Assembly (NCBI GenBank): GCA_002702705.1
Contig: PABH01000069.1
Span: 62,001-126,000, forward strand
Length of the DNA: 64,000 nucleotides
Reading direction: 5' to 3'
From: Anaerolineaceae bacterium
Lineage (GTDB): Bacteria > Chloroflexota > Anaerolineae > Anaerolineales > Anaerolineaceae
Shown: positions 1 to 64,000 of the stretch, one piece after another
Numbering within the stretch: the stretch's first letter is position 1
How the letters are laid out: each line of letters opens with the position of its first letter
Position numbers and translations under genes: made by a program
The notes under the pieces: generated by a model
Seen by the model: the letters and a program-made list of their open reading frames with translations, nothing else
Database searches by the model: none
What the model was told of the DNA's origin: nothing

Positions 1-55
1 TTGAATTGTACCGCTTTCCCGAAAATTAATCTGAAAAATTAATCGTTTTCCAGGT

Positions 56-84
56 TTGACTCTGGGTCATTAAAAGTGTCTAAT
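56..84 (+). promoter_or_regulatory. sigma-70-type promoter of the first lipoprotein gene
   Basis: TTGACT at 56-61 and TCTAAT at 79-84 are separated by 17 bases. They sit about 22 bases before the start codon of the lipoprotein gene at 106. No gene is visible in the first 105 bases. Confidence 0.5.
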
Positions 85-105
85 TAATAATGAAAGGAGC
101 GTGTA

Positions 106-1140
106 ATGATGGGACAAAAAACAGTTTTTAAAGGGCGTTTATTTATATTATTATTTGTTTTGATTGTTATATCAATCGCATGTAATTTGCCGGGAACCTC
201 TGAACAATTGGTCAAAGAAAAAAGTTTACAAGAAACCCAATCTGCCTTATCGGTACAGCAAACGGTATTGGCAATCAGCCAGGAGACAGAAGCTGCTCAA
301 CCGGAACCCACCATGCAAGCTCCTCAGTCTGAGGTGATTCAACCGACAGTAACCCCATTTCCAACCGTTACACCACAGCCCGAAAACACACAGGCACCTC
401 AACCAACCCCTACGCCGGATTTTGAAGCCTGGATGGATCAAGCAAAGATCTTGGTTTATGAGGATATGAAAGGTAATTTCTCTTTCTTACCTCGGGTGGA
501 TCAGGCATTGGATGCCTTGGGGCTCTCCAGCGGGAATGTTGTGCGGGTTGGTGATGCACAAGGAGACTTTCTGCGGGAGTTGAATACTGGTCGTGGATGG
601 GATCTTGTGATTGTTGCTGGTGAATCTCGCACGGCGCCGACTGGCGAGTTTTGGGAATCGATTGGAGACCTGGTGATTCAGGACGATGTGGCATTAATTG
701 CAGAGGTGTGGAATCTGGACTCTTATTATATCGGCAAGATTTCTCCGCTTCTTAATCGCTGCGGGATTACGGTTTTTCGGGATTGGGAACGAGATCCATT
801 CCGGTATGATATTTACGATTTTTCGATTTATTGGTTGGAACCCGAACATCCCGTTTTTACCCAACCGAATGTGGTTGAGCCTTTATTGGTCACTGATTTG
901 GTTTGGGATTGGGATATTGGTGATTTGATTAAGTTAAAAGGCGGCGATGCTCAAATTTTAGCCGGAACACAAAAGAAAGAACACTCTTCGTATGGATTGG
1001 TAACCACTTGTATGGAAGGCCGTGTCATTTGGCAAACTTTTTCCACACACGATTATCCGGCAGATGATACCATTTCCTTATGGCAGAATTATATTTTTAA
1101 TACCTTAAAAAATCGGTTCGAAAAAATCCAATCCCAATAA
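106..1140 (+). CDS. lipoprotein with glutamine-amidotransferase-like C-terminal region, unknown function
   Basis: The 344-residue product starts with a basic and hydrophobic signal ending in a lipobox (ISIAC, Cys at about 26), so it is predicted to be lipid-anchored on the outer face of the membrane. A Gln/Pro/Thr-rich linker runs to about residue 105. The remaining 240 residues alternate beta strands and helices: KILVYED, then GWDLVIVAGE, then EGRVIWQTFSTHD near the end. That order resembles class I glutamine-amidotransferase-like (ThuA/DUF4350-type) folds, but I see no clear catalytic Cys-His pair, so a sensing or binding role is as likely as catalysis. The start is the first of two adjacent ATG codons, preceded by AAAGGAG at 93-99. 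It is a single-gene unit with its own promoter and a strong terminator. Lipoprotein assignment is solid, the fold is tentative. Confidence 0.8.
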   Translation: MMGQKTVFKGRLFILLFVLIVISIACNLPGTSEQLVKEKSLQETQSALSVQQTVLAISQETEAAQPEPTMQAPQSEVIQPTVTPFPTVTPQPENTQAPQPTPTPDFEAWMDQAKILVYEDMKGNFSFLPRVDQALDALGLSSGNVVRVGDAQGDFLRELNTGRGWDLVIVAGESRTAPTGEFWESIGDLVIQDDVALIAEVWNLDSYYIGKISPLLNRCGITVFRDWERDPFRYDIYDFSIYWLEPEHPVFTQPNVVEPLLVTDLVWDWDIGDLIKLKGGDAQILAGTQKKEHSSYGLVTTCMEGRVIWQTFSTHDYPADDTISLWQNYIFNTLKNRFEKIQSQ

Positions 1141-1156
1141 TACAAAGATGGTTTAA

Positions 1157-1196
1157 ACACAAAAGAGAGCGGGTTCCCGTCCGCTCTCTTTTGTGT
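1157..1196. terminator. bidirectional terminator between the lipoprotein gene and hsp20
   Basis: A perfect 16-bp stem (1157-1172 with 1181-1196) encloses an 8-base loop. A- and T-runs lie inside the stem on both sides, so it can end transcripts from both convergent genes. Confidence 0.85.
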
Positions 1197-1231
1197 TGTT
1201 CTATTCAACCCAATCAAAAGGAGAGAAGTGA

Positions 1232-1654
1232 TTAGTTATTCGATATTTTAATTTTTCGTGGCCGTGCCAGTTCAGATTTTGGAACTTGCAGGGTTAAGAC
1301 ACCGTTTTGTAATTCTGCTTCGGTTTTATCTGCATCAACTGCACTTGGCAGGGTGATCACGCTGCGGAATTTTCCGCTGGGCCGTTCGGATAAGAGATAA
1401 TGATCTTCTTCATTTCGTTCGACCACAATTTCACCCTCAATGGTGACGGTATCCTCAATAATTTCGATGTTCAGGTTTTCTGCGCTTACACCGGGTAAAA
1501 AGGCACTGATCGTGAAACTTTCTTCCCGAGCAATCACATCAACCGGGAAAACAACCTGGTAATTTTGACCTGAAGCTTTCGATTCCAACATTTGTTCCCA
1601 CATGCGGCGTCGAGCCATTTGTTTGTGTTGTGGGGTCATATAATAAAGGGACAT
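1232..1654 (-). CDS. small heat-shock protein, Hsp20/alpha-crystallin family
   Basis: This 140-residue protein is an ATP-independent holdase that binds unfolding proteins in the cytoplasm as an oligomer. The alpha-crystallin domain covers roughly residues 38-132. It shows the hallmark NGVLTLQVPK segment (A-x-x-x-n-GVL motif) and ends with KIKI, the C-terminal I-x-I type tail used for oligomer contacts. The N-terminal arm is basic and Met/Gln-rich. Length is normal for the family. The start is supported by GGAGG in the leader just upstream on the minus strand. No CIRCE-like inverted repeat is visible in the 1655-1850 region, so heat control is not shown by the sequence. It is transcribed alone. 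Confidence 0.95.
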   Translation of the reverse strand: MSLYYMTPQHKQMARRRMWEQMLESKASGQNYQVVFPVDVIAREESFTISAFLPGVSAENLNIEIIEDTVTIEGEIVVERNEEDHYLLSERPSGKFRSVITLPSAVDADKTEAELQNGVLTLQVPKSELARPRKIKISNN

Positions 1655-1846
1655 TGTTTACCTCCGAAAAACGATTAATAAACTACGATTATTTTTTATA
1701 TTATTCAGATCACTTAGTTTCTGAATTATTCTAATCATAATCCCCGAATATATAAGAATTATTTGAGAAAAATTAATTTTGTATATGAAAGAAAAAAACC
1801 TTTAAAATTGGTTAACCAAGAAGTAATTAAAACACAGGAAAAAGTT

Positions 1847-1882
1847 AAAAAAGGTGGTGAAATATGTTTCACCACCTTTTTT
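1847..1882 (-). terminator. terminator of the secreted protease gene
   Basis: A 16-bp perfect stem (1847-1862 with 1867-1882) with a 4-base loop ends in T-runs on both strands. It lies 30 bases past the stop of the protease gene on the minus strand. Confidence 0.85.
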
Positions 1883-1911
1883 CTGTTAAGCTAAATTACT
1901 TATAGTAAGGC

Positions 1912-3615
1912 TTACGGTACGCCGATTTCCAACGATTCAAATTCCACATTAATCGGAACGACATTATAGGATGATGCAGAGATACCGATCATTCCCTCTT
2001 TAAAGGAGTTGTCTCTGACAGAGTTCGTCTGCACACCGTTGATCCAGAGTGTGATCGTATTTCCTTCACAAGAGATGGTGTACTCATTGTATTCCATTCC
2101 AGTGCGGATATTGTTCGAGCCGCCGCTGGTTAATAATTTGTAACCACCGTTATCCAGGCTGCCATCAAATCGTAATACATCATACAGACCATCACTACCA
2201 AAATTGACTTCGTACCACCCTTTGTTCTCATCATAACGACAAACTAAACTAACGGAGTTGGTGTTTTTCCCTCGGTTTTCTACCACAGCATGCAGGTAGA
2301 CATCCTCGTAAATGTATTCACCATAGATTAAGTAAGCATAGATATCCGTGTCGGTCAGATCAAATTTCATACGGCCTTGATCAAAATAAATATCAGTGTA
2401 ATTTTCATCACCGCTGGTCAGGAACCAGGTCCACCAATCAGAAAATTGATCAAATTCCTCAACGCGGAAGGGGTCGTTTGTTCCGGAAGAAGTCTGCTCA
2501 CCAGTGTTTTCATTAGAGGTCGCAACATCAGATAAGCCAGCATATCCTGTTACCTCTAACTCTTTGCTGTTGAGGGTGCCTTCCAGAATCTCGTCAGTAG
2601 CATAACGGTAGACCATCACCTTCAACGGGTCGGTCTCTTCATGACCACGAAGGATTTCACAGTAATCTTTCATGGTGCCGTCCATTGCGATCAGAATATC
2701 TTCCACTTCATGGATAATATCTCCTGGTTCAATGCCGACTTCATCAGCAATGCCACCGGTGGTAGTTGATTCCACCCAGATGCCAGGGTATTCGCCGTCA
2801 GGACCAAAAACAATGGCGCTTCCGGATAAGCCGAGTGAAGCCAGGTTCTGGCGGTCTTTTAATTTGTTTACGATGGGGATGGCCAGATCGGCGGGAATGG
2901 CAAATTGTTGATCGACAGAAGCACGGGACATGTAATTGACCCCAACTACCTTGCCATCAGAAGTGATAAGTGGTCCGCCTGAATTGCCACCGTTGATTTT
3001 TGCATCATGTCCGTAAATATAAGGTAATGATGACCAGTATGTTTGTCCATCAGCGTTTGTTTTGGAAATAATGCCTTTGGTTAAGTTGTATTCCGGTTCA
3101 ACCAGAGGAAAACCAGCCGCATAAACATCCAAACCGGTTTTGACAGGTTCGTTAAACCATTCGAGATAGGGGAAGTTATCACCTTCGACCTGGACTACTG
3201 CCAGATCGGCACATTCTGATGTGCCCAAAACACGGAGTGTTCGTGGTGCGGATTCGCCATTGATATACGCTTTCAAAAGTGCTGCGCCAGCAACGACATG
3301 GTTATTGGTTACACCAATACCCGATGAATCAATAAAAAATCCGGTGCCTCCCCATTCGGCATTTAAAATTTCACCCTCGTCAATATCGTTAATCGTGCCG
3401 GTACCAATAATTTGGAAAACTGCGCCTTGGACGTCATCGATATTGTTTACAGCACCTGACGATGGTTTTGGATTGGTGTCCTCAGTAGGGGATTCCACAT
3501 CGGGAGCTTGTGTGGCAGGGGCTGGCGGCGGTGTTTCAACTTGACTGGTTCCCAAATTGCAAGCCATTGCAGCGAGCATAAGAATAAAAACAGGTATTAA
3601 CAACTTACGATTCAT
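1912..3615 (-). CDS. lipoprotein trypsin-like (DegP/S1C) serine protease with PDZ and C-terminal jelly-roll domain
   Basis: The 567-residue protein has a signal with lipobox MAAMAC (Cys 19), then a Pro/Thr/Glu-rich linker to about residue 55. Residues 60-265 form a trypsin-like domain with all three catalytic residues in place: His in TNNHVVAGA, Asp in ECADLAVVQ and Ser in INGGNSGGPLI. A PDZ-like segment follows (about 275-355, with EVGIEPGDIIHEVEDI). The last 185 residues form a beta-rich domain of LamG/DUF1080-like type, and the closing part (TLWINGVQTNSV) matches the end of the lipoprotein at 9470-10294. The expected job is extracytoplasmic protein quality control or secreted-protein processing. 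It is a single-gene unit with its own promoter and terminator. Confidence 0.9.
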   Translation of the reverse strand: MNRKLLIPVFILMLAAMACNLGTSQVETPPPAPATQAPDVESPTEDTNPKPSSGAVNNIDDVQGAVFQIIGTGTINDIDEGEILNAEWGGTGFFIDSSGIGVTNNHVVAGAALLKAYINGESAPRTLRVLGTSECADLAVVQVEGDNFPYLEWFNEPVKTGLDVYAAGFPLVEPEYNLTKGIISKTNADGQTYWSSLPYIYGHDAKINGGNSGGPLITSDGKVVGVNYMSRASVDQQFAIPADLAIPIVNKLKDRQNLASLGLSGSAIVFGPDGEYPGIWVESTTTGGIADEVGIEPGDIIHEVEDILIAMDGTMKDYCEILRGHEETDPLKVMVYRYATDEILEGTLNSKELEVTGYAGLSDVATSNENTGEQTSSGTNDPFRVEEFDQFSDWWTWFLTSGDENYTDIYFDQGRMKFDLTDTDIYAYLIYGEYIYEDVYLHAVVENRGKNTNSVSLVCRYDENKGWYEVNFGSDGLYDVLRFDGSLDNGGYKLLTSGGSNNIRTGMEYNEYTISCEGNTITLWINGVQTNSVRDNSFKEGMIGISASSYNVVPINVEFESLEIGVP

Positions 3616-3710
3616 TTTTCCTCCAATAAAAGATGGGTTAAATTTAATTCTTTTGGAAAAAATGGGTAGAAAGAAATTCTACTCAAAGGAACATTTATTA
3701 CCGTATTCTA

Positions 3711-3738
3711 ATTTTATGGAATAGATTCTAAAAGTCAA
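3711..3738 (-). promoter_or_regulatory. sigma-70-type promoter of the secreted protease gene
   Basis: On the minus strand TTGACT (3738-3733) and TAAAAT (3716-3711) are 16 bases apart. They lie about 95 bases before the protease start. The rest of the 3616-4007 interval is AT-rich; an extended -10 (TGG then TATGAT, near 3975-3987) may serve the gene at 4008. Confidence 0.5.
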
Positions 3739-4007
3739 GATAATTGCTCTGGGTAAACTCTATACCAAAAAGGTAAAAATTATCTGATAGAGAAGTTAAT
3801 AAAAAAACCAAAAATAGAGCGTAGGATAAGTTAAACAACGAGTATTTTCCCTAAAAATCTGTATAATGGTAATTATATGGTTGAACTTTTGTAAGGTCTT
3901 CTTATATGGTGTTAACGTTCTGTTTATGGAAAATTTAGTGAAACCCTTTAAAATGAAGAATAGAAACGGTTTTTTGTGGTATGATAGCCGGGTTGGAGTA
4001 AATAACT

Positions 4008-4379
4008 ATGGACGATAGAATAACAATTATTGAAGGCCCGCCCCCAGACTTTGAATATATCGATGATGGTTGGGCATTAGGATTAAATGAAGGACCGGCT
4101 TTGTACGATTTAGCCTTAACCCGCTTGCGCACCTTTAACGGGCCAGCGCTGGTTGAGCGATGTTATCGTGCCTGGCGGCGAAAAGACACTATCTTTTTAC
4201 ATTACCGGAATGATTTTGGTTTGGAAGAAAAAGTGCCGATTATGGCGGCCCGAACCCTGGATTCCGGTGAAGGCCAGGTACTTTATTTGTGGATTCGGCG
4301 AAAAGCTGGTGAAATTGAATATGATTTTGATTTTGATATAGATGATGATGAAGATGAACCACCGATGATGGATAACTAA
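4008..4379 (+). CDS. small acidic-tailed conserved-looking protein, function unknown
   Basis: I do not recognise this 123-residue protein. It is soluble, without signal or membrane segment. The body (residues 1-105) contains several Trp/Arg-rich stretches such as CYRAWRRKDT and LYLWIRRK, followed by a very acidic tail (DFDFDIDDDEDE). Base composition matches its neighbours and a strong terminator follows the stop directly, so it is very likely a real single gene. A basic body with an acidic tail would fit nucleic-acid or protein binding, but that is inference only. Confidence 0.75.
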   Translation: MDDRITIIEGPPPDFEYIDDGWALGLNEGPALYDLALTRLRTFNGPALVERCYRAWRRKDTIFLHYRNDFGLEEKVPIMAARTLDSGEGQVLYLWIRRKAGEIEYDFDFDIDDDEDEPPMMDN

Positions 4380-4478
4380 AAAGACGCCCGAAAGGGCGTC
4401 TTTTTTTGCCTGTTTGATTTTTCTAATGCTATATTAAGCGATAAACGCCTAGGTGAGGGGGGCACCCAAGCGTTTATC
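4378..4478 (-). ncRNA. predicted ~100-nt small RNA with C6-loop hairpin
   Basis: On the minus strand TTGCAT (4513-4508) and a perfect TATAAT (4491-4486) are 16 bases apart. Transcription would start near 4478, exactly where a hairpin begins. Its outer 9-bp stem (4478-4470 with 4448-4440) and inner GGTG/CACC stem present a loop of six C plus U. About 30 unpaired bases follow, then the terminator at 4400-4383 with a U-tract. No reading frame of useful length lies inside. The C-rich loop could pair with Shine-Dalgarno regions. Promoter, structure and terminator are seen; expression and targets are inference. Confidence 0.6.
4383..4407 (+). terminator. terminator (usable in both directions)
   Basis: GACGCCC and GGGCGTC form a 7-bp stem with a GAAA loop (4383-4400), followed by seven T. 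Five A on the other side make it also an efficient terminator for the minus-strand small RNA next to it. Confidence 0.9.
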
Positions 4479-4621
4479 ATTTATTATTATACCTATTTTT
4501 AAAAAAAATGCAAGGACAATTTTTGAAAAATTGATTAGAAATATATTAACATTTTTGTTAGCAATTAATTTATTCAGTACGCCAAGCGTTGTGCTTTGAT
4601 ATACTCCGGAAGCCAAATTTT

Positions 4622-5560
4622 TTATAGGTGATTTGATTTGATGGCATACCAATAATCGTGGAGGGATTCAAGGTTATTGGAAGGGATGTTTTTCGGGACA
4701 GACTTACAAAACCAGGTCAGGTTGCAATAACGGTGCAAGAGCAGCCAGGACATGATGCGACGGCTAAACGATGGGGTTAATTTTTCGGGTTTGTATCCAT
4801 ATCCCAGCATAAACTGCCGGAAAAGGTGCGGATCACCTGGACAGATAAATACCCCAACAGCAGCAAAATCATATTCACGGTGTCCGAGCATGGCAGGTTC
4901 AAAATCGATTAATCCGGTAATGCTCCATTTATCTCCGGTCTGTTCCACAAAGATATGTTCCAGCATTAATTCCGTATGAAGCGGTACGATATCTTCAGAA
5001 TTTGATAGATCCGAGCTATGAATATTTACCCATTTGATGATTTGATCTATTAGTTCCATGTTTACACCAAAGTTGGTATGATTTTTAACCAAGTTTTCTT
5101 TTTGGTCACGAATGAATGGAGACCAGGGATGGGTGGTATTTGTAAATCGATTTTTTGGTAGATGATGATATTCTTTTACAATCGTCCCGAGTTGGTATAA
5201 CAATTCAGATTTTTGAGCATACGAAATTGTTTCCCATACCTTATTTAAGGGAACACCTTCGAGTTTTTGCATGATCAAATAGGGCAAGTTTTCTTCATAA
5301 TCGGATAGGATCAATTTTGGCGTTTTAATTGGCAATTTCCCAAATAACTGCTGTAAAAACAAAACTTCATTTTGGAAAAATAGTTCATCATCCGGGTTGA
5401 ATATTTTTAACACAAGGCTGTCATTTAACAAAAACACCAATTGTGAACCTTCTAATATCCGGACAAGACTAGCGGATAGGTTGTGTTTTTCTGTTATTTT
5501 TTTCGCGATTGTTTCTGCGGCTTCTGCGTTTTTCGTGAGTGATAAAAAAGATAAGTTCAT
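4622..5560 (-). CDS. APH-like small-molecule kinase with altered catalytic motif
   Basis: The 312-residue protein has the layout of the aminoglycoside phosphotransferase/choline kinase fold. An N-lobe with LVLKIF (nucleotide-binding Lys region) comes first, then the hinge YLIMQKLEG (94-102), the catalytic-loop region around residues 193-204, and the metal-site IDFEPAMLGHREYD (218-231). The usual HxDxxxxN catalytic loop reads H-T-E-L-M-L-E-H (195-202): the catalytic Asp is Glu and the metal-binding Asn is His. It may therefore be a weak or non-phosphorylating relative. The substrate is unknown and antibiotic resistance should not be assumed. It starts 7 bases after the stop of the DinB-like gene, so the two are probably one transcript. 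Confidence 0.8.
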   Translation of the reverse strand: MNLSFLSLTKNAEAAETIAKKITEKHNLSASLVRILEGSQLVFLLNDSLVLKIFNPDDELFFQNEVLFLQQLFGKLPIKTPKLILSDYEENLPYLIMQKLEGVPLNKVWETISYAQKSELLYQLGTIVKEYHHLPKNRFTNTTHPWSPFIRDQKENLVKNHTNFGVNMELIDQIIKWVNIHSSDLSNSEDIVPLHTELMLEHIFVEQTGDKWSITGLIDFEPAMLGHREYDFAAVGVFICPGDPHLFRQFMLGYGYKPEKLTPSFSRRIMSWLLLHRYCNLTWFCKSVPKNIPSNNLESLHDYWYAIKSNHL

Positions 5561-5567
5561 GATTTCA

Positions 5568-6248
5568 CTATTTTTTATGTTTGAGTTGGTAAATCTCGTT
5601 TAGATGAACCAGGTTATGGCGAGTTGCTGGCATTAACAATAGCCCGGCAGTTGTTCGTTTTCGCCAGTAATCGATCAAAGATTGGGCTTCTTTACGAACA
5701 CAGCCATTGGAAAGTAAGCTTGATGAACGATCTGGCTGTACTTTTTGCTTCAGATCTTCGGGGGTTAGGTTTTTAATAATGGTCCTGGTTTGCAAAGCGA
5801 CCATTTGACGATAAGTTCGTAAGGCTGATAAATCTATGGTTTCACTTAATACAATAATCTGGTTCGGAGGCATATTATTGCCTGTATCTGTAAAAGGAAA
5901 ATTAAATTTCTCTTTCCACTGTTGTTTTTCAAAAATAGTTGGTGTTCCTGCAACCAATGTATTCATGGTGCAGTCTTCAATTCGCGCCATATGCCAGAGA
6001 TTCCATGCGATTGAATGTTCCTGATTTGCCGGGATATGCCGGAACGTTTTTTCGTCTAAATTGTCGAGCAGGAGGTCTTCCAGAGAGTTCAATGGTGAAT
6101 CTTGGGTGATCTGGCTGCTGTGTAGACGGGCATGCTGGGTTAGACATGCCTGAATTGATGTGGAATAGTCAGTTGGTTTCGTGAGTAAATCACGTAATTG
6201 AGTCTGAAATTGACTGGTTTCTTTGCGAAGCTGGGTAAAACGATCCAT
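5568..6248 (-). CDS. DinB-like (DinB_2 / YfiT fold) protein
   Basis: This 226-residue helical protein shows the DinB-superfamily signature SIAWNLWHMARIEDC near residue 90 and ends with MPATRHNLVHLNEI. His residues in these two segments would form the usual divalent-metal site of the four-helix bundle. Members of the family act as metal-dependent thiol transferases or dehydratases, or have no known function. Nothing here tells which. AAGGGC precedes the ATG. It is the first gene of a two-gene unit with the APH-like kinase downstream. Confidence 0.8.
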   Translation of the reverse strand: MDRFTQLRKETSQFQTQLRDLLTKPTDYSTSIQACLTQHARLHSSQITQDSPLNSLEDLLLDNLDEKTFRHIPANQEHSIAWNLWHMARIEDCTMNTLVAGTPTIFEKQQWKEKFNFPFTDTGNNMPPNQIIVLSETIDLSALRTYRQMVALQTRTIIKNLTPEDLKQKVQPDRSSSLLSNGCVRKEAQSLIDYWRKRTTAGLLLMPATRHNLVHLNEIYQLKHKK

Positions 6249-6320
6249 CGATTGCCCTTAAATTTGTGGGATTTATGTTCTATATTTGTATTATAGGGTA
6301 TATCTAAGCTAGTGGCAATA

Positions 6321-6359
6321 AAAAACCCCTGAATTGGCTATTCATAGCCAATTCAGGGG
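6321..6359 (-). terminator. terminator of the TipA-type regulator gene
   Basis: A perfect 15-bp stem (6326-6340 with 6345-6359) with a 4-base loop is followed on the minus strand by a run of six T (plus-strand A at 6320-6325). Confidence 0.85.
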
Positions 6360-6382
6360 GGAATATATTTACAATGTAATTT

Positions 6383-7129
6383 TTATGATTTATTTTGCTC
6401 ACAGTAAATATATACAGCTTGTTTGACAAAGGCAGCACCGCCTTCACGAATCTTCTCGTAATTGGCTGCAAACCGGGGATCGGCTTCCCACATATCAGCC
6501 AAACCGCGCATAAAGGTCACATCACAACTGTAGAAATAGTCGTTGATTAAGGCGTGGTATTCCGCCACAGCTGTCTGAATTTCAGGATCATCCGGTTTAT
6601 TGGTGTCTTTCCCTACCATACGTACTGTGATTTCGCCACTTTTAACTTTGATGGTTTCTTTTTCCTGTTTGGAATAGCTGCCCCATTTGCGCTGGGATTC
6701 AGCGTATTGTCGGGTATTACCCCAGCGCTGTTGTGCTTCTTCGGCATATTGGTTCTCATCGAACCCTTCAAAATAATCTTTTTCGCTCATGATCCATTCT
6801 CCTTTGAATGATGCGATGGTTTCATCGATTGTCTCAATCAGGGTTTTAACTCGTTCAGCACGTTGTTTCAGTGCGTCACGGTGTTGTTGGAGGGCTTCCA
6901 CCAGATCATAATCCGGCCGGTCGATTATATTCCGGATATCCTTCAACGGTACATCCAATTCCCTGAAAAATAAGATCTGCTGCAACCGCAGCAGGTTTTC
7001 CCGATTGTAATAACGATACCCATTTTGTCCGATCTGAGCGGGGGTTAATAAACCTAACTGATCATAATACCGCAGGGTGCGTGTGGTTACCTTCGAGAGT
7101 TTTGCAAGTTCGTTAATGGTATAAATCAT
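6383..7129 (-). CDS. MerR-family transcription activator with TipAS effector domain
   Basis: The N-terminal 70 residues are a MerR winged helix with the classic TRTLRYYDQLGLLTP segment and a second wing YRYYNRENLLRLQQI. A coiled-coil dimer helix follows (about 75-112). The C-terminal half (EGFDENQYAEEAQQRWG to the end) is a TipAS domain, which in TipA binds thiopeptide or other amphipathic drugs. The start chosen (ATG at 7129) has AAAGGTGA just upstream; a longer frame adds ten residues with no such signal. The promoter at 7151-7181 has the 19-bp spacer and internal dyad expected for autoregulation by a MerR protein. The drug exporter immediately upstream (7483-9214, same strand) is a plausible target. 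Confidence 0.92.
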   Translation of the reverse strand: MIYTINELAKLSKVTTRTLRYYDQLGLLTPAQIGQNGYRYYNRENLLRLQQILFFRELDVPLKDIRNIIDRPDYDLVEALQQHRDALKQRAERVKTLIETIDETIASFKGEWIMSEKDYFEGFDENQYAEEAQQRWGNTRQYAESQRKWGSYSKQEKETIKVKSGEITVRMVGKDTNKPDDPEIQTAVAEYHALINDYFYSCDVTFMRGLADMWEADPRFAANYEKIREGGAAFVKQAVYIYCEQNKS

Positions 7130-7150
7130 GACTTCACCTTTACAGACATT

Positions 7151-7181
7151 ATGATACACCTTAACGTAACGTCAATGTCAA
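7151..7181 (-). promoter_or_regulatory. MerR-type promoter with 19-bp spacer and operator dyad
   Basis: On the minus strand TTGACA (7181-7176) and TATCAT (7156-7151) are 19 bases apart, too long for free sigma-70 polymerase but normal for MerR-activated promoters. The spacer contains a near-perfect 15-bp dyad (7161-7175; TTGACGT, one base, ACGTTAA). It lies about 22 bases before the TipA-type regulator gene, implying autoregulation. Confidence 0.75.
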
Positions 7182-7482
7182 GGATTTGGAAAAATGAAAT
7201 GACAGGGAAAAACACAGATTGAGCGAAACCAGGAAAACAGATCTGTTGTTTTTGCAATTTGAGCTCAAATCTCTCAGCAATGGGGAAACTATAGCCCAAC
7301 AAGAATCTTTGTAATGCACACAGAATTACAGAATCACAGAGAAAAACGGGAAAAGATCGGCAAGGATTGGACAACCGATCGTACGTTTACGTGATAAGGC
7401 TTTTGAAAAAAGCGACCTGATGCCCACTGGCCATATCATTTATTGTGGGACTGCCTATGGTCAGTTAGGAAAAGAGTCGATC
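7182..7482. other. intergenic interval, no gene seen
   Basis: About 300 bases between the exporter permease gene and the TipA-type regulator promoter. I see no convincing reading frame with a ribosome site, no strong hairpin and no terminator. The upstream half of the MerR promoter borders it. Confidence 0.5.
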
Positions 7483-8307
7483 TTAAACGTCTGATACCTG
7501 CGCTCGCTGCCAGGGCCAGGCGTGTACGGTGATATTCCGCCGTTGAAATGCCAGGATTGCTAAAAGAAGAAAAACAACCGCCACACCCAAAAGTGTCCAT
7601 AGATCAGCAGGGTTCACACCTTCTTTAAAAATGGTTGGGGTTGTATCCAGATACGTGAACAAAAAGAACGGTTTCAGGTTTTCCAGGGAATCGACCAAAT
7701 CAACCAGGTTTCTTCCAAAAAAACTGGCTACAAAAAAAACGGTTGCAATTGCAGCAGCCGGACGTTTATGGGGTAAATAAGCCCCTAAAAATAAACCGAA
7801 CATACTGAAAGCCATGGTGATCGGCCAGCCATTTAAAACAGCAGCAAATAACTGCGTTGGTGTCACATCAACTTCAGTTGTTGTTTTAATATACTTGAGG
7901 ACTTGGGCATTGCCGAACCCTGCGATTAACAAAATGAGAAAAACGACCACAGCGATTGCAAATGCTTTGACCAAAACAATTTGCCAGCGCCGGATGGGCA
8001 TCGCTACAATCATTTCCAGGTTGCCGTTATCCTCTTCCCCAGCCAGGGTTTGGGTGCTGGTGATGATGGCGTATATACCTAACAGCAGCGGCAAAAATTG
8101 TAAAACAACAGAGGAGATAAAGCCCGCAAAGGACTGCATGTCCAACCCCATTGCCCGATAAATTGCGAGATCAGAAAGATTCCCCATTTGGGCAGATACT
8201 TCGGGAAAAACCGTGATATATAAAGCGCCAAAAAGAATCAATCCAATGCCCCAGCCTATGGTTGCCGTAACGCGGGATAATAGTTCATGTTTTAATAAAT
8301 TAAGCAT
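7483..8307 (-). CDS. ABC-2 type transporter permease
   Basis: The 274-residue membrane protein has about six hydrophobic helices and a soluble loop with GEEDNGNLEMIVAMPIRRWQ, typical of ABC-2 exporter permeases (coupling-helix region). It pairs with the ATPase encoded just upstream. The start at 8307 is chosen because it overlaps the ATPase stop by eight bases and follows a GGGG stretch; a longer frame would begin inside the ATPase gene with no ribosome site. The substrate is unknown. The nearby TipA-type regulator suggests a drug or lantibiotic-like compound. Confidence 0.9.
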   Translation of the reverse strand: MLNLLKHELLSRVTATIGWGIGLILFGALYITVFPEVSAQMGNLSDLAIYRAMGLDMQSFAGFISSVVLQFLPLLLGIYAIITSTQTLAGEEDNGNLEMIVAMPIRRWQIVLVKAFAIAVVVFLILLIAGFGNAQVLKYIKTTTEVDVTPTQLFAAVLNGWPITMAFSMFGLFLGAYLPHKRPAAAIATVFFVASFFGRNLVDLVDSLENLKPFFLFTYLDTTPTIFKEGVNPADLWTLLGVAVVFLLLAILAFQRRNITVHAWPWQRAQVSDV

Positions 8308-9214
8308 GGTGATTGCCCCCATTCGGATGGCGGTCATAAAATGTGAGGAAAATTTCTTCCAGACTGACAGGTTTTGATTCTATATCTTCAATACCAAATG
8401 GCAAGGCAAGTTCCATTACTTTATCCAAATTTCGTTGGATTTCAAGTTTTATCTTTAGCCCTTCTCTGCCGGTTTCTGTAACACCATCAATGGCAAAAAT
8501 ATTATCCGGTGGTATTTGTTTTAAGGTGATGTGCAGCCGTTTGAATTGTTGGTGAGTTAATGTTTCCACATGATCTGTTTTGATGAGCGACCCTTCACGA
8601 ATGATGCCAACCCGATCACATACAGCCTGTACTTCCGGTAGAATATGAGAGGAGAAAAATACGGTGCGTCCATCCTCTTTTGTTTCTCGGACCAGTTCCA
8701 TTACGGTCTGCTGTACCAAAGGATCCAAACCGCTGGTTGGTTCGTCCAGAATTAATAAATCCGGTTTTCCCATAAAGGCTGTGATAATGCCAATTTTTTG
8801 TTTGTTTCCGCGGGAATATTCTTTCATTCTACGGTTAGGGTTAAAATCCAAACGCTCAAAAAGCTGATTCAGGTAAGCGGAATCCACCTTGTTTTCTTGC
8901 ATGGACGCCATCATATCCAAAAAAGAACGACCTTTCATATTTGGATAAAGGTTCAACTCACCAGGTAAGTAACCAATTCGTTTGCGGATGGTGACCCCTT
9001 CTTTTTGACAGTCCATTCCAAAGATAAAGGCACTTCCTTGGGTGGGGCGGATAATATCCATTAATACCCGTTGGGTGGTGGTTTTTCCGGCGCCGTTTGG
9101 CCCCAAAAAGCCAAATACTTCCCCTTTATTGACCGTTAAGTTAACACCAAGTACACCACGATGTTTACCGTAATAAACGGTCAGGTCTCGCGTTTGAAGG
9201 ATTGGATTCGTCAT
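8300..9214 (-). CDS. ABC transporter ATP-binding protein (exporter)
   Basis: The 304-residue cytoplasmic ATPase has Walker A GPNGAGKTTT (about residue 39), a signature region YSRGNKQKIG in place of LSGGQ, Walker B LLILDEPTSGLDP and H-loop SSHIL. The degenerate signature and the C-terminal 75-residue extension are usual in ABC-2 exporters of the CcmA/DrrA type. It forms a translationally coupled pair with the permease (eight-base overlap). It starts 15 bases after the tRNA-Arg gene on the same strand, so read-through from the tRNA promoter is possible. Confidence 0.95.
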   Translation of the reverse strand: MTNPILQTRDLTVYYGKHRGVLGVNLTVNKGEVFGFLGPNGAGKTTTQRVLMDIIRPTQGSAFIFGMDCQKEGVTIRKRIGYLPGELNLYPNMKGRSFLDMMASMQENKVDSAYLNQLFERLDFNPNRRMKEYSRGNKQKIGIITAFMGKPDLLILDEPTSGLDPLVQQTVMELVRETKEDGRTVFFSSHILPEVQAVCDRVGIIREGSLIKTDHVETLTHQQFKRLHITLKQIPPDNIFAIDGVTETGREGLKIKLEIQRNLDKVMELALPFGIEDIESKPVSLEEIFLTFYDRHPNGGNHHA

Positions 9215-9228
9215 TGGTTTCCTTTAGG

Positions 9229-9301
9229 TGCCCCAGGAGGGAATCGAACCCCCAATCTAAGCGTTAGGAGTGCTTTGCTCTGTCCATTGAGCCACTGGGG
9301 C
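9229..9301 (-). tRNA. tRNA-Arg (anticodon CCT)
   Basis: The minus strand folds into a complete 73-base cloverleaf: acceptor GCCCCAG/CTGGGGC, a T arm with loop TTCGATT closed by five pairs, and anticodon loop CTCCTAA (CCT, reads AGG). The anticodon stem has one A-C mismatch next to the loop. The discriminator is A and CCA is not encoded. Confidence 0.95.
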
Positions 9302-9313
9302 GAAGTTAACAGG

Positions 9314-9342
9314 ATTATAGCATTGCCCGTCATGGGCGGCAA
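9314..9342 (-). promoter_or_regulatory. promoter of tRNA-Arg
   Basis: On the minus strand TTGCCG (9342-9337) and perfect TATAAT (9319-9314) are 17 bases apart, with TGC directly before the -10 (extended -10). It ends 12 bases before the tRNA. Confidence 0.75.
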
Positions 9343-9402
9343 GAGAAAGACATATCGTTCATCGGGCTGTTCGCCAAAGGCAATGTAAGGAGATGGGAGG
9401 TT

Positions 9403-9444
9403 AAAAAAAAGAGACTGCCATCTTTTTAAGGACAGTCCCTTTTT
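9403..9444 (-). terminator. terminator of the lipoprotein gene at 9470-10294
   Basis: An A-run followed by GAGACTG pairs with CAGTCCC and a T-run (one mismatch); the minus-strand transcript ends in a long U tract. It lies 26 bases past the lipoprotein stop. Confidence 0.7.
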
Positions 9445-9469
9445 GTTTTATGGGTCAGTTATTTTTATA

Positions 9470-10294
9470 TCAAGGTGTCAGTACGGTTAGATAGTCAAAC
9501 CCGATGTGAACAGGATACTTGCCGGCATAGGTATTAACGCCAATTCCAATGGCTCCACCGCTATTGACATTCATTTTTTCGTACCAGACTTCTTCGCCGT
9601 TGATCAACAAAGTTAATGAATCTTGCATACATTCAAAACGCATGGTGTTCACTTTATTTTGGCCAACCTGGATTGCAGGTGTTCCACCTTCGGATAAGGT
9701 TGTATAGGGATTTTTTCCTAATTCTTTGTTGACGGTTTCATATTGATAAACATGGTAATATCCACCACTTTCCATTCTGGCTTCATACCAACCATCTTCA
9801 TTTACGTGGCATGCTAAGATAAAACCGTTTTTGTTTACGCTGGGTTCAATTTTGAGAACATTGGTCTCCAGGATAACCTCAGGATAAAGGTTGTTGGTGT
9901 TAAATGAATACAGGTACATTTCCTCCGGAATTTTTACTTCAAATTCGAAAGCACCGTCTTTTATACCGGAAAAAACCTTCCGCATATCAGAAACAGTTGT
10001 TACCGAATAAAGTTCTTCCGGATCATTTGGCCAACATGGGCTGACTTCATCAAATTGGTAGGTGCCGGTAACCAAACAATCAAGCGTATTATCTTCTGTT
10101 GGTTCTACTTGGGCAGCAGCTTCTTCTTCAGTTGGTACGGCTGTTGGTTGCGGCGGTAAGGTGGGGTTAACCGCTGTATTGGTGGGCCGCACGATTGCGG
10201 TTGCCGGAACTTCTGTGGCTTTTGAACCGCCCAGACTACAGGCGACGGATAATAAGATCAACAAAAAGATTGGAATTAGAATTTGTTTTTTCAT
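9470..10294 (-). CDS. lipoprotein with beta-rich LamG/DUF1080-like domain
   Basis: The 274-residue protein has a lipobox LLSVAC (Cys 19) and a Pro/Thr/Glu linker to about residue 70. The rest is a beta-rich domain containing DGWYEARMES and TLLINGEEVWYEKM. The same arrangement of Trp-Tyr motif, strands and closing segment occurs in the C-terminal domain of the protease lipoprotein at 1912-3615, so they share a domain. Such jelly-roll domains often bind carbohydrate, but no ligand can be named. The leader has AGGAG eight bases before ATG, and a promoter with ideal spacing lies just upstream. Confidence 0.85.
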   Translation of the reverse strand: MKKQILIPIFLLILLSVACSLGGSKATEVPATAIVRPTNTAVNPTLPPQPTAVPTEEEAAAQVEPTEDNTLDCLVTGTYQFDEVSPCWPNDPEELYSVTTVSDMRKVFSGIKDGAFEFEVKIPEEMYLYSFNTNNLYPEVILETNVLKIEPSVNKNGFILACHVNEDGWYEARMESGGYYHVYQYETVNKELGKNPYTTLSEGGTPAIQVGQNKVNTMRFECMQDSLTLLINGEEVWYEKMNVNSGGAIGIGVNTYAGKYPVHIGFDYLTVLTP

Positions 10295-10331
10295 AAATTT
10301 CTCCTCTTAAGTCTTTATAACCCATAGACTT

Positions 10332-10360
10332 ATTCTAAGAGATAAAAGGAGAGTTAACAA
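10332..10360 (-). promoter_or_regulatory. promoter of the lipoprotein gene
   Basis: On the minus strand TTGTTA (10360-10355) and TAGAAT (10337-10332) are 17 bases apart, 38 bases before the start codon. This separates the lipoprotein transcript from the structured RNA upstream. Confidence 0.6.
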
Positions 10361-10414
10361 TTACAAAATTGAAAGTTATCAAATTGCATTGGTTTGAGAT
10401 TGGTTTGTTAATTA

Positions 10415-10565
10415 AAATAGTCGACCGCCAAGCATGGGGGGGACAAGCTTGGCGGTCTCCAGGGAGGGAATGCCATTCACCGTTTAATTTATTGGCGCAG
10501 GGGGGGTGCGCGAACAACAACAAATGAATGGTAGACACCTTCTTTACCATTAATTATGGTGTCTT
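10415..10565 (-). ncRNA. predicted ~150-nt structured RNA with two C7 hairpin loops
   Basis: A perfect TATAAT (minus, 10577-10572) would start a transcript near 10565; no good -35 is visible. The first bases form AGACACC/GGTGTCT. A 7-bp helix (10531-10525 with 10479-10473) encloses a hairpin GCGCA/TGCGC whose loop is seven C (10506-10500). The last hairpin has a perfect 11-bp stem (10457-10447 with 10433-10423) and again seven C in the loop, followed by a short U-run. No good reading frame is present. The loops would be free to pair with G-rich ribosome sites. It shares the C-loop design with the small RNA at 4378-4478. It matches no RNA family I know. Confidence 0.5.
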
Positions 10566-10619
10566 ATGGATATTATATACCAAAATTGTCCAATTTACAT
10601 TAAAAATGTATAAGAAAAT

Positions 10620-11090
10620 TTAACTAGATTTCTTGTTAAATAAATTTAACCAGTTTTCCAACTCTGATTCGGACATACGGGAAGGATCAGGTTTGCCTCC
10701 ACTGGGCGAAGATGTTAATGTTTTTTCAATTTGTTTTGCGAATTCTTCAGATGAAATAACTGAAGCGTGAACAGCTTGTGCTTCACGGATGATCCGTCGA
10801 TCTGATGTTACAACGGTTATCTGTTTAGCGCGTTTCCCCATATTTCGCAACCGGAGCACTATAGCATCATCAGCTGTCTGTCCTAATTTAATAAAGTACG
10901 TTTGAATACCACCCATTTTCCGGGGTCCTGCCTGATCCAATGGGGCACCATCAAAATAAACCTCCATTTTTTTTCGACTGAGGCGTTTGTAATTTTGTAA
11001 TACATCAATTAATGCTTGTTCATCATCCGCTTGTTTTAAGGTCAGGCCGCGAATTTTTGGAATGAGATTGTGTCCGTCAATTAAGTACAT
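10620..11090 (-). CDS. YacP-like NYN-domain protein (predicted ribonuclease)
   Basis: The 156-residue protein begins with YLIDGHNLI and continues with EVYFDGAPLD, TADDAIVLRL and VVTSDRRIIREA, the acidic motifs of NYN/PIN-like nucleases. It closes with SSEEFAKQIE as in the YacP (Rae1-like) family. Rae1 in Bacillus cleaves mRNA in the ribosomal A site. The conserved Asp residues for metal binding (in DGHN, FDG, ADD, SD) are all present, so activity is plausible. It is read alone on the minus strand, divergent from the dnaX operon. Confidence 0.85.
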   Translation of the reverse strand: MYLIDGHNLIPKIRGLTLKQADDEQALIDVLQNYKRLSRKKMEVYFDGAPLDQAGPRKMGGIQTYFIKLGQTADDAIVLRLRNMGKRAKQITVVTSDRRIIREAQAVHASVISSEEFAKQIEKTLTSSPSGGKPDPSRMSESELENWLNLFNKKSS

Positions 11091-11103
11091 GGCTTTTTAT
11101 TTT

Positions 11104-11132
11104 TTGATTTTATTTTACGTCTATTCTATGCT
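11104..11132 (+). promoter_or_regulatory. promoter of the dnaX-recR operon
   Basis: TTGATT (11104-11109) and TATGCT (11127-11132) are 17 bases apart in the divergent region between the YacP-like gene and the lamin-tail gene. The -10 is imperfect. Confidence 0.4.
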
Positions 11133-11197
11133 ATGATTCAAGCAGGTTATGTAAAGGATTGTACCCTTTAACTTTGTTCTTGTTGAGGAAAACATTG

Positions 11198-11704
11198 ATG
11201 AAACGCAAAAATTGGCTGCCTTTTATAATTTTAAATATTATCATTTCTGCGGTGACGACCCTGATCGTGTTGATGATATGGAACCGGGCACATCCTCCAC
11301 AAGAGCTTGTGATTCAAGTGCCGGTTGAAAATGGTGTCCGCGTACAGGGTCAGTCTACCCCTGTTTTGAACCCTGCCACTCTTCCTCCTTTAGAAGAAGA
11401 GGTAATGGATATTCGGACTGTTATAGCTCCTGGTGATGCACAAAATGAATTCGTTATTTTGGATAGATTAGGTGAGGGTGCGTTAACACTGACGGGTTGG
11501 TATTTACAAAACCAGAATGGACAGCAGTTTGTATTTCCGGAATTCCAGATTCTGCAGGGTTCTGTTGAGGTTTATTCCCGCGCTGGATCAAATACCGTTA
11601 ATAAATTATTCTGGGGCACTACAGAGTCAATGTGGCGGTCCGGGGAAAGTGTGCGTTTATTTGATTTCGCCGGTCAGGAGCGAGCCGTCTATCAAATTCC
11701 CTGA
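11198..11704 (+). CDS. membrane-anchored lamin-tail-domain (LTD) protein
   Basis: The 168-residue protein has an N-terminal membrane helix (IILNIIISAVTTLIVLMI) and a short linker. A lamin-tail Ig-like domain follows (about residues 65-165), with GWYLQNQNGQQFVFP, a GSVEVYS strand and LFWG...SGESVRLFD. LTDs in bacteria are surface domains thought to bind or anchor polymers; the function here is unknown. ATG at 11198 is chosen for the GAGG about ten bases upstream and because it places Lys-Arg-Lys directly before the helix; a longer frame to 11159 lacks such a site. It heads the operon with dnaX, ybaB and recR, although no functional link is obvious. Confidence 0.85.
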   Translation: MKRKNWLPFIILNIIISAVTTLIVLMIWNRAHPPQELVIQVPVENGVRVQGQSTPVLNPATLPPLEEEVMDIRTVIAPGDAQNEFVILDRLGEGALTLTGWYLQNQNGQQFVFPEFQILQGSVEVYSRAGSNTVNKLFWGTTESMWRSGESVRLFDFAGQERAVYQIP

Positions 11705-11718
11705 GGAAGAGGAATATA

Positions 11719-12123
11719 ATGTTTGACCGAATTGCCGAAGAGAAAATTCTGGATGCGATTAAAAGTGGCGCTTTTGATGATTTGCCAGGGTTTGGCAAGC
11801 CGATTGATTGGAAACCGCTCAATCCATACGCAGATGAATGGGCGATAACGTATGACATCCTTCAAACTCATAATATCACATTGCCCTGGATTGAAAAACG
11901 AAAAGAGATTGAACAAGATCTAAAAAAAGCGGTACAAAATTGTGAATCGAATTTAAATTTGAGTTCCGATATTGCTTTCCGGCAATTTTTTAAAGAAATT
12001 CAAGCCATCAATCAGAAAATTTTCGATTACAATTTAAGTGTACCCGTCAGCAGATTGCAGCGGCGGCAGTTAGAAGCAGAAGTTTTGTTTAACCGGATTA
12101 AAAATTCAAATTCAACGGATTGA
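11719..12123 (+). CDS. DUF1992 (DnaJ homologue subfamily C member 28-like) protein
   Basis: The 134-residue protein opens with RIAEEKILDAIKSGAFDDLPG, then GKPI and NPYADEW, which is the DUF1992 signature shared with the conserved domain of eukaryotic DNAJC28. There is no J domain. The second half is helical and charged. The function is not known in any species to my knowledge. AGAGGAA precedes the ATG, and the gene lies 14 bases after the LTD gene, 11 bases before dnaX, so it is co-transcribed. Confidence 0.9.
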   Translation: MFDRIAEEKILDAIKSGAFDDLPGFGKPIDWKPLNPYADEWAITYDILQTHNITLPWIEKRKEIEQDLKKAVQNCESNLNLSSDIAFRQFFKEIQAINQKIFDYNLSVPVSRLQRRQLEAEVLFNRIKNSNSTD

Positions 12124-12134
12124 TTGGAAGCTGT

Positions 12135-13790
12135 ATGTCACAAGCGCTCTATCGAAAATGGCGACCACATTTATGGGAAAAAGTTGTTGGTCAAGATCAT
12201 ATTGTTCAGACCTTAAAAAACGCGATTCGTAGTAACCGGGTGGGACATGCTTACTTGTTTTCCGGTCCACGTGGAACAGGGAAAACAACCAGCGCTCGTT
12301 TGTTGGCGAAAGCGGTAAATTGTCTGCATGAAGATATAACCCAAAGACCATGTAATGAATGTGAACATTGTCTGGCGGTTAATAACGGACGATTTATGGA
12401 CCTGATTGAAATTGATGCTGCCTCGAATACGAGTGTTGATGATGTGCGTGATTTACGTGAAAAGATTGGTTTTTCTCCAACACAGGGTAGATTTAAGGTT
12501 TATATAATAGATGAAGTGCACATGTTGTCTACCGCTGCTTTTAACGCTTTGTTAAAAACACTGGAAGAACCCCCTCCACACGCTATTTTTATTTTGGCAA
12601 CAACAGAGGTTCATAAAATACCGGCTACTGTGCTTTCCCGCTGCCAGCGGCATGAATTTAGACGGATCCCGGTTACAACCATTGTTTCCTATTTGAAAAA
12701 GATGATAGCGGATGAACCAGAAATGCAGGTGGATGAAGAAGCATTAATCTTAATTGCAAGACAATCTACCGGCGCAATGCGGGATGCGATCTCCTTATTG
12801 GATCAGCTGGCTTCTACTGGTGAAAAAATTTCATTGGCTGCTGCCCAGGAAGTATTAGGCACGGCAACAAATCAATCGGTGATTGATCTGGTGGAGGCTA
12901 TCTTAAATAAGGACACGGCAGCCGGACTGGATTGTATTCATATCGCTTTGGATACGGGAACCGACCCACGCCAGTTTGCCCGGCAGGTGGTTGAATATTT
13001 GCGAGGTTTGTTATTGGTACGGATGGGGAATGTGGAACATATTGATGTAACCAACGAACAGCGGGCGGTTATGGGAAAACAAGCCAAAACCTTTGAAATG
13101 CCTGCTTTGGTAGAAGCGGTACGTTTATTCAACACCGCAGCAAACGAATCTCGTTCGGCCTGGCAGCCCAGTCTGGCATTGGAATTGGCATTAGCACAAT
13201 CGATGTTAGAGCCACAGCCCGTCGCGGAAACCCAGGCTGCTGCAGTACCTCATTCAACCCCGCACACAGCTGGTAAAAAATCAAAAGTTGTACAAAAACA
13301 AAATAATGAAACCGAGGACGCAGAACTGGAAGCGGTATTTGGTAAAAAAGAAAAAAGACCTGCATCGATCCCAGTATTAGATGAAGAAGAACCAAAACAC
13401 GAAGAAGAAGCGGAGGATCATGGCCAATCTCATCAAGCTGGTTTTACATATGCACAAATGCGAGAAGCCGTGCCGGAAGTGAGGCAGTTGATTCGGAAGT
13501 ACCGCAAAAATACGGAAGCACTGTTGGCTTCCGCAAAATCATTTAGCCTGAAAAACGGCGTGATTGTGATTGGGTTTAACAGCCCGGTATTAAAAGAAAG
13601 AATGGAAAAAAGTGACCACCAAGAGATCATTCAGCGGGCTTTTACCCATGTTTTAAAAAGTGAAGCCCGGGTTAGAGCGGTAATGGAACGGTCAAAAGGT
13701 GCAATGAATGACCTGGATGATGATATTTCCCCGGACAGTCTGGTAGGTGCCGCGCTGGATCTGGGTGGTCAAATTGTTGATAAGGAGTAA
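12135..13790 (+). CDS. dnaX: DNA polymerase III subunit gamma/tau
   Basis: This AAA+ clamp-loader subunit opens the sliding clamp at primer ends and, through its C-terminal part, tethers polymerase cores. The 551-residue product has ALYRKWRP, Walker A GPRGTGKTT (about 45-53), a four-Cys zinc motif including CNECEHC, Walker B IIDEVHML, and sensor-1 ATTEVHK. A Glu/Lys-rich linker (about 360-430) precedes a C-terminal tau-like domain. The start at 12135 has GGAAG five bases upstream; an earlier in-frame TTG overlaps the previous stop. I see no slippery A-run that would make a separate gamma form. It is followed by ybaB and recR, the common replication-repair cluster. Confidence 0.97.
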   Translation: MSQALYRKWRPHLWEKVVGQDHIVQTLKNAIRSNRVGHAYLFSGPRGTGKTTSARLLAKAVNCLHEDITQRPCNECEHCLAVNNGRFMDLIEIDAASNTSVDDVRDLREKIGFSPTQGRFKVYIIDEVHMLSTAAFNALLKTLEEPPPHAIFILATTEVHKIPATVLSRCQRHEFRRIPVTTIVSYLKKMIADEPEMQVDEEALILIARQSTGAMRDAISLLDQLASTGEKISLAAAQEVLGTATNQSVIDLVEAILNKDTAAGLDCIHIALDTGTDPRQFARQVVEYLRGLLLVRMGNVEHIDVTNEQRAVMGKQAKTFEMPALVEAVRLFNTAANESRSAWQPSLALELALAQSMLEPQPVAETQAAAVPHSTPHTAGKKSKVVQKQNNETEDAELEAVFGKKEKRPASIPVLDEEEPKHEEEAEDHGQSHQAGFTYAQMREAVPEVRQLIRKYRKNTEALLASAKSFSLKNGVIVIGFNSPVLKERMEKSDHQEIIQRAFTHVLKSEARVRAVMERSKGAMNDLDDDISPDSLVGAALDLGGQIVDKE

Positions 13791-13795
13791 AAATC

Positions 13796-14143
13796 ATGGC
13801 AAAAGGATATGGACGAGTTGGTGGAAAAAAAGGCGCTGGTGGCCAGACTGGTATGATGCAGCAAATTCAACGTTTACAGGAACAAATGGAAGCTGCCCAA
13901 GAAGCATTAGCGGAAGAGGTAACCACAGCCAGTGTTGGCGGTGGGGCAGTTAAAGTAACGATGACGGGCGACCAACGATGTAAGGAAGTTGTTATTGATC
14001 CCGAGTTATTAAAAGACGCGGATGCTGAAATGCTTCAGGATTTAATTTTAAGTGCTGTTAATATGGCCTTAGATCAAAGCCGAGCGATGCAATCTGAAAA
14101 ATTGGGTCCGTTATCGGGAGGGATTCCTGGATTGGGTTTTTAA
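13796..14143 (+). CDS. ybaB: YbaB/EbfC nucleoid-associated protein
   Basis: The 115-residue protein has the YbaB layout: Gly/Met-rich N-terminus, a long helix with IQRLQEQMEAAQEAL, then VGGGAVKVTMTGDQRCKEVVI, and a C-terminal helix with ALDQSRAM and a Gly-rich tail. YbaB dimers bind DNA without strong sequence preference and accompany RecR. It sits 5 bases after dnaX and 14 before recR. Confidence 0.97.
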   Translation: MAKGYGRVGGKKGAGGQTGMMQQIQRLQEQMEAAQEALAEEVTTASVGGGAVKVTMTGDQRCKEVVIDPELLKDADAEMLQDLILSAVNMALDQSRAMQSEKLGPLSGGIPGLGF

Positions 14144-14157
14144 GAGAATTATAAATT

Positions 14158-14766
14158 ATGCCGATCTTACCGGAACCAGTTCAAAATTTAATTACTGCTT
14201 TTGAGCGCCTACCAGGCGTGGGACCAAAATCAGCATCCCGCTTAACGTTTTTTTTGTTAAGAGCGCCGGAAGAGGCTTCCAGTAAACTGGCAGAAGCGTT
14301 AATTGCCTTAAAGAGTTCTACAGCTTTTTGCAGCAGGTGTTTTAATATCACCATGGCAGGAAAAGATTTATGTGAAATTTGTGCCAGCAGTACACGAGAT
14401 GAAAGCCAGGTCTGTGTGGTGGAAGAGCCATTGGATGTATTGGCTTTAGAACGAACAGCAGGATTTATGGGCCAGTACCATGTATTACATGGTGCCCTTT
14501 CTCCTATTGAGGGAATTGGTCCGGAAGATTTAAAGATCAAACCGCTTGTGGATCGAATAAAAAGTGGTTCAGTTAAAGAATTAATTATCGCAACCAATCC
14601 TTCGATGGAAGGGGATGCGACTGCTTTGTATATTAAACAACAATTACAAAATACACCGGTACGCCTTACCAGACTGGCTCGTGGATTACCAATGGGGGGG
14701 GATTTGGAATATGCGGATCAAAACACATTGCTGAGAGCTTTGGCAGGGCGCCAGGAAATGGACTAG
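14158..14766 (+). CDS. recR: recombination mediator RecR
   Basis: With RecF and RecO this protein loads RecA on gapped DNA. The 202 residues show the N-terminal helix-hairpin-helix (LPGVGPKSASRLTF), the four-Cys zinc motif (CSRC about 57-60 and CEIC about 71-74), and a Toprim domain beginning VCVVEEPLD and ending TRLARGLPMGGDLEYAD. Length is normal. The conserved MGGD motif is encoded across an eight-G run (14694-14701), a potential slippage site. A terminator follows at once, closing the operon. Confidence 0.97.
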   Translation: MPILPEPVQNLITAFERLPGVGPKSASRLTFFLLRAPEEASSKLAEALIALKSSTAFCSRCFNITMAGKDLCEICASSTRDESQVCVVEEPLDVLALERTAGFMGQYHVLHGALSPIEGIGPEDLKIKPLVDRIKSGSVKELIIATNPSMEGDATALYIKQQLQNTPVRLTRLARGLPMGGDLEYADQNTLLRALAGRQEMD

Positions 14767-14772
14767 AAAAAT

Positions 14773-14803
14773 GAGGTTGGTGTAAATACCAGCCTCTTTC
14801 TTT
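14773..14803 (+). terminator. terminator of the dnaX-ybaB-recR operon
   Basis: A 9-bp stem (14773-14781 with 14788-14796) with one G-T wobble and a 6-base loop is followed by TTTCTTT. Confidence 0.85.
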
Positions 14804-14958
14804 AACCTACAACAACGTGCAATCATCCATTTTTCCTCATGGTAAAATTTTTATAAGGAATTATGTTCTTTTTTTAATAATGAATTGACGATTTTTAACC
14901 GTTAATCAAAAATTTCACGCGGCAAAAAATGCCTGTGTTTATAAATGGAGGATAGCTT

Positions 14959-16539
14959 ATGGCAAAAAAAGATAAAAAATTAAAAGTAAATGTAAGAACG
15001 TGGACAGAGGAGGATATTCCCAGTCTTGTAAAAGTACATGCAGCTACCTATGGGCATATATATGAAAAAGAAGAATTATATAATGAGCGCCAATATCACA
15101 TGCAGTTAAATGCCTTTCCTGAAGGACAGTTTTTAGCTGAAATTGATGGAAAAGTGGTAGGTTATGCGACGTCATTAATAGTGCAGCTTGATGATGAGGA
15201 TGAAAATTATTATCGTTATGTAGAACTTTCTGGTGGTGGGACATTCAGCACACATACACCGGCAGGTGATACCCTCTATGGAGCTGATATCGCGGTTCAT
15301 CCTGATTATCGAGGCAAGGGTGTTGCGGCGGCGTTGTACGTTGCCAGAAAAAAATTAGTGAAAGCATATAATTTAAGGCGAATGGTTGCGTATGGCCGTA
15401 TTCCTGGGTACGAACAGTATGTTGATCAATACACGCCGGATGAATATGTTCAAAAAGTAAAAGCAGGTGAATTAAAAGACCCCTCATTAAACGCTCACTT
15501 AAAAGCAGGTTATGATGTTAAAAAGGTTATTTTAGATTTATTGGTCGATGGAGAGAGCTTAAATTACTGTACTTATTTGGAATATACCAACCGTAAATAT
15601 AAACCAGTCAAACACAAGATCTCTGCACAGCCCTTGAAACGCTCTAATCGTAGAATCAGAGTAGGTTCAGCCCAATACTTATTGCGTCCAATCAAAAGTT
15701 GGCAGGACTTAAGGGATAATGTTGAGTTTTTTGTTAATACAGCAGATACATACCACTGCCATTTTTTGGTTCTGCCGGAATATTTTGCAGCGCAATTTTT
15801 TACTTCGATGCCAGCCGATTGGGATGATAAACAAATGATTTTCGCTTTGGCAGATAAGGCAGAAGAATATGTGGAAATGTTTAAATATTTTGCACAAAAA
15901 TACAGCCTTTATATCATTGGTGGATCTCATCCGGTGCGGCGAACGGATGGTCATTTATATAATGTGGCACATTTGTTTTCTCCATCCGGGAATGTTTACA
16001 CCCAGGATAAACTACATATTACGCCATCAGAACGCAGTTTATGGAATTTTCACCCGGGTAAAACCATTAACTTGTTTGACACTCCTTACGGAAGAATTGG
16101 CATTCAGATTTGTTATGATATTGAATTTCCGGAAGTCGCCCGCCTGATGACATTAGCCGGGGCAGAAGTGATTTTTGTGCCATTCAGTACAGATGAGAAA
16201 AAAGCGTATTATCGGGTACGTTATTCTGCACAAGCACGTGCTGTGGAAAATTATATTTATACTGTTATTTCAGGTAATGCTGGAAATCTCCCAACCCGGT
16301 CGTATTTATTAAATTATTCACAGAGTGCCATTTTGACTCCCAGTGATTTTGCTTTTCCGATGCATGGCGTGGCGGCTGAAGCAGATCCCAATGTGGAGAC
16401 TGTTGTGATAGGTGAATTGGATCTTTCCAATCTGGCAAAACAGCGAGAAGTGGGCAGCGTACGACCCTTATTCGACCGCCGTCCTGATTTATACGAACTA
16501 AAGCCAAAAAAACCGGTGCAGATTATTAAGGTTGAGTAA
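14959..16539 (+). CDS. fusion of GNAT acetyltransferase and nitrilase-superfamily amidohydrolase
   Basis: Residues about 10-215 form a GNAT domain with the acetyl-CoA loop ADIAVHPDYRGKGVAAALY. Residues about 230-515 form a carbon-nitrogen hydrolase with the full catalytic triad: Glu in FLVLPEYFA, Lys in YTQDKLHIT and Cys in GIQICYDIEFPE. The same two-domain architecture exists widely in bacteria (e.g. Bacillus YhcX), with unknown substrate. The product, 526 residues, is of usual length. The start has GGAGG ten bases upstream. A weak TTGACG near 14884 could be a -35. It converges with the methyltransferase gene and overlaps its 3' end by 14 bases. Confidence 0.93.
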   Translation: MAKKDKKLKVNVRTWTEEDIPSLVKVHAATYGHIYEKEELYNERQYHMQLNAFPEGQFLAEIDGKVVGYATSLIVQLDDEDENYYRYVELSGGGTFSTHTPAGDTLYGADIAVHPDYRGKGVAAALYVARKKLVKAYNLRRMVAYGRIPGYEQYVDQYTPDEYVQKVKAGELKDPSLNAHLKAGYDVKKVILDLLVDGESLNYCTYLEYTNRKYKPVKHKISAQPLKRSNRRIRVGSAQYLLRPIKSWQDLRDNVEFFVNTADTYHCHFLVLPEYFAAQFFTSMPADWDDKQMIFALADKAEEYVEMFKYFAQKYSLYIIGGSHPVRRTDGHLYNVAHLFSPSGNVYTQDKLHITPSERSLWNFHPGKTINLFDTPYGRIGIQICYDIEFPEVARLMTLAGAEVIFVPFSTDEKKAYYRVRYSAQARAVENYIYTVISGNAGNLPTRSYLLNYSQSAILTPSDFAFPMHGVAAEADPNVETVVIGELDLSNLAKQREVGSVRPLFDRRPDLYELKPKKPVQIIKVE

Positions 16540-17335
16540 GTTTAAACCGGCCTGATAGAACTGGCGGCATTTGCCATAAAGTTGTCCAATGTAATGGTTT
16601 CGCGTCTTCCGGTTTTGGTGGGTCAAATCCCGGTTCTAACAGAGCATCCAATACAAAGCCGTTTTGGAAGGCATATCCCAACAACTCATGTAACGGTCTG
16701 TGATAGTAAATATGTGGAGCGGGTTCGTTGGGTGCGCCTACCCCTTTAATTGGTGGCAGGCTGAGGTAATTTGTTATTTTTAGTGCATGGGTATACACTG
16801 TTTGTCCATCCACTTCATTTTTTTCGCTGATAAAACCCGGATTGTTGGAGAAAAAAGCAGGGTGCGCTGTAGCGAATACAAAGGAGCCGTTTGGTTTAAG
16901 CAGTTTTTTGGCTGCCCGGAAAAGGGGGGTGAGGTCAGGGATGTCCATAAACGCCATCGTACAAACCAGGTGATCAAATTTCTGTTCACCAAGAGATATT
17001 AGACTTTTTTCATCGGTGGCATCCATCACCTGATAAAGAATAGGATTTCCTTGCGGTGTGCCGCGTTTTTTTGAGAAGTTAATCAATTCCTCACTAAAAT
17101 CAATGGCTGTGACGTTACAACCTAATGCAGCCAGACGGCGAGACATTTGACCACTTCCGCAGGCAATATCCAAAATCTGTTGTCCCGGCTGAGGTTTTAA
17201 CAAAGCTTCTACACTAGGACTAACCAGTTCCTGATGAAAACGGTTGCCGAATTCCCCATGTAAATTATCCCAAAAAGCAGCTTTTTGATTCCATAAAATT
17301 CGTCCTTCTTGGTTTAAATTTTCAAAATCCATCAT
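16526..17335 (-). CDS. class I SAM-dependent methyltransferase
   Basis: The 269-residue protein has the SAM-binding motif I ILDIACGSGQMSRRLA, acidic motif II region TAIDFSEE and a motif IV-like region KFDHLVCTMAFMDIPDLTP, as in UbiE/Methyltransf_11 enzymes. Downstream it carries a substrate-binding insertion with Pro-rich segments. The substrate cannot be told. The start at 17335 is supported by AAAGGA; a longer frame adds 31 Arg/Leu-rich residues that look non-coding. It is convergent with the nitrilase fusion. Confidence 0.88.
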   Translation of the reverse strand: MMDFENLNQEGRILWNQKAAFWDNLHGEFGNRFHQELVSPSVEALLKPQPGQQILDIACGSGQMSRRLAALGCNVTAIDFSEELINFSKKRGTPQGNPILYQVMDATDEKSLISLGEQKFDHLVCTMAFMDIPDLTPLFRAAKKLLKPNGSFVFATAHPAFFSNNPGFISEKNEVDGQTVYTHALKITNYLSLPPIKGVGAPNEPAPHIYYHRPLHELLGYAFQNGFVLDALLEPGFDPPKPEDAKPLHWTTLWQMPPVLSGRFKLTQP

Positions 17336-17471
17336 TATTCCTTTGTATCTCTTAAATCCTGGTAAACGTTTGATTCGTAAAAGCCTTAAAAATCGGGGAT
17401 TATTCCTTAGACAAACCGAAGACCTCACCTATTTAGTAAGATGGTTGTATTTTAATAATAAATTTACCGTT

Positions 17472-19961
17472 TTAATGAAAAGCAGGGAGATCTGTAATGC
17501 GGCCGTTGATCTTAACCTGATAATACGGTAGCCAACCGATGCCAAAGGTTTCGATGTAAATGTCTTTTTTATAAGGAGTCACAGAAACATCACTGATATC
17601 TTGTGCTTTTTTTGCCCATTCCAATTCCAGTTCTTTCATTTTTTCCTGTAACTCCGTACCAATTGAATCCAATTCTTTTTGGGCGACTTCCACGTCTAGT
17701 TTTTCTTCTTCCAATTTTGATTTTGCTTCGGCAGTCAGGCGGCGTTTGGTTAGTGAGGAGGAAATGGATTTTTTACGTTTGTTAAACATGCTTAATAACA
17801 ATTCAGCATGGGTTCCGGTTTCTTCCAACCTGCGTTGATTCAAGCGCGTTTCTGCCGTATCCACATCCCGCATTTCTTTTTCCAATTTGTTTTCCAGGCT
17901 ATCTAATTTTTTCTCGTAAGTCTCTTTGAGTTTATCCAATTCAACGCGGTGATTTTCTTCGGCTGCCTGTGCACATTGTTTTTGGAAATCCGTTTCACTT
18001 AAATCCGGGTTCCCGTATAGTTTTAAGCTCTCATTGACGGGAATTTTTAAGGTTGCTTCTCGATAGAGCCAATCAACCAGATCGGATTCAAAACCTTTTA
18101 ATACTTTTGGATCAATCAACCATGCGGGTATTGTCTCAAAACTGGCATTCGGCATAGGAGTCTTTCCCAGTTTGTTGCTTTCCACAGGTGGGTTTTCATG
18201 TTTTTCCCATTGGATCATGCGGCCATCCCCATTTTCTACCAGGAAACACTTTTTTCTAACCGCGCTAACATTGTATTTTCGGGCAATATAGTTAATTTCT
18301 GATTGAGCGAGCAAGGTTGGACGGTATAAAATACCCAATAAATCGGTTCCGGCTGGTAAGCTTAGTTTAAAAGTTTCTGCAGCAGCTTCCAGGGTTTGGT
18401 TGTTTGGAAGAAAAAATTGGTTGATCTCTTGTGGTACGACGGGACGTTTATTTTCCATTGGGTCTTTTGTTATTGTATGGGTTTGTTTGCTTACAGGTGC
18501 AGACGGTTGGTCACTGGCGGGTACCATTTCAGGGGACGTCTTATCTTGGGTTTCTACCGTTTTTGCTGCGGCTAGATCGTTTAATGCTGGAATTTGATTG
18601 CGGGTCATTGGCCCCGCCAAATAATTCATCGCCCAGCGGGTATGGAAGAGGGTCAATCCCTTTTCATGTACGTTATGCAATAAAAATACTCGTTTGCCTA
18701 AATTCGAAAGCAAATGATCCGCTTCTTTGCGGTTGATGCTTCCGCTGGCGTTTTGCAAACCATCCATGAGACGTTCTTTGTCTTGATCCGTTTGCAAACG
18801 TCCAATCATCCAGGTGCCTGCGTTGGAAAGAGCTTTATAGTCGAGATCAACCGGATTTTGAGAGGTTAGAACCAAACCCACCCCAAAAGCACGTGCTTGT
18901 TTTAACATGCGCAGCATAATTGTGTGTGAGGGCGGGTTTCCAATTGGAGGAAGGTAACCCAGGATTTCATCAAAATAAACCAGGGCTCGCAAACCGCTGG
19001 TGCCGGATTGGCCGCGCATCCATGATTCAACAGCTCCATATAAAAGAGTGACAAAAAACATACGTTCATTTTCACTGAGGTGAGCCAAATAAAAGATGGA
19101 ATGGCGAGGTTTTCCCTCTTTGGTAAAGAGCATATTTTTTATATTTAGACTTTCCCCGGTAATCCAGGCTTGAAAGGAAGGGGATGCCAGAAAATTATTC
19201 AACTTCATTGCCAGCGAAAAGCGGTCTTTTTCCGGGAAGAATCGATCGACAGGAAATGCACCCAGCCGGTTAAAAGGCGGTTCTTGGGTCTTTAAGATGA
19301 GATCAGTTAAATCAAATGATTCTCCACGCGACCAATAATGTTCCATGATGTTTGAAAGAAGTATGTGTTCACGGGAAGAAAGTGGATCAATATTATCGTA
19401 GCCGATTAATCCTAGTAAGGCCGTGATATTTGAGGCAATTTTTTCTCGTAGGGCTTCCTGGTGGGTTGCCCAATCCAGGTCAGGGGCTGCAAAAGAAGAA
19501 AGGATATTTACGGGAATACCAGCAGTAGAGCCAGGGGTGAAAATTGCGAATTGAGCTGCGTTTTTGAGTGCCAATAAATCTTCTTCACCCAACCCCCAGC
19601 TTGCCAGGCCATTTTTCCAAAGGTCAGCAGTTTCTTGAGCTATTTGATCGAGAGATTTTTCTTGGCGGCGAGCGGTTTCAGCATCGAGCCAGGGTTTAAA
19701 GTCTTCCGGAAGAAGGTCTGGAAAATGAAGAAGGAGATTGGTAAGATCCCCTTTCGGATCAATAATTACGGCTGGAATGTTTTGTAGGGCGGCTTCTTCC
19801 ATCAAGGTAACACATAAACCTGTTTTTCCGGAGCCCGTCATGCCGGTTACAAACATGTGAGTTGTTAAATCGGAGGGATCGTAGGTGACTGCTTCATCTA
19901 TAATCGATTTGGATTCAAGGTCATATTTTCTTCCGATAAAAAAGTTGGTTTGTTCTGACAT
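17472..19961 (-). CDS. HerA/FtsK-like P-loop ATPase with coiled-coil C-terminus
   Basis: The roughly 829-residue cytoplasmic protein carries Walker A VTGMTGSGKTGLC at its N-terminus, IDPKGDLTNLL next, and Walker B ALVYFDEILGYLPP near residue 320. These are followed by LTSQNPVDLDYKALSNAG, the HerA/DUF853-like sensor segment. Residues about 640-780 form a long charged coiled coil. Relatives pump or remodel DNA but this subfamily is uncharacterised. GGAAAGG lies eight bases before the chosen start; an ATG 15 codons upstream (20006) would sit at the predicted +1 of the promoter at 20013-20018 and lacks a ribosome site. No NurA-like partner is adjacent. Confidence 0.85.
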   Translation of the reverse strand: MSEQTNFFIGRKYDLESKSIIDEAVTYDPSDLTTHMFVTGMTGSGKTGLCVTLMEEAALQNIPAVIIDPKGDLTNLLLHFPDLLPEDFKPWLDAETARRQEKSLDQIAQETADLWKNGLASWGLGEEDLLALKNAAQFAIFTPGSTAGIPVNILSSFAAPDLDWATHQEALREKIASNITALLGLIGYDNIDPLSSREHILLSNIMEHYWSRGESFDLTDLILKTQEPPFNRLGAFPVDRFFPEKDRFSLAMKLNNFLASPSFQAWITGESLNIKNMLFTKEGKPRHSIFYLAHLSENERMFFVTLLYGAVESWMRGQSGTSGLRALVYFDEILGYLPPIGNPPSHTIMLRMLKQARAFGVGLVLTSQNPVDLDYKALSNAGTWMIGRLQTDQDKERLMDGLQNASGSINRKEADHLLSNLGKRVFLLHNVHEKGLTLFHTRWAMNYLAGPMTRNQIPALNDLAAAKTVETQDKTSPEMVPASDQPSAPVSKQTHTITKDPMENKRPVVPQEINQFFLPNNQTLEAAAETFKLSLPAGTDLLGILYRPTLLAQSEINYIARKYNVSAVRKKCFLVENGDGRMIQWEKHENPPVESNKLGKTPMPNASFETIPAWLIDPKVLKGFESDLVDWLYREATLKIPVNESLKLYGNPDLSETDFQKQCAQAAEENHRVELDKLKETYEKKLDSLENKLEKEMRDVDTAETRLNQRRLEETGTHAELLLSMFNKRKKSISSSLTKRRLTAEAKSKLEEEKLDVEVAQKELDSIGTELQEKMKELELEWAKKAQDISDVSVTPYKKDIYIETFGIGWLPYYQVKINGRITDLPAFH

Positions 19962-20044
19962 AGGAGGAGCCTTTCCAAAATTAAAATAAGAACTGAGTTT
20001 TTTCATGTTTATTGTATACGAAAATTTAAAAACTTGTCCGAAAA

Positions 20045-20197
20045 TTAAACAACCTGCTGATTAAGCAGGTTGTTTGGAGAAAAAGTCGCCTATGAATGAT
20101 TACTTGAAAATAATGTGAGAGCCGGTTACGCCGATACCGGCTCTCATTTAAGGAGGAGAAGAAGAGAAGTCGCCCTTTGTTGCATTTATAATAGCAG
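20045..20197 (-). ncRNA. predicted ~150-nt structured RNA with CU-rich strand
   Basis: On the minus strand an extended -10 (TGC then TATTAT, near 20200-20208) would start a transcript near 20197. It begins with a CU-rich single strand (about 20180-20150) that is complementary to Shine-Dalgarno sequences. Then comes an 11-bp hairpin (20146-20136 with 20126-20116), a second GGCGACTT motif, and a 12-bp hairpin (20075-20064 with 20058-20047) followed by TTTAATTTT, a weak terminator. No plausible small protein is encoded. The structures are certain; that it is a transcript is inference. It could instead be a leader of the HerA-like gene. Confidence 0.4.
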
Positions 20198-20217
20198 ATG
20201 ACTTCATTTAATACTTG

Positions 20218-20244
20218 ACGCTTACCCTACGCTTACCCTACGCT
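20218..20244. repeat. tandem 11-bp repeat
   Basis: ACGCTTACCCT occurs twice head to tail (20218-20228, 20229-20239) followed by a partial third unit ACGCT. It lies in the region between the HerA-like gene and the stress-protein gene, 180 bases before the latter's promoter. Repeated 11-mers suggest a protein binding site on one helix face. Confidence 0.6.
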
Positions 20245-20421
20245 AAGTTAACAACTACCTGTCAATTCCATAAAAATTGACTTTAAATATCCTATGAAAA
20301 ATAAAAAATGAATGATAAAGGACCTGTTTTGTTTGCAAGCTGAGTTTTTACTAAATGGAAATGATCTAACCTTTTGATCAGTGCAAATAGAAGTCTTTTA
20401 TTGAATTATTTATTCAAAGAG

Positions 20422-20450
20422 TTGTTCCCGTACCGTTCAATATGTATACT
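20422..20450 (+). promoter_or_regulatory. promoter of the stress protein / cyclic-glucan synthase unit
   Basis: TTGTTC (20422-20427) and TATACT (20445-20450) are 17 bases apart. The leader to the first start codon would be about 120 bases. Confidence 0.6.
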
Positions 20451-20579
20451 AAGATTGTAAAAGATACATAGATCCATTATTCGTCACAAGATTTTTCATT
20501 CTTTGGACAAGAAAATTATATATTTTATGGATCAAAATGAATTAATTAAGTTTGTCTATACCATAAGGGAGTGGTAATT

Positions 20580-21626
20580 ATGTTTAAACGAATCTTAGTG
20601 CCTTTGGATGGATCTGCTTTTGCGGAACGGGCCATACCACATGCCGAACAATTTGCAAGAATATTTGGAGCAGATTTAATCTTACTTAGGGTATTGGATG
20701 TATCATCTCCGCAGGATTCAGCTGAAGCGGTTGATCCGTTAAAATGGCAAATTCGTAAAACGGATGCAGAATTATATTTGAAAGAACTTGCTGAAAAAAT
20801 TCAAAAGCGATTATCTAATTACCCTGACATAAACGATGGGGGAGACAAGTCTGGGAACAGTCGTGTTCAATATATTATTCGTGAAGGACGTGTAGCAGAG
20901 AATATTGTTAACTATGCCCAAGGAGAACAAATCGATCTCGTGGTTATTTGCACCCATGGAATGGGTGGACTTAGCCGCTGGAACATCAGCAGTGTAACGC
21001 ATAAAGTGATTAGTCTGATTTATTTACCTGTCTTAATAGTTCGTGCCTACAGCGAGATGGAGATTCAACCTGAGATACACCATTACCAGCGCATCTTGAT
21101 TCCGGTGGATAGTTCTCGCCGAGCCGAATGTGTTTTTTCTACTGGCATAGCTATTCGAGAAGGACAAACTGCAATCCAATCCAAAACAAAAATTGAAACG
21201 GATGACTTTCAAACGACCACACTTCTTTTGGTCAGCGTGATAAAACCACCGGAGCTCCCAATTCCTGAACCATATTCGGAAGAGATTAAACAACTTCAAG
21301 ATCAATTTTTGCAAGTAAGCCGAACCGCAGTGAAAAATTACCTCGACAATTTAAAAAATCATCTTTCTGGGGATTGTGAGACCTATTTATTGGAAAACCA
21401 GAGCGTCCCTACCGCAATTCAAGAATTAGCAGGAAAAGAAAAAATTGACCTGATATTAATGAGCGCTCATGGTTATGGTGGCCAATTTAATTACCCCTAC
21501 GGCAGTATTGTCAGACACACAATTGAACACGGTAATGTTCCTATTCTTATTATTCAAGATATTCCTTTGTCACAAGTAAAACCCACCCAGGCTGAGATAG
21601 CAGTTAAAAAATATGGGAGCCGATAA
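20580..21626 (+). CDS. tandem-domain universal stress protein (UspA family)
   Basis: Two Usp domains lie in one 348-residue chain. Domain 1 (about 1-155) starts FKRILVPLDGSAFAE and holds the ATP-binding pattern HGMGGLSRWNISSVT. Domain 2 (about 165-330) starts QRILIPVDSSRRAE and has SAHGYGGQFNYPYGS. The G-2x-G-9x-G-S/T pattern is kept in domain 1 and roughly in domain 2, so ATP binding is likely. The ATG at 20580 is chosen for GGGAG upstream. The gene ends 2 bases before the cyclic-glucan synthase start, so the two are translationally linked. That pairing suggests the stress protein monitors or adjusts glucan synthesis under stress or osmotic shift (inference). Confidence 0.92.
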   Translation: MFKRILVPLDGSAFAERAIPHAEQFARIFGADLILLRVLDVSSPQDSAEAVDPLKWQIRKTDAELYLKELAEKIQKRLSNYPDINDGGDKSGNSRVQYIIREGRVAENIVNYAQGEQIDLVVICTHGMGGLSRWNISSVTHKVISLIYLPVLIVRAYSEMEIQPEIHHYQRILIPVDSSRRAECVFSTGIAIREGQTAIQSKTKIETDDFQTTTLLLVSVIKPPELPIPEPYSEEIKQLQDQFLQVSRTAVKNYLDNLKNHLSGDCETYLLENQSVPTAIQELAGKEKIDLILMSAHGYGGQFNYPYGSIVRHTIEHGNVPILIIQDIPLSQVKPTQAEIAVKKYGSR

Positions 21627-21628
21627 GT

Positions 21629-24600
21629 ATGCAAGAAGTTCATGATAACCAGGCTAACCATTCAGTAAATGACACAGAAGCAAAAGGTTTCGCCTCCAAC
21701 ACAGAAAAAACACAAAACTTTATTCATAATCTGATCCAAAACCTGACAAATTATTCAGAAAAATCTTCACCACATTCCCCACCTATTCATTTACTGGATA
21801 AAGTGCTTGAAGAGGAAGAGGGTTGGCTAGAAGATGCTCATCGTTATTTTCGAGAAACTTCACAAAAATCGAACAATTTAACCTTTGCTTCTGAATGGAT
21901 CTTGGATAATTATTATATTATTCGCCAAACAGTTCAACAGATTAAAGAAGATCTTCCGGCCAATTTTTACAAACAACTTCCTAAAGTTACCAACCCCGAT
22001 TTGACTGGTATTCCCCGAATCTCTATGATTGCCTTTGCCAGCCTTACCTATCAGCGACTGGTATTTGATTCAGACAGTTTACAGAATTTAATGATTGAAT
22101 TACAAAAAGAATTGTCGTTAACGATGGGAGAAATTTGGGCGTTACCTATATTTTTGCGTTACCATCTGATCAATATTCTTTCAGCCGCCTTGGTTTCTGT
22201 TATCAAACCTTCAGATCCACCCCAACTTTCGCCTTTATTAAGTTCGTTTTCATTTTTAGAAAATCCTCTGCCTGAAAAAGGTACCCCAGCTGAAGAAGCA
22301 GCCAATAATGATCATATTGCCAATATCATTCTCAGTCTGCGTGCGCTTACCGAACAAAACTGGAATGATTTTTTTGAGTCCGTTAGTTTTCTCGAACAAA
22401 CATTGCGCAGCGATTCGGCGGGAATCTATTCAAAAATGGATTTTAAGACACGTGATCTTTACCGTAAAGAAATTGAAAAATTGTCTTTTATATCCGGCAT
22501 GGAAGAACTCACTTTAGGAAAAGTTATTATTGATCTTGCAAAGGAAACAAAAAATAAACCGTTATCAGAATTAGACCCGAGATCTTCTACGATCATTGGT
22601 GACAAAACATCTGAGCATATTGGTACATTTTTATTTGGTCCAGGCCGTTCTTTGTTAGAACAGAGAATTAATTACAACCCCAGCTTTTTTATTAGAATCA
22701 AAAACTGGATTTTTAAGTATTCTGCGCCGGTATATCTATTTGGTGCTTTTTTTATCACCCTGTTGTTTTTTATCCTCATCTGGTTTTTAACGGATTTCTC
22801 CTTCATTATTAAAAATTTATCAACAACTTTTAAGATTTTTTCCTGGAATACATCATTTGCAACAACCAGCACTTTTCTTCCTTGGGTGATCGTTGTTGTT
22901 TTAGTGCTGTTATTGTTAATTCCAGCGTTTACGATTGCTTCAAGTTTACTTAACTGGTTGGTAACCTTATTGGTTCCGCCACGTGTTTTACCTAAGTTAG
23001 ATTTCAAAAAATATATACCTGAAGAATATCATAGTCTGGTTGTCATACCGGCTATGTTGACGAACATGGATGAAGTCGAATCTTTGGTTAATCAATTAGA
23101 ACTGCACTATTTGCGAAATACACAACCTGGTTTATTTTTTGCGTTGTTAACTGATTTTCGTGATGCAGATCAAGAAAATCTAACTGATGATACGGATCTG
23201 ATTAACCATGCTCAAACGCTTATTAAAGAATTGAATAACCGTTATGCTCACATTTCTACGTTAAAAGAGCCCACATCCAACCAAGAAAACCCGGATCGGT
23301 TTTATTTATTACATCGTAAACGTTTGTTTAATCCATCGGAAGGGAAGTGGATGGGATGGGAACGTAAACGAGGTAAATTGTTGGAGTTGAATCATCTGCT
23401 GCGGGGCAAGAATGATCTGAGTTTTATTCCCATTGATAATTCCATCGATGCATTACGAATGGTGCAGTATGTAATCACATTAGATGCAGACACCATCTTG
23501 CCTATTGGGGCAGCTGCTCGGTTGGTGGGCACAATGGCTCATCCCCTTAACCAACCCGTGTTTGATAAAAAAACCGATCAGGTCATTTCAGGTTATACCA
23601 TCTTACAGCCACGGATAGAAATTCACCCAAAAAGTATAAACTTTTCATGGTTTACGCGAATATTTGCAGGTGATGCCGGTTTAGACTTATATACTTTGGC
23701 TGTTTCGGATGCCTACCAAGATCTTTTTGGAGAGGGAATTTATGTTGGCAAAGGTATTTATCAGGTAGATGCTTTTGAAAAAAGTGTTAACCAACATATT
23801 CCGGAAAACTCAATACTCAGTCATGATTTATTGGAAGGTTTAATGGGTCGTGCTGGTTTGGTCACAGACATCACTGTGATTGAAGATTATCCGCAGAGTT
23901 ACCTGATTCAAATGTTACGCCAGCGGCGATGGATTCGCGGTGATTGGCAGCTATTACCCTGGTTTTTCTTTCCAAAAAAATTTGGCATTCGTTTTTCAGC
24001 AATTGATCGCTGGAAAATCTTTGATAATTTGCGCCGATCTTTGTTAGCGCCATCGCTTGTTTTAATTTTTTCTTTGGGGGTTGTCTTTCTGCCTGAGCTA
24101 GCTGGTTTATGGACGGTTATTGTATTGTTGTCTCTCGGTATTCCGGTATTGACAGGTCTGGCGAAAAGCACACTTCAGATTTTGGGTGGAGAATATCCTC
24201 GTAATGCATTCCGTCCTTTCAGTTGGAATTTAATACGTTGGGTATTATCCATTGCTTTTTTGATTTATGAATCATATATTGCGCTGGATGCTGTCATTAC
24301 GACGCTTTACCGTCTCATTATTTCTCGTCGTAATCTGCTTCAGTGGACCACAGCTGCCCAAACAACGCGTTTATTTGGCCTCGAAAAGCGGAGAGGAAAT
24401 GCCTGGCAAAAAATGGGCATCTCTGTGTTATTGGCAATTATCTTAGCCCTTCAGATTCAGTTTGTTTCCGAAATGTCACGCAGCCGGGTTGCTCCTGCTT
24501 TAATTTCCGCATCTTTTGTGCTGCTTTTATGGATTCTTTCCCCCATCATGGTTTGGTGGATTAATCGACCGATTCACGAAGAAGCACCTGATTTGAATGC

Positions 24601-27600
24601 TGAACAAATCAAACTTTTACGCCAGATTACCCGGCGGACTTGGGGTTTCTTTGAAAAATTTGTTGGCCCGGAAGATCATTGGCTGCCACCAGATCATTAC
24701 CAGGAAAGCCCTGTTGGTTCCGCAGCACACCGCACCTCTCCAACCAATATTGGACTTTTATTAACTTCCACTCTGGCTGCGTATGACTTTGGTTATTTGG
24801 AACAATTTGGTCTGGCAGCCCGTTTACAAACTACTGTGAATACCCTCATCGATTTGGAGCGGTTTCGAGGTCACTTTTTAAATTGGTATGATACCCTTAC
24901 TCTTCAGCCGCTTAACCCTCGTTATATATCTACTGTTGATAGTGGTAACCTGGCAGCGGGATTGATCGTGACTTCACAGGCTTGTAAAAATATGCCGGAC
25001 GAACGAATCTTCCGTTGGGAATTGTGGCAAGGTTACCTTGACACCCTCGGCAATTTAAATGATTTGTTAAATGGAGTTAAAAATAAGGATTTTGCCCCTC
25101 AAATTAAAGAAATTAATAAACAGATCCGTTCGCTGTATGCAGAAATCACAAAAGTTCGTCCTTTTACTGATCAGTGGTATGCGCTCTTTCTCAAAGCGAG
25201 TGGCCCTTTCTGGAATCATATTTCTCAAGAGTTAGTCGAGTTGCTCAAACTGCCATCCTCTGCTTTTGATCAAAAGGCATTGGAAAAATTACAAGAAGTT
25301 GCTTCACAAATTGAACGTCAGCATGCTGCTGTTCAGCGTACAATTACGGAACTGGTTCCCTGGATTCCTCTTTTTGAAGCCGTGCCGGAATCGTTAAAGT
25401 CATCTTCACATGCTGAAACTTTGGAAAATCTACGAAACTGCCTGCCGAACAATTTATCCATTTCACAGATTCGTACGCAGGTGGAAACTGCATTACCTCA
25501 TCTTTTTGCTCTACGGAATGAATATACCCAGGAAAATCTCTTATTGGAAACACCACTTGACCCTACCCCGCTTTTCGAAGAGGATCAAGATGAATTGGTG
25601 CTGGATTGGCTGGATCGGTTTAGCTCAGCTCTATCTCATGCTGATTCAAATGCAAATGCATTAATCAACCAGTTTAATCAAATAAGTGTTGAATGCGAAA
25701 AAATGTTACAGGAGATGGATTTCCGCTTTCTTTATCATCCGACCCGGCGAATTTTCCATATTGGTTACAATATGGATGCTGGGGTATTGGATAAAAATTT
25801 TTATGATTTGCTTGCCTCCGAAGCAAGAATTACTTCCCTGATTGCAATCGCAAAGGGTGACGTACCACAATCCCATTGGTTGTATCTTAGTCGTCCCATC
25901 ACCGAGGTAAAGGGATCAAAAGTGTTACTTTCCTGGAGCGGCACCATGTTTGAATATCTGATGCCTCCATTGTTTTTGCGTTCATATCCCGGGACTTTAT
26001 TAGCAGATAGTACACGAGGTGCAGTTAAACGCCAGATTAATTATGCAAAAAACAAAGGTGTTCCTTGGGGAATTTCCGAATCTGGTTTTTACCGCTTCGA
26101 CAATAATCAAGCTTACCAATATCGTGCTTTTGGTGTGCCCGGGTTAGGTTTTAAAAGAGGTTTAGGAGATGATTTAGTGATTGCTCCTTATGCTTCTATG
26201 ATGGCAATTGCTCAAGCACCACATGCTGTCGTACAAAATTTAAATCGCCTGATCAAACTGAACATGTTGGGTTTATATGGTTTATATGAGGCGATTGATT
26301 TTACGAATTACCGTCTGCCACTTGATGAGGAATATGCAATTGTTTCAGAATACATGGTTCACCACCAGGGTATGTTATTAATGGCAATGGTCAACTTCTT
26401 TTACGATGATATTATGGTAGATCGGATGCACCGAGATGCCCGTATTCAAAGTGTAGAGATGTTGTTACAAGAACAAATTCCTCCGGAAGGTGTTTTGGAA
26501 GATTTGACCGCAGAAGATGTGAAGGGAGTTCAACGACTGACACCTGCTCCAGTGGAAATTAATCCCTGGCGAGTTCCGGTTCAGACACCCATTCCTCAGG
26601 TACATTTGCTCTCCAATGGTAGTTACAACGTTATTATTTCAAATATGGGCGGAGGTTACAGTGCGTGGCGAAAAACCAGTCTGACCCGATGGCAGCCCGA
26701 TGGAGCGTTGGATAATTGGGGTTCATGGATTTTTCTAAAAGATGTCACTGAGCCACAAGATCAGGGGCAAACTTATTGGTCGGCTACTCATCAACCCATA
26801 CCGGGGGACGCGGCCGAAATGAATGTTACTTTTTTTGCCCACATGGTGGTTTTTCGCCGCAGTGAGGTCGGAATTAATTCCACTCTGGAAGTAACCGTTG
26901 CTCCGGATGACCCAGCGGAAATTCGACGGCTGCATTTGCAAAATCAAACCGATTTGCCCCGAGAACTTCAGATCACATCGTATGGCGAAGTAATTTTAAC
27001 TCCGCAAGCGAACGACGCCCGTCATCCCGCTTTTAATAAATTGTTTATTACTTCGGAATTTATCCCCGAGTTAAATTTACAAATTTTTTCCCGACGACCT
27101 CGTTCAGCAGATGAAAAAAATATTCTAATGGGGCACATGTTGGTTTTGAAGTCTGAGATCACCACAGCTCAACATGAAGCGGATCGCCGTCAGTTTATTG
27201 GGCGTGGCCATACGCTGCGCGATGCAGTTGTTTTATCAACGGATCAATATCTAACAGGATCAAGCGGTGCCACGTTAGACCCCATTTTTTCATTAGGGGA
27301 AACAATTCCACTCTTGCCCCACCAGAGCGCGGATTTGGCTTATATTACTTTTTCTGCTGAAAGCAGAGAAGAAATGTTGGAATTAGCTAAACGATATCAG
27401 AATTGGGCGCTCGTTGATCGAACTTTCCATCAGGCTAATATTTCTGCTCACACCTGGTTAAGCAAACAAAATATTAACAAAAAAGCTTTTAAGGATATTT
27501 TACAGGTACTTTCAGCGCTCATTTATTCCTTTAAAGCTGTCCGTGCCTTACCCCAAACAATTGCGGCGAATCAGCTAGGTCAACCCGGTTTGTGGCGATT

Positions 27601-30484
27601 TGGTATTTCGGGTGATTACCCCATTTTATTGGTTAAGACAGATGATCCAAAGCAGCTTGATCTTGTACGTGAAACATTATTGGTTCACAAATACTTACGC
27701 AGCCGCCGATTTAAAATTGATCTGGTATTGATTAACCGCCAGAAAACAGATTATGGCGCTGAATTAAATACCACGCTTTATCGTTTGGTCACCAGGTTGA
27801 ATGAAGAAGATTGGTTAAACCAAAACGGGGGAATATTTATCTTGTATGAAGACCAAATGCGCATGGATGAACGAGTACTGCTAGAAACGGCTGCTAGGGT
27901 GCTGCTGGATGGTAAAGCGGGATCGTTAAATGATCAACTGCCTGGTTATTCCATTCCTGTACGGCACTTACCGGAATTTACCCCTACCCGTCTGCCAGAA
28001 TCTGTTAATGCTGGATTACCCCCTTATACGCTTCCTTTATCACCCATTTCGGATTTGAAATTTCAAAATGGGTTTGGCGGTTTTTCTGCTGATGGAAAGG
28101 AGTATATTATTGATCTTCTCCCTGGCAAAAACACACCAGCACCTTGGGTAAATGTGATTGGTTACCCTGAGTTTGGATTCATGGTAAGTGAATCCGGCAG
28201 TCAAAACACCTGGGCTATAAATAGTGGGGAAAACCGCCTTACACCCTGGTCTAATGACCCGGTTTCCGACCCCACGGGTGAAGCATTGTACTTGAGGGAT
28301 GAAGAAACCGGAGAAGTATGGAGTCCTACGCCTAAACCAGCTGGAAAAGGTCAGCCTTATCGCGTCCGCCATGGTGCCGGGTATACCATTTTTGAGAATC
28401 ATACCCATGGATTAAGCCAGGTACTTACCTTGATTGCCAGCCCCGATGATCCGGTTAAGGTGATTCAACTTTCCCTAAAAAACAATTTGCAACATACCAG
28501 GCGAATTACTGCTACACAATATGTGGAATGGGTTTTGGGTACGACTTCGGCAATCACCAAGTCTTACATCATTCCCGACTATGATGCCGAATCAAAAAGT
28601 CTTTTGGCTTCCAATCCATACAATGCGGAGTTTGGGAAATGGGTTGCGTTTTTAAGTGCGAGCAAAACCATTCATGGCTTGACGGCAGACCGAACGGAAT
28701 TTTATGGACGAGGTGGTTCAGCTGCCTTTCCGTTAGCTTTAAAACGGTTAGGTTTGGAAACACGAATCACACCCGGAGAAGATCCCTGTGCTGTGCTGCA
28801 AGTTCATATAGATTTACCGCCAAACACGGAGGAAACCATATATTTTATCTTGGGACAGGGTGAAGATAAGGAAGATGCCATCTCTCTGGCAAATAAATAT
28901 CAGAATCCGGAACTGGTAAAAGAAGTTTTTAAAAAATGTGATAACTATTGGGAGTCTTTATTAACGACAATTCAGGTGAAAACCCCCCAGCCTGCCACTG
29001 ATTTCATACTCAACCGTTGGAGTTTGTATCAGGCTGTTTCTTGCCGCATCTGGGGTAGGACTGCATTTTACCAATCGAGTGGCGCTTTCGGATTCAGGGA
29101 CCAACTACAGGATGTGCTCGCAGTTTTACCGATCAAACCAGACATTACTCGTGATCAGATCCTAAAAGCTGCAAGGCACCAGTTTGAAGAAGGTGATGTT
29201 TTGCATTGGTGGCACCCGCCATCAGGGCGCGGTGTCCGTACGAGAATTACCGACGATTTGTTGTGGATGCCGTACGTTACCGCTTATTACATTCAAGTAA
29301 CTGGGGATATTGGGATATTGGATGAAAAAATAAACTTTTTATCGGCTCCCCCGCTAAAAGAAGAAGAGGAAGAGCGGTATAACGAATATCCTAAAACTGA
29401 CCAGACGTATACATTGTTAGATCATTGTTTACGTGCAATTCAACACGCTTCGACTCAGGGGATGAACGGATTACCGTTGATTGGAACGGGTGATTGGAAT
29501 GATGGATTAAATAAAGTAGGAGAAAAAGGCCGTGGTGAGAGTGTCTGGTTAGCCTGGTTTTTGGTAGATGTCTTAAGGCGTTTTGCAGTAGTATGTGAAC
29601 AAATCGGAGATCAGCAAACAGCCGACAACTATCAGGCAAAGGCTCAACAATATGCTGATGCGGCTAATCGTTCCGCCTGGGATGGCGAATGGTACCAACG
29701 CGGCACGTATGATGATGGTGAACCGTTAGGTTCCAGCCAAAACCTTGAAGCCCGCATTGACGCAATTGCCCAATCATGGGCTGTGTTGAGCGGTGGTGGT
29801 TCACCTGAGCGCGCTCGCCAGGCAATGCAGTCCGTGTTAATGCACCTGGTTCGCCCTGAAGACAGGTTGTCTTTGTTGTTTACCCCTCCTTTTGATCAAA
29901 CCCCGCATAACCCCGGTTATATCAAAGGGTATTTACCCGGAATCCGTGAAAATGGTGGTCAATACACCCATGCCGCCACTTGGACTGCCTGGGCTTTTGC
30001 CTCATTGGGAGATGGGCAACAAGCCGCTGATTTGTTTGACCTTTTGAACCCAATTCTCCAGGCGGATACAAAAGAAAAAGCACAAGTTTACCGGGTGGAA
30101 CCCTATGTAGTTTGTGCAGATATTTACAGCGTTAAACCATATATCCGGCGCGGCGGTTGGACATGGTATACCGGTTCCGCTGCCTGGACGTATCGGTTAG
30201 GCTTAGAGGCCATTCTAGGATTTAATAAAATCGGAGAGACATTGAGGATAGACCCTGTTATTCCACCGGACTGGGATGGTTTTGAAATCCATTATCAATA
30301 TGGAAAATCAACCTACAAAATTGAAGTAAAAAACCCTGACCATGTTTCCAGCCAGGTGAAACAAACTCAAGTGGATAAAAGGATATTAAAGGATCCATAC
30401 GCCATCCCATTGGTAGATGATCAGAAGAACCATATCGTAAAGGTAATATTAGGAAATAATTCCTCTGGTAGTATGGAAGATTAG
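21629..30484 (+). CDS. ndvB: cyclic beta-1,2-glucan synthase (GT84 + glycoamylase-like + GH94)
   Basis: This 2951-residue membrane enzyme makes cyclic beta-1,2-glucans, periplasmic or cell-surface oligosaccharides. The order follows NdvB/ChvB. An N-terminal cytoplasmic part is followed by membrane helices near 355-390 and 415-450, and a GT84 glycosyltransferase with LDADT (about 615-619) and QRRWIRGDW (about 764). More helices lie at 805-975. A glycoamylase-like domain follows (about 1000-1600, with YGLYEAIDF and YMVHHQGMLLM). Finally there are two GH94 phosphorylase-type sections, with GFRDQLQDVL and the catalytic-Asp segment GTGDWNDGLNKVG (about 2620). All motifs for initiation, elongation and ring closure are present and the length is full. 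A cell without a classical Gram-negative periplasm using this enzyme is noteworthy if the host is Anaerolineae. Confidence 0.96.
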   Translation: MQEVHDNQANHSVNDTEAKGFASNTEKTQNFIHNLIQNLTNYSEKSSPHSPPIHLLDKVLEEEEGWLEDAHRYFRETSQKSNNLTFASEWILDNYYIIRQTVQQIKEDLPANFYKQLPKVTNPDLTGIPRISMIAFASLTYQRLVFDSDSLQNLMIELQKELSLTMGEIWALPIFLRYHLINILSAALVSVIKPSDPPQLSPLLSSFSFLENPLPEKGTPAEEAANNDHIANIILSLRALTEQNWNDFFESVSFLEQTLRSDSAGIYSKMDFKTRDLYRKEIEKLSFISGMEELTLGKVIIDLAKETKNKPLSELDPRSSTIIGDKTSEHIGTFLFGPGRSLLEQRINYNPSFFIRIKNWIFKYSAPVYLFGAFFITLLFFILIWFLTDFSFIIKNLSTTFKIFSWNTSFATTSTFLPWVIVVVLVLLLLIPAFTIASSLLNWLVTLLVPPRVLPKLDFKKYIPEEYHSLVVIPAMLTNMDEVESLVNQLELHYLRNTQPGLFFALLTDFRDADQENLTDDTDLINHAQTLIKELNNRYAHISTLKEPTSNQENPDRFYLLHRKRLFNPSEGKWMGWERKRGKLLELNHLLRGKNDLSFIPIDNSIDALRMVQYVITLDADTILPIGAAARLVGTMAHPLNQPVFDKKTDQVISGYTILQPRIEIHPKSINFSWFTRIFAGDAGLDLYTLAVSDAYQDLFGEGIYVGKGIYQVDAFEKSVNQHIPENSILSHDLLEGLMGRAGLVTDITVIEDYPQSYLIQMLRQRRWIRGDWQLLPWFFFPKKFGIRFSAIDRWKIFDNLRRSLLAPSLVLIFSLGVVFLPELAGLWTVIVLLSLGIPVLTGLAKSTLQILGGEYPRNAFRPFSWNLIRWVLSIAFLIYESYIALDAVITTLYRLIISRRNLLQWTTAAQTTRLFGLEKRRGNAWQKMGISVLLAIILALQIQFVSEMSRSRVAPALISASFVLLLWILSPIMVWWINRPIHEEAPDLNAEQIKLLRQITRRTWGFFEKFVGPEDHWLPPDHYQESPVGSAAHRTSPTNIGLLLTSTLAAYDFGYLEQFGLAARLQTTVNTLIDLERFRGHFLNWYDTLTLQPLNPRYISTVDSGNLAAGLIVTSQACKNMPDERIFRWELWQGYLDTLGNLNDLLNGVKNKDFAPQIKEINKQIRSLYAEITKVRPFTDQWYALFLKASGPFWNHISQELVELLKLPSSAFDQKALEKLQEVASQIERQHAAVQRTITELVPWIPLFEAVPESLKSSSHAETLENLRNCLPNNLSISQIRTQVETALPHLFALRNEYTQENLLLETPLDPTPLFEEDQDELVLDWLDRFSSALSHADSNANALINQFNQISVECEKMLQEMDFRFLYHPTRRIFHIGYNMDAGVLDKNFYDLLASEARITSLIAIAKGDVPQSHWLYLSRPITEVKGSKVLLSWSGTMFEYLMPPLFLRSYPGTLLADSTRGAVKRQINYAKNKGVPWGISESGFYRFDNNQAYQYRAFGVPGLGFKRGLGDDLVIAPYASMMAIAQAPHAVVQNLNRLIKLNMLGLYGLYEAIDFTNYRLPLDEEYAIVSEYMVHHQGMLLMAMVNFFYDDIMVDRMHRDARIQSVEMLLQEQIPPEGVLEDLTAEDVKGVQRLTPAPVEINPWRVPVQTPIPQVHLLSNGSYNVIISNMGGGYSAWRKTSLTRWQPDGALDNWGSWIFLKDVTEPQDQGQTYWSATHQPIPGDAAEMNVTFFAHMVVFRRSEVGINSTLEVTVAPDDPAEIRRLHLQNQTDLPRELQITSYGEVILTPQANDARHPAFNKLFITSEFIPELNLQIFSRRPRSADEKNILMGHMLVLKSEITTAQHEADRRQFIGRGHTLRDAVVLSTDQYLTGSSGATLDPIFSLGETIPLLPHQSADLAYITFSAESREEMLELAKRYQNWALVDRTFHQANISAHTWLSKQNINKKAFKDILQVLSALIYSFKAVRALPQTIAANQLGQPGLWRFGISGDYPILLVKTDDPKQLDLVRETLLVHKYLRSRRFKIDLVLINRQKTDYGAELNTTLYRLVTRLNEEDWLNQNGGIFILYEDQMRMDERVLLETAARVLLDGKAGSLNDQLPGYSIPVRHLPEFTPTRLPESVNAGLPPYTLPLSPISDLKFQNGFGGFSADGKEYIIDLLPGKNTPAPWVNVIGYPEFGFMVSESGSQNTWAINSGENRLTPWSNDPVSDPTGEALYLRDEETGEVWSPTPKPAGKGQPYRVRHGAGYTIFENHTHGLSQVLTLIASPDDPVKVIQLSLKNNLQHTRRITATQYVEWVLGTTSAITKSYIIPDYDAESKSLLASNPYNAEFGKWVAFLSASKTIHGLTADRTEFYGRGGSAAFPLALKRLGLETRITPGEDPCAVLQVHIDLPPNTEETIYFILGQGEDKEDAISLANKYQNPELVKEVFKKCDNYWESLLTTIQVKTPQPATDFILNRWSLYQAVSCRIWGRTAFYQSSGAFGFRDQLQDVLAVLPIKPDITRDQILKAARHQFEEGDVLHWWHPPSGRGVRTRITDDLLWMPYVTAYYIQVTGDIGILDEKINFLSAPPLKEEEEERYNEYPKTDQTYTLLDHCLRAIQHASTQGMNGLPLIGTGDWNDGLNKVGEKGRGESVWLAWFLVDVLRRFAVVCEQIGDQQTADNYQAKAQQYADAANRSAWDGEWYQRGTYDDGEPLGSSQNLEARIDAIAQSWAVLSGGGSPERARQAMQSVLMHLVRPEDRLSLLFTPPFDQTPHNPGYIKGYLPGIRENGGQYTHAATWTAWAFASLGDGQQAADLFDLLNPILQADTKEKAQVYRVEPYVVCADIYSVKPYIRRGGWTWYTGSAAWTYRLGLEAILGFNKIGETLRIDPVIPPDWDGFEIHYQYGKSTYKIEVKNPDHVSSQVKQTQVDKRILKDPYAIPLVDDQKNHIVKVILGNNSSGSMED

Positions 30485-30546
30485 AAAAACAGGCAAACAA
30501 AAATAAATGGACTGAAAAAAGAAGGCGTATGTTAAAATGAAAGCAT

Positions 30547-31092
30547 ATGAAACGTAACCCCAACCCAGATCCCTTATATCAGCTCATCGTAACAGATACC
30601 CCGTTAGGTAACATCCATTACTTTGCAAGTTCGTTTGGATTGGTCTCTCTGGCTTTTTATGCTGAGCTAGTTGATTTGCCGCCGATGGTTAATCTACCAG
30701 AGGGTTTAACTAAACTAAAAAACGAGATTATTGCTTATTTTAAAGGAAGTAAGCAGGGCTTTACCACGGAAGTTGATCTTTCCGCACTGACTAGTTTTCA
30801 ACAGGATGTTTTGGAAGCCTGTATAGAAATTCCGTTCGGTGCGACGAGAACGTATGGGGATTTGGCAAAGGCAGTTGGCAAACCGAAAGCTGCGCAAGCT
30901 GTTGGCGGTGTAATGGCGCGTAACCCGATTCCATTGGTGATACCTTGTCATCGTGTGATAGCAACAAGCGGTGGAATGCAGGGTTATTCTGCGGCTGGTG
31001 GAATAAAAACAAAACAATTTTTATTAGCCCATGAGGGTATTACTTTGTTTAACAATCCAGAAAATGAGGAAAATATAAATGACAGAAAATAA
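30547..31092 (+). CDS. ogt: methylated-DNA--protein-cysteine S-methyltransferase
   Basis: The suicidal repair protein removes O6-alkyl groups from guanine by transfer to its own Cys. The 181 residues contain IPFGATRTYGDLA, the arginine-finger region, and the active-site PCHRVIATSG with the acceptor Cys at about 134. No N-terminal Ada domain is present. The 3' end overlaps the era start by 14 bases, so they are coupled. AAAG lies a few bases before the ATG. Confidence 0.95.
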   Translation: MKRNPNPDPLYQLIVTDTPLGNIHYFASSFGLVSLAFYAELVDLPPMVNLPEGLTKLKNEIIAYFKGSKQGFTTEVDLSALTSFQQDVLEACIEIPFGATRTYGDLAKAVGKPKAAQAVGGVMARNPIPLVIPCHRVIATSGGMQGYSAAGGIKTKQFLLAHEGITLFNNPENEENINDRK

Positions 31093-31996
31093 CAATGAAT
31101 TTCGGGCAGGTTTTGTTGCTGTGGTTGGACGTCCAAATGTCGGTAAATCGACCGTGATGAACCGTTTGGTAGGACAAACCATAGCGGCAGTATCCTCTAA
31201 ACCCCAGATGACACGAAAGCAGCAGTTTGGTATTTACACTGATGATCAGGTGCAAATCGTTTTTATTGACACACCTGGAATGCATGTCGCAAAACATAAA
31301 CTGGGTGATGCCATGAATCAAGCAGCTGAGATTGCGTTGATGGATGGTGATGCGATTTTGTGGATTGTGGATGGCGGCTTGCCGCCCAAACCGGAAGATC
31401 TGTTAATTGCTGATCGCATTCATGGATTGGAAAATCATCCACCCCTCATTATGGCATTAAACAAAACAGATTTATTATCCAACACGGAACAAGAAGAACG
31501 TGTTCAGCAATTTAAGAATCTGATGCCCGACGTACCTTTGATTGAAATTAGTGCCTACAGCGGTGAAAATTTAAATGTACTGATGGAAACCCTTATTCCA
31601 TACATGCCCGTTGGTGAACCTTTTTATGATAAGGATCAGGTCACAGATTTTTATGAACGAGATATCACCATTGAACTGATCCGTCAGGCTGTGATGGAGA
31701 ATTTACATGATGAAGTGCCGCATGCCGTCGCTGTGCGTTTGGATGAATATGCTGATCGGGGGGAAGATAAAGCGTATATATCAGCAACCCTGTTTGTGGA
31801 ACGTGATTCTCAAAAGGGGATTTTAATTGGAAAAAGCGGCAGTATGATTAAAGAGATTGGCATGTTGGCGCGTAAGGAAATTGAACAATTAACAGGGCGG
31901 CAGGTCTTTTTGGATTTGCGGGTTAAAGTTCATAAAAATTGGCGGAACAATCCCGATGCATTAAAGTTAATGGGTTATGGAGCTCATGAGGACTAA
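31079..31996 (+). CDS. era: GTPase Era
   Basis: This ribosome-assembly GTPase binds the 3' end of 16S rRNA. The 305 residues have G1 GRPNVGKST, G2-region SSKPQMTRKQQFG, G3 DTPGMH, G4 NKTD and G5 SAYSG, followed by the KH domain with GILIGKSGSMIKEIG and VFLDLRVKVHKNWR. Length is normal. It lies between ogt and the YhhN-like gene, with tight spacing on both sides. Confidence 0.97.
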   Translation: MTENNNEFRAGFVAVVGRPNVGKSTVMNRLVGQTIAAVSSKPQMTRKQQFGIYTDDQVQIVFIDTPGMHVAKHKLGDAMNQAAEIALMDGDAILWIVDGGLPPKPEDLLIADRIHGLENHPPLIMALNKTDLLSNTEQEERVQQFKNLMPDVPLIEISAYSGENLNVLMETLIPYMPVGEPFYDKDQVTDFYERDITIELIRQAVMENLHDEVPHAVAVRLDEYADRGEDKAYISATLFVERDSQKGILIGKSGSMIKEIGMLARKEIEQLTGRQVFLDLRVKVHKNWRNNPDALKLMGYGAHED

Positions 31997-32000
31997 ATAA

Positions 32001-32669
32001 ATGATTTGGTTGCTGCTGTTTATTATTGTTGGCATTGTAGAATGGGCAGCTGCTGGAAAAAAATGGCGAAAGCTGCGTGTGGTCACGAAACCACTTTCTT
32101 TGATCCTGCTTTTCATTTGGTTTGGCATGATGGGCGGTTGGCAGGTGGGGTGGTGGTTTGGCTTGGGTTTGGTATTTTCTTTGGCGGGGGATGTGTTTTT
32201 ATTACTGCGTTCCCGATATTTCATTGCCGGATTGGGTGCATTTTTAACCGCACATATTTGTTACATCATTGGGTATAACCAAAGCCCCCTAGTTTTTTCT
32301 TGGTGGATGTTGGTACACCTTGCCATTGTTGGTGCGGTTGTTACCATCGCTTATCCAAAAATTATTGGGGGTTTGCGCCGCCGTCTGGAATATAAAAAAC
32401 TAACCATTCCGGTTAGCCTTTATATTCTGACAATTGTTTTTATGCTGATCTCAGCTTTGTTTTGTTGGTTCCGTCCGGATTGGGGAATTGCCCCGGCTGT
32501 AGTAACTGCTACCGGGGCATTATTGTTTACCATATCGGATTCGCTGTTGGCAGCGGGTCGTTTTTTAAGGCCCATTCCCTATGGTAATTTTATGGTGATG
32601 TTTACCTACCACCTTGGTCAATTGGGAATAATCTCAGGGGTATTGATGGCGAATGGATTGATTTTTTAA
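32001..32669 (+). CDS. YhhN/TMEM86 family membrane protein (lysoplasmalogenase-like)
   Basis: The 222-residue protein has about eight hydrophobic helices. It shows the YhhN pattern: K near the end of helix 2 (VTKPLSLILL), LVFSLAGDVFLLL with the conserved Asp, and FLTAHICYIIGY with the conserved His. Animal TMEM86 hydrolyses the vinyl-ether bond of lysoplasmalogens; bacterial members are mostly untested. It starts 4 bases after era and ends 7 bases before the convergent YitT-like gene, with no terminator hairpin visible between them. Confidence 0.85.
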   Translation: MIWLLLFIIVGIVEWAAAGKKWRKLRVVTKPLSLILLFIWFGMMGGWQVGWWFGLGLVFSLAGDVFLLLRSRYFIAGLGAFLTAHICYIIGYNQSPLVFSWWMLVHLAIVGAVVTIAYPKIIGGLRRRLEYKKLTIPVSLYILTIVFMLISALFCWFRPDWGIAPAVVTATGALLFTISDSLLAAGRFLRPIPYGNFMVMFTYHLGQLGIISGVLMANGLIF

Positions 32670-32676
32670 TAAATTG

Positions 32677-33591
32677 TTATTTCATTTCTTGCAGTGGTCG
32701 GAATCCTTCTCCTAATGCTTCGTGCGCCTGACCAATTACCATGAAGGCTTTTGAGTCTGCTTCCTTCACGATTTCTTTTAATTGTGGAATTTCTGATTGG
32801 GTAATGACCACGTAGAGGATATCCCGTTCTTTGTGAGTATAAGCACCTTCCCCGTGCAGGAGGGTGACACCACGTTCCAAACGATCCATGATGATATCAG
32901 CCACCTGGTCCGGTTCAAAAGTTACAATCATCGCGGTACGATAGATGGCGCGACCTTCAAACGCCATTTCTGCTGCCAAACCGCTGACGTAAATGACGGC
33001 TAAACCATATAAGGCACGCTCCCAATCAAAAATAAACCCGCCAGCTAAAACCACCAACGAATCGGTGATGAGATAAGAACTGGAGATAGAAACACCAAAT
33101 TTATGGTTTAGAATGCGGCCTAAAATATCAGAGCCGCCGCTGGTGCCTTTGCCACGATATACAAGTCCAAGTCCCACACCATACATAATGGCACCGTACA
33201 AACTGTTTAAGACCAAATCTTGCGTTACCCCAACTTCAGGAATAAAAAGGGTCAAGAAATCCGTAAAGAAAGAGAAAAAGATAATCGCAAACGCTGTTCG
33301 CAGCGCAAATCGTAATCCGCCTAAATAACGCCATCCCAGAAAAAAGAGGGGTACATTTCCAAGGAAGATCATTACACCAATCGGAAAATTGGAGACATAA
33401 TTAATTAATTGAGCCGCACCGCTGACACCACCACTGACCAGGTGAGCCGGTACCAAAAATAAACGCATTGCAAAACCCTGGATTAGAACCCCGATAAAGA
33501 TAAAAAAATAGTCTTTTAAGGTCTGCCGCGTGAATCTTAAAGTCCCGAATTCTCTTTGAAAAGTGGAAAAAAAGTTGTTGGTTTTAATCAT
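32677..33591 (-). CDS. YitT family membrane protein (DUF161 + DUF2179)
   Basis: The 304-residue protein has five or six membrane helices in the first 200 residues, with VPAHLVSGGVSGAAQL and the glycine-rich RGKGTSGGSDILGRI loop of the YitT family. A cytoplasmic DUF2179 domain (about 225-300) contains TLLHGEGAYT and ITQSEIPQLKEIV. Transport substrate is unknown. The start at 33591 has GGAG eight bases upstream; a longer frame adds 17 residues without a site. Confidence 0.92.
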   Translation of the reverse strand: MIKTNNFFSTFQREFGTLRFTRQTLKDYFFIFIGVLIQGFAMRLFLVPAHLVSGGVSGAAQLINYVSNFPIGVMIFLGNVPLFFLGWRYLGGLRFALRTAFAIIFFSFFTDFLTLFIPEVGVTQDLVLNSLYGAIMYGVGLGLVYRGKGTSGGSDILGRILNHKFGVSISSSYLITDSLVVLAGGFIFDWERALYGLAVIYVSGLAAEMAFEGRAIYRTAMIVTFEPDQVADIIMDRLERGVTLLHGEGAYTHKERDILYVVITQSEIPQLKEIVKEADSKAFMVIGQAHEALGEGFRPLQEMK

Positions 33592-33835
33592 GATTACTCC
33601 AAAATGCCCCCGTATTAACGTGGGTGAATGAAAATGTAACAATTTGTATACTCATCACTGATTTTATTTGGGCAGCGTCTGGGGGTTGGAAACCACCGCG
33701 CCCGCTTACAGCGAATCTTTTCTTTATTTGAACGCACGGGATTATACATGGTATTCACATTAAAGGCCATAGTCAGAAATCACCTAACGAGAGATAGATG
33801 TCATTGACTTTATAGATTTTTGTTGATTTTTTTGC
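33592..33835. other. divergent intergenic region with a stable hairpin
   Basis: Between the YitT-like gene and the papain-fold gene. A GC-rich imperfect hairpin occupies about 33674-33708: GGGC and GCG pair with CGC and GCCC, and GGTT with AACC. It stands out in AT-rich surroundings. On the minus strand a TATAAT (33751-33746) could start a leader of roughly 150 bases carrying this hairpin into the YitT-like gene. I cannot match it to a known riboswitch. Confidence 0.4.
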
Positions 33836-33863
33836 TCGACATTTTTTGTAAAAATTTTATAAT
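33836..33863 (+). promoter_or_regulatory. promoter of the papain-fold gene
   Basis: TCGACA (33836-33841) and perfect TATAAT (33858-33863) are 16 bases apart, 39 bases before the start codon. Confidence 0.5.
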
Positions 33864-33902
33864 TAATATCATTCGGCTTGTTGTTTAACTTAAGGGGTGT
33901 CC

Positions 33903-35765
33903 ATGTCTTGGTTAAGATGGGTAGTTGGTTTTATGATTTGTGGAACGATGGTAATCGTTTCCACTGTTTCATCATTGGGTTTAACAAAAACTTTTCAAAC
34001 AGAAATTGAGCCGCTGCCGCCAATTTATGATTTGCGTAATGAGGGGTATCCCTTTGCGGTGATGGATCAAAAAACTTGCCAAATGGGATATGTTTTGGCA
34101 GCTACAGAACAATTTCAAGCTGCGATCTGGCAAAAAGAAAACCAAGTTTTGCAATTTTCCGTCAATCAGGCCAAAGAATGTAATTGGTCAGCTTTTGTGG
34201 ATTATATAAATCCATGTGTAGAAGGCAATTTGCTCGATATCGTTAATTTGTTTACCACGCAGGGTGTCGTGGCGGAAAGTTGTAACCCGTTGTTTTATGG
34301 CGATGGTGAATGTGTAATTGGCTGCCCTCCTTTATACCAATTAAGCGGTTGGTTGCGTCTCTCTACCAACCAGATTGCTTCAGAAGACGAGATTAAGAGG
34401 GCATTGCTGACTTACGGACCAGTGTATACAAAAATCAATACAGATTTAGAGGGGTTTTTGTTGTATGATGGCAGCGGTGTTTTGTACGATCCAACCAGTT
34501 ATTCAACCGTTAATCACGCATTATTAATTGTAGGTTGGGATGATACGCGATCATATGGCGTGGGTAGTGGTGTTTGGATTGTAAAAAACAGTTATGGATC
34601 GGATTGGGGGGATGATGGGTATGTTTATATCGCCTATGGCAGTGGTGGAATAGGAAAAGAAAGTTCGGTGATTACCAGTTGGACACAAAGTGAACCTAAC
34701 AGTCATTTGTATTATTATGATCAGGCTGGTTTTAAAACACAGATAACGCCAGGAAATTTGGACACGGAAGCTTACATGATGACACTCTTTACCACCCAAC
34801 GCGCCGAGATGATCCAACAGGTTGAACTTTGGACGACTGATGCTGCAGTGGTTTCGATCTTTGTTTATGATCGCTTCAGTAATGGAGAATTGAAAGATTT
34901 ACTTCTATCGATTCCGGATGTTTCCATTTCAGGGGCAGGTTATCATTCCGTTCCTGTGATAACAAACGTAGAACTCGGTGCTTATGATGAAGTGGCCGTA
35001 GTAGCCCATATTCGTAATCAAAAAAATATTTTTCCTTTGGCGGTGGATCACATCAGTAATTACGCCGTCGGGAAGAATTGGTTAAGTGAAGACGGTGTTA
35101 ACTGGATCACCCTGGACCCAAACGGATTTTCTGCGAATATGGGTTTGCGGTTAAGAACAACCCTTCCGGACCCTCCACCACAGCCCTCTGGCTTTGTTAT
35201 CAGCGCTGCTACCCAATCTACACTCCGACTGAATTGGCAGGCAATGATTTCTTCCTGTCAGGGTTTTCTCTTGGAGCGGCGTAATCCTACCACTTTGGTT
35301 TGGGAGCGTATCGCTGATCTTGACCCGTCAAACACCATGTATCTAGATGTTGGTTTAAGTGCAGATACCGCTTATTATTATCGTCTTTCTGCTTATAATT
35401 TGGGTGGACTTTCTCTTTCAGCAGAAACTCAGGGTAGCACGCTGCCTAATGCTCCCGAAACTCCATCGGATATAAATGCGGTGATATTATCACCGGCGTC
35501 TGTCCGGCTTGAATGGACTGATCAAAGCAATAATGAAACCGGTTTTTGGATTGAACGGCAAATTGTTGATGGTGTATGGGTAAAAATTGGCCAGGTAGAG
35601 CAAAACAAACAGGTATTTATTGATGATTCGATTGCTGCTGGTGCGACATACCGTTATCGAGTGATTGCCTATAATGCGGGTGGTGATTCACCTGCGCTTG
35701 TTTCAACATCAGTTTTGATTCCAAACTGGCCCTTTTGGATTTGTTTACCAATGATTTTAAATTAA
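33903..35765 (+). CDS. secreted papain-fold (C1A) protein lacking the catalytic Cys, with two fibronectin type III domains
   Basis: The 620-residue protein has a signal peptide and then a papain-like domain (about 38-255). Conserved parts include the oxyanion Gln 56, the disulfide Cys 59, His 205 (NHALLIVGWDD) and Asn 229 (VKNSYGSDWGDDGY). However, where papain has the nucleophile (C-x-x-C-W), this protein reads Cys-Gln-Met-Gly-Tyr, so the nucleophile is Gly 62. It is therefore predicted to be catalytically dead, acting as a binding or scaffold protein. A beta-rich region follows, then two FnIII domains (about 420-510 and 515-605). The chain ends in FWICLPMILN, a hydrophobic LP-type tail that I associate with secreted Chloroflexota proteins. 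AAGGGG precedes the ATG. Confidence 0.88.
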   Translation: MSWLRWVVGFMICGTMVIVSTVSSLGLTKTFQTEIEPLPPIYDLRNEGYPFAVMDQKTCQMGYVLAATEQFQAAIWQKENQVLQFSVNQAKECNWSAFVDYINPCVEGNLLDIVNLFTTQGVVAESCNPLFYGDGECVIGCPPLYQLSGWLRLSTNQIASEDEIKRALLTYGPVYTKINTDLEGFLLYDGSGVLYDPTSYSTVNHALLIVGWDDTRSYGVGSGVWIVKNSYGSDWGDDGYVYIAYGSGGIGKESSVITSWTQSEPNSHLYYYDQAGFKTQITPGNLDTEAYMMTLFTTQRAEMIQQVELWTTDAAVVSIFVYDRFSNGELKDLLLSIPDVSISGAGYHSVPVITNVELGAYDEVAVVAHIRNQKNIFPLAVDHISNYAVGKNWLSEDGVNWITLDPNGFSANMGLRLRTTLPDPPPQPSGFVISAATQSTLRLNWQAMISSCQGFLLERRNPTTLVWERIADLDPSNTMYLDVGLSADTAYYYRLSAYNLGGLSLSAETQGSTLPNAPETPSDINAVILSPASVRLEWTDQSNNETGFWIERQIVDGVWVKIGQVEQNKQVFIDDSIAAGATYRYRVIAYNAGGDSPALVSTSVLIPNWPFWICLPMILN

Positions 35766-35807
35766 GATCAGACAACGAATACTATCTATTCGTTAAGATC
35801 TTTTTTT
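35764..35807 (+). terminator. terminator of the papain-fold gene
   Basis: An 8-bp stem AACGAATA/TATTCGTT extended by AAGATC/GATCTT is followed by seven T ending at 35807. It begins within the stop codon. Confidence 0.8.
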
Positions 35808-35838
35808 GTATATTAACGAAGAAGCCCGGTTTAAACCT

Positions 35839-35867
35839 TTGACATTCTATCCGCCCAAGGCTAAAAT
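35839..35867 (+). promoter_or_regulatory. promoter of the coaE-cdaA-cdaR-der operon
   Basis: Consensus TTGACA (35839-35844) and TAAAAT (35862-35867) are 17 bases apart, 41 bases before the GTG start of coaE. Confidence 0.8.
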
Positions 35868-35908
35868 GATAGTCTAGGTAAATTACTTCTCCACTAGAAG
35901 GAGCTAAT

Positions 35909-37054
35909 GTGAGTAAGTGGGCTGGAAAATATGTCATCGGTTTAACGGGTAATATCGGCACTGGTAAAAGTCTGGTGCGCCGGATGTTGGAACATTTGGG
36001 CGCGTATGGCATTGATGCGGACGCCCTGGCACACCGTGCGATTGGTAAAGGTGCGCCGGGTTATGATCTGGTCATCCAACAGTTTGGACAATGGGTGGTT
36101 GGAGAGGATGGACAGATCAATCGAGCAAAACTCGGCCGGTTGGTATTTGGCGATCCGGCTGCGTTAAAAGCACTGGAAGATATTGTTCATCCCTTGGTAA
36201 ACCAAGCCCTTGACTTCATTATTAAACGTGTAAAACATAAAGTGATTGTGATTGAAGCGATTAAGTTGTTTGAATCAGATCTTGTGAACGTTTGTGATCG
36301 GTTCTGGGTGACCTATGCACCGCATGACGTACAATTAAAACGTCTTGTAAACAAACGCAAAATGACCGAAGCTGATGCATGGCAGCGCATTTTAAATCAG
36401 GCTCCACAAGAAGAAAAAGTAAAAAAAGCTCATGTTGTTATCAAAAATGTTGGTTCAGTGGAAGATACCTGGAAAATGGTATTCGCCGCATGGAATAAAA
36501 TAGGGGCAGCCACCACAACACCAGCCAAAGAAACAACACAGCGCAAAGTTCAATCACAAATGGGAGAACTGACCGTAAAACGAGGAAATCCCAGCAATGC
36601 CCAAGAAATCGCCGAGTTGTATAACCGTTTATCATCCGGTGGAAAGAAGATGAGCCGGGTGGATGTAGTGGAAGCCTTCGGCGAAAAAGCCTTTTTGGTC
36701 TTGCGGGCTGGTGAGAAAGTGGTTGGATTGATTGGATGGCAGGTGGAAAACCTGGTTGCTAGAACGACGGATTTGATTTTTGATCCTGCTTTAAAACTGG
36801 ATAAGGCGGTACCTCTTTTGGTTGATGAAATGGAAAGGGCTTCAAAAGAATTACAATGTGAGGCTTCTTTACTATTCATTACTCCTTCCCTGGCCAGCGA
36901 ACAAAAAATTTGGATTGATATGGGTTATGAACACCGTAGCCCACAAACCTTGAGTGTGATGGCATGGCAGGAAGCTGCACGTGAATCGATGCCGCCCGGT
37001 TCTGTTTTATTTTTTAAACAATTACGTACTGACCGCATTTTGAGACCAATATAA
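35909..37054 (+). CDS. coaE: dephospho-CoA kinase fused to a GNAT-like domain
   Basis: Residues 1-195 are dephospho-CoA kinase, the last step of CoA synthesis. They show P-loop GNIGTGKS (14-21), IDADALAHRAIG, and the CoA-domain DIVHPLVNQAL. The C-terminal 165 residues (about 215-380) resemble a GNAT fold: AEKAFLVLRAG, VVGLIGWQVENL, then SEQKIWIDMGYEHR. The acetyl-CoA loop is not conserved, so this part may bind CoA without transferring acetyl. Ordinary CoaE is about 200 residues, so the fusion nearly doubles it. The start is GTG with AAGGAG seven bases upstream. First gene of the operon with cdaA, cdaR and der. Confidence 0.9.
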   Translation: MSKWAGKYVIGLTGNIGTGKSLVRRMLEHLGAYGIDADALAHRAIGKGAPGYDLVIQQFGQWVVGEDGQINRAKLGRLVFGDPAALKALEDIVHPLVNQALDFIIKRVKHKVIVIEAIKLFESDLVNVCDRFWVTYAPHDVQLKRLVNKRKMTEADAWQRILNQAPQEEKVKKAHVVIKNVGSVEDTWKMVFAAWNKIGAATTTPAKETTQRKVQSQMGELTVKRGNPSNAQEIAELYNRLSSGGKKMSRVDVVEAFGEKAFLVLRAGEKVVGLIGWQVENLVARTTDLIFDPALKLDKAVPLLVDEMERASKELQCEASLLFITPSLASEQKIWIDMGYEHRSPQTLSVMAWQEAARESMPPGSVLFFKQLRTDRILRPI

Positions 37055-37073
37055 AAAAATTTGATGAGAAATT

Positions 37074-37955
37074 GTGTCTGAGTTAATTAACGATATTTTG
37101 TTTATATTCCAACGATTAAACTGGCTAAGTGTGCTTGACCTTGCACTAGTAACTGCTATTTTATTTGGTATTCTAATTCTACTGCGGGACACCCAAGCCA
37201 CTGTCTTATTACGTGGTGTCATCTTTTTAGTGATCTTACTGGCGTTATTGGTTAATTTTGTAAACTTGCCAGCCTTTTCGTGGTTAATTAATACCACCTT
37301 ACCGGCACTGTTGTTGGCAATTCCGGTTATTTTTGCCCCAGAGATTCGGCGTGGATTGGAACGTTTAGGTAGGGCGGGTTCGACCAGCCTTTTTCGGCGT
37401 AGTGAAACCTCACTTGAAGAATTACAAGTTACTTTTCAAGCCATTGCGACTGCATGTGCCCGTCTTTCCGCAAGAAAACATGGGGCTCTCATCGTTTTAG
37501 AAAGAGAAGTTTCTCTAAAGGAATATGTATCAACCGGGGTTTATATGGATTCTACAGTAACGCCGGAAATGTTACTGCAAATTTTTTACCCGAATACGCC
37601 CCTGCATGATGGTGCTGTTATCATTGCGGATAATCGCGTGCTGGCAGCTTCTTGTGTCATGCCGCTCTCTGCAAGCGGCATCTTGAATCGCTCACCAGAA
37701 CGACAAATGGGTTTGCGCCATAGGGCTGCTTTGGGAAGTTCGGAAGCCAGTGATGCAATTGCCATTACCGTTTCCGAAGAAACTGGGTCTATATCAATTG
37801 CTCAAGGCGGTAGAATGATCCGTGGGGTGGAGAGCAATCGTCTCGTTAATTTATTAATGACTTTCTACCGGCCAAACATGATAACGAAACAAACTTTCAA
37901 ATTATTTGGGCGCATTATCAACCTGCCTAATCAAAAAAAGCAGGAGGAGGAATAA
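37074..37955 (+). CDS. cdaA: diadenylate cyclase CdaA (DAC domain)
   Basis: The enzyme joins two ATP into cyclic di-AMP, a second messenger for osmotic and wall balance. The 293 residues have three N-terminal membrane helices (about 12-90) and the DAC domain with the catalytic DGA (about 179-181, LHDGAVIIADN) and RHR (LRHRAALG, about 214). The start is GTG. The next gene, cdaR, begins 1 base after the stop. glmM, the usual third gene in Firmicutes, is replaced here by der. Confidence 0.94.
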   Translation: MSELINDILFIFQRLNWLSVLDLALVTAILFGILILLRDTQATVLLRGVIFLVILLALLVNFVNLPAFSWLINTTLPALLLAIPVIFAPEIRRGLERLGRAGSTSLFRRSETSLEELQVTFQAIATACARLSARKHGALIVLEREVSLKEYVSTGVYMDSTVTPEMLLQIFYPNTPLHDGAVIIADNRVLAASCVMPLSASGILNRSPERQMGLRHRAALGSSEASDAIAITVSEETGSISIAQGGRMIRGVESNRLVNLLMTFYRPNMITKQTFKLFGRIINLPNQKKQEEE

Positions 37956-37956
37956 G

Positions 37957-39213
37957 ATGTTAGCCCAACTTCGAAAACTCAGTAAAAATTTGCCAACCTT
38001 TTTAACGGCGCTGATATTAGCAATTACGGTATGGATTATTGCCGTGACTGCCAGTGATCCAACGGAAGATCGTTTGTATCCATTTACCGTTCCAGTGGAA
38101 GTAATTGGACAAAATGCTGGATTGGTAATTACGAGTGATATTCCATCCAGTATATCTCTCCGATTAAGTGCTCCCCAATCGGTATGGAATATATTAAATA
38201 ATCAACAAGCCTCGGTGCGTGCCTTGGTGGATCTTTCCGGATTGGAAGCAGGAACCCATGTGGTGGAGGTGCAGATTCAAATTTCCGCCACCCCGGTTAA
38301 GGTCATCAGTTATTCACCAAATACAATAACAATTCGCCTGGAAAACCTGGCCAGCCGCGTAATGCAGATTTCTTTGGTCACAATTGGGGACCCGGCGGTG
38401 GGTTATCTGGCGGAAGATCCTGTTTTGGAGACCGATCAAGTGACAGTGACCGGTCCGGCTTCTCAAGTGAATCTGGTTCAGGAAGTGCGCGCCACATTGG
38501 ATATAAACCAGGCGTATGATAATATCAATCGCACCATTAATTTATTGGCTCTGGATGCCAGTGAGAATGTGATTGAAGATGTTAACCTTTCACCGGAGCG
38601 GATAACCGTTCAGCAAGATATTAATCAACGGTATGGTTACCGGAATGTTGTTGTAACCGTACAAGTTGAAGGACAGGTGGCAGATGGTTACCGGCTTACC
38701 AATACCTCTGTTTTTCCTCCTTTAGTGACTGTTTTTTCGTCCGATCCACAGGTAGTAAATGAGCTGCCAGGTTATGTGAATACAGTGCCTTTGAACCTGA
38801 GCGGTTTAAAAGACGATGTTGACATTTCTTTACCGCTGAATTTACCGGATGGGGTTTCGGTAGTAGATGATCGTACTTCCGTATTGGTACGATTAAGTGT
38901 GGCGGCTGTGCAAAGCAGTTTGCCGTTGGCGAACGTGCCGGTGGAAGTGACCGGTCTTTCTCCCTTACTAAGTGCAAAATTGTCCCCACAGACTGTAACG
39001 ATCATCCTTTCCGGACCACTGCCGCTCTTGGATGCGATTAACTACGATGATATTCGCGTAGTTATTGACATGACAGATTACGAAGTGGGTACCTATCAGC
39101 TCGAACCAGTGGTAGAATTGGTTCCCGGAGAGATAACCGTAGAAAGTATTCAGCCTGAGGTGATTAATATTGAGGTGATTGTAGCCCCAACACCCACCCC
39201 AGGGCTGCCATAG
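37957..39213 (+). CDS. cdaR: YbbR-domain regulator of CdaA
   Basis: The 418-residue protein has one N-terminal membrane helix (FLTALILAITVWIIAV) and a large outside part made of about four YbbR repeats, each with a beta strand pattern such as PVEVIGQNAGLVI or TVTGPASQVNLV. It ends in a Pro/Thr tail. CdaR binds CdaA at the membrane and modulates it in Firmicutes. AGGAGGAATAAG provides an ideal ribosome site for ATG 37957, whereas a longer frame would overlap cdaA by 50 bases. Confidence 0.92.
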   Translation: MLAQLRKLSKNLPTFLTALILAITVWIIAVTASDPTEDRLYPFTVPVEVIGQNAGLVITSDIPSSISLRLSAPQSVWNILNNQQASVRALVDLSGLEAGTHVVEVQIQISATPVKVISYSPNTITIRLENLASRVMQISLVTIGDPAVGYLAEDPVLETDQVTVTGPASQVNLVQEVRATLDINQAYDNINRTINLLALDASENVIEDVNLSPERITVQQDINQRYGYRNVVVTVQVEGQVADGYRLTNTSVFPPLVTVFSSDPQVVNELPGYVNTVPLNLSGLKDDVDISLPLNLPDGVSVVDDRTSVLVRLSVAAVQSSLPLANVPVEVTGLSPLLSAKLSPQTVTIILSGPLPLLDAINYDDIRVVIDMTDYEVGTYQLEPVVELVPGEITVESIQPEVINIEVIVAPTPTPGLP

Positions 39214-39225
39214 GAAATAATAAAG

Positions 39226-40605
39226 ATGAATAAACCAATTGTAGCGCTTGTAGGCCGTCCGAACGTCGGCAAAAGCACCTTATTTAACCGCCTAACGGGA
39301 GAACGTTTGGCAATTGTTGACGATGTACCTGGCACTACCAGAGACCGCTTAATGGCAGAAGCTGAATGGACTGGACATCCTTTTTATGTAATTGACACGG
39401 GTGGCATTGATCCATCCACAGGTGGCAAAACTCCGCTTTCAATTGGTTCTGCGGATTTTATTACCGAAATTAAACAACAAGCCGCAGTGGCAATTGAGGA
39501 CGCGGATGCGATTATCTTTGTTGTGGACGGCACCGCTGGTGTAACTCAAGCTGATATCGAGGTTGCCGAAATTTTACGCCGCTCACAGAAAATGATTAAT
39601 GGAGAACCCACACCGCCTATCATTTTGGCTGTGAATAAGGCTGAACATGTGACCATCCGTGATGAAGCCTACCAATTTTATGAATTGGGGATGGGCGAAC
39701 CCTATGCCATCTCGGCCATGCACGGCACTTCTACCGGCGATTTGTTAGATGCTGTGGTTGAAACTTTCCCTGAAAACCTTGAAAAAGAAGATGATGATTC
39801 CGTTAAAATTGCGATTGTAGGGAAACCAAACGCTGGAAAGTCTAGTTTATTAAACAAATTGGTTGGTAAAGAGCGTGCCATTGTATCCCCAATTGCAGGC
39901 ACCACCCGTGATGCAGTCGATACACATCTGGAGTATGACGGCGTCGAAGTGACTCTAATCGACACGGCCGGTATTCGCCGCCGTGGACGAATCGAACAAG
40001 GGGTAGAGAAATATTCGGTGTTACGAGCCATGAAAGCAATTGAACGGGCAGATGTGGCTTTGTTGTTAATCGATGCCACCACCGGTATAACTGCGCAGGA
40101 TGCCCATATTGCCGGGTTTATTTTAGAAGCCAAAAAGAGTTGTGTGGTATTGGTGAACAAATGGGATGCAGTTGAAAAAGATACTTTCACCATGCTTGAG
40201 TTTACTGAAAAAATACGGCAAGACCTGAACTTTATGGACTATGTTCCATTATTGTTCATTTCTGCAAAAACCGGGCAGCGTGTGGATCAGGTGATGCCGC
40301 TGGCGTTACAAGTGCAAGAGGAACGATTAGCCCGGCTTACTACTTCATCGATTAACCGGCTGATCCAGAATGCGCAAGATGTGCATACTCCCATGCGGGC
40401 TGGAAAGGTATTTAAAATGTACTATGGGACCCAGGTCCGTAGTGATCCGCCGACGTTTATGATCTACTGCAATGATACCAAATTGGCTCATTTTACCTAT
40501 ATGCGCTTTTTAGAAAAAAAGATTCGAGAGGAATACCCCTTCACAGGGACCCCTATTCAAATTGTATTAAAACCACGGGTTAAAAAAGAGCGCACTAAAT
40601 CCTAA
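39226..40605 (+). CDS. der: ribosome-assembly GTPase Der (EngA)
   Basis: Der has two consecutive GTPase domains and helps mature the 50S subunit. The 459 residues show G1 GRPNVGKST and G3 DTGGI in domain 1, G1 GKPNAGKSS, G3 DTAGI and G4 NKWD in domain 2, and the C-terminal KH-like domain with KVFKMYYGTQVRSDPPTF. Length is as usual. It closes the operon; the tRNA downstream has its own promoter and no terminator hairpin is visible right after the stop. Confidence 0.97.
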   Translation: MNKPIVALVGRPNVGKSTLFNRLTGERLAIVDDVPGTTRDRLMAEAEWTGHPFYVIDTGGIDPSTGGKTPLSIGSADFITEIKQQAAVAIEDADAIIFVVDGTAGVTQADIEVAEILRRSQKMINGEPTPPIILAVNKAEHVTIRDEAYQFYELGMGEPYAISAMHGTSTGDLLDAVVETFPENLEKEDDDSVKIAIVGKPNAGKSSLLNKLVGKERAIVSPIAGTTRDAVDTHLEYDGVEVTLIDTAGIRRRGRIEQGVEKYSVLRAMKAIERADVALLLIDATTGITAQDAHIAGFILEAKKSCVVLVNKWDAVEKDTFTMLEFTEKIRQDLNFMDYVPLLFISAKTGQRVDQVMPLALQVQEERLARLTTSSINRLIQNAQDVHTPMRAGKVFKMYYGTQVRSDPPTFMIYCNDTKLAHFTYMRFLEKKIREEYPFTGTPIQIVLKPRVKKERTKS

Positions 40606-40623
40606 GCCTGTACAAAGTATACC

Positions 40624-40652
40624 TTGACGAGAACGGATAAGTACGATAAAAT
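40624..40652 (+). promoter_or_regulatory. promoter of initiator tRNA
   Basis: TTGACG (40624-40629) and TAAAAT (40647-40652) are 17 bases apart, 21 bases before the tRNA. Confidence 0.75.
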
Positions 40653-40673
40653 TCCAATCGTTAAGATACACGA

Positions 40674-40745
40674 TGCGGGGTAGAGCAGAGGCAGCTCGTC
40701 GGGCTCATAACCCGGAGGTCGTAGGTTCGAATCCTGCCCCCGCTA
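40674..40745 (+). tRNA. initiator tRNA-fMet (CAT), integration site of the island
   Basis: A 72-base cloverleaf with anticodon loop CTCATAA (CAT) and three G-C pairs at the base of the anticodon stem, both hallmarks of initiator tRNA. The first acceptor pair is mismatched (T1, T72), another initiator trait, where E. coli has C1-A72. The T arm is GTAGG-TTCGAAT-CCTGC. CCA is not encoded (the next bases are CTA). A tyrosine integrase starts 90 bases downstream, marking this tRNA as the attachment site. Confidence 0.93.
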
Positions 40746-40858
40746 CTAGAGACAAACCAGAGTCCGTCGGGCTCTGGTTTTTTGTTAGCCCGGCATACAG
40801 CGGTAGACATTTTTCCAAAAATGGAGGAATTTCTTATGAACCGCAGCTCGCCGGGCTC
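40691..40858 (+). repeat. three copies of the tRNA anticodon-arm sequence (possible att core)
   Basis: GCAGCTCGTCGGGCTC in the tRNA (40691-40706) recurs with one mismatch at 40843-40858, inside the first codons of the integrase. The core CGTCGGGCTC also occurs at 40765-40774, within the terminator between them. Three near-copies within 170 bases next to a tRNA-linked integrase suggest recombination core or arm sites. Confidence 0.5.
40754..40783 (+). terminator. terminator after initiator tRNA
   Basis: A perfect 9-bp stem (40754-40762 with 40772-40780) with a 9-base loop is followed by further T. The loop and closing arm contain the CGTCGGGCTC repeat. Confidence 0.85.
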
Positions 40859-41849
40859 GACAAAATCAAAATCAACATTATTAATATCAAAATCGATTGA
40901 TGGCTTCTTGAAGTTCAAGACAGCAGAGGGGTTAAGCCAACGCACAATCACCACCTATGAATATACACTCAACCAATGGTTGAAATATATTGGTGACCAA
41001 TGTGTTTCCAAAGTTCAACCTTCCGACCTGACCGGTTATTTGGCCTGGTTGCGGACTGAATATAAACCAATACGTTTTAATGGTAGTGAGGAACCTTTGT
41101 CCGCAAAAACGATTCGTAACGTGTGGGTTACCTTCCGTTCCTTTTTTGGTTGGCTCCAGGTAGAGTTTAAATACCCTAACCCTGCTAAAGAAATCAGCGC
41201 GCCAAAATTTCAAAAACATCCGGTGCAAACTTTCACTAAGGAAGAGCTTGAAAGAATAATGAAGGCATGTTTGTATGCGCGAGAATCGCAAACAGAAGTG
41301 AGGAAAAAATTTATTATACGGCGTCCGAGTGCCAATCGTGACCAAGCAATAGTGTTGGTTTTGTTGGATACTGGTTTGCGCGCTACTGAACTGTGTTCTT
41401 TGACGATCAATGATGTGGATCTCAAAACCGGAAAGGTAACTGTCCGCCACGGTGTGGGCGGTGGTGCCAAAGGTGGCAAGGGGCGTACTGTTTACCTGGG
41501 CAAAGTTGCCCGAAAAACAGTCTGGCGGTATTTGGCTGGCCGGGAAGATGGGGACGATTCCGACGCCCCCCTCTTCATCAGCCATGCTGATCGACCGTTC
41601 AACAAAGATAGTTTGCGTGTGTTGATCAACCGGTTGGGAGCCCGGGCAGAAGTCAAAAAGACCTATCCACATAAATTCAGGCACACATTCGCCATCACCT
41701 ACCTGCGTTCCGGTGGTGATGTTTTTACGCTGCAATCCCTTTTGGGACATGGATCGTTGGATATGGTGCGTCATTATGCTCAAATTGCCGAGGTAGATGT
41801 TGCACAAGCACATCGCAAAGCGAGCCCAGCCGATAATATGCATTTGTAA
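40836..41849 (+). CDS. tyrosine site-specific recombinase (tRNA-linked integrase)
   Basis: The 337-residue enzyme has an N-terminal SAM-like DNA-binding domain (about 20-110, with LSQRTITTYEYTLNQWL). The catalytic domain has all signature residues: Arg in DTGLRATELCSL, Lys in GKGRTVYLGK, HKFRHTFA (His-x-x-Arg), LGHGSLDMV (His) and the nucleophile Tyr in RHYAQI. It would cut and rejoin DNA at the att site in the tRNA. The ATG at 40836 has GGAGG eight bases upstream; a longer frame overlaps the tRNA terminator. It faces a second recombinase, separated by 11 bases. Confidence 0.92.
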   Translation: MNRSSPGSTKSKSTLLISKSIDGFLKFKTAEGLSQRTITTYEYTLNQWLKYIGDQCVSKVQPSDLTGYLAWLRTEYKPIRFNGSEEPLSAKTIRNVWVTFRSFFGWLQVEFKYPNPAKEISAPKFQKHPVQTFTKEELERIMKACLYARESQTEVRKKFIIRRPSANRDQAIVLVLLDTGLRATELCSLTINDVDLKTGKVTVRHGVGGGAKGGKGRTVYLGKVARKTVWRYLAGREDGDDSDAPLFISHADRPFNKDSLRVLINRLGARAEVKKTYPHKFRHTFAITYLRSGGDVFTLQSLLGHGSLDMVRHYAQIAEVDVAQAHRKASPADNMHL

Positions 41850-41860
41850 CCAAATTTTAA

Positions 41861-42976
41861 TCATTGAGCCAACCTTCCTGCAATGAAGACCAAAGCCCGT
41901 TTCTGGCTTTCTCGATCAAGTGTATTAAGGAATGACTCAAGCTCATCACCCATAAGGGGTGCTTGGCAACCCGGCGTGGACATTGCCTTTCCCGACAGTC
42001 CTGCGATGCGATCTTGAACATCGGAGGACAACATAGGAGCATAAGTGCCATCAGTAATCTCGATACTTTCATGCATCAGATTCATGGAAACAGCTTTGTA
42101 ATCAGCCATAGTCTGAGCATGCAGTAACCCGTAAACGGCGTGTCCATGCCGGAATTTGTGCGGTGATTTGAATTCAATCTTTGCCAATGAAAACAACAAT
42201 TTCAGACGTTTTTGAAGGGCTTGAGCGCGTGTCTTTCCTGGTTCATCCAACGAAAGAAACTGATCTCCCCAAGAATGCGCAATCGGTGCATACCAGGGGC
42301 TTGAACCAGGAAGTGATTTGCGTACAATTTCATCCCATCGGTGTGCTGACTCCAGTATTTCAGGAATGTTTAATAAAAAGGTGGTTGCTTTTTTTCCGTT
42401 CTTTGTATGAACTCCTAACTCTGGCCATTGGCGAAGGGTCAGGTTATCCAGATCGACTGCCGAAATGGGTAACGTGGTAAAAGCGCTGGCACGTATTCCT
42501 GATAGGAACAGCATGGCTGCAGCTGCCTTGTCGCGTAATAATGCCAGGTTATCTTCAGGAATAGGTGTATTAACTAATGTAAGAACTTGTTCCAGAGATA
42601 CAAAGACATTCTCTGAAGATATTTGTGGTTGGCGAGGCAGACGCAGCGTATCAATCCACGAGAGGGGCAGGCTGTTCATTTCACGAGGGTATGTAACCTT
42701 TGCCCAACGGAAAAAACGTTTGCTTGAGTCGATGATCTTTTTTTGAGATGCGCTGGCCAGAATTCCTTTTCCATCTTTACCGGGTAATGAAGCCAGATAG
42801 GACGGTAATGTTGGACGAATGGCTTGAACATCTCGGATATGCTGATCGTCTGCCCACAGCAGCAAATGGCGCAAATAAAAACGGTAGCGTTCGACGGACG
42901 CAGCATTTAGCAGCAGGACTTCCTCTAGATATTTGAGATGCTCTTTAACTTTGAGATAGTTCTGGCGTTCGATCAC
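41861..42976 (-). CDS. second tyrosine recombinase (XerC-like), convergent
   Basis: The roughly 371-residue protein has an N-terminal core-binding domain and a catalytic domain with Arg in LSGIRASAFTTL, HKFRHGHAVYG (His-x-x-Arg), His in LMHESIEIT and Tyr in DGTYAPM. All catalytic positions are filled, so it is probably active. The start is uncertain: a GTG at 42976 preceded by GGAG fits best; upstream TTG or GTG codons are in the same frame. Its 5' end overlaps the HTH/zinc gene, implying one transcript. Two convergent recombinases suggest separate integration and excision roles or a pair acting together. Confidence 0.88.
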   Translation of the reverse strand: MIERQNYLKVKEHLKYLEEVLLLNAASVERYRFYLRHLLLWADDQHIRDVQAIRPTLPSYLASLPGKDGKGILASASQKKIIDSSKRFFRWAKVTYPREMNSLPLSWIDTLRLPRQPQISSENVFVSLEQVLTLVNTPIPEDNLALLRDKAAAAMLFLSGIRASAFTTLPISAVDLDNLTLRQWPELGVHTKNGKKATTFLLNIPEILESAHRWDEIVRKSLPGSSPWYAPIAHSWGDQFLSLDEPGKTRAQALQKRLKLLFSLAKIEFKSPHKFRHGHAVYGLLHAQTMADYKAVSMNLMHESIEITDGTYAPMLSSDVQDRIAGLSGKAMSTPGCQAPLMGDELESFLNTLDRESQKRALVFIAGRLAQ

Positions 42977-43367
42977 GATGCGCTCCACGATTAATAATAT
43001 TTCCACACTTTTCACAAGTGCCTTTGATCAGGACAAGATTTCCCTTGATCGGTTGAACCTGAGGAGAGATTAGCTTTGATACCTGGTTACAGTGCAGGCA
43101 ATAGGCTTCGTCTTCATTTAAATTACTTACTGTTTTTGGTTTTCGTTGCTCATTCACCCAACCGGCAAAGTGTTCGCCATTAATCCAGATGCGATTGCGT
43201 TTATCCCGTTGGTGGGGAATTCCTGTTTGTAGCCAACCGCGAAAGGTGCTTTCAGCAATATTAAGCGCTTCACTTATTTCACGTGGGGTATATAACATCG
43301 GTAATAAACCGGGTGCTTTTACGATTACTTGATGAGGAAGTTTTGTCCGTTTTGTATTGTTTTCCAT
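42945..43367 (-). CDS. HTH (excisionase/MerR-like) and zinc-ribbon protein
   Basis: The 140-residue protein has a winged HTH of the excisionase type (about 25-78: YTPREISEALNIAESTFRGW, then RIWINGEHFAGW). A four-Cys zinc ribbon follows (CLHC about 89-92, CEKC about 118-121). It could be the recombination directionality factor of the element, or a repressor. It precedes and overlaps the minus-strand recombinase gene, so they act together. GGAG lies ahead of the ATG. Confidence 0.75.
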   Translation of the reverse strand: MENNTKRTKLPHQVIVKAPGLLPMLYTPREISEALNIAESTFRGWLQTGIPHQRDKRNRIWINGEHFAGWVNEQRKPKTVSNLNEDEAYCLHCNQVSKLISPQVQPIKGNLVLIKGTCEKCGNIINRGAHRDRTPELSQS

Positions 43368-43407
43368 CCAACGATGCTCCTTGAGTGTTGAGTTTAGATC
43401 TGATATT

Positions 43408-43893
43408 TTATGCTAAATCGAGGCTCCAATCAGAAACCATATTCATAATCGAATTGTTAACTGTCTGGTTAAGCTGAACGATGTCATCCGGCACCTTGCC
43501 ATTTAATTGTTCCATTTCAGCATGGATTTTCCGAATAGACATGTTTAATTGATTTGTTAACTGATTTGCCCGTTTGGCTTCCTGGCGAAGATTTGTCCAT
43601 TGGCGATTGGGTAAAGCACCAGTTTTATTTGATTTTTTAATACCACAATTAGAAATATTGTTTTGTGTGTTACTGATTTGGCGTTGTTCTCCAATTGTTT
43701 TCAAATAGTGGATACTTTGATTAATTGAAATTACAGGATCCAAAAGGTCCAAAGAATCCAATTCTTCATTCGTTAACCCCACTAGAAGAGAGAGTTGAGG
43801 AGAAATATTTTGTAAGTTCGTTAATAAATTATCTAATTGGGTTGACAAATTTTTTCCCTGTTTAGTTTTTGGGTTAGAGAGATAACATGTCAT
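43408..43893 (-). CDS. hypothetical protein, helical, first gene of the minus-strand recombinase unit
   Basis: I do not recognise this 161-residue protein. It is Asn/Gln/Leu-rich with heptad-like helical stretches (LDNLLTNLQNIS, NQLTNQLNMSIRKI) and no signal or membrane segment. AAGGAAGG precedes the ATG. It starts 59 bases from the large palindrome at 43952-44010 and is followed by the HTH/zinc gene and the recombinase, so it is likely part of the element's recombination or control module. Confidence 0.6.
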   Translation of the reverse strand: MTCYLSNPKTKQGKNLSTQLDNLLTNLQNISPQLSLLVGLTNEELDSLDLLDPVISINQSIHYLKTIGEQRQISNTQNNISNCGIKKSNKTGALPNRQWTNLRQEAKRANQLTNQLNMSIRKIHAEMEQLNGKVPDDIVQLNQTVNNSIMNMVSDWSLDLA

Positions 43894-43951
43894 GGCTGCC
43901 TTCCTTTTTTGAAAAATGATATCAGTAGCATAACATTCAGGTTGCGTTCAC

Positions 43952-44010
43952 TCAATCTATTAATTCCGATAGGGTATATACCTTAAAACCTATCGTAATT
44001 GATAGATTGA
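43952..44010. promoter_or_regulatory. large palindrome with 22-bp arms (operator or recombination site)
   Basis: The left arm 43952-43973 and right arm 43989-44010 are inverted repeats matching at 20 of 22 positions around a 15-base AT-rich centre. The palindrome lies exactly between the divergent recombinase unit and the LuxR-type gene, 17 bases upstream of the latter's promoter. It has no T-tract and is not a terminator. It is a likely operator for an element-encoded HTH protein, or a site for the second recombinase. Confidence 0.7.
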
Positions 44011-44026
44011 TTTATTTCTGATCTAC

Positions 44027-44055
44027 TTGCACAATAGGGTAATCTCATCTATAAT
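44027..44055 (+). promoter_or_regulatory. strong promoter of the LuxR-type HTH gene
   Basis: TTGCAC (44027-44032) and perfect TATAAT (44050-44055) are 17 bases apart. The predicted start of transcription near 44062 falls in an SOS-box-like sequence. The leader would be about 185 bases. Confidence 0.75.
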
Positions 44056-44061
44056 TTTACT

Positions 44062-44073
44062 GAACACATGTTC
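44062..44073. promoter_or_regulatory. LexA (SOS) box of Gram-positive type
   Basis: GAACACATGTTC fits the GAAC-RNRY-GTTC consensus at every position. It sits 6 bases after the -10 of the promoter at 44027-44055, where a bound repressor would block transcription. Confidence 0.55.
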
Positions 44074-44248
44074 TAATTTTCGTGTTCAACATTACCGTTA
44101 CCTCATTTGCGCATACGAGTCTCGAATGAAAAATATCCTCCAACCCCACATTCAAAAACAAGGTTCTCTCCTGATTAATGCGCAATTCTTTTGGGGAGTT
44201 ATGCTTCTGAATCAAATATTTTGGTTAACTTAGGGGAGGATTACATCG

Positions 44249-44689
44249 ATGCCATCCATTGTTGTTATCATCGCAAACGGTACTGTTCTTTACCAAAATG
44301 TAACAGATGATATCCAGGAATTGCTAAAGGCGATCCGAGATGGCGGTATCTTGCCTGGTTTTTCCGAGGCGTGTCCGGGAGTTCAAGTAAATGGAATGAT
44401 TATTCTCGCGGAACAACCACCTAAACCGAAAAGATTAGCACCGACATTATCAGCGAGGCAAGTGAGAGTTTTGCAGTTACTTGCTAAAGCATACACCACA
44501 GATCAGATTGCATTAAAACTTGGTTTATCGGAAGCAACCATCCGCTTACATATCAGTGCTTTAAAAAAGAAATTCGGTACAATAAGCCGCGACCAAATGA
44601 TGGCGATGGCAGGTACTTTAGGATTATGCGATCCTTTTGATTTGGAACCTGGACATGATCCCATTCTTCATTATGGAAAAGAAAAGTGA
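44249..44689 (+). CDS. LuxR-type helix-turn-helix regulator
   Basis: The C-terminal half of this 146-residue protein is a LuxR/GerE HTH (about 70-132: LSARQVRVLQLLAKAYTTDQ, then LGLSEATIRLHISALKKKFG). The N-terminal 60 residues match neither a receiver nor an autoinducer domain; they form a small beta/alpha unit (IVVIIANGTVLYQNV). It may be the activator of the element's functions. AGGGGAGGA provides a strong ribosome site nine bases before ATG. Control by the SOS box is likely if the box is real. Confidence 0.8.
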   Translation: MPSIVVIIANGTVLYQNVTDDIQELLKAIRDGGILPGFSEACPGVQVNGMIILAEQPPKPKRLAPTLSARQVRVLQLLAKAYTTDQIALKLGLSEATIRLHISALKKKFGTISRDQMMAMAGTLGLCDPFDLEPGHDPILHYGKEK

Positions 44690-44737
44690 TCCAATCAAGT
44701 AAAGGGGGATTCGTTGCCAGAATGATGAAAATATTAT

Positions 44738-45202
44738 ATGATTAAAGCAGAACATATTTATCATTATTCTGATTCTCATTGTTTAAATAAAGTAAAAGAC
44801 ATGTCAAAATTTCCGGCCTGGTTTAACAGAGCATACAAACGATGGAGCCGATCCCAGCCGGGGGAGGAAGATTTTTTAGCCTTTTGTGATCTTTTAGGAC
44901 AAAAACCGGTTGTGGTCTTGGCGTGGCTGCATGGTGAAACTGTTCCTCATGAAGCAGAGTTATTACCAATTGCTGCTTTGTTAGGGATGGACGTATATGG
45001 TTTATTAAATGAACCAGAACCCGATCCGGAATTGTTAAAGATTTTTCATTCTTTCTCACATCTTACGGGGGAGTTTCGACTTCGTTTGGCCCAAGCATTA
45101 TTTGAGGTTAGAGAACGCATGGGGATAGAGAATTTATCTTTTGATTTAAAACAGACAGAAACCATTATTGATAATGTTTTTAAAAAGTATGGTTTAACCT
45201 AA
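44738..45202 (+). CDS. XRE-like small regulator
   Basis: The 154-residue protein (133 if started at ATG 44801, which has only a weak ribosome site like the first) shows an XRE-type arrangement: FLAFCDLLGQKPVVVLAWLHGE and LLPIAALLGMDVYGLLNEPE. The final third is helical, similar to phage and element repressors. A decayed copy of its middle part lies 350 bases downstream at 45305-45425. It precedes the NERD-STAND gene and may control it, an inference from position only. Confidence 0.65.
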   Translation: MIKAEHIYHYSDSHCLNKVKDMSKFPAWFNRAYKRWSRSQPGEEDFLAFCDLLGQKPVVVLAWLHGETVPHEAELLPIAALLGMDVYGLLNEPEPDPELLKIFHSFSHLTGEFRLRLAQALFEVRERMGIENLSFDLKQTETIIDNVFKKYGLT

Positions 45203-45304
45203 CTTTAGTTTGAATTTTAGATTCGAAAATCTTCTTATCTAAAACCAAAATTAATAATAAAAATGTTCCGAACAATGAGAAAAAGAATCTTCTCTTGCTA
45301 AAAT

Positions 45305-45425
45305 CAGGGATAAAAACAATTGTTATATTGGCGTGTCAGTAAGGAAATGTTCTTCTGGAAGAAACAGAAAACTTACTAATGGCTGCGTAATTAGGGATGG
45401 ATGTGTATGGTTTATAAGAAGATCC
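45305..45425 (+). pseudogene. decayed partial copy of the XRE-like regulator
   Basis: This stretch aligns base by base with 44896-45016 of the intact gene. Read in the matching frame it gives LMAA-stop-LGMDVYGL-stop, against LPIAALLGMDVYGLL in the intact protein. Two nonsense codons and loss of both ends show it is not functional. It is a trace of a duplication that once placed a second regulator directly before the NERD-STAND gene. Confidence 0.8.
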
Positions 45426-45534
45426 CATAAAAAGAATATAAATAATTATTGATTTATATTCTTTAAATTCGATTTTGAGAAAAATAAATATTTTTACTGT
45501 AAAATTAAGAATAAAAATTGAAGCTGGGGTTTTT

Positions 45535-48500
45535 ATGAGAAAATTTGAGGTATGGATCGGTGAAAAATTTAATACAACCCATGAACGGGTTGCGTTGGAT
45601 TCATTAATTCAAGCATTTGAGAGTGAAGATTTCCAAGAGGAAAAGTTTTTTATCCTTGCTAATTTTTCAATGAATGGAAAACCAGTTGATCTCGCATTGG
45701 TAAAGAACGACGCTTTTGTAATTGTTGAACTAAAAGATTGTGAAGATGCATTTACTGCATCTGAGAATAATGAATGGGAAATAAGTAATGGAAAGTATTT
45801 GCAAACAGGGAATCGGAATCCTTTCAGGCAGGTAGAAGAATATCGTAATGCTACTATTAGCTACTTGGTTGATAACGCCATTGAAATATTTAAACAAGAA
45901 AAAGAAAGGTCGGACTTTTATCACCTCAATGGTTTTGTTGTGATATCACCGGATATCCATCCCAAAGTTAAAAACAAGATACCTGAATACATTCGTTGGT
46001 TTCGATTAACAGGATTAAAAACGCTTCCAAAATATTTTTTTCAGACGACAAGTAACAAATTAAAATTTACAAATGGTGATATTAGACGATTAATTAAGTT
46101 ACTAAACCTTGTACCGATAAATGATGCTTTATTTATAAATCAATTCAAAGTACCATTTCAGGTTAACAACCAGTATATTAAAAATGAAGAATTTTTTGCA
46201 GAAGTTCGGGAAGTGCTTACACCCCAAAATAAACCGGTGATTATCACAGGACTCGGTGGTTCTGGAAAAACACAGTTTGCTGTCCAATATGCTTATGAAA
46301 ACCGTGGTGACTTTCCGGAGGGGGTGTTTTGGATTAATGCGGCTAATCATCTTATTGATGAATTTGCATCGTTAGCAGAAAAATTGGGACTGAAAACTCC
46401 CAAGATGAGTACATCTGAAGCGCAAAAAATTCAAAACGCTAAGAGTTTTGTTGAAAGAGTGGTTGATTCAGAAAACACATTGTTGATTTTTGATAATATC
46501 AATTACCTAACAAAGTTTTTTCAACCGATGGAGGAATTCAGCCTTTCTATCAATCAATTTAAGTGCAAAATATTAGGCACATGCATCATTCAAAGTCTTA
46601 CTAAAAATGCGGAGTTTAAACATTTGCCTGAGTTAACAAATAAACAGGCTGCCGAGTTTTTGCTTAATAAAATGGGTAGAATGAATTTGATCCCTTTCAC
46701 TGATGTGCAAAACGCTCATGAAGAAATCAAATATGTTTTTGAAATTTGCCGGCAACTGGGAAATCACCCACTAGCTTTAGAGATAGCAGGAAGTTATCTT
46801 TCTTACTACAGTGATGTCACCCTGGAAGATTATATTCAACTTTTATCTATTAATCGAACAAATTTACTGCAGTCTGGTGAAATTACGGATGCGACAAATC
46901 ATTCTCAGAATATTGGATCCACCCTTTTATCCCATATCGAACAAATCCAAAATTCTGAAGAGGAGCGATTGTTGCACTGTATCAGTTTATTAAATGACAG
47001 CAACTATCTTTCCTTAGATCGCTTATGTCTCTTTTATAATGGAAAACAATTTCAAAAATTAAATCCTGCTGACCCATTCATACAATCCCTTAATAAATTA
47101 GTTTTACTGAATTTGGTAAAAAGAATAGATGGTGGAAATAGGATATGGGTACACCCATTGGTAATGGATTTCCTTAATGAGTTTTTTAAGGAAGATTTTA
47201 TACAGAAAAAAACATTTTTTACAAATTTTCAGGATTTTTACTACAAATTTTCTAACATTGTTGACCATTTTCAAACAAGGTCTGTTTCAGACGTTCTAAA
47301 AGATTATTCTTATGCCATTCGCTTAAAATTCGAAGAAGAAATTGACATTCAAATTGAGCAATTTTTCATGAGTTTAAGTATTGGAGCAGATAATTTCACT
47401 AGTAACCTAGAGGAATGCTATTTATTACAGCAAATTCGCAATATTGCTTTCCATAACCAATATGATAAATTATTAGATTGGATTGAATTATATTTAGAGC
47501 CTAATAACCTGGCATATATTGCGGAAAATAAAGTGTTAAAAAATCGATATTCGGCTTTACATTGGAAATTGGAATTCGAAGCCGAAGATATTAAACCGTT
47601 GGCTGATAACGAAAAGTTCTTAACTCTGGCGGAAAATGGAGATTTGTTTTTGGGGAACGCCCACAATAAAGAAATTCAACCATTCTATCAAAACCTCCCT
47701 GCTGGCGACGGTGTTAGCCACCATAAAATAATCCTTTCCCCAAATGAAAAGTATTTAATAATCATCGCAACCCAACAGGTTGATCAGCCAATCACTGAAT
47801 CTGATAAAGTCAATCGATGGTTTACTTATATTGCTAAAGTGTTTAATTTAAAAAATAAGGAATATATTATCGAGTTCACCGAAAAACAAGATGGTGTTTT
47901 GGATAAATTCGTTTTTTTGGATGATGAAACCTTGGTTTATGAGAGTAATCACCACGAAGTTATTGTTTTTGATATTTTACAACGCAAAATTAAAACTGTC
48001 TTAACTGGGCATACTGAGCCATTGGTAATGATTGAGACTTTAAGACGGGAAGAATCAATTATCAGTGCCGATAAAAACCGAGTTTTGATTTGGAATTTGA
48101 GTAACAACACCATTATTAAAGAATTTACGTTTTCTTTCAATATCCTCGAAATAAAAATCCTGCAATCCAAAAACTGGTTGTTTGTATACGGAGAAAATGA
48201 TATTGATTTTACATATGTCGAGGTAATTGATATTAGAAACCTTAAATCACAATATAAAATAGAAAACGCAGGTTGGATAATTGAAAATAACCCTAATCAT
48301 CGTGAGGATGCAATTGAGATATTTAAGCAAATCCCTAAAGTGAATCCCGATTATATCTCCCTTAATTTTTATCGAAACGAGAATTTTCCACATTTCACAA
48401 TTCATGAAAACAGGCAAGAACTCTTACTTTATGGAACAAACTGTGAAATTGTTTTTGATCTGAAAACAGGCAAAAAACTAAATATTATTAAAGATAACGA

Positions 48501-49587
48501 TGCTGTTAAATCTTTAGAAATTGTCTCGGATTTTTACTTAATTCTCGATGTTTGGTTAAACGAAAACGGTGTTCCCCCAATGCGAGTTTATGATCCCATT
48601 AAGGATCAAACATACAGCATTTATAGTGCACCAACGATAATTGATAACTATAAAGTATCCTGTAATAAAAACTATGTTTACCTGCTTGGGGAGAACCGAT
48701 TAACCGTATTAGATTTTTCACAATTAATGGATTTGGTTACAGATGATATACTGCTACTTGATATTTTCATTTCTCCGAATAATGACTTTATCGTAGGGCA
48801 AACTGAGAATTTTCATAGGTTTGCTTTAATTGATTTGGTGCAGAGAACAGTAAATTTGGTTCCTCATGATCATGTGGTTTCAGGTTTTACGTTTTCATTG
48901 GATGGGAAAACTTTAATTTATCAATGTGACGATAAATTTATTTTTTATGATTTAGAACATAAAATAAAAACAAAATCAATTGATTGTGATGAATCACTTA
49001 GTAAATTAATTGAATTACCGGATGGTAAATATAAAATCGTAGATAACGCTATACATGGTCAAGATCCCGAAATGTTTTCTTGGGATGATGATGGTCTTGA
49101 AATTATCATAAAACCCATAAAGCAGCTAAAAAATGATTATTTTCAGACAATTAATGGCGGTTATCGTTGTGAATATGGAAAAGATCAGATGGTTCGTTTT
49201 TATGATTTAGATTCTGATCATTTATTACACGAGCTGTTTGTTGATAGTTTAGAAGTCTCGGATGTCCAAATAAATTTTGAAGGAACTCATTGCTGTTTTA
49301 AAAGTGTGAACAATTATCTGCAATATTGGGACCTTTCTCAAGATAGAATGATTTTTCAGAGACAATTCGACTTTGATATCCATAATTTATCATTATCAGA
49401 AAATCATACTTGTTCTTTTTTAGATAAATCAGGAATGCTGTATGTTTGGGATTTGATATTTGGAAAACAAATCGGTTTAATTTTCGGCCCATTTACCAAA
49501 GCAAAAATCTCCCCGAACGGCAAATTTTTATTAGCTCTGGATAACTACGGATTCCCTCACTACCTGACCCTGGAAAACATGGACTAA
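45535..49587 (+). CDS. NERD nuclease - STAND ATPase - beta-propeller protein (predicted anti-phage sensor)
   Basis: This 1350-residue protein joins three parts. Residues 1-115 are a NERD (PD-(D/E)xK type) nuclease-like domain with Asp in KPVDLALV and the E-x-K in FVIVELKDC kept. Residues about 215-480 are an NB-ARC/STAND NTPase: P-loop GLGGSGKTQ (about 239), Walker B LLIFDNI (about 316) and LGNHPLALEIAG (GLPL-like, about 409). The region from about 690 to the end is beta-propeller-like, rich in 40-residue strand units (VLIWNLSNNTI, YWDLSQDRM, YVWDLIFG). This architecture fits a sensor that oligomerises on a phage signal and releases nuclease activity. The DNA is strikingly AT-rich. ATG 45535 follows a GGGG stretch; an upstream TTG is less likely. 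Confidence 0.85.
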   Translation: MRKFEVWIGEKFNTTHERVALDSLIQAFESEDFQEEKFFILANFSMNGKPVDLALVKNDAFVIVELKDCEDAFTASENNEWEISNGKYLQTGNRNPFRQVEEYRNATISYLVDNAIEIFKQEKERSDFYHLNGFVVISPDIHPKVKNKIPEYIRWFRLTGLKTLPKYFFQTTSNKLKFTNGDIRRLIKLLNLVPINDALFINQFKVPFQVNNQYIKNEEFFAEVREVLTPQNKPVIITGLGGSGKTQFAVQYAYENRGDFPEGVFWINAANHLIDEFASLAEKLGLKTPKMSTSEAQKIQNAKSFVERVVDSENTLLIFDNINYLTKFFQPMEEFSLSINQFKCKILGTCIIQSLTKNAEFKHLPELTNKQAAEFLLNKMGRMNLIPFTDVQNAHEEIKYVFEICRQLGNHPLALEIAGSYLSYYSDVTLEDYIQLLSINRTNLLQSGEITDATNHSQNIGSTLLSHIEQIQNSEEERLLHCISLLNDSNYLSLDRLCLFYNGKQFQKLNPADPFIQSLNKLVLLNLVKRIDGGNRIWVHPLVMDFLNEFFKEDFIQKKTFFTNFQDFYYKFSNIVDHFQTRSVSDVLKDYSYAIRLKFEEEIDIQIEQFFMSLSIGADNFTSNLEECYLLQQIRNIAFHNQYDKLLDWIELYLEPNNLAYIAENKVLKNRYSALHWKLEFEAEDIKPLADNEKFLTLAENGDLFLGNAHNKEIQPFYQNLPAGDGVSHHKIILSPNEKYLIIIATQQVDQPITESDKVNRWFTYIAKVFNLKNKEYIIEFTEKQDGVLDKFVFLDDETLVYESNHHEVIVFDILQRKIKTVLTGHTEPLVMIETLRREESIISADKNRVLIWNLSNNTIIKEFTFSFNILEIKILQSKNWLFVYGENDIDFTYVEVIDIRNLKSQYKIENAGWIIENNPNHREDAIEIFKQIPKVNPDYISLNFYRNENFPHFTIHENRQELLLYGTNCEIVFDLKTGKKLNIIKDNDAVKSLEIVSDFYLILDVWLNENGVPPMRVYDPIKDQTYSIYSAPTIIDNYKVSCNKNYVYLLGENRLTVLDFSQLMDLVTDDILLLDIFISPNNDFIVGQTENFHRFALIDLVQRTVNLVPHDHVVSGFTFSLDGKTLIYQCDDKFIFYDLEHKIKTKSIDCDESLSKLIELPDGKYKIVDNAIHGQDPEMFSWDDDGLEIIIKPIKQLKNDYFQTINGGYRCEYGKDQMVRFYDLDSDHLLHELFVDSLEVSDVQINFEGTHCCFKSVNNYLQYWDLSQDRMIFQRQFDFDIHNLSLSENHTCSFLDKSGMLYVWDLIFGKQIGLIFGPFTKAKISPNGKFLLALDNYGFPHYLTLENMD

Positions 49588-49731
49588 ACAATGGTGAGTA
49601 ACCAGTTTGAATGATGAAAAAATGTGGTGAGCGTATATTGGTTTTTTAAAACGAAATAGTGTAAGCTATATCTATAAACCCCTATACAATAGCCTTTTAT
49701 TGGAGGGCAATAATTATTTGGAGAATTCGTT

Positions 49732-50457
49732 ATGCCATTGTTTCGATATGAATTATTTAAAGAATTAATTAATCATGGAGCAAAATTTGACAATAATGTG
49801 ATCATTGATCCAAGTACAAGTAATACCTTAAAAGAATTTGGGCTCGGATTGGTGACATCTCATATCCAGGAGTTATCGTTAGTTGATGTTATTAGGGACC
49901 CCTTTCCAATATTTGGTTCTGAAGGGGGAATGTGGATTGGTTATAAACTAACGGAATATGGCCGCGGTTTGGCGTATTCAGATGAAAAAATCCGGGAGGC
50001 CGTCAGTCAATTAATGGGTCCAGAAACATCTGAAATTGCAAAATCTGTAATCAAGTTAATCGATGAGTGTAAACAAAAAAATATTAATGAAAACTATCGT
50101 GATGATTTTTTTAGAACCTTGGAAGAAATATCGATTTGTTTTGATCAGGAATGTTATATTGCAACAATTTCTTTATGCGGAAAAATTCTTGAAGTGGGTA
50201 TAAAAGAAATATTAATTCGTAATAATATTGAATTTGATGAAAAAATGATGCTGGGACGACTGATTCGATTGGTCCGTGAACAAATGCCTGCTGAATATCT
50301 GGATCCTTCACTGGAAGATCTCTCCAAAGTTATTAGTCGTAGTAGAAATTCTGCCATACATAGTAATGAGCGAATTCCAATTCCTTCCCGTGACCAAACG
50401 GTTATGGTGATTTACGCTTTACGGGATGTTGTTCGACGGACCTTATTATATTTTTAA
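49732..50457 (+). CDS. HEPN/DUF4145-like protein with N-terminal winged-helix-like region
   Basis: The first 90 residues of this 241-residue protein look like a winged helix (FKELINHGAKF, then GYKLTEYGRGLAYSD). The last 130 are all-helical, resembling DUF4145/HEPN. A helix IATISLCGKILEVGIKEIL is followed by SRSRNSAIHSNE, which contains R-N-x-x-x-H, the HEPN ribonuclease motif. This makes it a candidate RNase effector or a regulator in the defence island. GGAGAATTCGTT precedes the ATG. It lies between the NERD-STAND gene and the BREX-like operon and appears to be a separate unit. Confidence 0.65.
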   Translation: MPLFRYELFKELINHGAKFDNNVIIDPSTSNTLKEFGLGLVTSHIQELSLVDVIRDPFPIFGSEGGMWIGYKLTEYGRGLAYSDEKIREAVSQLMGPETSEIAKSVIKLIDECKQKNINENYRDDFFRTLEEISICFDQECYIATISLCGKILEVGIKEILIRNNIEFDEKMMLGRLIRLVREQMPAEYLDPSLEDLSKVISRSRNSAIHSNERIPIPSRDQTVMVIYALRDVVRRTLLYF

Positions 50458-50534
50458 TCTTTTCCTTCTCTCTTTAGCGTAATATTTAATGCAATAACCT
50501 CCCATATCTCCCAATTTCTTTACCGATAATTTAT

Positions 50535-50563
50535 TTGACATTAATCCAGCGATATGCAATAAT
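50535..50563 (+). promoter_or_regulatory. promoter of the BREX-like operon
   Basis: Consensus TTGACA (50535-50540) and AATAAT (50558-50563) are 17 bases apart, with TGC before the -10 (extended -10). It lies 42 bases before the first gene of the operon. Confidence 0.75.
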
Positions 50564-50605
50564 TAGGACTAACGCCCAATAACTAGTAATCAAGAAGGGG
50601 TAATT

Positions 50606-50830
50606 ATGGATTTCTCATCGGATATTCTGACGGTAGAGGAAGCGGCGATGTATCTCAAAATTCCAATCTCCTCCATTTATAAACTTGCCCAGGAAGGGAA
50701 AATTCCGGCCCAGAAAGTGGGACGTCATTGGCGTTTTCACCGCAATACCTTGGACCATTGGATTGCCGGTGGTTCTCAGTTTGATTTTAAACCCGATGAG
50801 AAATCAAACAAGGGCTTGGATTTTTCATGA
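50606..50830 (+). CDS. excisionase-family HTH DNA-binding protein
   Basis: The 74-residue protein is one winged HTH: LTVEEAAMYLKIPISSIYKL, then GKIPAQKVGRHWRFHRNTLDHWI. This is the standard excisionase-family (HTH_17) pattern with the second-wing WRF. As first gene of the BREX-like operon it is likely an autoregulator. A GGGG-rich ribosome site precedes the ATG, and its stop overlaps the next start (ATGA). Confidence 0.85.
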   Translation: MDFSSDILTVEEAAMYLKIPISSIYKLAQEGKIPAQKVGRHWRFHRNTLDHWIAGGSQFDFKPDEKSNKGLDFS

Positions 50831-51960
50831 GTGAACCCATCTCCAGTAAAGGTCATCGTGACCGTTTACGAAAAAAATTCCTCCTGGATCCTCAGTATTT
50901 GTCACAGGTTGAAAAAATTGAATTGTTATTAACCTATGCCATTCCCCGGGTGGATGTAAAACCGATTGCCCAGGAATTACTAAACCGCTTTGAGGATTTA
51001 TCCGGTATCATTCGCCAGCCCGTGGCGGTGTTAGAGCAGGTGCCAGGGATTGGTGCTTCGGCGGCCATATTTTTGGCATTTATTGGTACTTTATTAAACG
51101 AATTGGAAGGTCAGGAAGAAACGATGGACACCTTACAACCCAATCTTTTTTCCATGCCGGAGGATGACTCTGAGGTGGAGAAAAAATTAACCTTGTTTGC
51201 GAATGACGAAATTTTAAACAGTTTGCGGTTTTTATCATTGGCTTATGAGTTACCCAATAAGGATCGTTTTGAATCCTATCTGGTGGAGCATTTGCCGTAT
51301 AATTCAAAATCGACCCGCATCCGGCGGGCCCGTTATATTCTCAGTCGTTATTTAAATTATCCGGATATAAAAAACCCCTTAACCAAAGTTTTTGCCGAAT
51401 CGGAAAACGATACCGTTAAGAAAAATGTTTTATTTTATGTCATCCAAAAACAGGAAAAAATTGCCGCGTTATTCGCCGAAGAGGTCATTTGGCCGAACCT
51501 GGCCTTGGGCTTTATTTCAAAATCGCTCATTGAGGAATTTGTGAAACGGTATTTCCCGGAAGCCAAAGAAAAAACAATCTATGAGGTTCAGAAGTCATTG
51601 GTTAATACTTATAAATTGTTGGAGATTGGTGATCTGGCTGGTGAAAAACTCTTCTTTTCTCTGCGGAATGGGGATCTGGAAAGTTTTATGTTTGTTTTAA
51701 CGTCCGAATATCCCCAACCGGCGACCGTGCCCTTTGAGAAATTGTTGAATGGGTTTATGCATCGTAACATGCTTTGGCACCGGGATTGGATGCAAAACCA
51801 GCTGTATCGATTACGGTCGTTAAAAATCATTTCAAAAATCAGCGAGATTGATTTTGTAAAACAATTTACCTTGGATGTGGATCAAAAAACCGCATTTGAA
51901 ATTTTTTATTCATCCGCCGAATTTGGCGGTAGGGGTGAGCATGAAATTACAACCAACTGA
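50827..51960 (+). CDS. brxA: BrxA-like protein with fused RadC N-terminal (helix-hairpin-helix) domain
   Basis: Residues about 6-95 are the RadC/UPF0758 N-terminal domain: GHRDRLRKKF, EKIELLLTYAIPRVDVKPIA and the HhH LEQVPGIGASAAI. The JAB catalytic domain of RadC is absent. Residues about 120-375 resemble BrxA/DUF1819, a small winged-helix BREX protein that binds DNA: STRIRRARYILSRYL, VKKNVLFYVIQKQEKIAALF and a helical end. BrxA itself is usually about 200 residues, so this is a longer fused form. I see no such fusion in the BREX types I know. It overlaps the HTH gene by 4 bases and the BrxB-like gene by 20. BrxA identity rests on pattern and position, so it is moderate. Confidence 0.6.
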   Translation: MSEPISSKGHRDRLRKKFLLDPQYLSQVEKIELLLTYAIPRVDVKPIAQELLNRFEDLSGIIRQPVAVLEQVPGIGASAAIFLAFIGTLLNELEGQEETMDTLQPNLFSMPEDDSEVEKKLTLFANDEILNSLRFLSLAYELPNKDRFESYLVEHLPYNSKSTRIRRARYILSRYLNYPDIKNPLTKVFAESENDTVKKNVLFYVIQKQEKIAALFAEEVIWPNLALGFISKSLIEEFVKRYFPEAKEKTIYEVQKSLVNTYKLLEIGDLAGEKLFFSLRNGDLESFMFVLTSEYPQPATVPFEKLLNGFMHRNMLWHRDWMQNQLYRLRSLKIISKISEIDFVKQFTLDVDQKTAFEIFYSSAEFGGRGEHEITTN

Positions 51961-52480
51961 AATTCTGGAGATTTTAGAACAAAATCTATCCGTGAATATT
52001 GGCCGGCATTTATATGCCATTTTGGGGACCTATCAGGCTTTGGACCAATTTGAATTAAGTGCCCTGGCACACGCCAAGTTGGATAACGGTGATCCGTTTC
52101 CCAGCCCGTTTTCCATTAACCGGGTGTTATTGGACAGTTTTGACCCCGACCAGTTACAGGAAGTAATAAAAAAGGAATCCAGGCGTCCTCAAAATACGCA
52201 GGATCGGTTAAATAAAGCCCTGGAAGAATTTTTATACAACAGCCGCGAAAAGACAAATTTTTTAATTCTGAAGCATATCGAATTGTTGTTTGCTTACAGT
52301 CTGGATGTGAGCAAATTACGCTTGTGGGCATCTAACCAGCAGCATATCCTGATTTTACTGCCAGGTGAAATGCGCGGTAGCCAGATTTATTTGTTCCATG
52401 AAGCCGCTGCCGAAGAAGAGCTTAAATTCGATAACCAATTATTCGCAGAAAATAATATTTGGGAGTTAACCAATGCCTAA
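51941..52480 (+). CDS. brxB: BrxB-like protein (DUF1788)
   Basis: The 179-residue protein has HILILLPGEMRGSQIYLFHE near the C-terminus, matching the conserved end of BrxB (LLLPG...G...LFHE), and FAENNIWELTN at the end. BrxB is a small essential BREX component of unknown biochemical role. The ATG at 51941 is chosen because AGGGGTGAG precedes it; a longer frame would start deeper in the previous gene. It overlaps brxC by 8 bases, so brxA, brxB and brxC are translationally coupled. Confidence 0.65.
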   Translation: MKLQPTEILEILEQNLSVNIGRHLYAILGTYQALDQFELSALAHAKLDNGDPFPSPFSINRVLLDSFDPDQLQEVIKKESRRPQNTQDRLNKALEEFLYNSREKTNFLILKHIELLFAYSLDVSKLRLWASNQQHILILLPGEMRGSQIYLFHEAAAEEELKFDNQLFAENNIWELTNA

Positions 52481-55400
52481 TCCAATCATGAACCAATTAT
52501 TCAAACGCCAAACGCTGGACCAGATTCTGACCTATCCAAAAGAGATCACCAGTGTCTACATTGTGGAAAACCATATTTGGAAAGAAAACGGAAAACAGGA
52601 AAGCCGTCAAAAACGATTGGCGGAAACGAAGACGGTGGATGAATTTTTAATCAACCCGGTGCGCTCTTTCTTAAATGACATCTTAAAACAAATGGCCGCT
52701 CCTTACCAACCAGACCGCAAAGACCTTACGATTGGGCAGGGTTATTGGATCCAGGCTGACTTTGGATCGGGGAAATCGCATTTGCTTTCTTTTTTAGGTG
52801 CGATCGGCATTGGGGATGATTCCATTTGGAAAAAAATTAAAGAAAAAGAAGAAAAAGCCGGGATGGGAAAACGGGAAAGTATTTACAGTTTTTATGAAAA
52901 CGGCTTAAAAAGAAAAAATGAAACCACCAAAGGTATTTTGGTGGCTGTTAAAACCCTGGTGGGCAGCGGCAGCGGTGGGGTAGGGCTGGAGAATGCCGAT
53001 AAATCCTTAACTGCACATATTTTGGACGCGGTTTCCGAACAATTTCGGCTGGAAACCGGACGTTCCCTGCCAATTTACCCGACCCAAATTTTAGCCAAGC
53101 GTTTTTTGGAACAGGATTATGCTCGTTATAAAGATGATCTAAAGGCCTATCTGGCGAACCCAAAATATTTTGATGAGGAAGAACAGGAAGATTTAAGTGA
53201 TTTTATTAATGATCTGAGCAGTTCGGATGACCCATCCATCCAGCGGGATTGTGGCCAAAAATTGTGGAATTTTTATAAGGATTATTTAGAAATCACCCCC
53301 AATATCCCGGTGGAATCGGAAGAGGTGCTGCGCAACATGGTGGAACAGATTCTGGCAGAAGGGTACGCAGGTTTGTTCCTGATTTTGGATGAAGTCTCCT
53401 TATATATGAAACAGCGTAGTGATCAGCAGCGGGCGGAGGATGAACAGGCGTTGGTGGTGATGTCGAACCGCCTGACCCGTCACCATAATTTCCCGGTGTG
53501 GACGGTATGTGCCGCCCAGCAGGCCATTGAAAGCAAAAGCGCCGGATCGAAAAATATTATCGCCCGCGAACGATTGGATCTGGTGCCCCTCCTCAAAAAT
53601 GATGATGATTATTATAGTATCGCCTTAGCCCGGGTGCGGGAGATTACCCAGAAAAATGCGATTGACCAATATTATCAGGATTATAAACACGGTTTTACCT
53701 GGGTGGAAACCCACGGTAAGGATCAATTCAGTGAATTTTTTCCCTTTTACCGCAACAGTATGGATGTTTTACGTGCGGTTTCGTTTAACCTGACCACCGT
53801 TCGTTCGGCTTTATATTTTATGCTCGAAACGGTCAAACGCCAATCTAAAAAACAATCCAATGAGTTGATCAGTTTATGGTCTATGTTTGATGAAGTTGTT
53901 TCTTATGAAGAAGACCCCTCCGGTGTAAACCGCAGTATTGCCAATATCCAGACCAAATTCCCGCAAGAGTGGAAGGCCTATGAGCAGGCCAAACGCCAGA
54001 TTTCTTCTGCCACCAAAGGTTATCTAAAAACCTTCCCGGCACGGTGTGAAAAGATCACCAAAACCTTGTTTTTGGAATATATCGCCAAAACCGCAGAAAA
54101 AGGGCTGACGGCCGAAGAGATCATGAATGCCGTGATGGAATGGAAGGACCATGAATCCGGACAGGCCTCCGATAAGAATGATAATTTGGACCATTATGAA
54201 ATCTTGCTGGATAGTTTGCAGCGGGAATTGGTGCAGATTGAAGAGGTGAACGGGTTGTACCGGTTTAACCCGGCGGGTGCTTCCGGTATTTCTCCCAAAG
54301 ATGAATTTGCCAAATTCCGGGCAGAAGCGGAAAACAACGAAAAAGATCGTTTCGATGCCTGGAAATTTTTACTTTCGATGAACGAGTGGCTTTTACGCAC
54401 GCCGACTATGGTGCTTGATCTTTCTGCCGGGGCGGTTTCCCTGTTTTCCGAACTGCCGGTTGATTCAAATAGCAGCCTGAATATCGCCTGGCATAAACGC
54501 GGCATCAAAGGCCGGTTGTTAATGCGCGACCTGAACCATTTGCCACAAGGTGCCCTTTCCCTGCCCAATATCAACAGCGAAGAAACCGGGGAAGATTTTA
54601 TGGTCTTTATCTCTTCTTCCCCAGCTGAAGAAAACACCAAAACCATCATCCAACAGAAAAAAGACCCGCGCCTGTTGGTGTGGAACCCGGATGTGCTGAC
54701 CGGCAGCGAACAATCCCGCCTGATTGATTTTACAGCCTATAACCGTCTGATCGCCGAATACCGCAACAAAGAGGGGGAAGACGCCCAGGTGATTTTGCAG
54801 TGGGTGCGGAAACAGTTGGAAATTGAAATGGGTTCCCTGGTGCGCATGGTGAGTGAGGTTTATGGCCGCGGCAGTTTACGATCCTTACATCACCATGATC
54901 TGAATTTTTCAATGCAGGGCGACCTGAAAACCATCCTGACCCCGGCCATCAGCCAGGTTTTGGACAGTACCTATGACAGCGCCGGGATGATCTTTAACGC
55001 CCAGAGTGTTTTTGACGACACCGCCGTGGTGAACGTCATTAATGGGATCGTTAAACAAGGAGAGTTTGAACGGGGTATAAAAACGGGAAAAGAGGTGGAT
55101 GCCTCCCGTACGTTTGGCCCGACCTTAGGTATTGTGCGACCGGGAGCAGAAAACAAACTTGATCTCAGCCAATGTGCCTATGCCAATGACCTGTTGGAGT
55201 GGATCGGCCAAAAATCAACCAGCCTGGGTACAGCCATTAAAGTGGATACCCTGGTGAAAAACTTTACCGGTATTAATGGACCGAATGGAAAAAACTACGG
55301 TTTAAGCAAACGGTTAATCCAGCTCTATCTGCTGGCATTGGTTAAAGAAGGCAAACTGCGCGCTCAGGTGCAGGGGCGTAATCTGCCGGTGGAAGTGATT

Positions 55401-56774
55401 GATTATGCCAATATTAACGACTTAACCTTTAACGCAGCCTTGCTGGATGGGCTGGAGGCGGTTGAGATTTTAAAACCGCCGGAAGGGTGGGAAATCATCG
55501 CCCCCTTCGCCGCGATTCTATTGGAAAACGAGCAGATCAAAACCGATCAGGAAGAAGCCCAGATCAAAACCAATCTTGTCCAGTTTCTAACCAAACGGCA
55601 TGAACTGGCCACTCTTTTGCCACAGCGTTTTGCCACCTTGGAAACGCTGTTTAAGGATTTGAATCAACCTAATCCCTACATGGAAGTGATCAAACAGTGG
55701 CAGACCTTTTTGACCCAAAATATTCAAACCGACAATACGATTGAAACCATCCGCTATGCCCTGGAACAGGCTTTTGGTTATTTGGTGTACAGTGAGTTGG
55801 AATATAAGGGTGCGGATGTCGATGATTTTGCCACCCGCTTTGCCCAGTTGAAGCAGATGACAACCCTGTTGGAACAATCGGAAACGTTAAGAGCCATTGC
55901 CCGTTACGGGGAAGTGAATCTGCCCGAAGAAAAACAATTTGACCCGATTCGCAAAAAACTAGGGGTGGCGCAAAGCGGCCTGGAGAATTTAAAAAACCTG
56001 GCAGCCCAGCCGGTCCGCCTGGCGGAAGAATGTTTAAACCCTGGCAAAGAAGCAATCGAGGCCTATGCCACCCTCTACCTGACTGTGTTTGACAAGATCG
56101 TTCAGGCCAGCGAAGAAACCCGCCTGGCCATTCAACAGCTCGCGCGGGGAGCGGAATTAACCTTGTTGGAAGCCCTGGAAACCATTCCGCAGTTAAATAC
56201 CGGTCAGCGGCGTGATTTGTTAACACTGTGGCATAAAAGCCAGCAAGACGGCCGTTTATTCCCAGCGGAATTAACCAGGGTTCAGGTGCAGCGAGATCTG
56301 CGCCAGATGCCGCAGCCGGTTAACTGCCCATTAACTTTTTCAAACGCCAAAACCTGGCTGGATAACGCCAAGACCGTTTTGGATACCTGCCGGCTGGGGT
56401 TAAGCACCGCGCTGATCGACAAGGCAGCTTTATTACGCAGCCCCCTGGTCCAGAAACGGTTACAGGAAGCCACACCGGACGAACGGATTGGACAACTGCT
56501 GGTCGCCGAATCAGCGTTGGATTTGATCGGTTTGTTACTCACCTACCAAAAGAGCCGCGATTTTACCGAATGGTTAAGCCAATTGGCGGCTGCTTTCCGC
56601 ACAGTGCAGGTGGTGAAGCTGCGTCTGGCTGATTTTAAACCGCAAAAGAACACCTACCAGGCCCACGAAGTAAAACAACTGGTGAACGAATTTGAAACCT
56701 ACCTGCAAAACCAGCTGCGACAGGCTGGTCAGGCGGATGATATTATTTTGGAAGTGGACACCCCAGCCGAATAG
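52473..56774 (+). CDS. brxC: BrxC/PglY-like large P-loop ATPase
   Basis: This 1433-residue AAA-type ATPase has Walker A ADFGSGKSHLLSF (about 95-107) and Walker B YAGLFLILDEVSLYM (about 300-313). ERLDLVPLLKN lies further on, and a long helical C-terminal half begins with FPARCEKITKTLF. Size and motifs match BrxC/PglY (DUF499/DUF6079-like), the ORC-like core ATPase of BREX systems. It overlaps brxB by 8 bases; the methyltransferase gene follows after 17 bases. A decayed copy of its last 29 codons lies downstream at 59322-59407, between the two methyltransferase genes. No key residue appears to be missing. Confidence 0.82.
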   Translation: MPNPIMNQLFKRQTLDQILTYPKEITSVYIVENHIWKENGKQESRQKRLAETKTVDEFLINPVRSFLNDILKQMAAPYQPDRKDLTIGQGYWIQADFGSGKSHLLSFLGAIGIGDDSIWKKIKEKEEKAGMGKRESIYSFYENGLKRKNETTKGILVAVKTLVGSGSGGVGLENADKSLTAHILDAVSEQFRLETGRSLPIYPTQILAKRFLEQDYARYKDDLKAYLANPKYFDEEEQEDLSDFINDLSSSDDPSIQRDCGQKLWNFYKDYLEITPNIPVESEEVLRNMVEQILAEGYAGLFLILDEVSLYMKQRSDQQRAEDEQALVVMSNRLTRHHNFPVWTVCAAQQAIESKSAGSKNIIARERLDLVPLLKNDDDYYSIALARVREITQKNAIDQYYQDYKHGFTWVETHGKDQFSEFFPFYRNSMDVLRAVSFNLTTVRSALYFMLETVKRQSKKQSNELISLWSMFDEVVSYEEDPSGVNRSIANIQTKFPQEWKAYEQAKRQISSATKGYLKTFPARCEKITKTLFLEYIAKTAEKGLTAEEIMNAVMEWKDHESGQASDKNDNLDHYEILLDSLQRELVQIEEVNGLYRFNPAGASGISPKDEFAKFRAEAENNEKDRFDAWKFLLSMNEWLLRTPTMVLDLSAGAVSLFSELPVDSNSSLNIAWHKRGIKGRLLMRDLNHLPQGALSLPNINSEETGEDFMVFISSSPAEENTKTIIQQKKDPRLLVWNPDVLTGSEQSRLIDFTAYNRLIAEYRNKEGEDAQVILQWVRKQLEIEMGSLVRMVSEVYGRGSLRSLHHHDLNFSMQGDLKTILTPAISQVLDSTYDSAGMIFNAQSVFDDTAVVNVINGIVKQGEFERGIKTGKEVDASRTFGPTLGIVRPGAENKLDLSQCAYANDLLEWIGQKSTSLGTAIKVDTLVKNFTGINGPNGKNYGLSKRLIQLYLLALVKEGKLRAQVQGRNLPVEVIDYANINDLTFNAALLDGLEAVEILKPPEGWEIIAPFAAILLENEQIKTDQEEAQIKTNLVQFLTKRHELATLLPQRFATLETLFKDLNQPNPYMEVIKQWQTFLTQNIQTDNTIETIRYALEQAFGYLVYSELEYKGADVDDFATRFAQLKQMTTLLEQSETLRAIARYGEVNLPEEKQFDPIRKKLGVAQSGLENLKNLAAQPVRLAEECLNPGKEAIEAYATLYLTVFDKIVQASEETRLAIQQLARGAELTLLEALETIPQLNTGQRRDLLTLWHKSQQDGRLFPAELTRVQVQRDLRQMPQPVNCPLTFSNAKTWLDNAKTVLDTCRLGLSTALIDKAALLRSPLVQKRLQEATPDERIGQLLVAESALDLIGLLLTYQKSRDFTEWLSQLAAAFRTVQVVKLRLADFKPQKNTYQAHEVKQLVNEFETYLQNQLRQAGQADDIILEVDTPAE

Positions 56775-56791
56775 GGCATTAAGGATTTAAT

Positions 56792-59308
56792 ATGGCAAAG
56801 CAGAAAACTACCCAACAACCATCGATGTTTAAAAAAGAAATCCCGCAGATGCCGGAAAGGTATTACAGCAGCGGGCCGAACCCTAACCTGGAAAAATTTG
56901 TGGCCGAACACAGCACACCCTACGATCCGGGGACGGATGAGTATGATGTGCCGCCGTTTAATGAAAAGATCGAAATTGGAAATCGACGAAACCCGATTAA
57001 TGATTTGCATACGTATTCCTCAAAAAAGCCATACAAAGCCATAATACAATATATTAAACATTTTACAAAAAAAAAGGATTTGGTATTTGACCCTTTTAGT
57101 GGAAGTGGTGGAACTTCTCTTTCAAGTTTGTTAATAGGGAGGAATGCAATTGCTATTGATATTTCTCCAGCAGCAACTTTTATAACCAAAAATTATTGTT
57201 CATCAATTTATGAAGAAGAAGTTGAAAAAGCATACATAGAACTAATGAATGATATTGGCGAAGAATTGGATTGGCTTTATAGAACCAAATGTGATATTTG
57301 TGATGGTGAAGCATTAATTAAATCAATGGTTTGGTCAACAGTATTTGAATGCCCAAGATGTTTATCCAAAATAAGCCTCGTGGATTGTATTGAGGAAGAA
57401 CAAGTAATAGGAGAAAAACAAAAAAAACAAACAGTGAGTTTGTGCCCTGTTTGTTATGGTAATGAAAATGAAGAAGAAATAGGAATGGGCATAGCAAAAA
57501 AAATAAATGAAATTCCGGTTATCACAAATTATGAATGTTTGTGTGGGTGTAAGCCCAAGATCAAACAACGAACTTATAAAGATGAAAACCCCAAAAAACG
57601 CGAATATTTTGAACGGTATGATGTGGGTAAGATTAGTGAGATTGAAAGAAAGGATATCCCCTATTGGTACCCGCCGCATCGCATGATGAACGTTGAATCC
57701 GATACCGAACCCTGGGGAGATAAATGGCGAGCAGGTACCAGTAATTTCAGGACCGTGTCGGAATTGTTTACTAAAAGAAATCTTTGGGCATTGGCGCTCT
57801 TTAAAAAAAATATTAACGACACCTCATTATTATTTTGTTTATCAGGGGCAATTTTAAACGCAACAAAGATGTATCGATTCCGGAAAAAAGGAGGAGGGCC
57901 TCAAGAAGGGACCTATTATTTACCACCTGTTTATAAAGAAATGTCATTTCGAACACTTTTTGATCAAAAGTATACAAATCTCATAAAGGCAAGCATTGAA
58001 TTAAATAAAATCCAATCGACAAATGTTTGTATTTCTACACAAACTGCAACAAATGTGAAGAATATCCCCAATAATACTATCGACTATATCTTCACAGATC
58101 CCCCGTATGGCGATGCTAGACAATATGGAGAATTGAATTTTATTTGGGAAGCATGGTTAGATTTAGACACTAATTGGCATGATCAAGAAATTATTATCAA
58201 TCGTACAAGAAGTAAGACTGAAGATGATTGGGAGAAATTAATTTATCAAGTCTTTCAGGAAAGCTTCAGGATATTAAAGCCAGGACGTTGGATATCTATT
58301 TGTTACCATGATGCAAGCGAAGGGACTTGGGGATTGTTGCAAGATATGATGACTGAAATTGGCTTTATTCCAGAAAACTTGGACTCTGCTTTATATATTG
58401 AGACAGGACAGAAATCTTTCAATCAATTGATGTCGGACAAAGTGACCAAACGCGACCTTGTTATTAATTTCCGTAAACCACGCCCCGGCGAAACCCGGGC
58501 GGATCTGCGTTTTACCGGGAAGGAGGACGCGCACAGTTTTACCGAAAAGGCACAAGCTATTTTAAAGGAAGCCTTGGACCGTAAGCCGGGCAGCACTGCT
58601 GACCACCTCTATGATGAATTGGTTTCAAGGATGGTACGTAAAGGGGAATTTGAACGTCATGATTTTAGCGGGTTATTAAAAACGGTGGCCGAAGCTGTAC
58701 AAAACCCGGATGTGAACGGCAAACTCATAACACGTTGGTATTTATTAACAACGGGGGATCCGGTCGATGAAGCGGAGAGCAAAAAAGAAGAAGCGGCCGC
58801 CGAACGGCTGTCCCGTTATATGACCAACTATTTAAAGGAAAACCCCCAATTTGAAGGGGTACATTATTCGGACCTGTTTGAACAGTATCTGCCAATTAAG
58901 GACAAACCACGCCGTTTGTTAATCGACTGGCTGCCGGAATATTTTTACCGCTCCAGTGAAGGCACCTGGCGCCCGGCGCAGGATGAAGCGGAAGCGACCC
59001 AAAAACAAAACCTTCGCAGCAGCGGTGCTTTGAGGCGGGTGAGACGATTTACGAACGCCCTGTTAAATTCGGTGCTCCCGGCGGAAAAAGACCGCCCCGA
59101 AAACCCGGCTACCCTGGCGGATTGGATCTACCAATGCCGGCGGGCCGGTTTGTACGAATTGGGCAAACTGCTTTACGAACAGGGCGGGTTAAGTTTTGAG
59201 ACCCTCTCCGAAACTGCCAAACTTGCGGTGCAGGAAGATTATTTGTTGTGCACCCGGCGCGCGCGCCAGGCAGCTTTTGAAAAAGAAAATCAGAAAAAGC
59301 ATGGTTAA
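56792..59308 (+). CDS. BREX-associated DNA adenine methyltransferase, copy A (PglX role)
   Basis: The 838-residue enzyme carries SAM motif I VFDPFSGSGGT (about 97-107) and the catalytic motif IV TDPPYGDARQYGELN (about 434), i.e. alpha-class order. Between them is a region with three to four Cys pairs (CDIC about 168, CPRC about 189, CPVC about 228, CLCGC about 252), likely zinc ribbons. The last 250 residues are helical and common to both copies. DPPY indicates N6-adenine or N4-cytosine methylation; N6-adenine fits BREX, where it marks self DNA. The first 57 codons and last 150 codons are nearly identical to copy B, but the middle differs and is AT-rich in this copy. GGAT lies a few bases before the ATG. 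Confidence 0.85.
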   Translation: MAKQKTTQQPSMFKKEIPQMPERYYSSGPNPNLEKFVAEHSTPYDPGTDEYDVPPFNEKIEIGNRRNPINDLHTYSSKKPYKAIIQYIKHFTKKKDLVFDPFSGSGGTSLSSLLIGRNAIAIDISPAATFITKNYCSSIYEEEVEKAYIELMNDIGEELDWLYRTKCDICDGEALIKSMVWSTVFECPRCLSKISLVDCIEEEQVIGEKQKKQTVSLCPVCYGNENEEEIGMGIAKKINEIPVITNYECLCGCKPKIKQRTYKDENPKKREYFERYDVGKISEIERKDIPYWYPPHRMMNVESDTEPWGDKWRAGTSNFRTVSELFTKRNLWALALFKKNINDTSLLFCLSGAILNATKMYRFRKKGGGPQEGTYYLPPVYKEMSFRTLFDQKYTNLIKASIELNKIQSTNVCISTQTATNVKNIPNNTIDYIFTDPPYGDARQYGELNFIWEAWLDLDTNWHDQEIIINRTRSKTEDDWEKLIYQVFQESFRILKPGRWISICYHDASEGTWGLLQDMMTEIGFIPENLDSALYIETGQKSFNQLMSDKVTKRDLVINFRKPRPGETRADLRFTGKEDAHSFTEKAQAILKEALDRKPGSTADHLYDELVSRMVRKGEFERHDFSGLLKTVAEAVQNPDVNGKLITRWYLLTTGDPVDEAESKKEEAAAERLSRYMTNYLKENPQFEGVHYSDLFEQYLPIKDKPRRLLIDWLPEYFYRSSEGTWRPAQDEAEATQKQNLRSSGALRRVRRFTNALLNSVLPAEKDRPENPATLADWIYQCRRAGLYELGKLLYEQGGLSFETLSETAKLAVQEDYLLCTRRARQAAFEKENQKKHG

Positions 59309-59321
59309 GCCAATTGGGGGA

Positions 59322-59407
59322 GAATTTAAAACTTCCCTGCAAAACAAACAGACCTAGACGGGTCGGTAGATGATATTATTTATGAAGTGGACACCCAAAC
59401 CGAATAG
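59322..59407 (+). pseudogene. remnant of the brxC 3' end
   Basis: These 86 bases align with the last 87 bases of brxC (56688-56774): GAATTT, CTGCAAAAC, GATGATATTATT, GAAGTGGACACCC and CCGAATAG are shared. The frame is broken by stop codons and a one-base loss. The next 17 bases to the ATG are also alike. It proves that the duplicated unit was the end of brxC plus the methyltransferase gene. Confidence 0.9.
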
Positions 59408-59424
59408 TGAATTAAGGACTTAAT

Positions 59425-61968
59425 ATGGCAAAGCAGAAAACTACCCAACAACCATCGATGTTTAAAAAAGAAATCCCGCAGATGCCGGAAGGGTATTACA
59501 GCAGCGGGCCGAACCCTAACCTGGAAAAATTTGTGGCCGAGTACAGCACACCCTACGATCCGGGGACGGATGAGTATGATGTGCCGCCCTTTGATAAACC
59601 AATCACCACCACCAAAGCCACCGCCATTTATAATATGCACACCTACTGGAGCAAAAAACCGCACGATGCCATTCAGGAATATATTAAACACTACACCCAA
59701 CCGGGTGACCTGGTGCTGGACCCCTTCTGCGGCAGCGGCGGCACCGCCCTGGCTGCCCTGATGGAAGGGCGTAAAGCAATCGCCATTGACCTTTCCCCGG
59801 CGGCCACCTTCATCACCAAAAACTACTGCACCCCGGTTGATACCGACCAGCTGCAGGCAGCCTTTAACCAATTGGAAGCAGCGGTAAAAGACGAAATGGA
59901 CTGGTTATATGAAACGCGCTGCGACCGCTGCGACGGCAAGGCCATCACCAATTACACGGTCTATAGTTACGTTTTTGAATGCCCACGTTGCCTGCGGCAG
60001 ATGCCCTTATTTGACTGCCCCGAAGTGCAAATCCCCAAAAAGAGTGGCGGTGGTTTCAAAAAAGCGAATGTCTGTCCCTATTGCCATCAAGAGGGACATG
60101 ATGAAGAGATCAAGGCAGGGAAAACGAAACGTTTTGACCCGATCCCGGTACTGGTCAGTTATGAGTGCCTGGATGGCTGCAAACCCAAAAAAGACCAACG
60201 ATCTTATAATGATAAAAATCCCAAAAAACTGGAATATTTTGATCGTTATGATTTGGGAAAGATCCGAGAAATCGAATCAAAAGAAATTCCTTATTGGTAT
60301 CCCCCGCATCGCATGATGAATGTTGAATCTGATACCGAACCCTGGGGAGATGAGTGGCGGTTAGGCCGTAATTTCCGCACCGTGTCCGAGTTGTTCACGA
60401 AGAGAAATTTATGGGCTTTGGCTTTGTTATTTGATAAAACCAAACAACTTGCCTCAAAAAAGTCTGTTATGTTATTTGAAATTACTTCAAATATATTAAA
60501 ATCATCGAATATGATGGGCCAAAATAATGATGGCATTGGACGTGTAAAAAAAGGCACTTATTATATACCTCAAGTTCAACATATTATAAATGTATGGAAT
60601 TTTATGAAGGATACCCTTTCAGATTTTTTGAAAGGATATCAACAAATTAATAAACTAATCTCCAATGATCTAATTATATCAACCCAAACATCGACTTCAA
60701 TAAATACAAAAAAAAATTCAGTAGATTATATTTTTACCGATCCCCCATATGCTGGAACTGTACAGTATGGTGAATTGAATTTTATTTGGGAATCTTGGCT
60801 GAACTATGATACTAGTTGGATTAATAAGGAAATTATCGTGAATTCAGTACGGAAAAAAACCGAGGAAGATTGGGCTTTTCAATTAAAAAAAGTGTTTACA
60901 GAATGTTATATGGTTTTAAAACCAGGAAGATATATCTCGTTGTGTTTTCATAGTGATGAAAAAATATGGGAATTATTGCAAGATATTATGGCAAACGTTG
61001 GTTTCATTTCTGAAGAAATTGATCAAACATTATTTATTGATACAAGAACAAAAACGGAGAACCAACATACTGGAAATAAAGTCACCAAACGTGACCTGGT
61101 GATCAACTTCCGCAAACCGCGCCCCGGCGAAACGCGGGCCGAGGTGCACATCACCGGGGAAGAAGACCAGACCAGTTTTACCCACAAAGCCCAGCTTATT
61201 TTAAAGGAAGCCCTGGAGCGTGTTCCCGGCAGCACAGCGGATCACCTTTACGATGAATTGGTTTCCCGCATGGTGCGCAAAGGCCAGTTTGAACGCCATA
61301 ATTTTATGAACCTTTTAAGCAGTGTGGCCGAAGCGGTCGAGATTCCCAATCCGCAGGGCGGGGTCACCACCCGCTGGTATCTGCTGGATACGGTGGATGT
61401 GGTGGACGAAGCCGAGAGCAAAAAAGAAGAAGCCGCCGCCGAACGCCTGTCCCGGTTTATGACCACTTATTTAAAGGAAAACCCCCAGTTTGAAGGGGTA
61501 CATTATTCGGACCTGTTTGAACAGTACCTGCCAATTAAGGACAAACCACGCCGTTTGTTATTCGACTGGCTGCCGGAATATTTTTACCGCACCAGTGAAG
61601 GTTTATGGCGCCCGGCGCAGGATGAAGCGGAACTTGCCCAAAAACAAAACCTGCGCAGCAGCGGTGCTTTAAGGCGGGTGAAACGGTTTACGAATGCCCT
61701 CTTAAACTCGGTGCCCCCGGCGGAAAAAGACCGCCCCGAAAACCCGGCTACCCTGGCGGATTGGATCTACCAATGCCGCCGGGCCGGTTTGTACGAATTG
61801 GGCAAACTGCTCTACGAACAGGGTGGGTTAAGTTTTGAGACCCTTTCCGAAACCGCCCAACTGGCGGTGCAGGAAGATTATTTGTTGTGTTCCCGGCGAG
61901 TGCGCCAGGAAGCCTTTGAAAAAGAAAATCAGAAACAGCAGCCTAAAGGACAAAAAGGGTTGTTTTAA
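59425..61968 (+). CDS. BREX-associated DNA adenine methyltransferase, copy B (PglX role)
   Basis: The 847-residue paralogue of copy A has motif I VLDPFCGSGGT (about 97-107), motif IV TDPPYAGTVQYGELN (about 438), the Cys-pair region (CDRCDG, CPRC, CPYC) and the shared helical C-terminus (ADWIYQCRRAGLYELGKLL). The 5' half is more GC-rich than the equivalent part of copy A, while the stretch 60420-61080, around the catalytic motif, is AT-rich like copy A. An island around YPPHRMMNVESDTEPWGD is again nearly identical. This mosaic suggests different target sequences for the two enzymes. Both keep all catalytic motifs, so both are predicted active. Confidence 0.85.
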   Translation: MAKQKTTQQPSMFKKEIPQMPEGYYSSGPNPNLEKFVAEYSTPYDPGTDEYDVPPFDKPITTTKATAIYNMHTYWSKKPHDAIQEYIKHYTQPGDLVLDPFCGSGGTALAALMEGRKAIAIDLSPAATFITKNYCTPVDTDQLQAAFNQLEAAVKDEMDWLYETRCDRCDGKAITNYTVYSYVFECPRCLRQMPLFDCPEVQIPKKSGGGFKKANVCPYCHQEGHDEEIKAGKTKRFDPIPVLVSYECLDGCKPKKDQRSYNDKNPKKLEYFDRYDLGKIREIESKEIPYWYPPHRMMNVESDTEPWGDEWRLGRNFRTVSELFTKRNLWALALLFDKTKQLASKKSVMLFEITSNILKSSNMMGQNNDGIGRVKKGTYYIPQVQHIINVWNFMKDTLSDFLKGYQQINKLISNDLIISTQTSTSINTKKNSVDYIFTDPPYAGTVQYGELNFIWESWLNYDTSWINKEIIVNSVRKKTEEDWAFQLKKVFTECYMVLKPGRYISLCFHSDEKIWELLQDIMANVGFISEEIDQTLFIDTRTKTENQHTGNKVTKRDLVINFRKPRPGETRAEVHITGEEDQTSFTHKAQLILKEALERVPGSTADHLYDELVSRMVRKGQFERHNFMNLLSSVAEAVEIPNPQGGVTTRWYLLDTVDVVDEAESKKEEAAAERLSRFMTTYLKENPQFEGVHYSDLFEQYLPIKDKPRRLLFDWLPEYFYRTSEGLWRPAQDEAELAQKQNLRSSGALRRVKRFTNALLNSVPPAEKDRPENPATLADWIYQCRRAGLYELGKLLYEQGGLSFETLSETAQLAVQEDYLLCSRRVRQEAFEKENQKQQPKGQKGLF

Positions 61969-61979
61969 GGGGATAAACC

Positions 61980-64000
61980 ATGATTAATGATTGGATTTTA
62001 GACAAACTGAACCCGCTCCAAAATGAAACCACCGTCATCCTCAAAGATCCGCAGCGCATTATCCGCCCGGGTGATTATATCCTCGACGAATGGTCGCTGC
62101 AGCATGGGTTCACCACCCTGATGTGCACCGGTAACCTGGCTTTGCGCAGCTGGTACGAGAACCTGCGCGGGGACCCGGACATCAAATTGCTGCTGGTAGA
62201 CCGCAGCCGGGTGAACGCCAAACGACCGCGTTTGTTTTACCCCGACCTGCAGGCCCAGGCGACACCCCAGACCCAATTGACGATTTCCCTGCGTGATTTT
62301 TTAATCGAACAGACCGGTGATGAAAACTGGCCGTTGTTAATCAACCATAACCGCCAAATCTCGGACTTAATGCTGGCCCATTTATCGTCTATCTTAAAAA
62401 CGCACCAGGACTTACGGGTTGTTTCCCCCAGCCGTTTCAGCGACCAGGATTTTTATAAGATCCTGTTTGGGGCGATGTTGAAGATCAATCCCTTTGAAAA
62501 ACTTTCCCCGGCAAAGGTGCGCAAACTGTGCATCGAACAATCGCGGGCCTTTAAAGAACTGGAAACAATCCTGCCGGCTGATGTCATGGAAACCTTCAGC
62601 AGCCTGATCCAACAAACGGAACCCCCCTTTAATTTGCTGCTGGGTGGGGATGCGGTGCAGATTATGCGTGCTTTTAACCTGGCGGCCATCTTACACCAGC
62701 ACGGCCTGGATTACAGCCTGATCATCGGCAATCTGGACCCCGTTTTGATGCCCTATCGCGAAATTGACCCGGCCTTCTTAAACCTGGCGATGCAGGATCA
62801 GATTGGTGCCGATCCGGATCAGGTTTTGACCGATGTGAAGGATCTCGAAGATCATCTACAACAATCCCCCAAGGCAATTGAAGACCTGTTTAAAAAACAC
62901 CTGCAGGTGGAGGATCTGGAGGCGGCTTTTTTGGTTTTAAAGCGGGAAAAACTTTCCGAAATGGTGCGCCGCACCGCCCTCTATAACCTCTATATCGAAC
63001 TTTTCCGCCAGGATCCAAACCTGAAATTCCACAAAAACGTGTTAAAGATTTTAAAAACCCAGGAAAACGATAATACTTTTTTGGTTTTACGACGTCCCAG
63101 CCCGGTTTGGGAAACCTTATTGGAACTGTACCAACACACCATTGATTATTTTTCCGTCCTGGCAAAATTAGGGAAAACCGCCATGGGGATAAAACATACC
63201 CCAGCAGCGCAGCTGGATGTTTTGGATTTTGTTGGTTTTTGGAATAAGGATCAGCTCAACCGGCTTGAATATTACGCTGCCAAAGTAAACCGCCAGATGC
63301 GGGTGGGGGATATCCATCCATTAAAAAAAGAATGTTTCTGGGAAAGCCTGAAAACCCGCTGGGAGGTTGCTCACCAGTACTTAAAAAAATTAAATACGAC
63401 CGGTGATCAAATCCTGGCCCTGCTGGATGCGCGTTTTCAGGATGTTTATCATAAACACTACACGGATTGGATCAAAGATTCAGAAAGCCCGCTTATTTTT
63501 ACGCACCAGTTTTTGGAACGTATTTTCCGTAAATATTGGGACCCCAAGGGTAACCAAAAAGCCTATGTTTTGGTGTTTGATGGCATGCGTACGGATGCCT
63601 GGGATCTCTTCCTGAAACCGGTCTTTGAAACCCGTTTTCAGGTGGTTCAGGAATATCCCGCCTCGGCTATTTTACCGACCGAAACCAATCTGAGCCGCAA
63701 AGCGATCAGCGCGGGTTGTCTGCCGGAAAGTTTTCCGAAATCGACCCGCGAGTCGGCCTTACTGGCAGCCTGGTTGGAAAAAACATTAGGGTATAAGGTT
63801 AAGTTTAACGCCATCAAAGATGACGATACCGAAAACTCGGGTATCACGGTTTGGTACCAATCCGAAAAACTGGATTATATTGTGTTTAACTTCAGTGATG
63901 AAAACCTGCACCATAATAACCAGGAGTTATCGTTAATTTACGAAAGCACGGTTGACCGTATCATTCGGGAAGATGTGCAGGCGGTATTAAGAGACATCCC
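61980..64000 (+). CDS. pglZ: PglZ-family BREX protein (alkaline-phosphatase superfamily), truncated by window end
   Basis: The frame is open from ATG 61980 to the last base (673 codons seen), and TAAGGGGATAAACC supplies the ribosome site 11 bases after the copy B stop. An N-terminal part of about 500 residues is followed by the PglZ core: YVLVFDGMRTDAWDLF (about 525-540, metal-binding Asp) and SAILPTETNLSRKAISAG (about 560, metal-binding Thr). PglZ is the hallmark protein of BREX/Pgl defence, a phosphatase- or nuclease-like enzyme needed for both methylation and exclusion. The C-terminal part lies outside the window, as would any brxL, brxH or further genes. Confidence 0.9.
   Translation, partial: MINDWILDKLNPLQNETTVILKDPQRIIRPGDYILDEWSLQHGFTTLMCTGNLALRSWYENLRGDPDIKLLLVDRSRVNAKRPRLFYPDLQAQATPQTQLTISLRDFLIEQTGDENWPLLINHNRQISDLMLAHLSSILKTHQDLRVVSPSRFSDQDFYKILFGAMLKINPFEKLSPAKVRKLCIEQSRAFKELETILPADVMETFSSLIQQTEPPFNLLLGGDAVQIMRAFNLAAILHQHGLDYSLIIGNLDPVLMPYREIDPAFLNLAMQDQIGADPDQVLTDVKDLEDHLQQSPKAIEDLFKKHLQVEDLEAAFLVLKREKLSEMVRRTALYNLYIELFRQDPNLKFHKNVLKILKTQENDNTFLVLRRPSPVWETLLELYQHTIDYFSVLAKLGKTAMGIKHTPAAQLDVLDFVGFWNKDQLNRLEYYAAKVNRQMRVGDIHPLKKECFWESLKTRWEVAHQYLKKLNTTGDQILALLDARFQDVYHKHYTDWIKDSESPLIFTHQFLERIFRKYWDPKGNQKAYVLVFDGMRTDAWDLFLKPVFETRFQVVQEYPASAILPTETNLSRKAISAGCLPESFPKSTRESALLAAWLEKTLGYKVKFNAIKDDDTENSGITVWYQSEKLDYIVFNFSDENLHHNNQELSLIYESTVDRIIREDVQAVLRDI

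Follow-up and report, generated by a model that had tools for sequence, protein, structure and literature searches.

Type I restriction-modification systems join one machine to interchangeable target-recognition parts, which are swapped by recombination in conserved flanks. For BREX, the TRD of the methyltransferase PglX has been compared with type I specificity subunits (PMC11341690), and pglX is described, in the passages that deal with it, as the variable gene of the system by phase variation, in one case via a homopolymer tract (PMC6326788, PMC11341690). Excerpts on type-1 BREX report that the methyltransferase is needed for marking and restriction, and that a complex with further Brx proteins is a proposed requirement for methylation (PMC12707154). 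In the sections we draw on for the type-1 cassette of Lacticaseibacillus paracasei (L. casei) Zhang, pglX is the sole methyltransferase gene on which methylation depends, and a regulatory role is suggested for a second one (PMC10164179). In type 3, as outlined in parts of a recent BREX survey, the TRD of PglX is an insert in its methyltransferase part and its C terminus comprises three HTH-like domains, the BrxHII helicase occurs in 77% of taxa, and BrxL is entirely absent (PMC12839542).

The anti-phage BREX locus described here resembles type-3 systems with BrxXI/PglXI, as portrayed in those parts of the survey, in its inserted TRD, conserved cysteines, BrxA-like and BrxF-like genes, and PglZ. 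It differs from them in having two PglXI with different cores, BrxL, and no BrxHII-like match, and its BrxC, BrxA, and BrxF genes match curated models weakly (PMC12839542). The cassette of L. paracasei Zhang, which likewise contains two methyltransferase genes, is the closest precedent that we found for two methyltransferases in one BREX cassette; unlike the pair portrayed in those sections, both genes here are full-length PglXI with common ends (PMC10164179). Compared with the phase-variable pglX of the cited passages (PMC6326788, PMC11341690), this locus holds two intact alternatives together. In searches of open-licence full text, we recognised no report of paired type-3 PglX with swapped cores.

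Composition of the locus

The window, by which we mean the whole 64,000-nucleotide stretch analysed, comes from contig G000:C71 of a draft genome (5.9 Mb, 74 contigs). The gene order of the locus is HTH, BrxA-like, BrxF-like, BrxC-like, PglXI copy A, PglXI copy B, PglZ, UvrD-type helicase, and BrxL:

50606-50830, + strand: HTH gene (HTH_17 4.5e-16)
50827-51960, + strand: BrxA-like gene (BrxA 20.7 bits, below the curated cut-off of 23)
51875-52480, + strand: BrxF-like gene (BrxF 21.9 bits, below the curated cut-off of 50)
52473-56774, + strand: BrxC/PglY-like ATPase, 1433 aa, intact
56792-59308, + strand: pglXI copy A, 838 aa (PADLOC PglXI 1.7e-105)
59425-61968, + strand: pglXI copy B, 847 aa (PADLOC PglXI 1.3e-111)
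61980-64000, + strand, continuing beyond the window (L032:2981-5779): pglZ, 932 aa (Pfam PglZ 34.7 bits, cut-off 25)
L032:5814-8684: UvrD-type helicase, 956 aa, between pglZ and brxL (UvrD-helicase 116 bits)
L032:8697-10742: brxL (BrxL 2.7e-171; BrxL_ATPase 371 bits)

The BrxC-like ATPase scores 3.8e-11 against NCBIfam BREX_BrxC (42 bits versus a cut-off of 400) and 6.2e-5 against PADLOC. Its homologue in Levilinea saccharolytica (record L036, locus stretch L034) occupies the corresponding position and is 49% identical to it. The UvrD-type helicase has no match in the window-type relatives searched. In the rest of the source genome, the sole further PglXI match is short and weak (61 residues, 9.5e-6); the closest single PglX belongs to the same-family genome G027.

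Type-3 traits are PglXI in both copies, PglZ, and a cysteine-bearing TRD insert between motif I and DPPY. BrxL is a type-1 trait, and its absence, a type-3 trait, is not found here. Neither copy has the C-terminal TRD of type-1 PglX: the best PADLOC model is PglXI, and motif I lies ~340 residues before DPPY. A BrxHI/BrxHII-like helicase, sought with one query from G005 (tblastn, 1e-5), had no match in the window, L032, L033, L034, L036-L039, L119, or L120. Because BrxL is present and such a helicase is not matched, the locus is called type-3-like and is not filed as type 3. Besides this locus (L032), BrxL occurs in the PglXI loci L034, L037, L038, L039, L119, and L120, with BrxF-like genes where the stretch reaches.

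The gene at 45475-49587, upstream of the BREX locus, may be a defence gene of STAND type: its 1370-aa product has NERD, NB-ARC-like, and WD40-like matches. In Levilinea, brxC and pglX are separated by a 423-aa gene that matches no family (L034:9106-10377), and pglX and pglZ by a HEC-01A-like AAA ATPase (3e-158; L034:13067-14170).

Duplication scar and divergence of the two copies

The repeats that link the two pglXI genes and the remnant between them are as follows:

56736-56965 and 59369-59598, + strand: 5' direct repeat, 230 nt, 94%; brxC tail and pglX start
57512-57729 (A) and 60142-60359 (B), + strand: middle island, 218 nt, 78% nt
58439-58738 and 61078-61377: further direct repeat, 300 nt, 73%
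58775-59299 (A) and 61414-61938 (B), + strand: 3' direct repeat, starting at codon 664; 82-97% nt from codon 670
59301-59407, + strand: decayed brxC 3' end, internally deleted; provides the stop codon of copy A

Positions 59322-59407 match the final 87 nt of brxC (56688-56774) up to its stop, and a local match that continues from this remnant into the pglX start covers 161 of 190 positions (85%). An exact 17-nt piece at 59301-59317 corresponds to brxC 56570-56586, and ~100 nt of brxC is absent before 59322. Since copy A stops inside the remnant, it lacks the final residues of copy B; the position of the remnant after copy A indicates that the duplicated unit was ~2.7 kb and comprised the brxC tail and pglX. 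The direct repeats contain exact blocks of up to 71 nt. No inverted pair of at least 25 nt (seed 12) was found in 50000-64000, where the repeats are direct, and an invertible specificity switch was rejected on this ground.

In a codon alignment read in 25-codon windows, copies A and B are 97-99% identical in nucleotides over codons 1-50, 37-65% over codons 51-250 and 326-545 (barring one 75% window around DPPY), 76-83% in an island at codons 251-325, 63-75% over codons 545-670, and 82-97% from codon 670 onward. In 8-codon windows, a step at codon 56 (A 56957 / B 59590) lowers identity from 0.96 to 0.50, and a second step at codon 664 (A 58775 / B 61414) restores 0.96. The interiors are homologous, though far diverged, since core identity is 0.58 as observed versus 0.27 when codons are shuffled. 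The dS is 0.064 over codons 1-56 (just 2 synonymous differences) and 0.232 over codons 671-838, and it is above 1.4 or saturated in every segment of codons 57-670. With the ends as marker of the duplication, the interior is thus too diverged to be of duplication age. With a dS of 1.46, the island predates the ends and is therefore not a recent crossover. G+C over codons 57-250 is 0.30-0.32 in A and 0.48-0.55 in B; over codons 326-475 it is low in both copies (0.27-0.35) and in five relatives (0.33-0.43).

A preliminary description of this DNA had two methyltransferase genes here, and their coordinates and overall pattern are confirmed, both being intact PglXI. The decayed brxC end that it placed before copy B is real. 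Its tandem duplication carrying the brxC tail, with later replacement of the interior of one copy, is supported by the scar, the identity steps, the dS values, and the comparison with relatives and site test given below. Sliding-window alignment of both genes, with its sharp steps at codons 56 and 664, agrees with the strong divergence claimed outside the ends and, together with the dS segments, excludes uniform divergence along the whole gene. The ends are near-identical as stated, the 3' stretch being ~520 bp long rather than 450. The middle island, also called near-identical, is not (78% nt) and is old. Base composition has diverged as stated over codons 57-250, but not over codons 326-475, which are A+T-rich in both copies.

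The exchanged core

Comparison with five relatives (Levilinea, L037, L038, L039, and partial L040) distinguishes two tracts:

56957-58774, + strand: foreign tract in copy A, which spans the catalytic core with the TRD insert and reaches into the C-terminal region
59593-60174, + strand: family-typical part of the copy B core, codons 57-250, with a conservation peak in 57-130

Over codons 57-130, copy B is 89-95% identical to the five relatives, and copy A is 55-61% identical to them and to B. Farther on, B shares 69-74% with the relatives in codons 131-200 and 36-44% in codons 201-250. Within codons 57-250, 56 sites are common to B and Levilinea without A, and 7 to B and A without Levilinea; the ends have 6 and 76 such sites, respectively (Fisher 3e-25 versus 57-250, sites treated as independent). 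As B is family-typical and A deviant in the core, the foreign core sits in copy A. Judged by these sequence comparisons, copy A carries a foreign core between ends that match those of copy B.

The TRD insert is 0.30-0.33 identical between A and B (codons 201-250 and 326-430). Codons 326-430 form the most variable part, with the listed pairs among A, B, and the five relatives at 24-41%; identity to Levilinea is 0.41 for A and 0.32 for B. Given this low pairwise identity, A and B each own a separate TRD part. With the catalytic motifs kept, the low identity of the insert suggests that the two copies differ in specificity. The specificity region had been described as replaced: an interior exchange did take place, but it took in the whole methyltransferase core, with motif I, the TRD insert, DPPY, and beyond. 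In this respect the window departs from type I restriction-modification: its exchange includes the catalytic methyltransferase core, and the common part is the C-terminal region.

The donor of the A core is absent from all loci fetched, where the best identity is ~0.63 in codons 57-135. A phage origin of copy A was rejected: tblastn at 1e-10 matched none of 50,697 phage records, and copy A as single query in IMG/VR gave no confirmed relative. Copy B has 1e-20 matches in 11 plasmid records; the best identity is 32%, and no match covers >80% of its length.

Integrity and predicted structure

Copy A has motif I (DPFSGSGGT) at codon 100 and DPPY at codon 436; copy B has DPFCGSGGT at codon 99 and DPPY at codon 439. 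Of the columns with conservation of at least 97% among the other 36 proteins, 51 of 56 are retained in A and 53 of 55 in B. The substitutions P93K and G94K, beside motif I, are the main cause for doubt that copy A would function. Four cysteines (C186, C189, C217, and C220 in B numbering) are invariant in 27 proteins. Between the copies, dN/dS over codons 671-838 is 0.19, a ratio that does not distinguish which copy is responsible.

AlphaFold single-chain models give A and B the same order of main elements, with a mean pLDDT of 79.8 for A and 79.9 for B. When model B was compared with the PDB by Foldseek, the TM to the query was at most 0.12 among the 50 matches listed, so the TRD could not be positioned on DNA. 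A profile search of PDB sequences returned 14 with a value of 0.01 or better; most are DNA methylases, CcrM among them, and the alignments cover short stretches, chiefly motif I.

Conservation of the C-terminal region and the core across PglXI

The C-terminal region is generally less conserved than the motif-I region among 28 PglXI proteins (378 pairs), with a mean C-terminal minus motif-I difference of -0.29 for the 375 pairs outside one locus. It is the more conserved part in 10 of the 378 pairs, and the top three of these are the three same-locus pairs. The other seven comprise six that involve L012 or L027 and, last, A with Levilinea (0.61 and 0.62). Extending the set to 37 proteins (666 pairs, one protein counted twice) gave 14 pairs with a C-terminal excess, in which the same-locus pairs take ranks 1, 3, and 4, with the foreign-core copy of G005 versus a G576 gene in second place. 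L109 was dropped as an independent relative, its PglX equalling that of L038 in every segment compared; in the 37-protein set, the trees and dS, and the site tests it is counted separately.

In the C-terminal tree, A and B are sisters (support 1.0), as are V1 and V2 (0.93), the two copies of the IMG/VR contig G488 described below. In the core tree, V2 falls outside the clade of A, B, V1, and relatives (1.0), and A is not beside B, its position having a low support of 0.12.

Six window-type loci have complete brxC and pglZ (window, Levilinea L034, L038, L039, L120, and G488). Across them, identity of the C-terminal region correlates with that of BrxC and PglZ with rho 0.90-0.92 for native copies and 0.92-0.94 for second copies, values equalled by 1-2 of 720 label permutations, true order included. 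Core identity versus BrxC and PglZ gives rho 0.00-0.14 for native and 0.28-0.35 for second copies, with 52-297 of 720 permutations as good. The six loci are not independent, four of them are identical in the native and second-copy sets, and L120, itself core-exchanged, contributes to the weak correlation of the core. From these comparisons, the C-terminal region goes with the locus and tracks BrxC and PglZ, and the core moves between loci. Docking via the C-terminal region would yield such a correlation; common descent of linked genes would also raise it, yet would do likewise for the core.

Paired and exchanged cores in other loci

The IMG/VR contig G488 (32.9 kb; L072, L080, and L119) encodes BrxA, BrxF, V1, a 311-aa gene, BrxC, PglZ, V2, and the start of BrxL. 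V1 and V2 are 94-100% identical over residues 601-830 and 31-68% in segments of residues 57-550; their DNA matches at 84.5% over 1055 nt. The V2 core is 57-82% identical to the sole full-length PglX of locus L120. Site counts for V2 are 159 with L120 versus 25 with V1 in the core, and 6 versus 102 in the C-terminal region (3e-46). The start of V2 (residues 20-56) is not common with V1 (0.41-0.43), so that the repeated 5' end of the window pair is not general: the G488 pair has just the C-terminal third in common. V2 has the appearance of a chimera joined near residue 550, the donor lineage of which is visible.

In G005, a genome of the same genus, two adjacent PglXI genes lie downstream of a BrxC of different kind. 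Their motif-I regions are 0.47 (first copy, with a divergent core) and 0.77 (second copy) identical to that of the G576 gene, and the C-terminal regions of all three genes are about equally alike (0.72-0.81). A site test for within-locus sharing of the C-terminal region was not significant in G005 (p 0.28 and 0.58). As this region is as close to the G576 gene as to the neighbour, G005 was rejected as proof of such sharing; it is a core exchange of older date and a weaker case.

Three genes found alone also bear exchanged cores, and one of them adjoins a fossil of the native gene. In G018, brxC (PADLOC BrxC, 1421 bits) is followed by a native pglX fossil whose body is gone. Of the native pglX, the fossil retains the last 66 bp (85%) and the upstream region with the first codons, which aligns to L014 at 76% across 218 columns (E 9e-44). 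One 344-aa gene past it lies the PglX L012, in which a foreign core is joined to a C-terminal region of native type. The 16.6 kb read around L012 and the 19.8 kb around L027 contain no second PglX. The L120 machine is close to that of L038 (BrxC 87%, PglZ 82%), and the PglX proteins of the two loci are 0.70-0.88 identical in the C-terminal region and 0.29-0.65 in core segments. The preliminary description held that the direct repeats could recombine into single chimeric methyltransferases; none was seen in the source species, but lone exchanged-core genes with a native-type C-terminal region do occur in relatives, and this is the state that such a collapse would leave.

Small genes directly follow pglX at L072:10342-11277 (311 aa) and L120:9525-10331 (268 aa), and their ends resemble the last HTH-like part of the PglX C-terminal region (40-51%, ~75-90 residues). 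Could these be stand-alone adaptor pieces? Just upstream of the G018 BREX genes, L088:19-2300 has >30 direct repeats at ~74 nt spacing, a CRISPR-like array.

Interpretation and alternatives

We favour, with a probability of about 0.6, the reading that a BREX locus of the BrxF/PglXI kind, with BrxL, carries two methyltransferase subunits for one machinery, which would dock by their C-terminal regions and serve two targets. A unit of ~2.7 kb (brxC tail and pglX) was duplicated in tandem, and the catalytic core of copy A, with its TRD, is a different one between matching ends. The C-terminal region would dock PglX to BrxC/PglZ, the core would read and methylate the target, and A and B would load alternately onto one machine, marking and policing two different sites. 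It is from the common C-terminal region, the domain layout given for type 3, and the complex proposed for type 1, as set out in parts of the two sources (PMC12839542, PMC12707154), that we infer this two-target machine. One locus would then give rise to two methylation motifs. A would be lost if the 5' repeats recombined, and the B core if the 3' repeats did, so either single-specificity state should be one event away.

A more general proposal, to which we give even odds, is that PglXI combines a C-terminal adaptor, fixed to its own BrxC/PglZ, with a freely traded methyltransferase-plus-TRD cartridge. Foreign cartridges would be grafted onto a copy of the resident adaptor and two held at once (window, G488), the native one perhaps being dropped later, as G018 suggests; one machine could thereby serve two sites and change its target without a gap in immunity.

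The adjacency of A and B, both intact, and the paired PglX-related system in Pseudarthrobacter plasmids, 37% identical nearly full length, would also fit two parts of one enzyme, either a heterodimer or, on the pattern of type IIS pairs, one part for each strand of one asymmetric site. This is unlikely given that the G488 genes stand apart, flanking brxC and pglZ, that the foreign cores A and V2 do not form their own clade in the core tree (although support for A is low, 0.12), and that four of six window-type loci have a single full-length PglX. Copy A might instead be a functionless relic, a recombinant en route to loss beside a working copy B, for its C terminus is shortened and fused to a brxC fragment, and P93 and G94 beside motif I are changed. 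Yet its 838 codons are still open despite its age, the motifs are kept, and its predicted fold is as confident as that of B; the dN/dS of 0.19 in codons 671-838 also points away from a relic, with the caveat that it specifies neither copy. We judge loss of function in A improbable.

That the ends are alike through gene conversion where the copies still match, the core having diverged or been exchanged by chance with no docking role for the C-terminal region, is an unlikely explanation. The exact repeat blocks of up to 71 nt suffice for recombination, and in G005 the C-terminal regions of the two neighbours resemble each other no more than they resemble that of another genome; the G488 copies, however, are not adjacent and still have the C-terminal third alone in common, and the C-terminal region tracks BrxC/PglZ in loci that yielded no second copy. 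A draft assembly in 74 contigs could in principle have joined two strain alleles of one pglX, but misjoined intact alleles would not produce a brxC tail that is decayed and internally deleted, nor the shortened terminus of A, and similar pairs occur in two other assemblies, making an assembly artefact very improbable.

If A and B do serve one machinery, paired loci look like an intermediate in BREX target change, with the old and the new methyltransferase on one machine. This suggests that one BREX machine can take interchangeable target readers, and the paired loci suggest a natural rule for adding a second target to a BREX system. The same reading predicts that PglX meets the rest of BREX via residues ~560-830. 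These loci also bring out a BrxF/PglXI system with BrxL, a combination called absent in the type-3 parts of a recent BREX survey (PMC12839542).

Occurrence of paired genes

Two of the six window-type loci have two full-length PglX genes and four have one. With up to five candidates scored per genome, PglXI is matched at 1e-30 or better in 21 of the 147 genomes of the family, and an adjacent full-length pair is present in two of these 21 (G000 and G005). G571 has two PglXI on separate contigs (L104 and L111) that are 92-97% alike and may be strain variants or a pair broken at a repeat. A sample of the phylum gave PglXI matches at 1e-40 in 21 of 400 genomes (two candidates scored per genome), with an adjacent pair in G000 only and two matches on separate contigs in G357 and G468. 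A survey in another phylum around G491 found a match in 1 of 14 genomes, G491 itself. In IMG/VR, one of 30 loci contigs, G488, has two full-length genes. A paired arrangement of a different kind is found on a Pseudarthrobacter plasmid (L070:14980-18593), in which two adjacent methyltransferases, 37% identical nearly full length, are followed by AAA ATPase genes.
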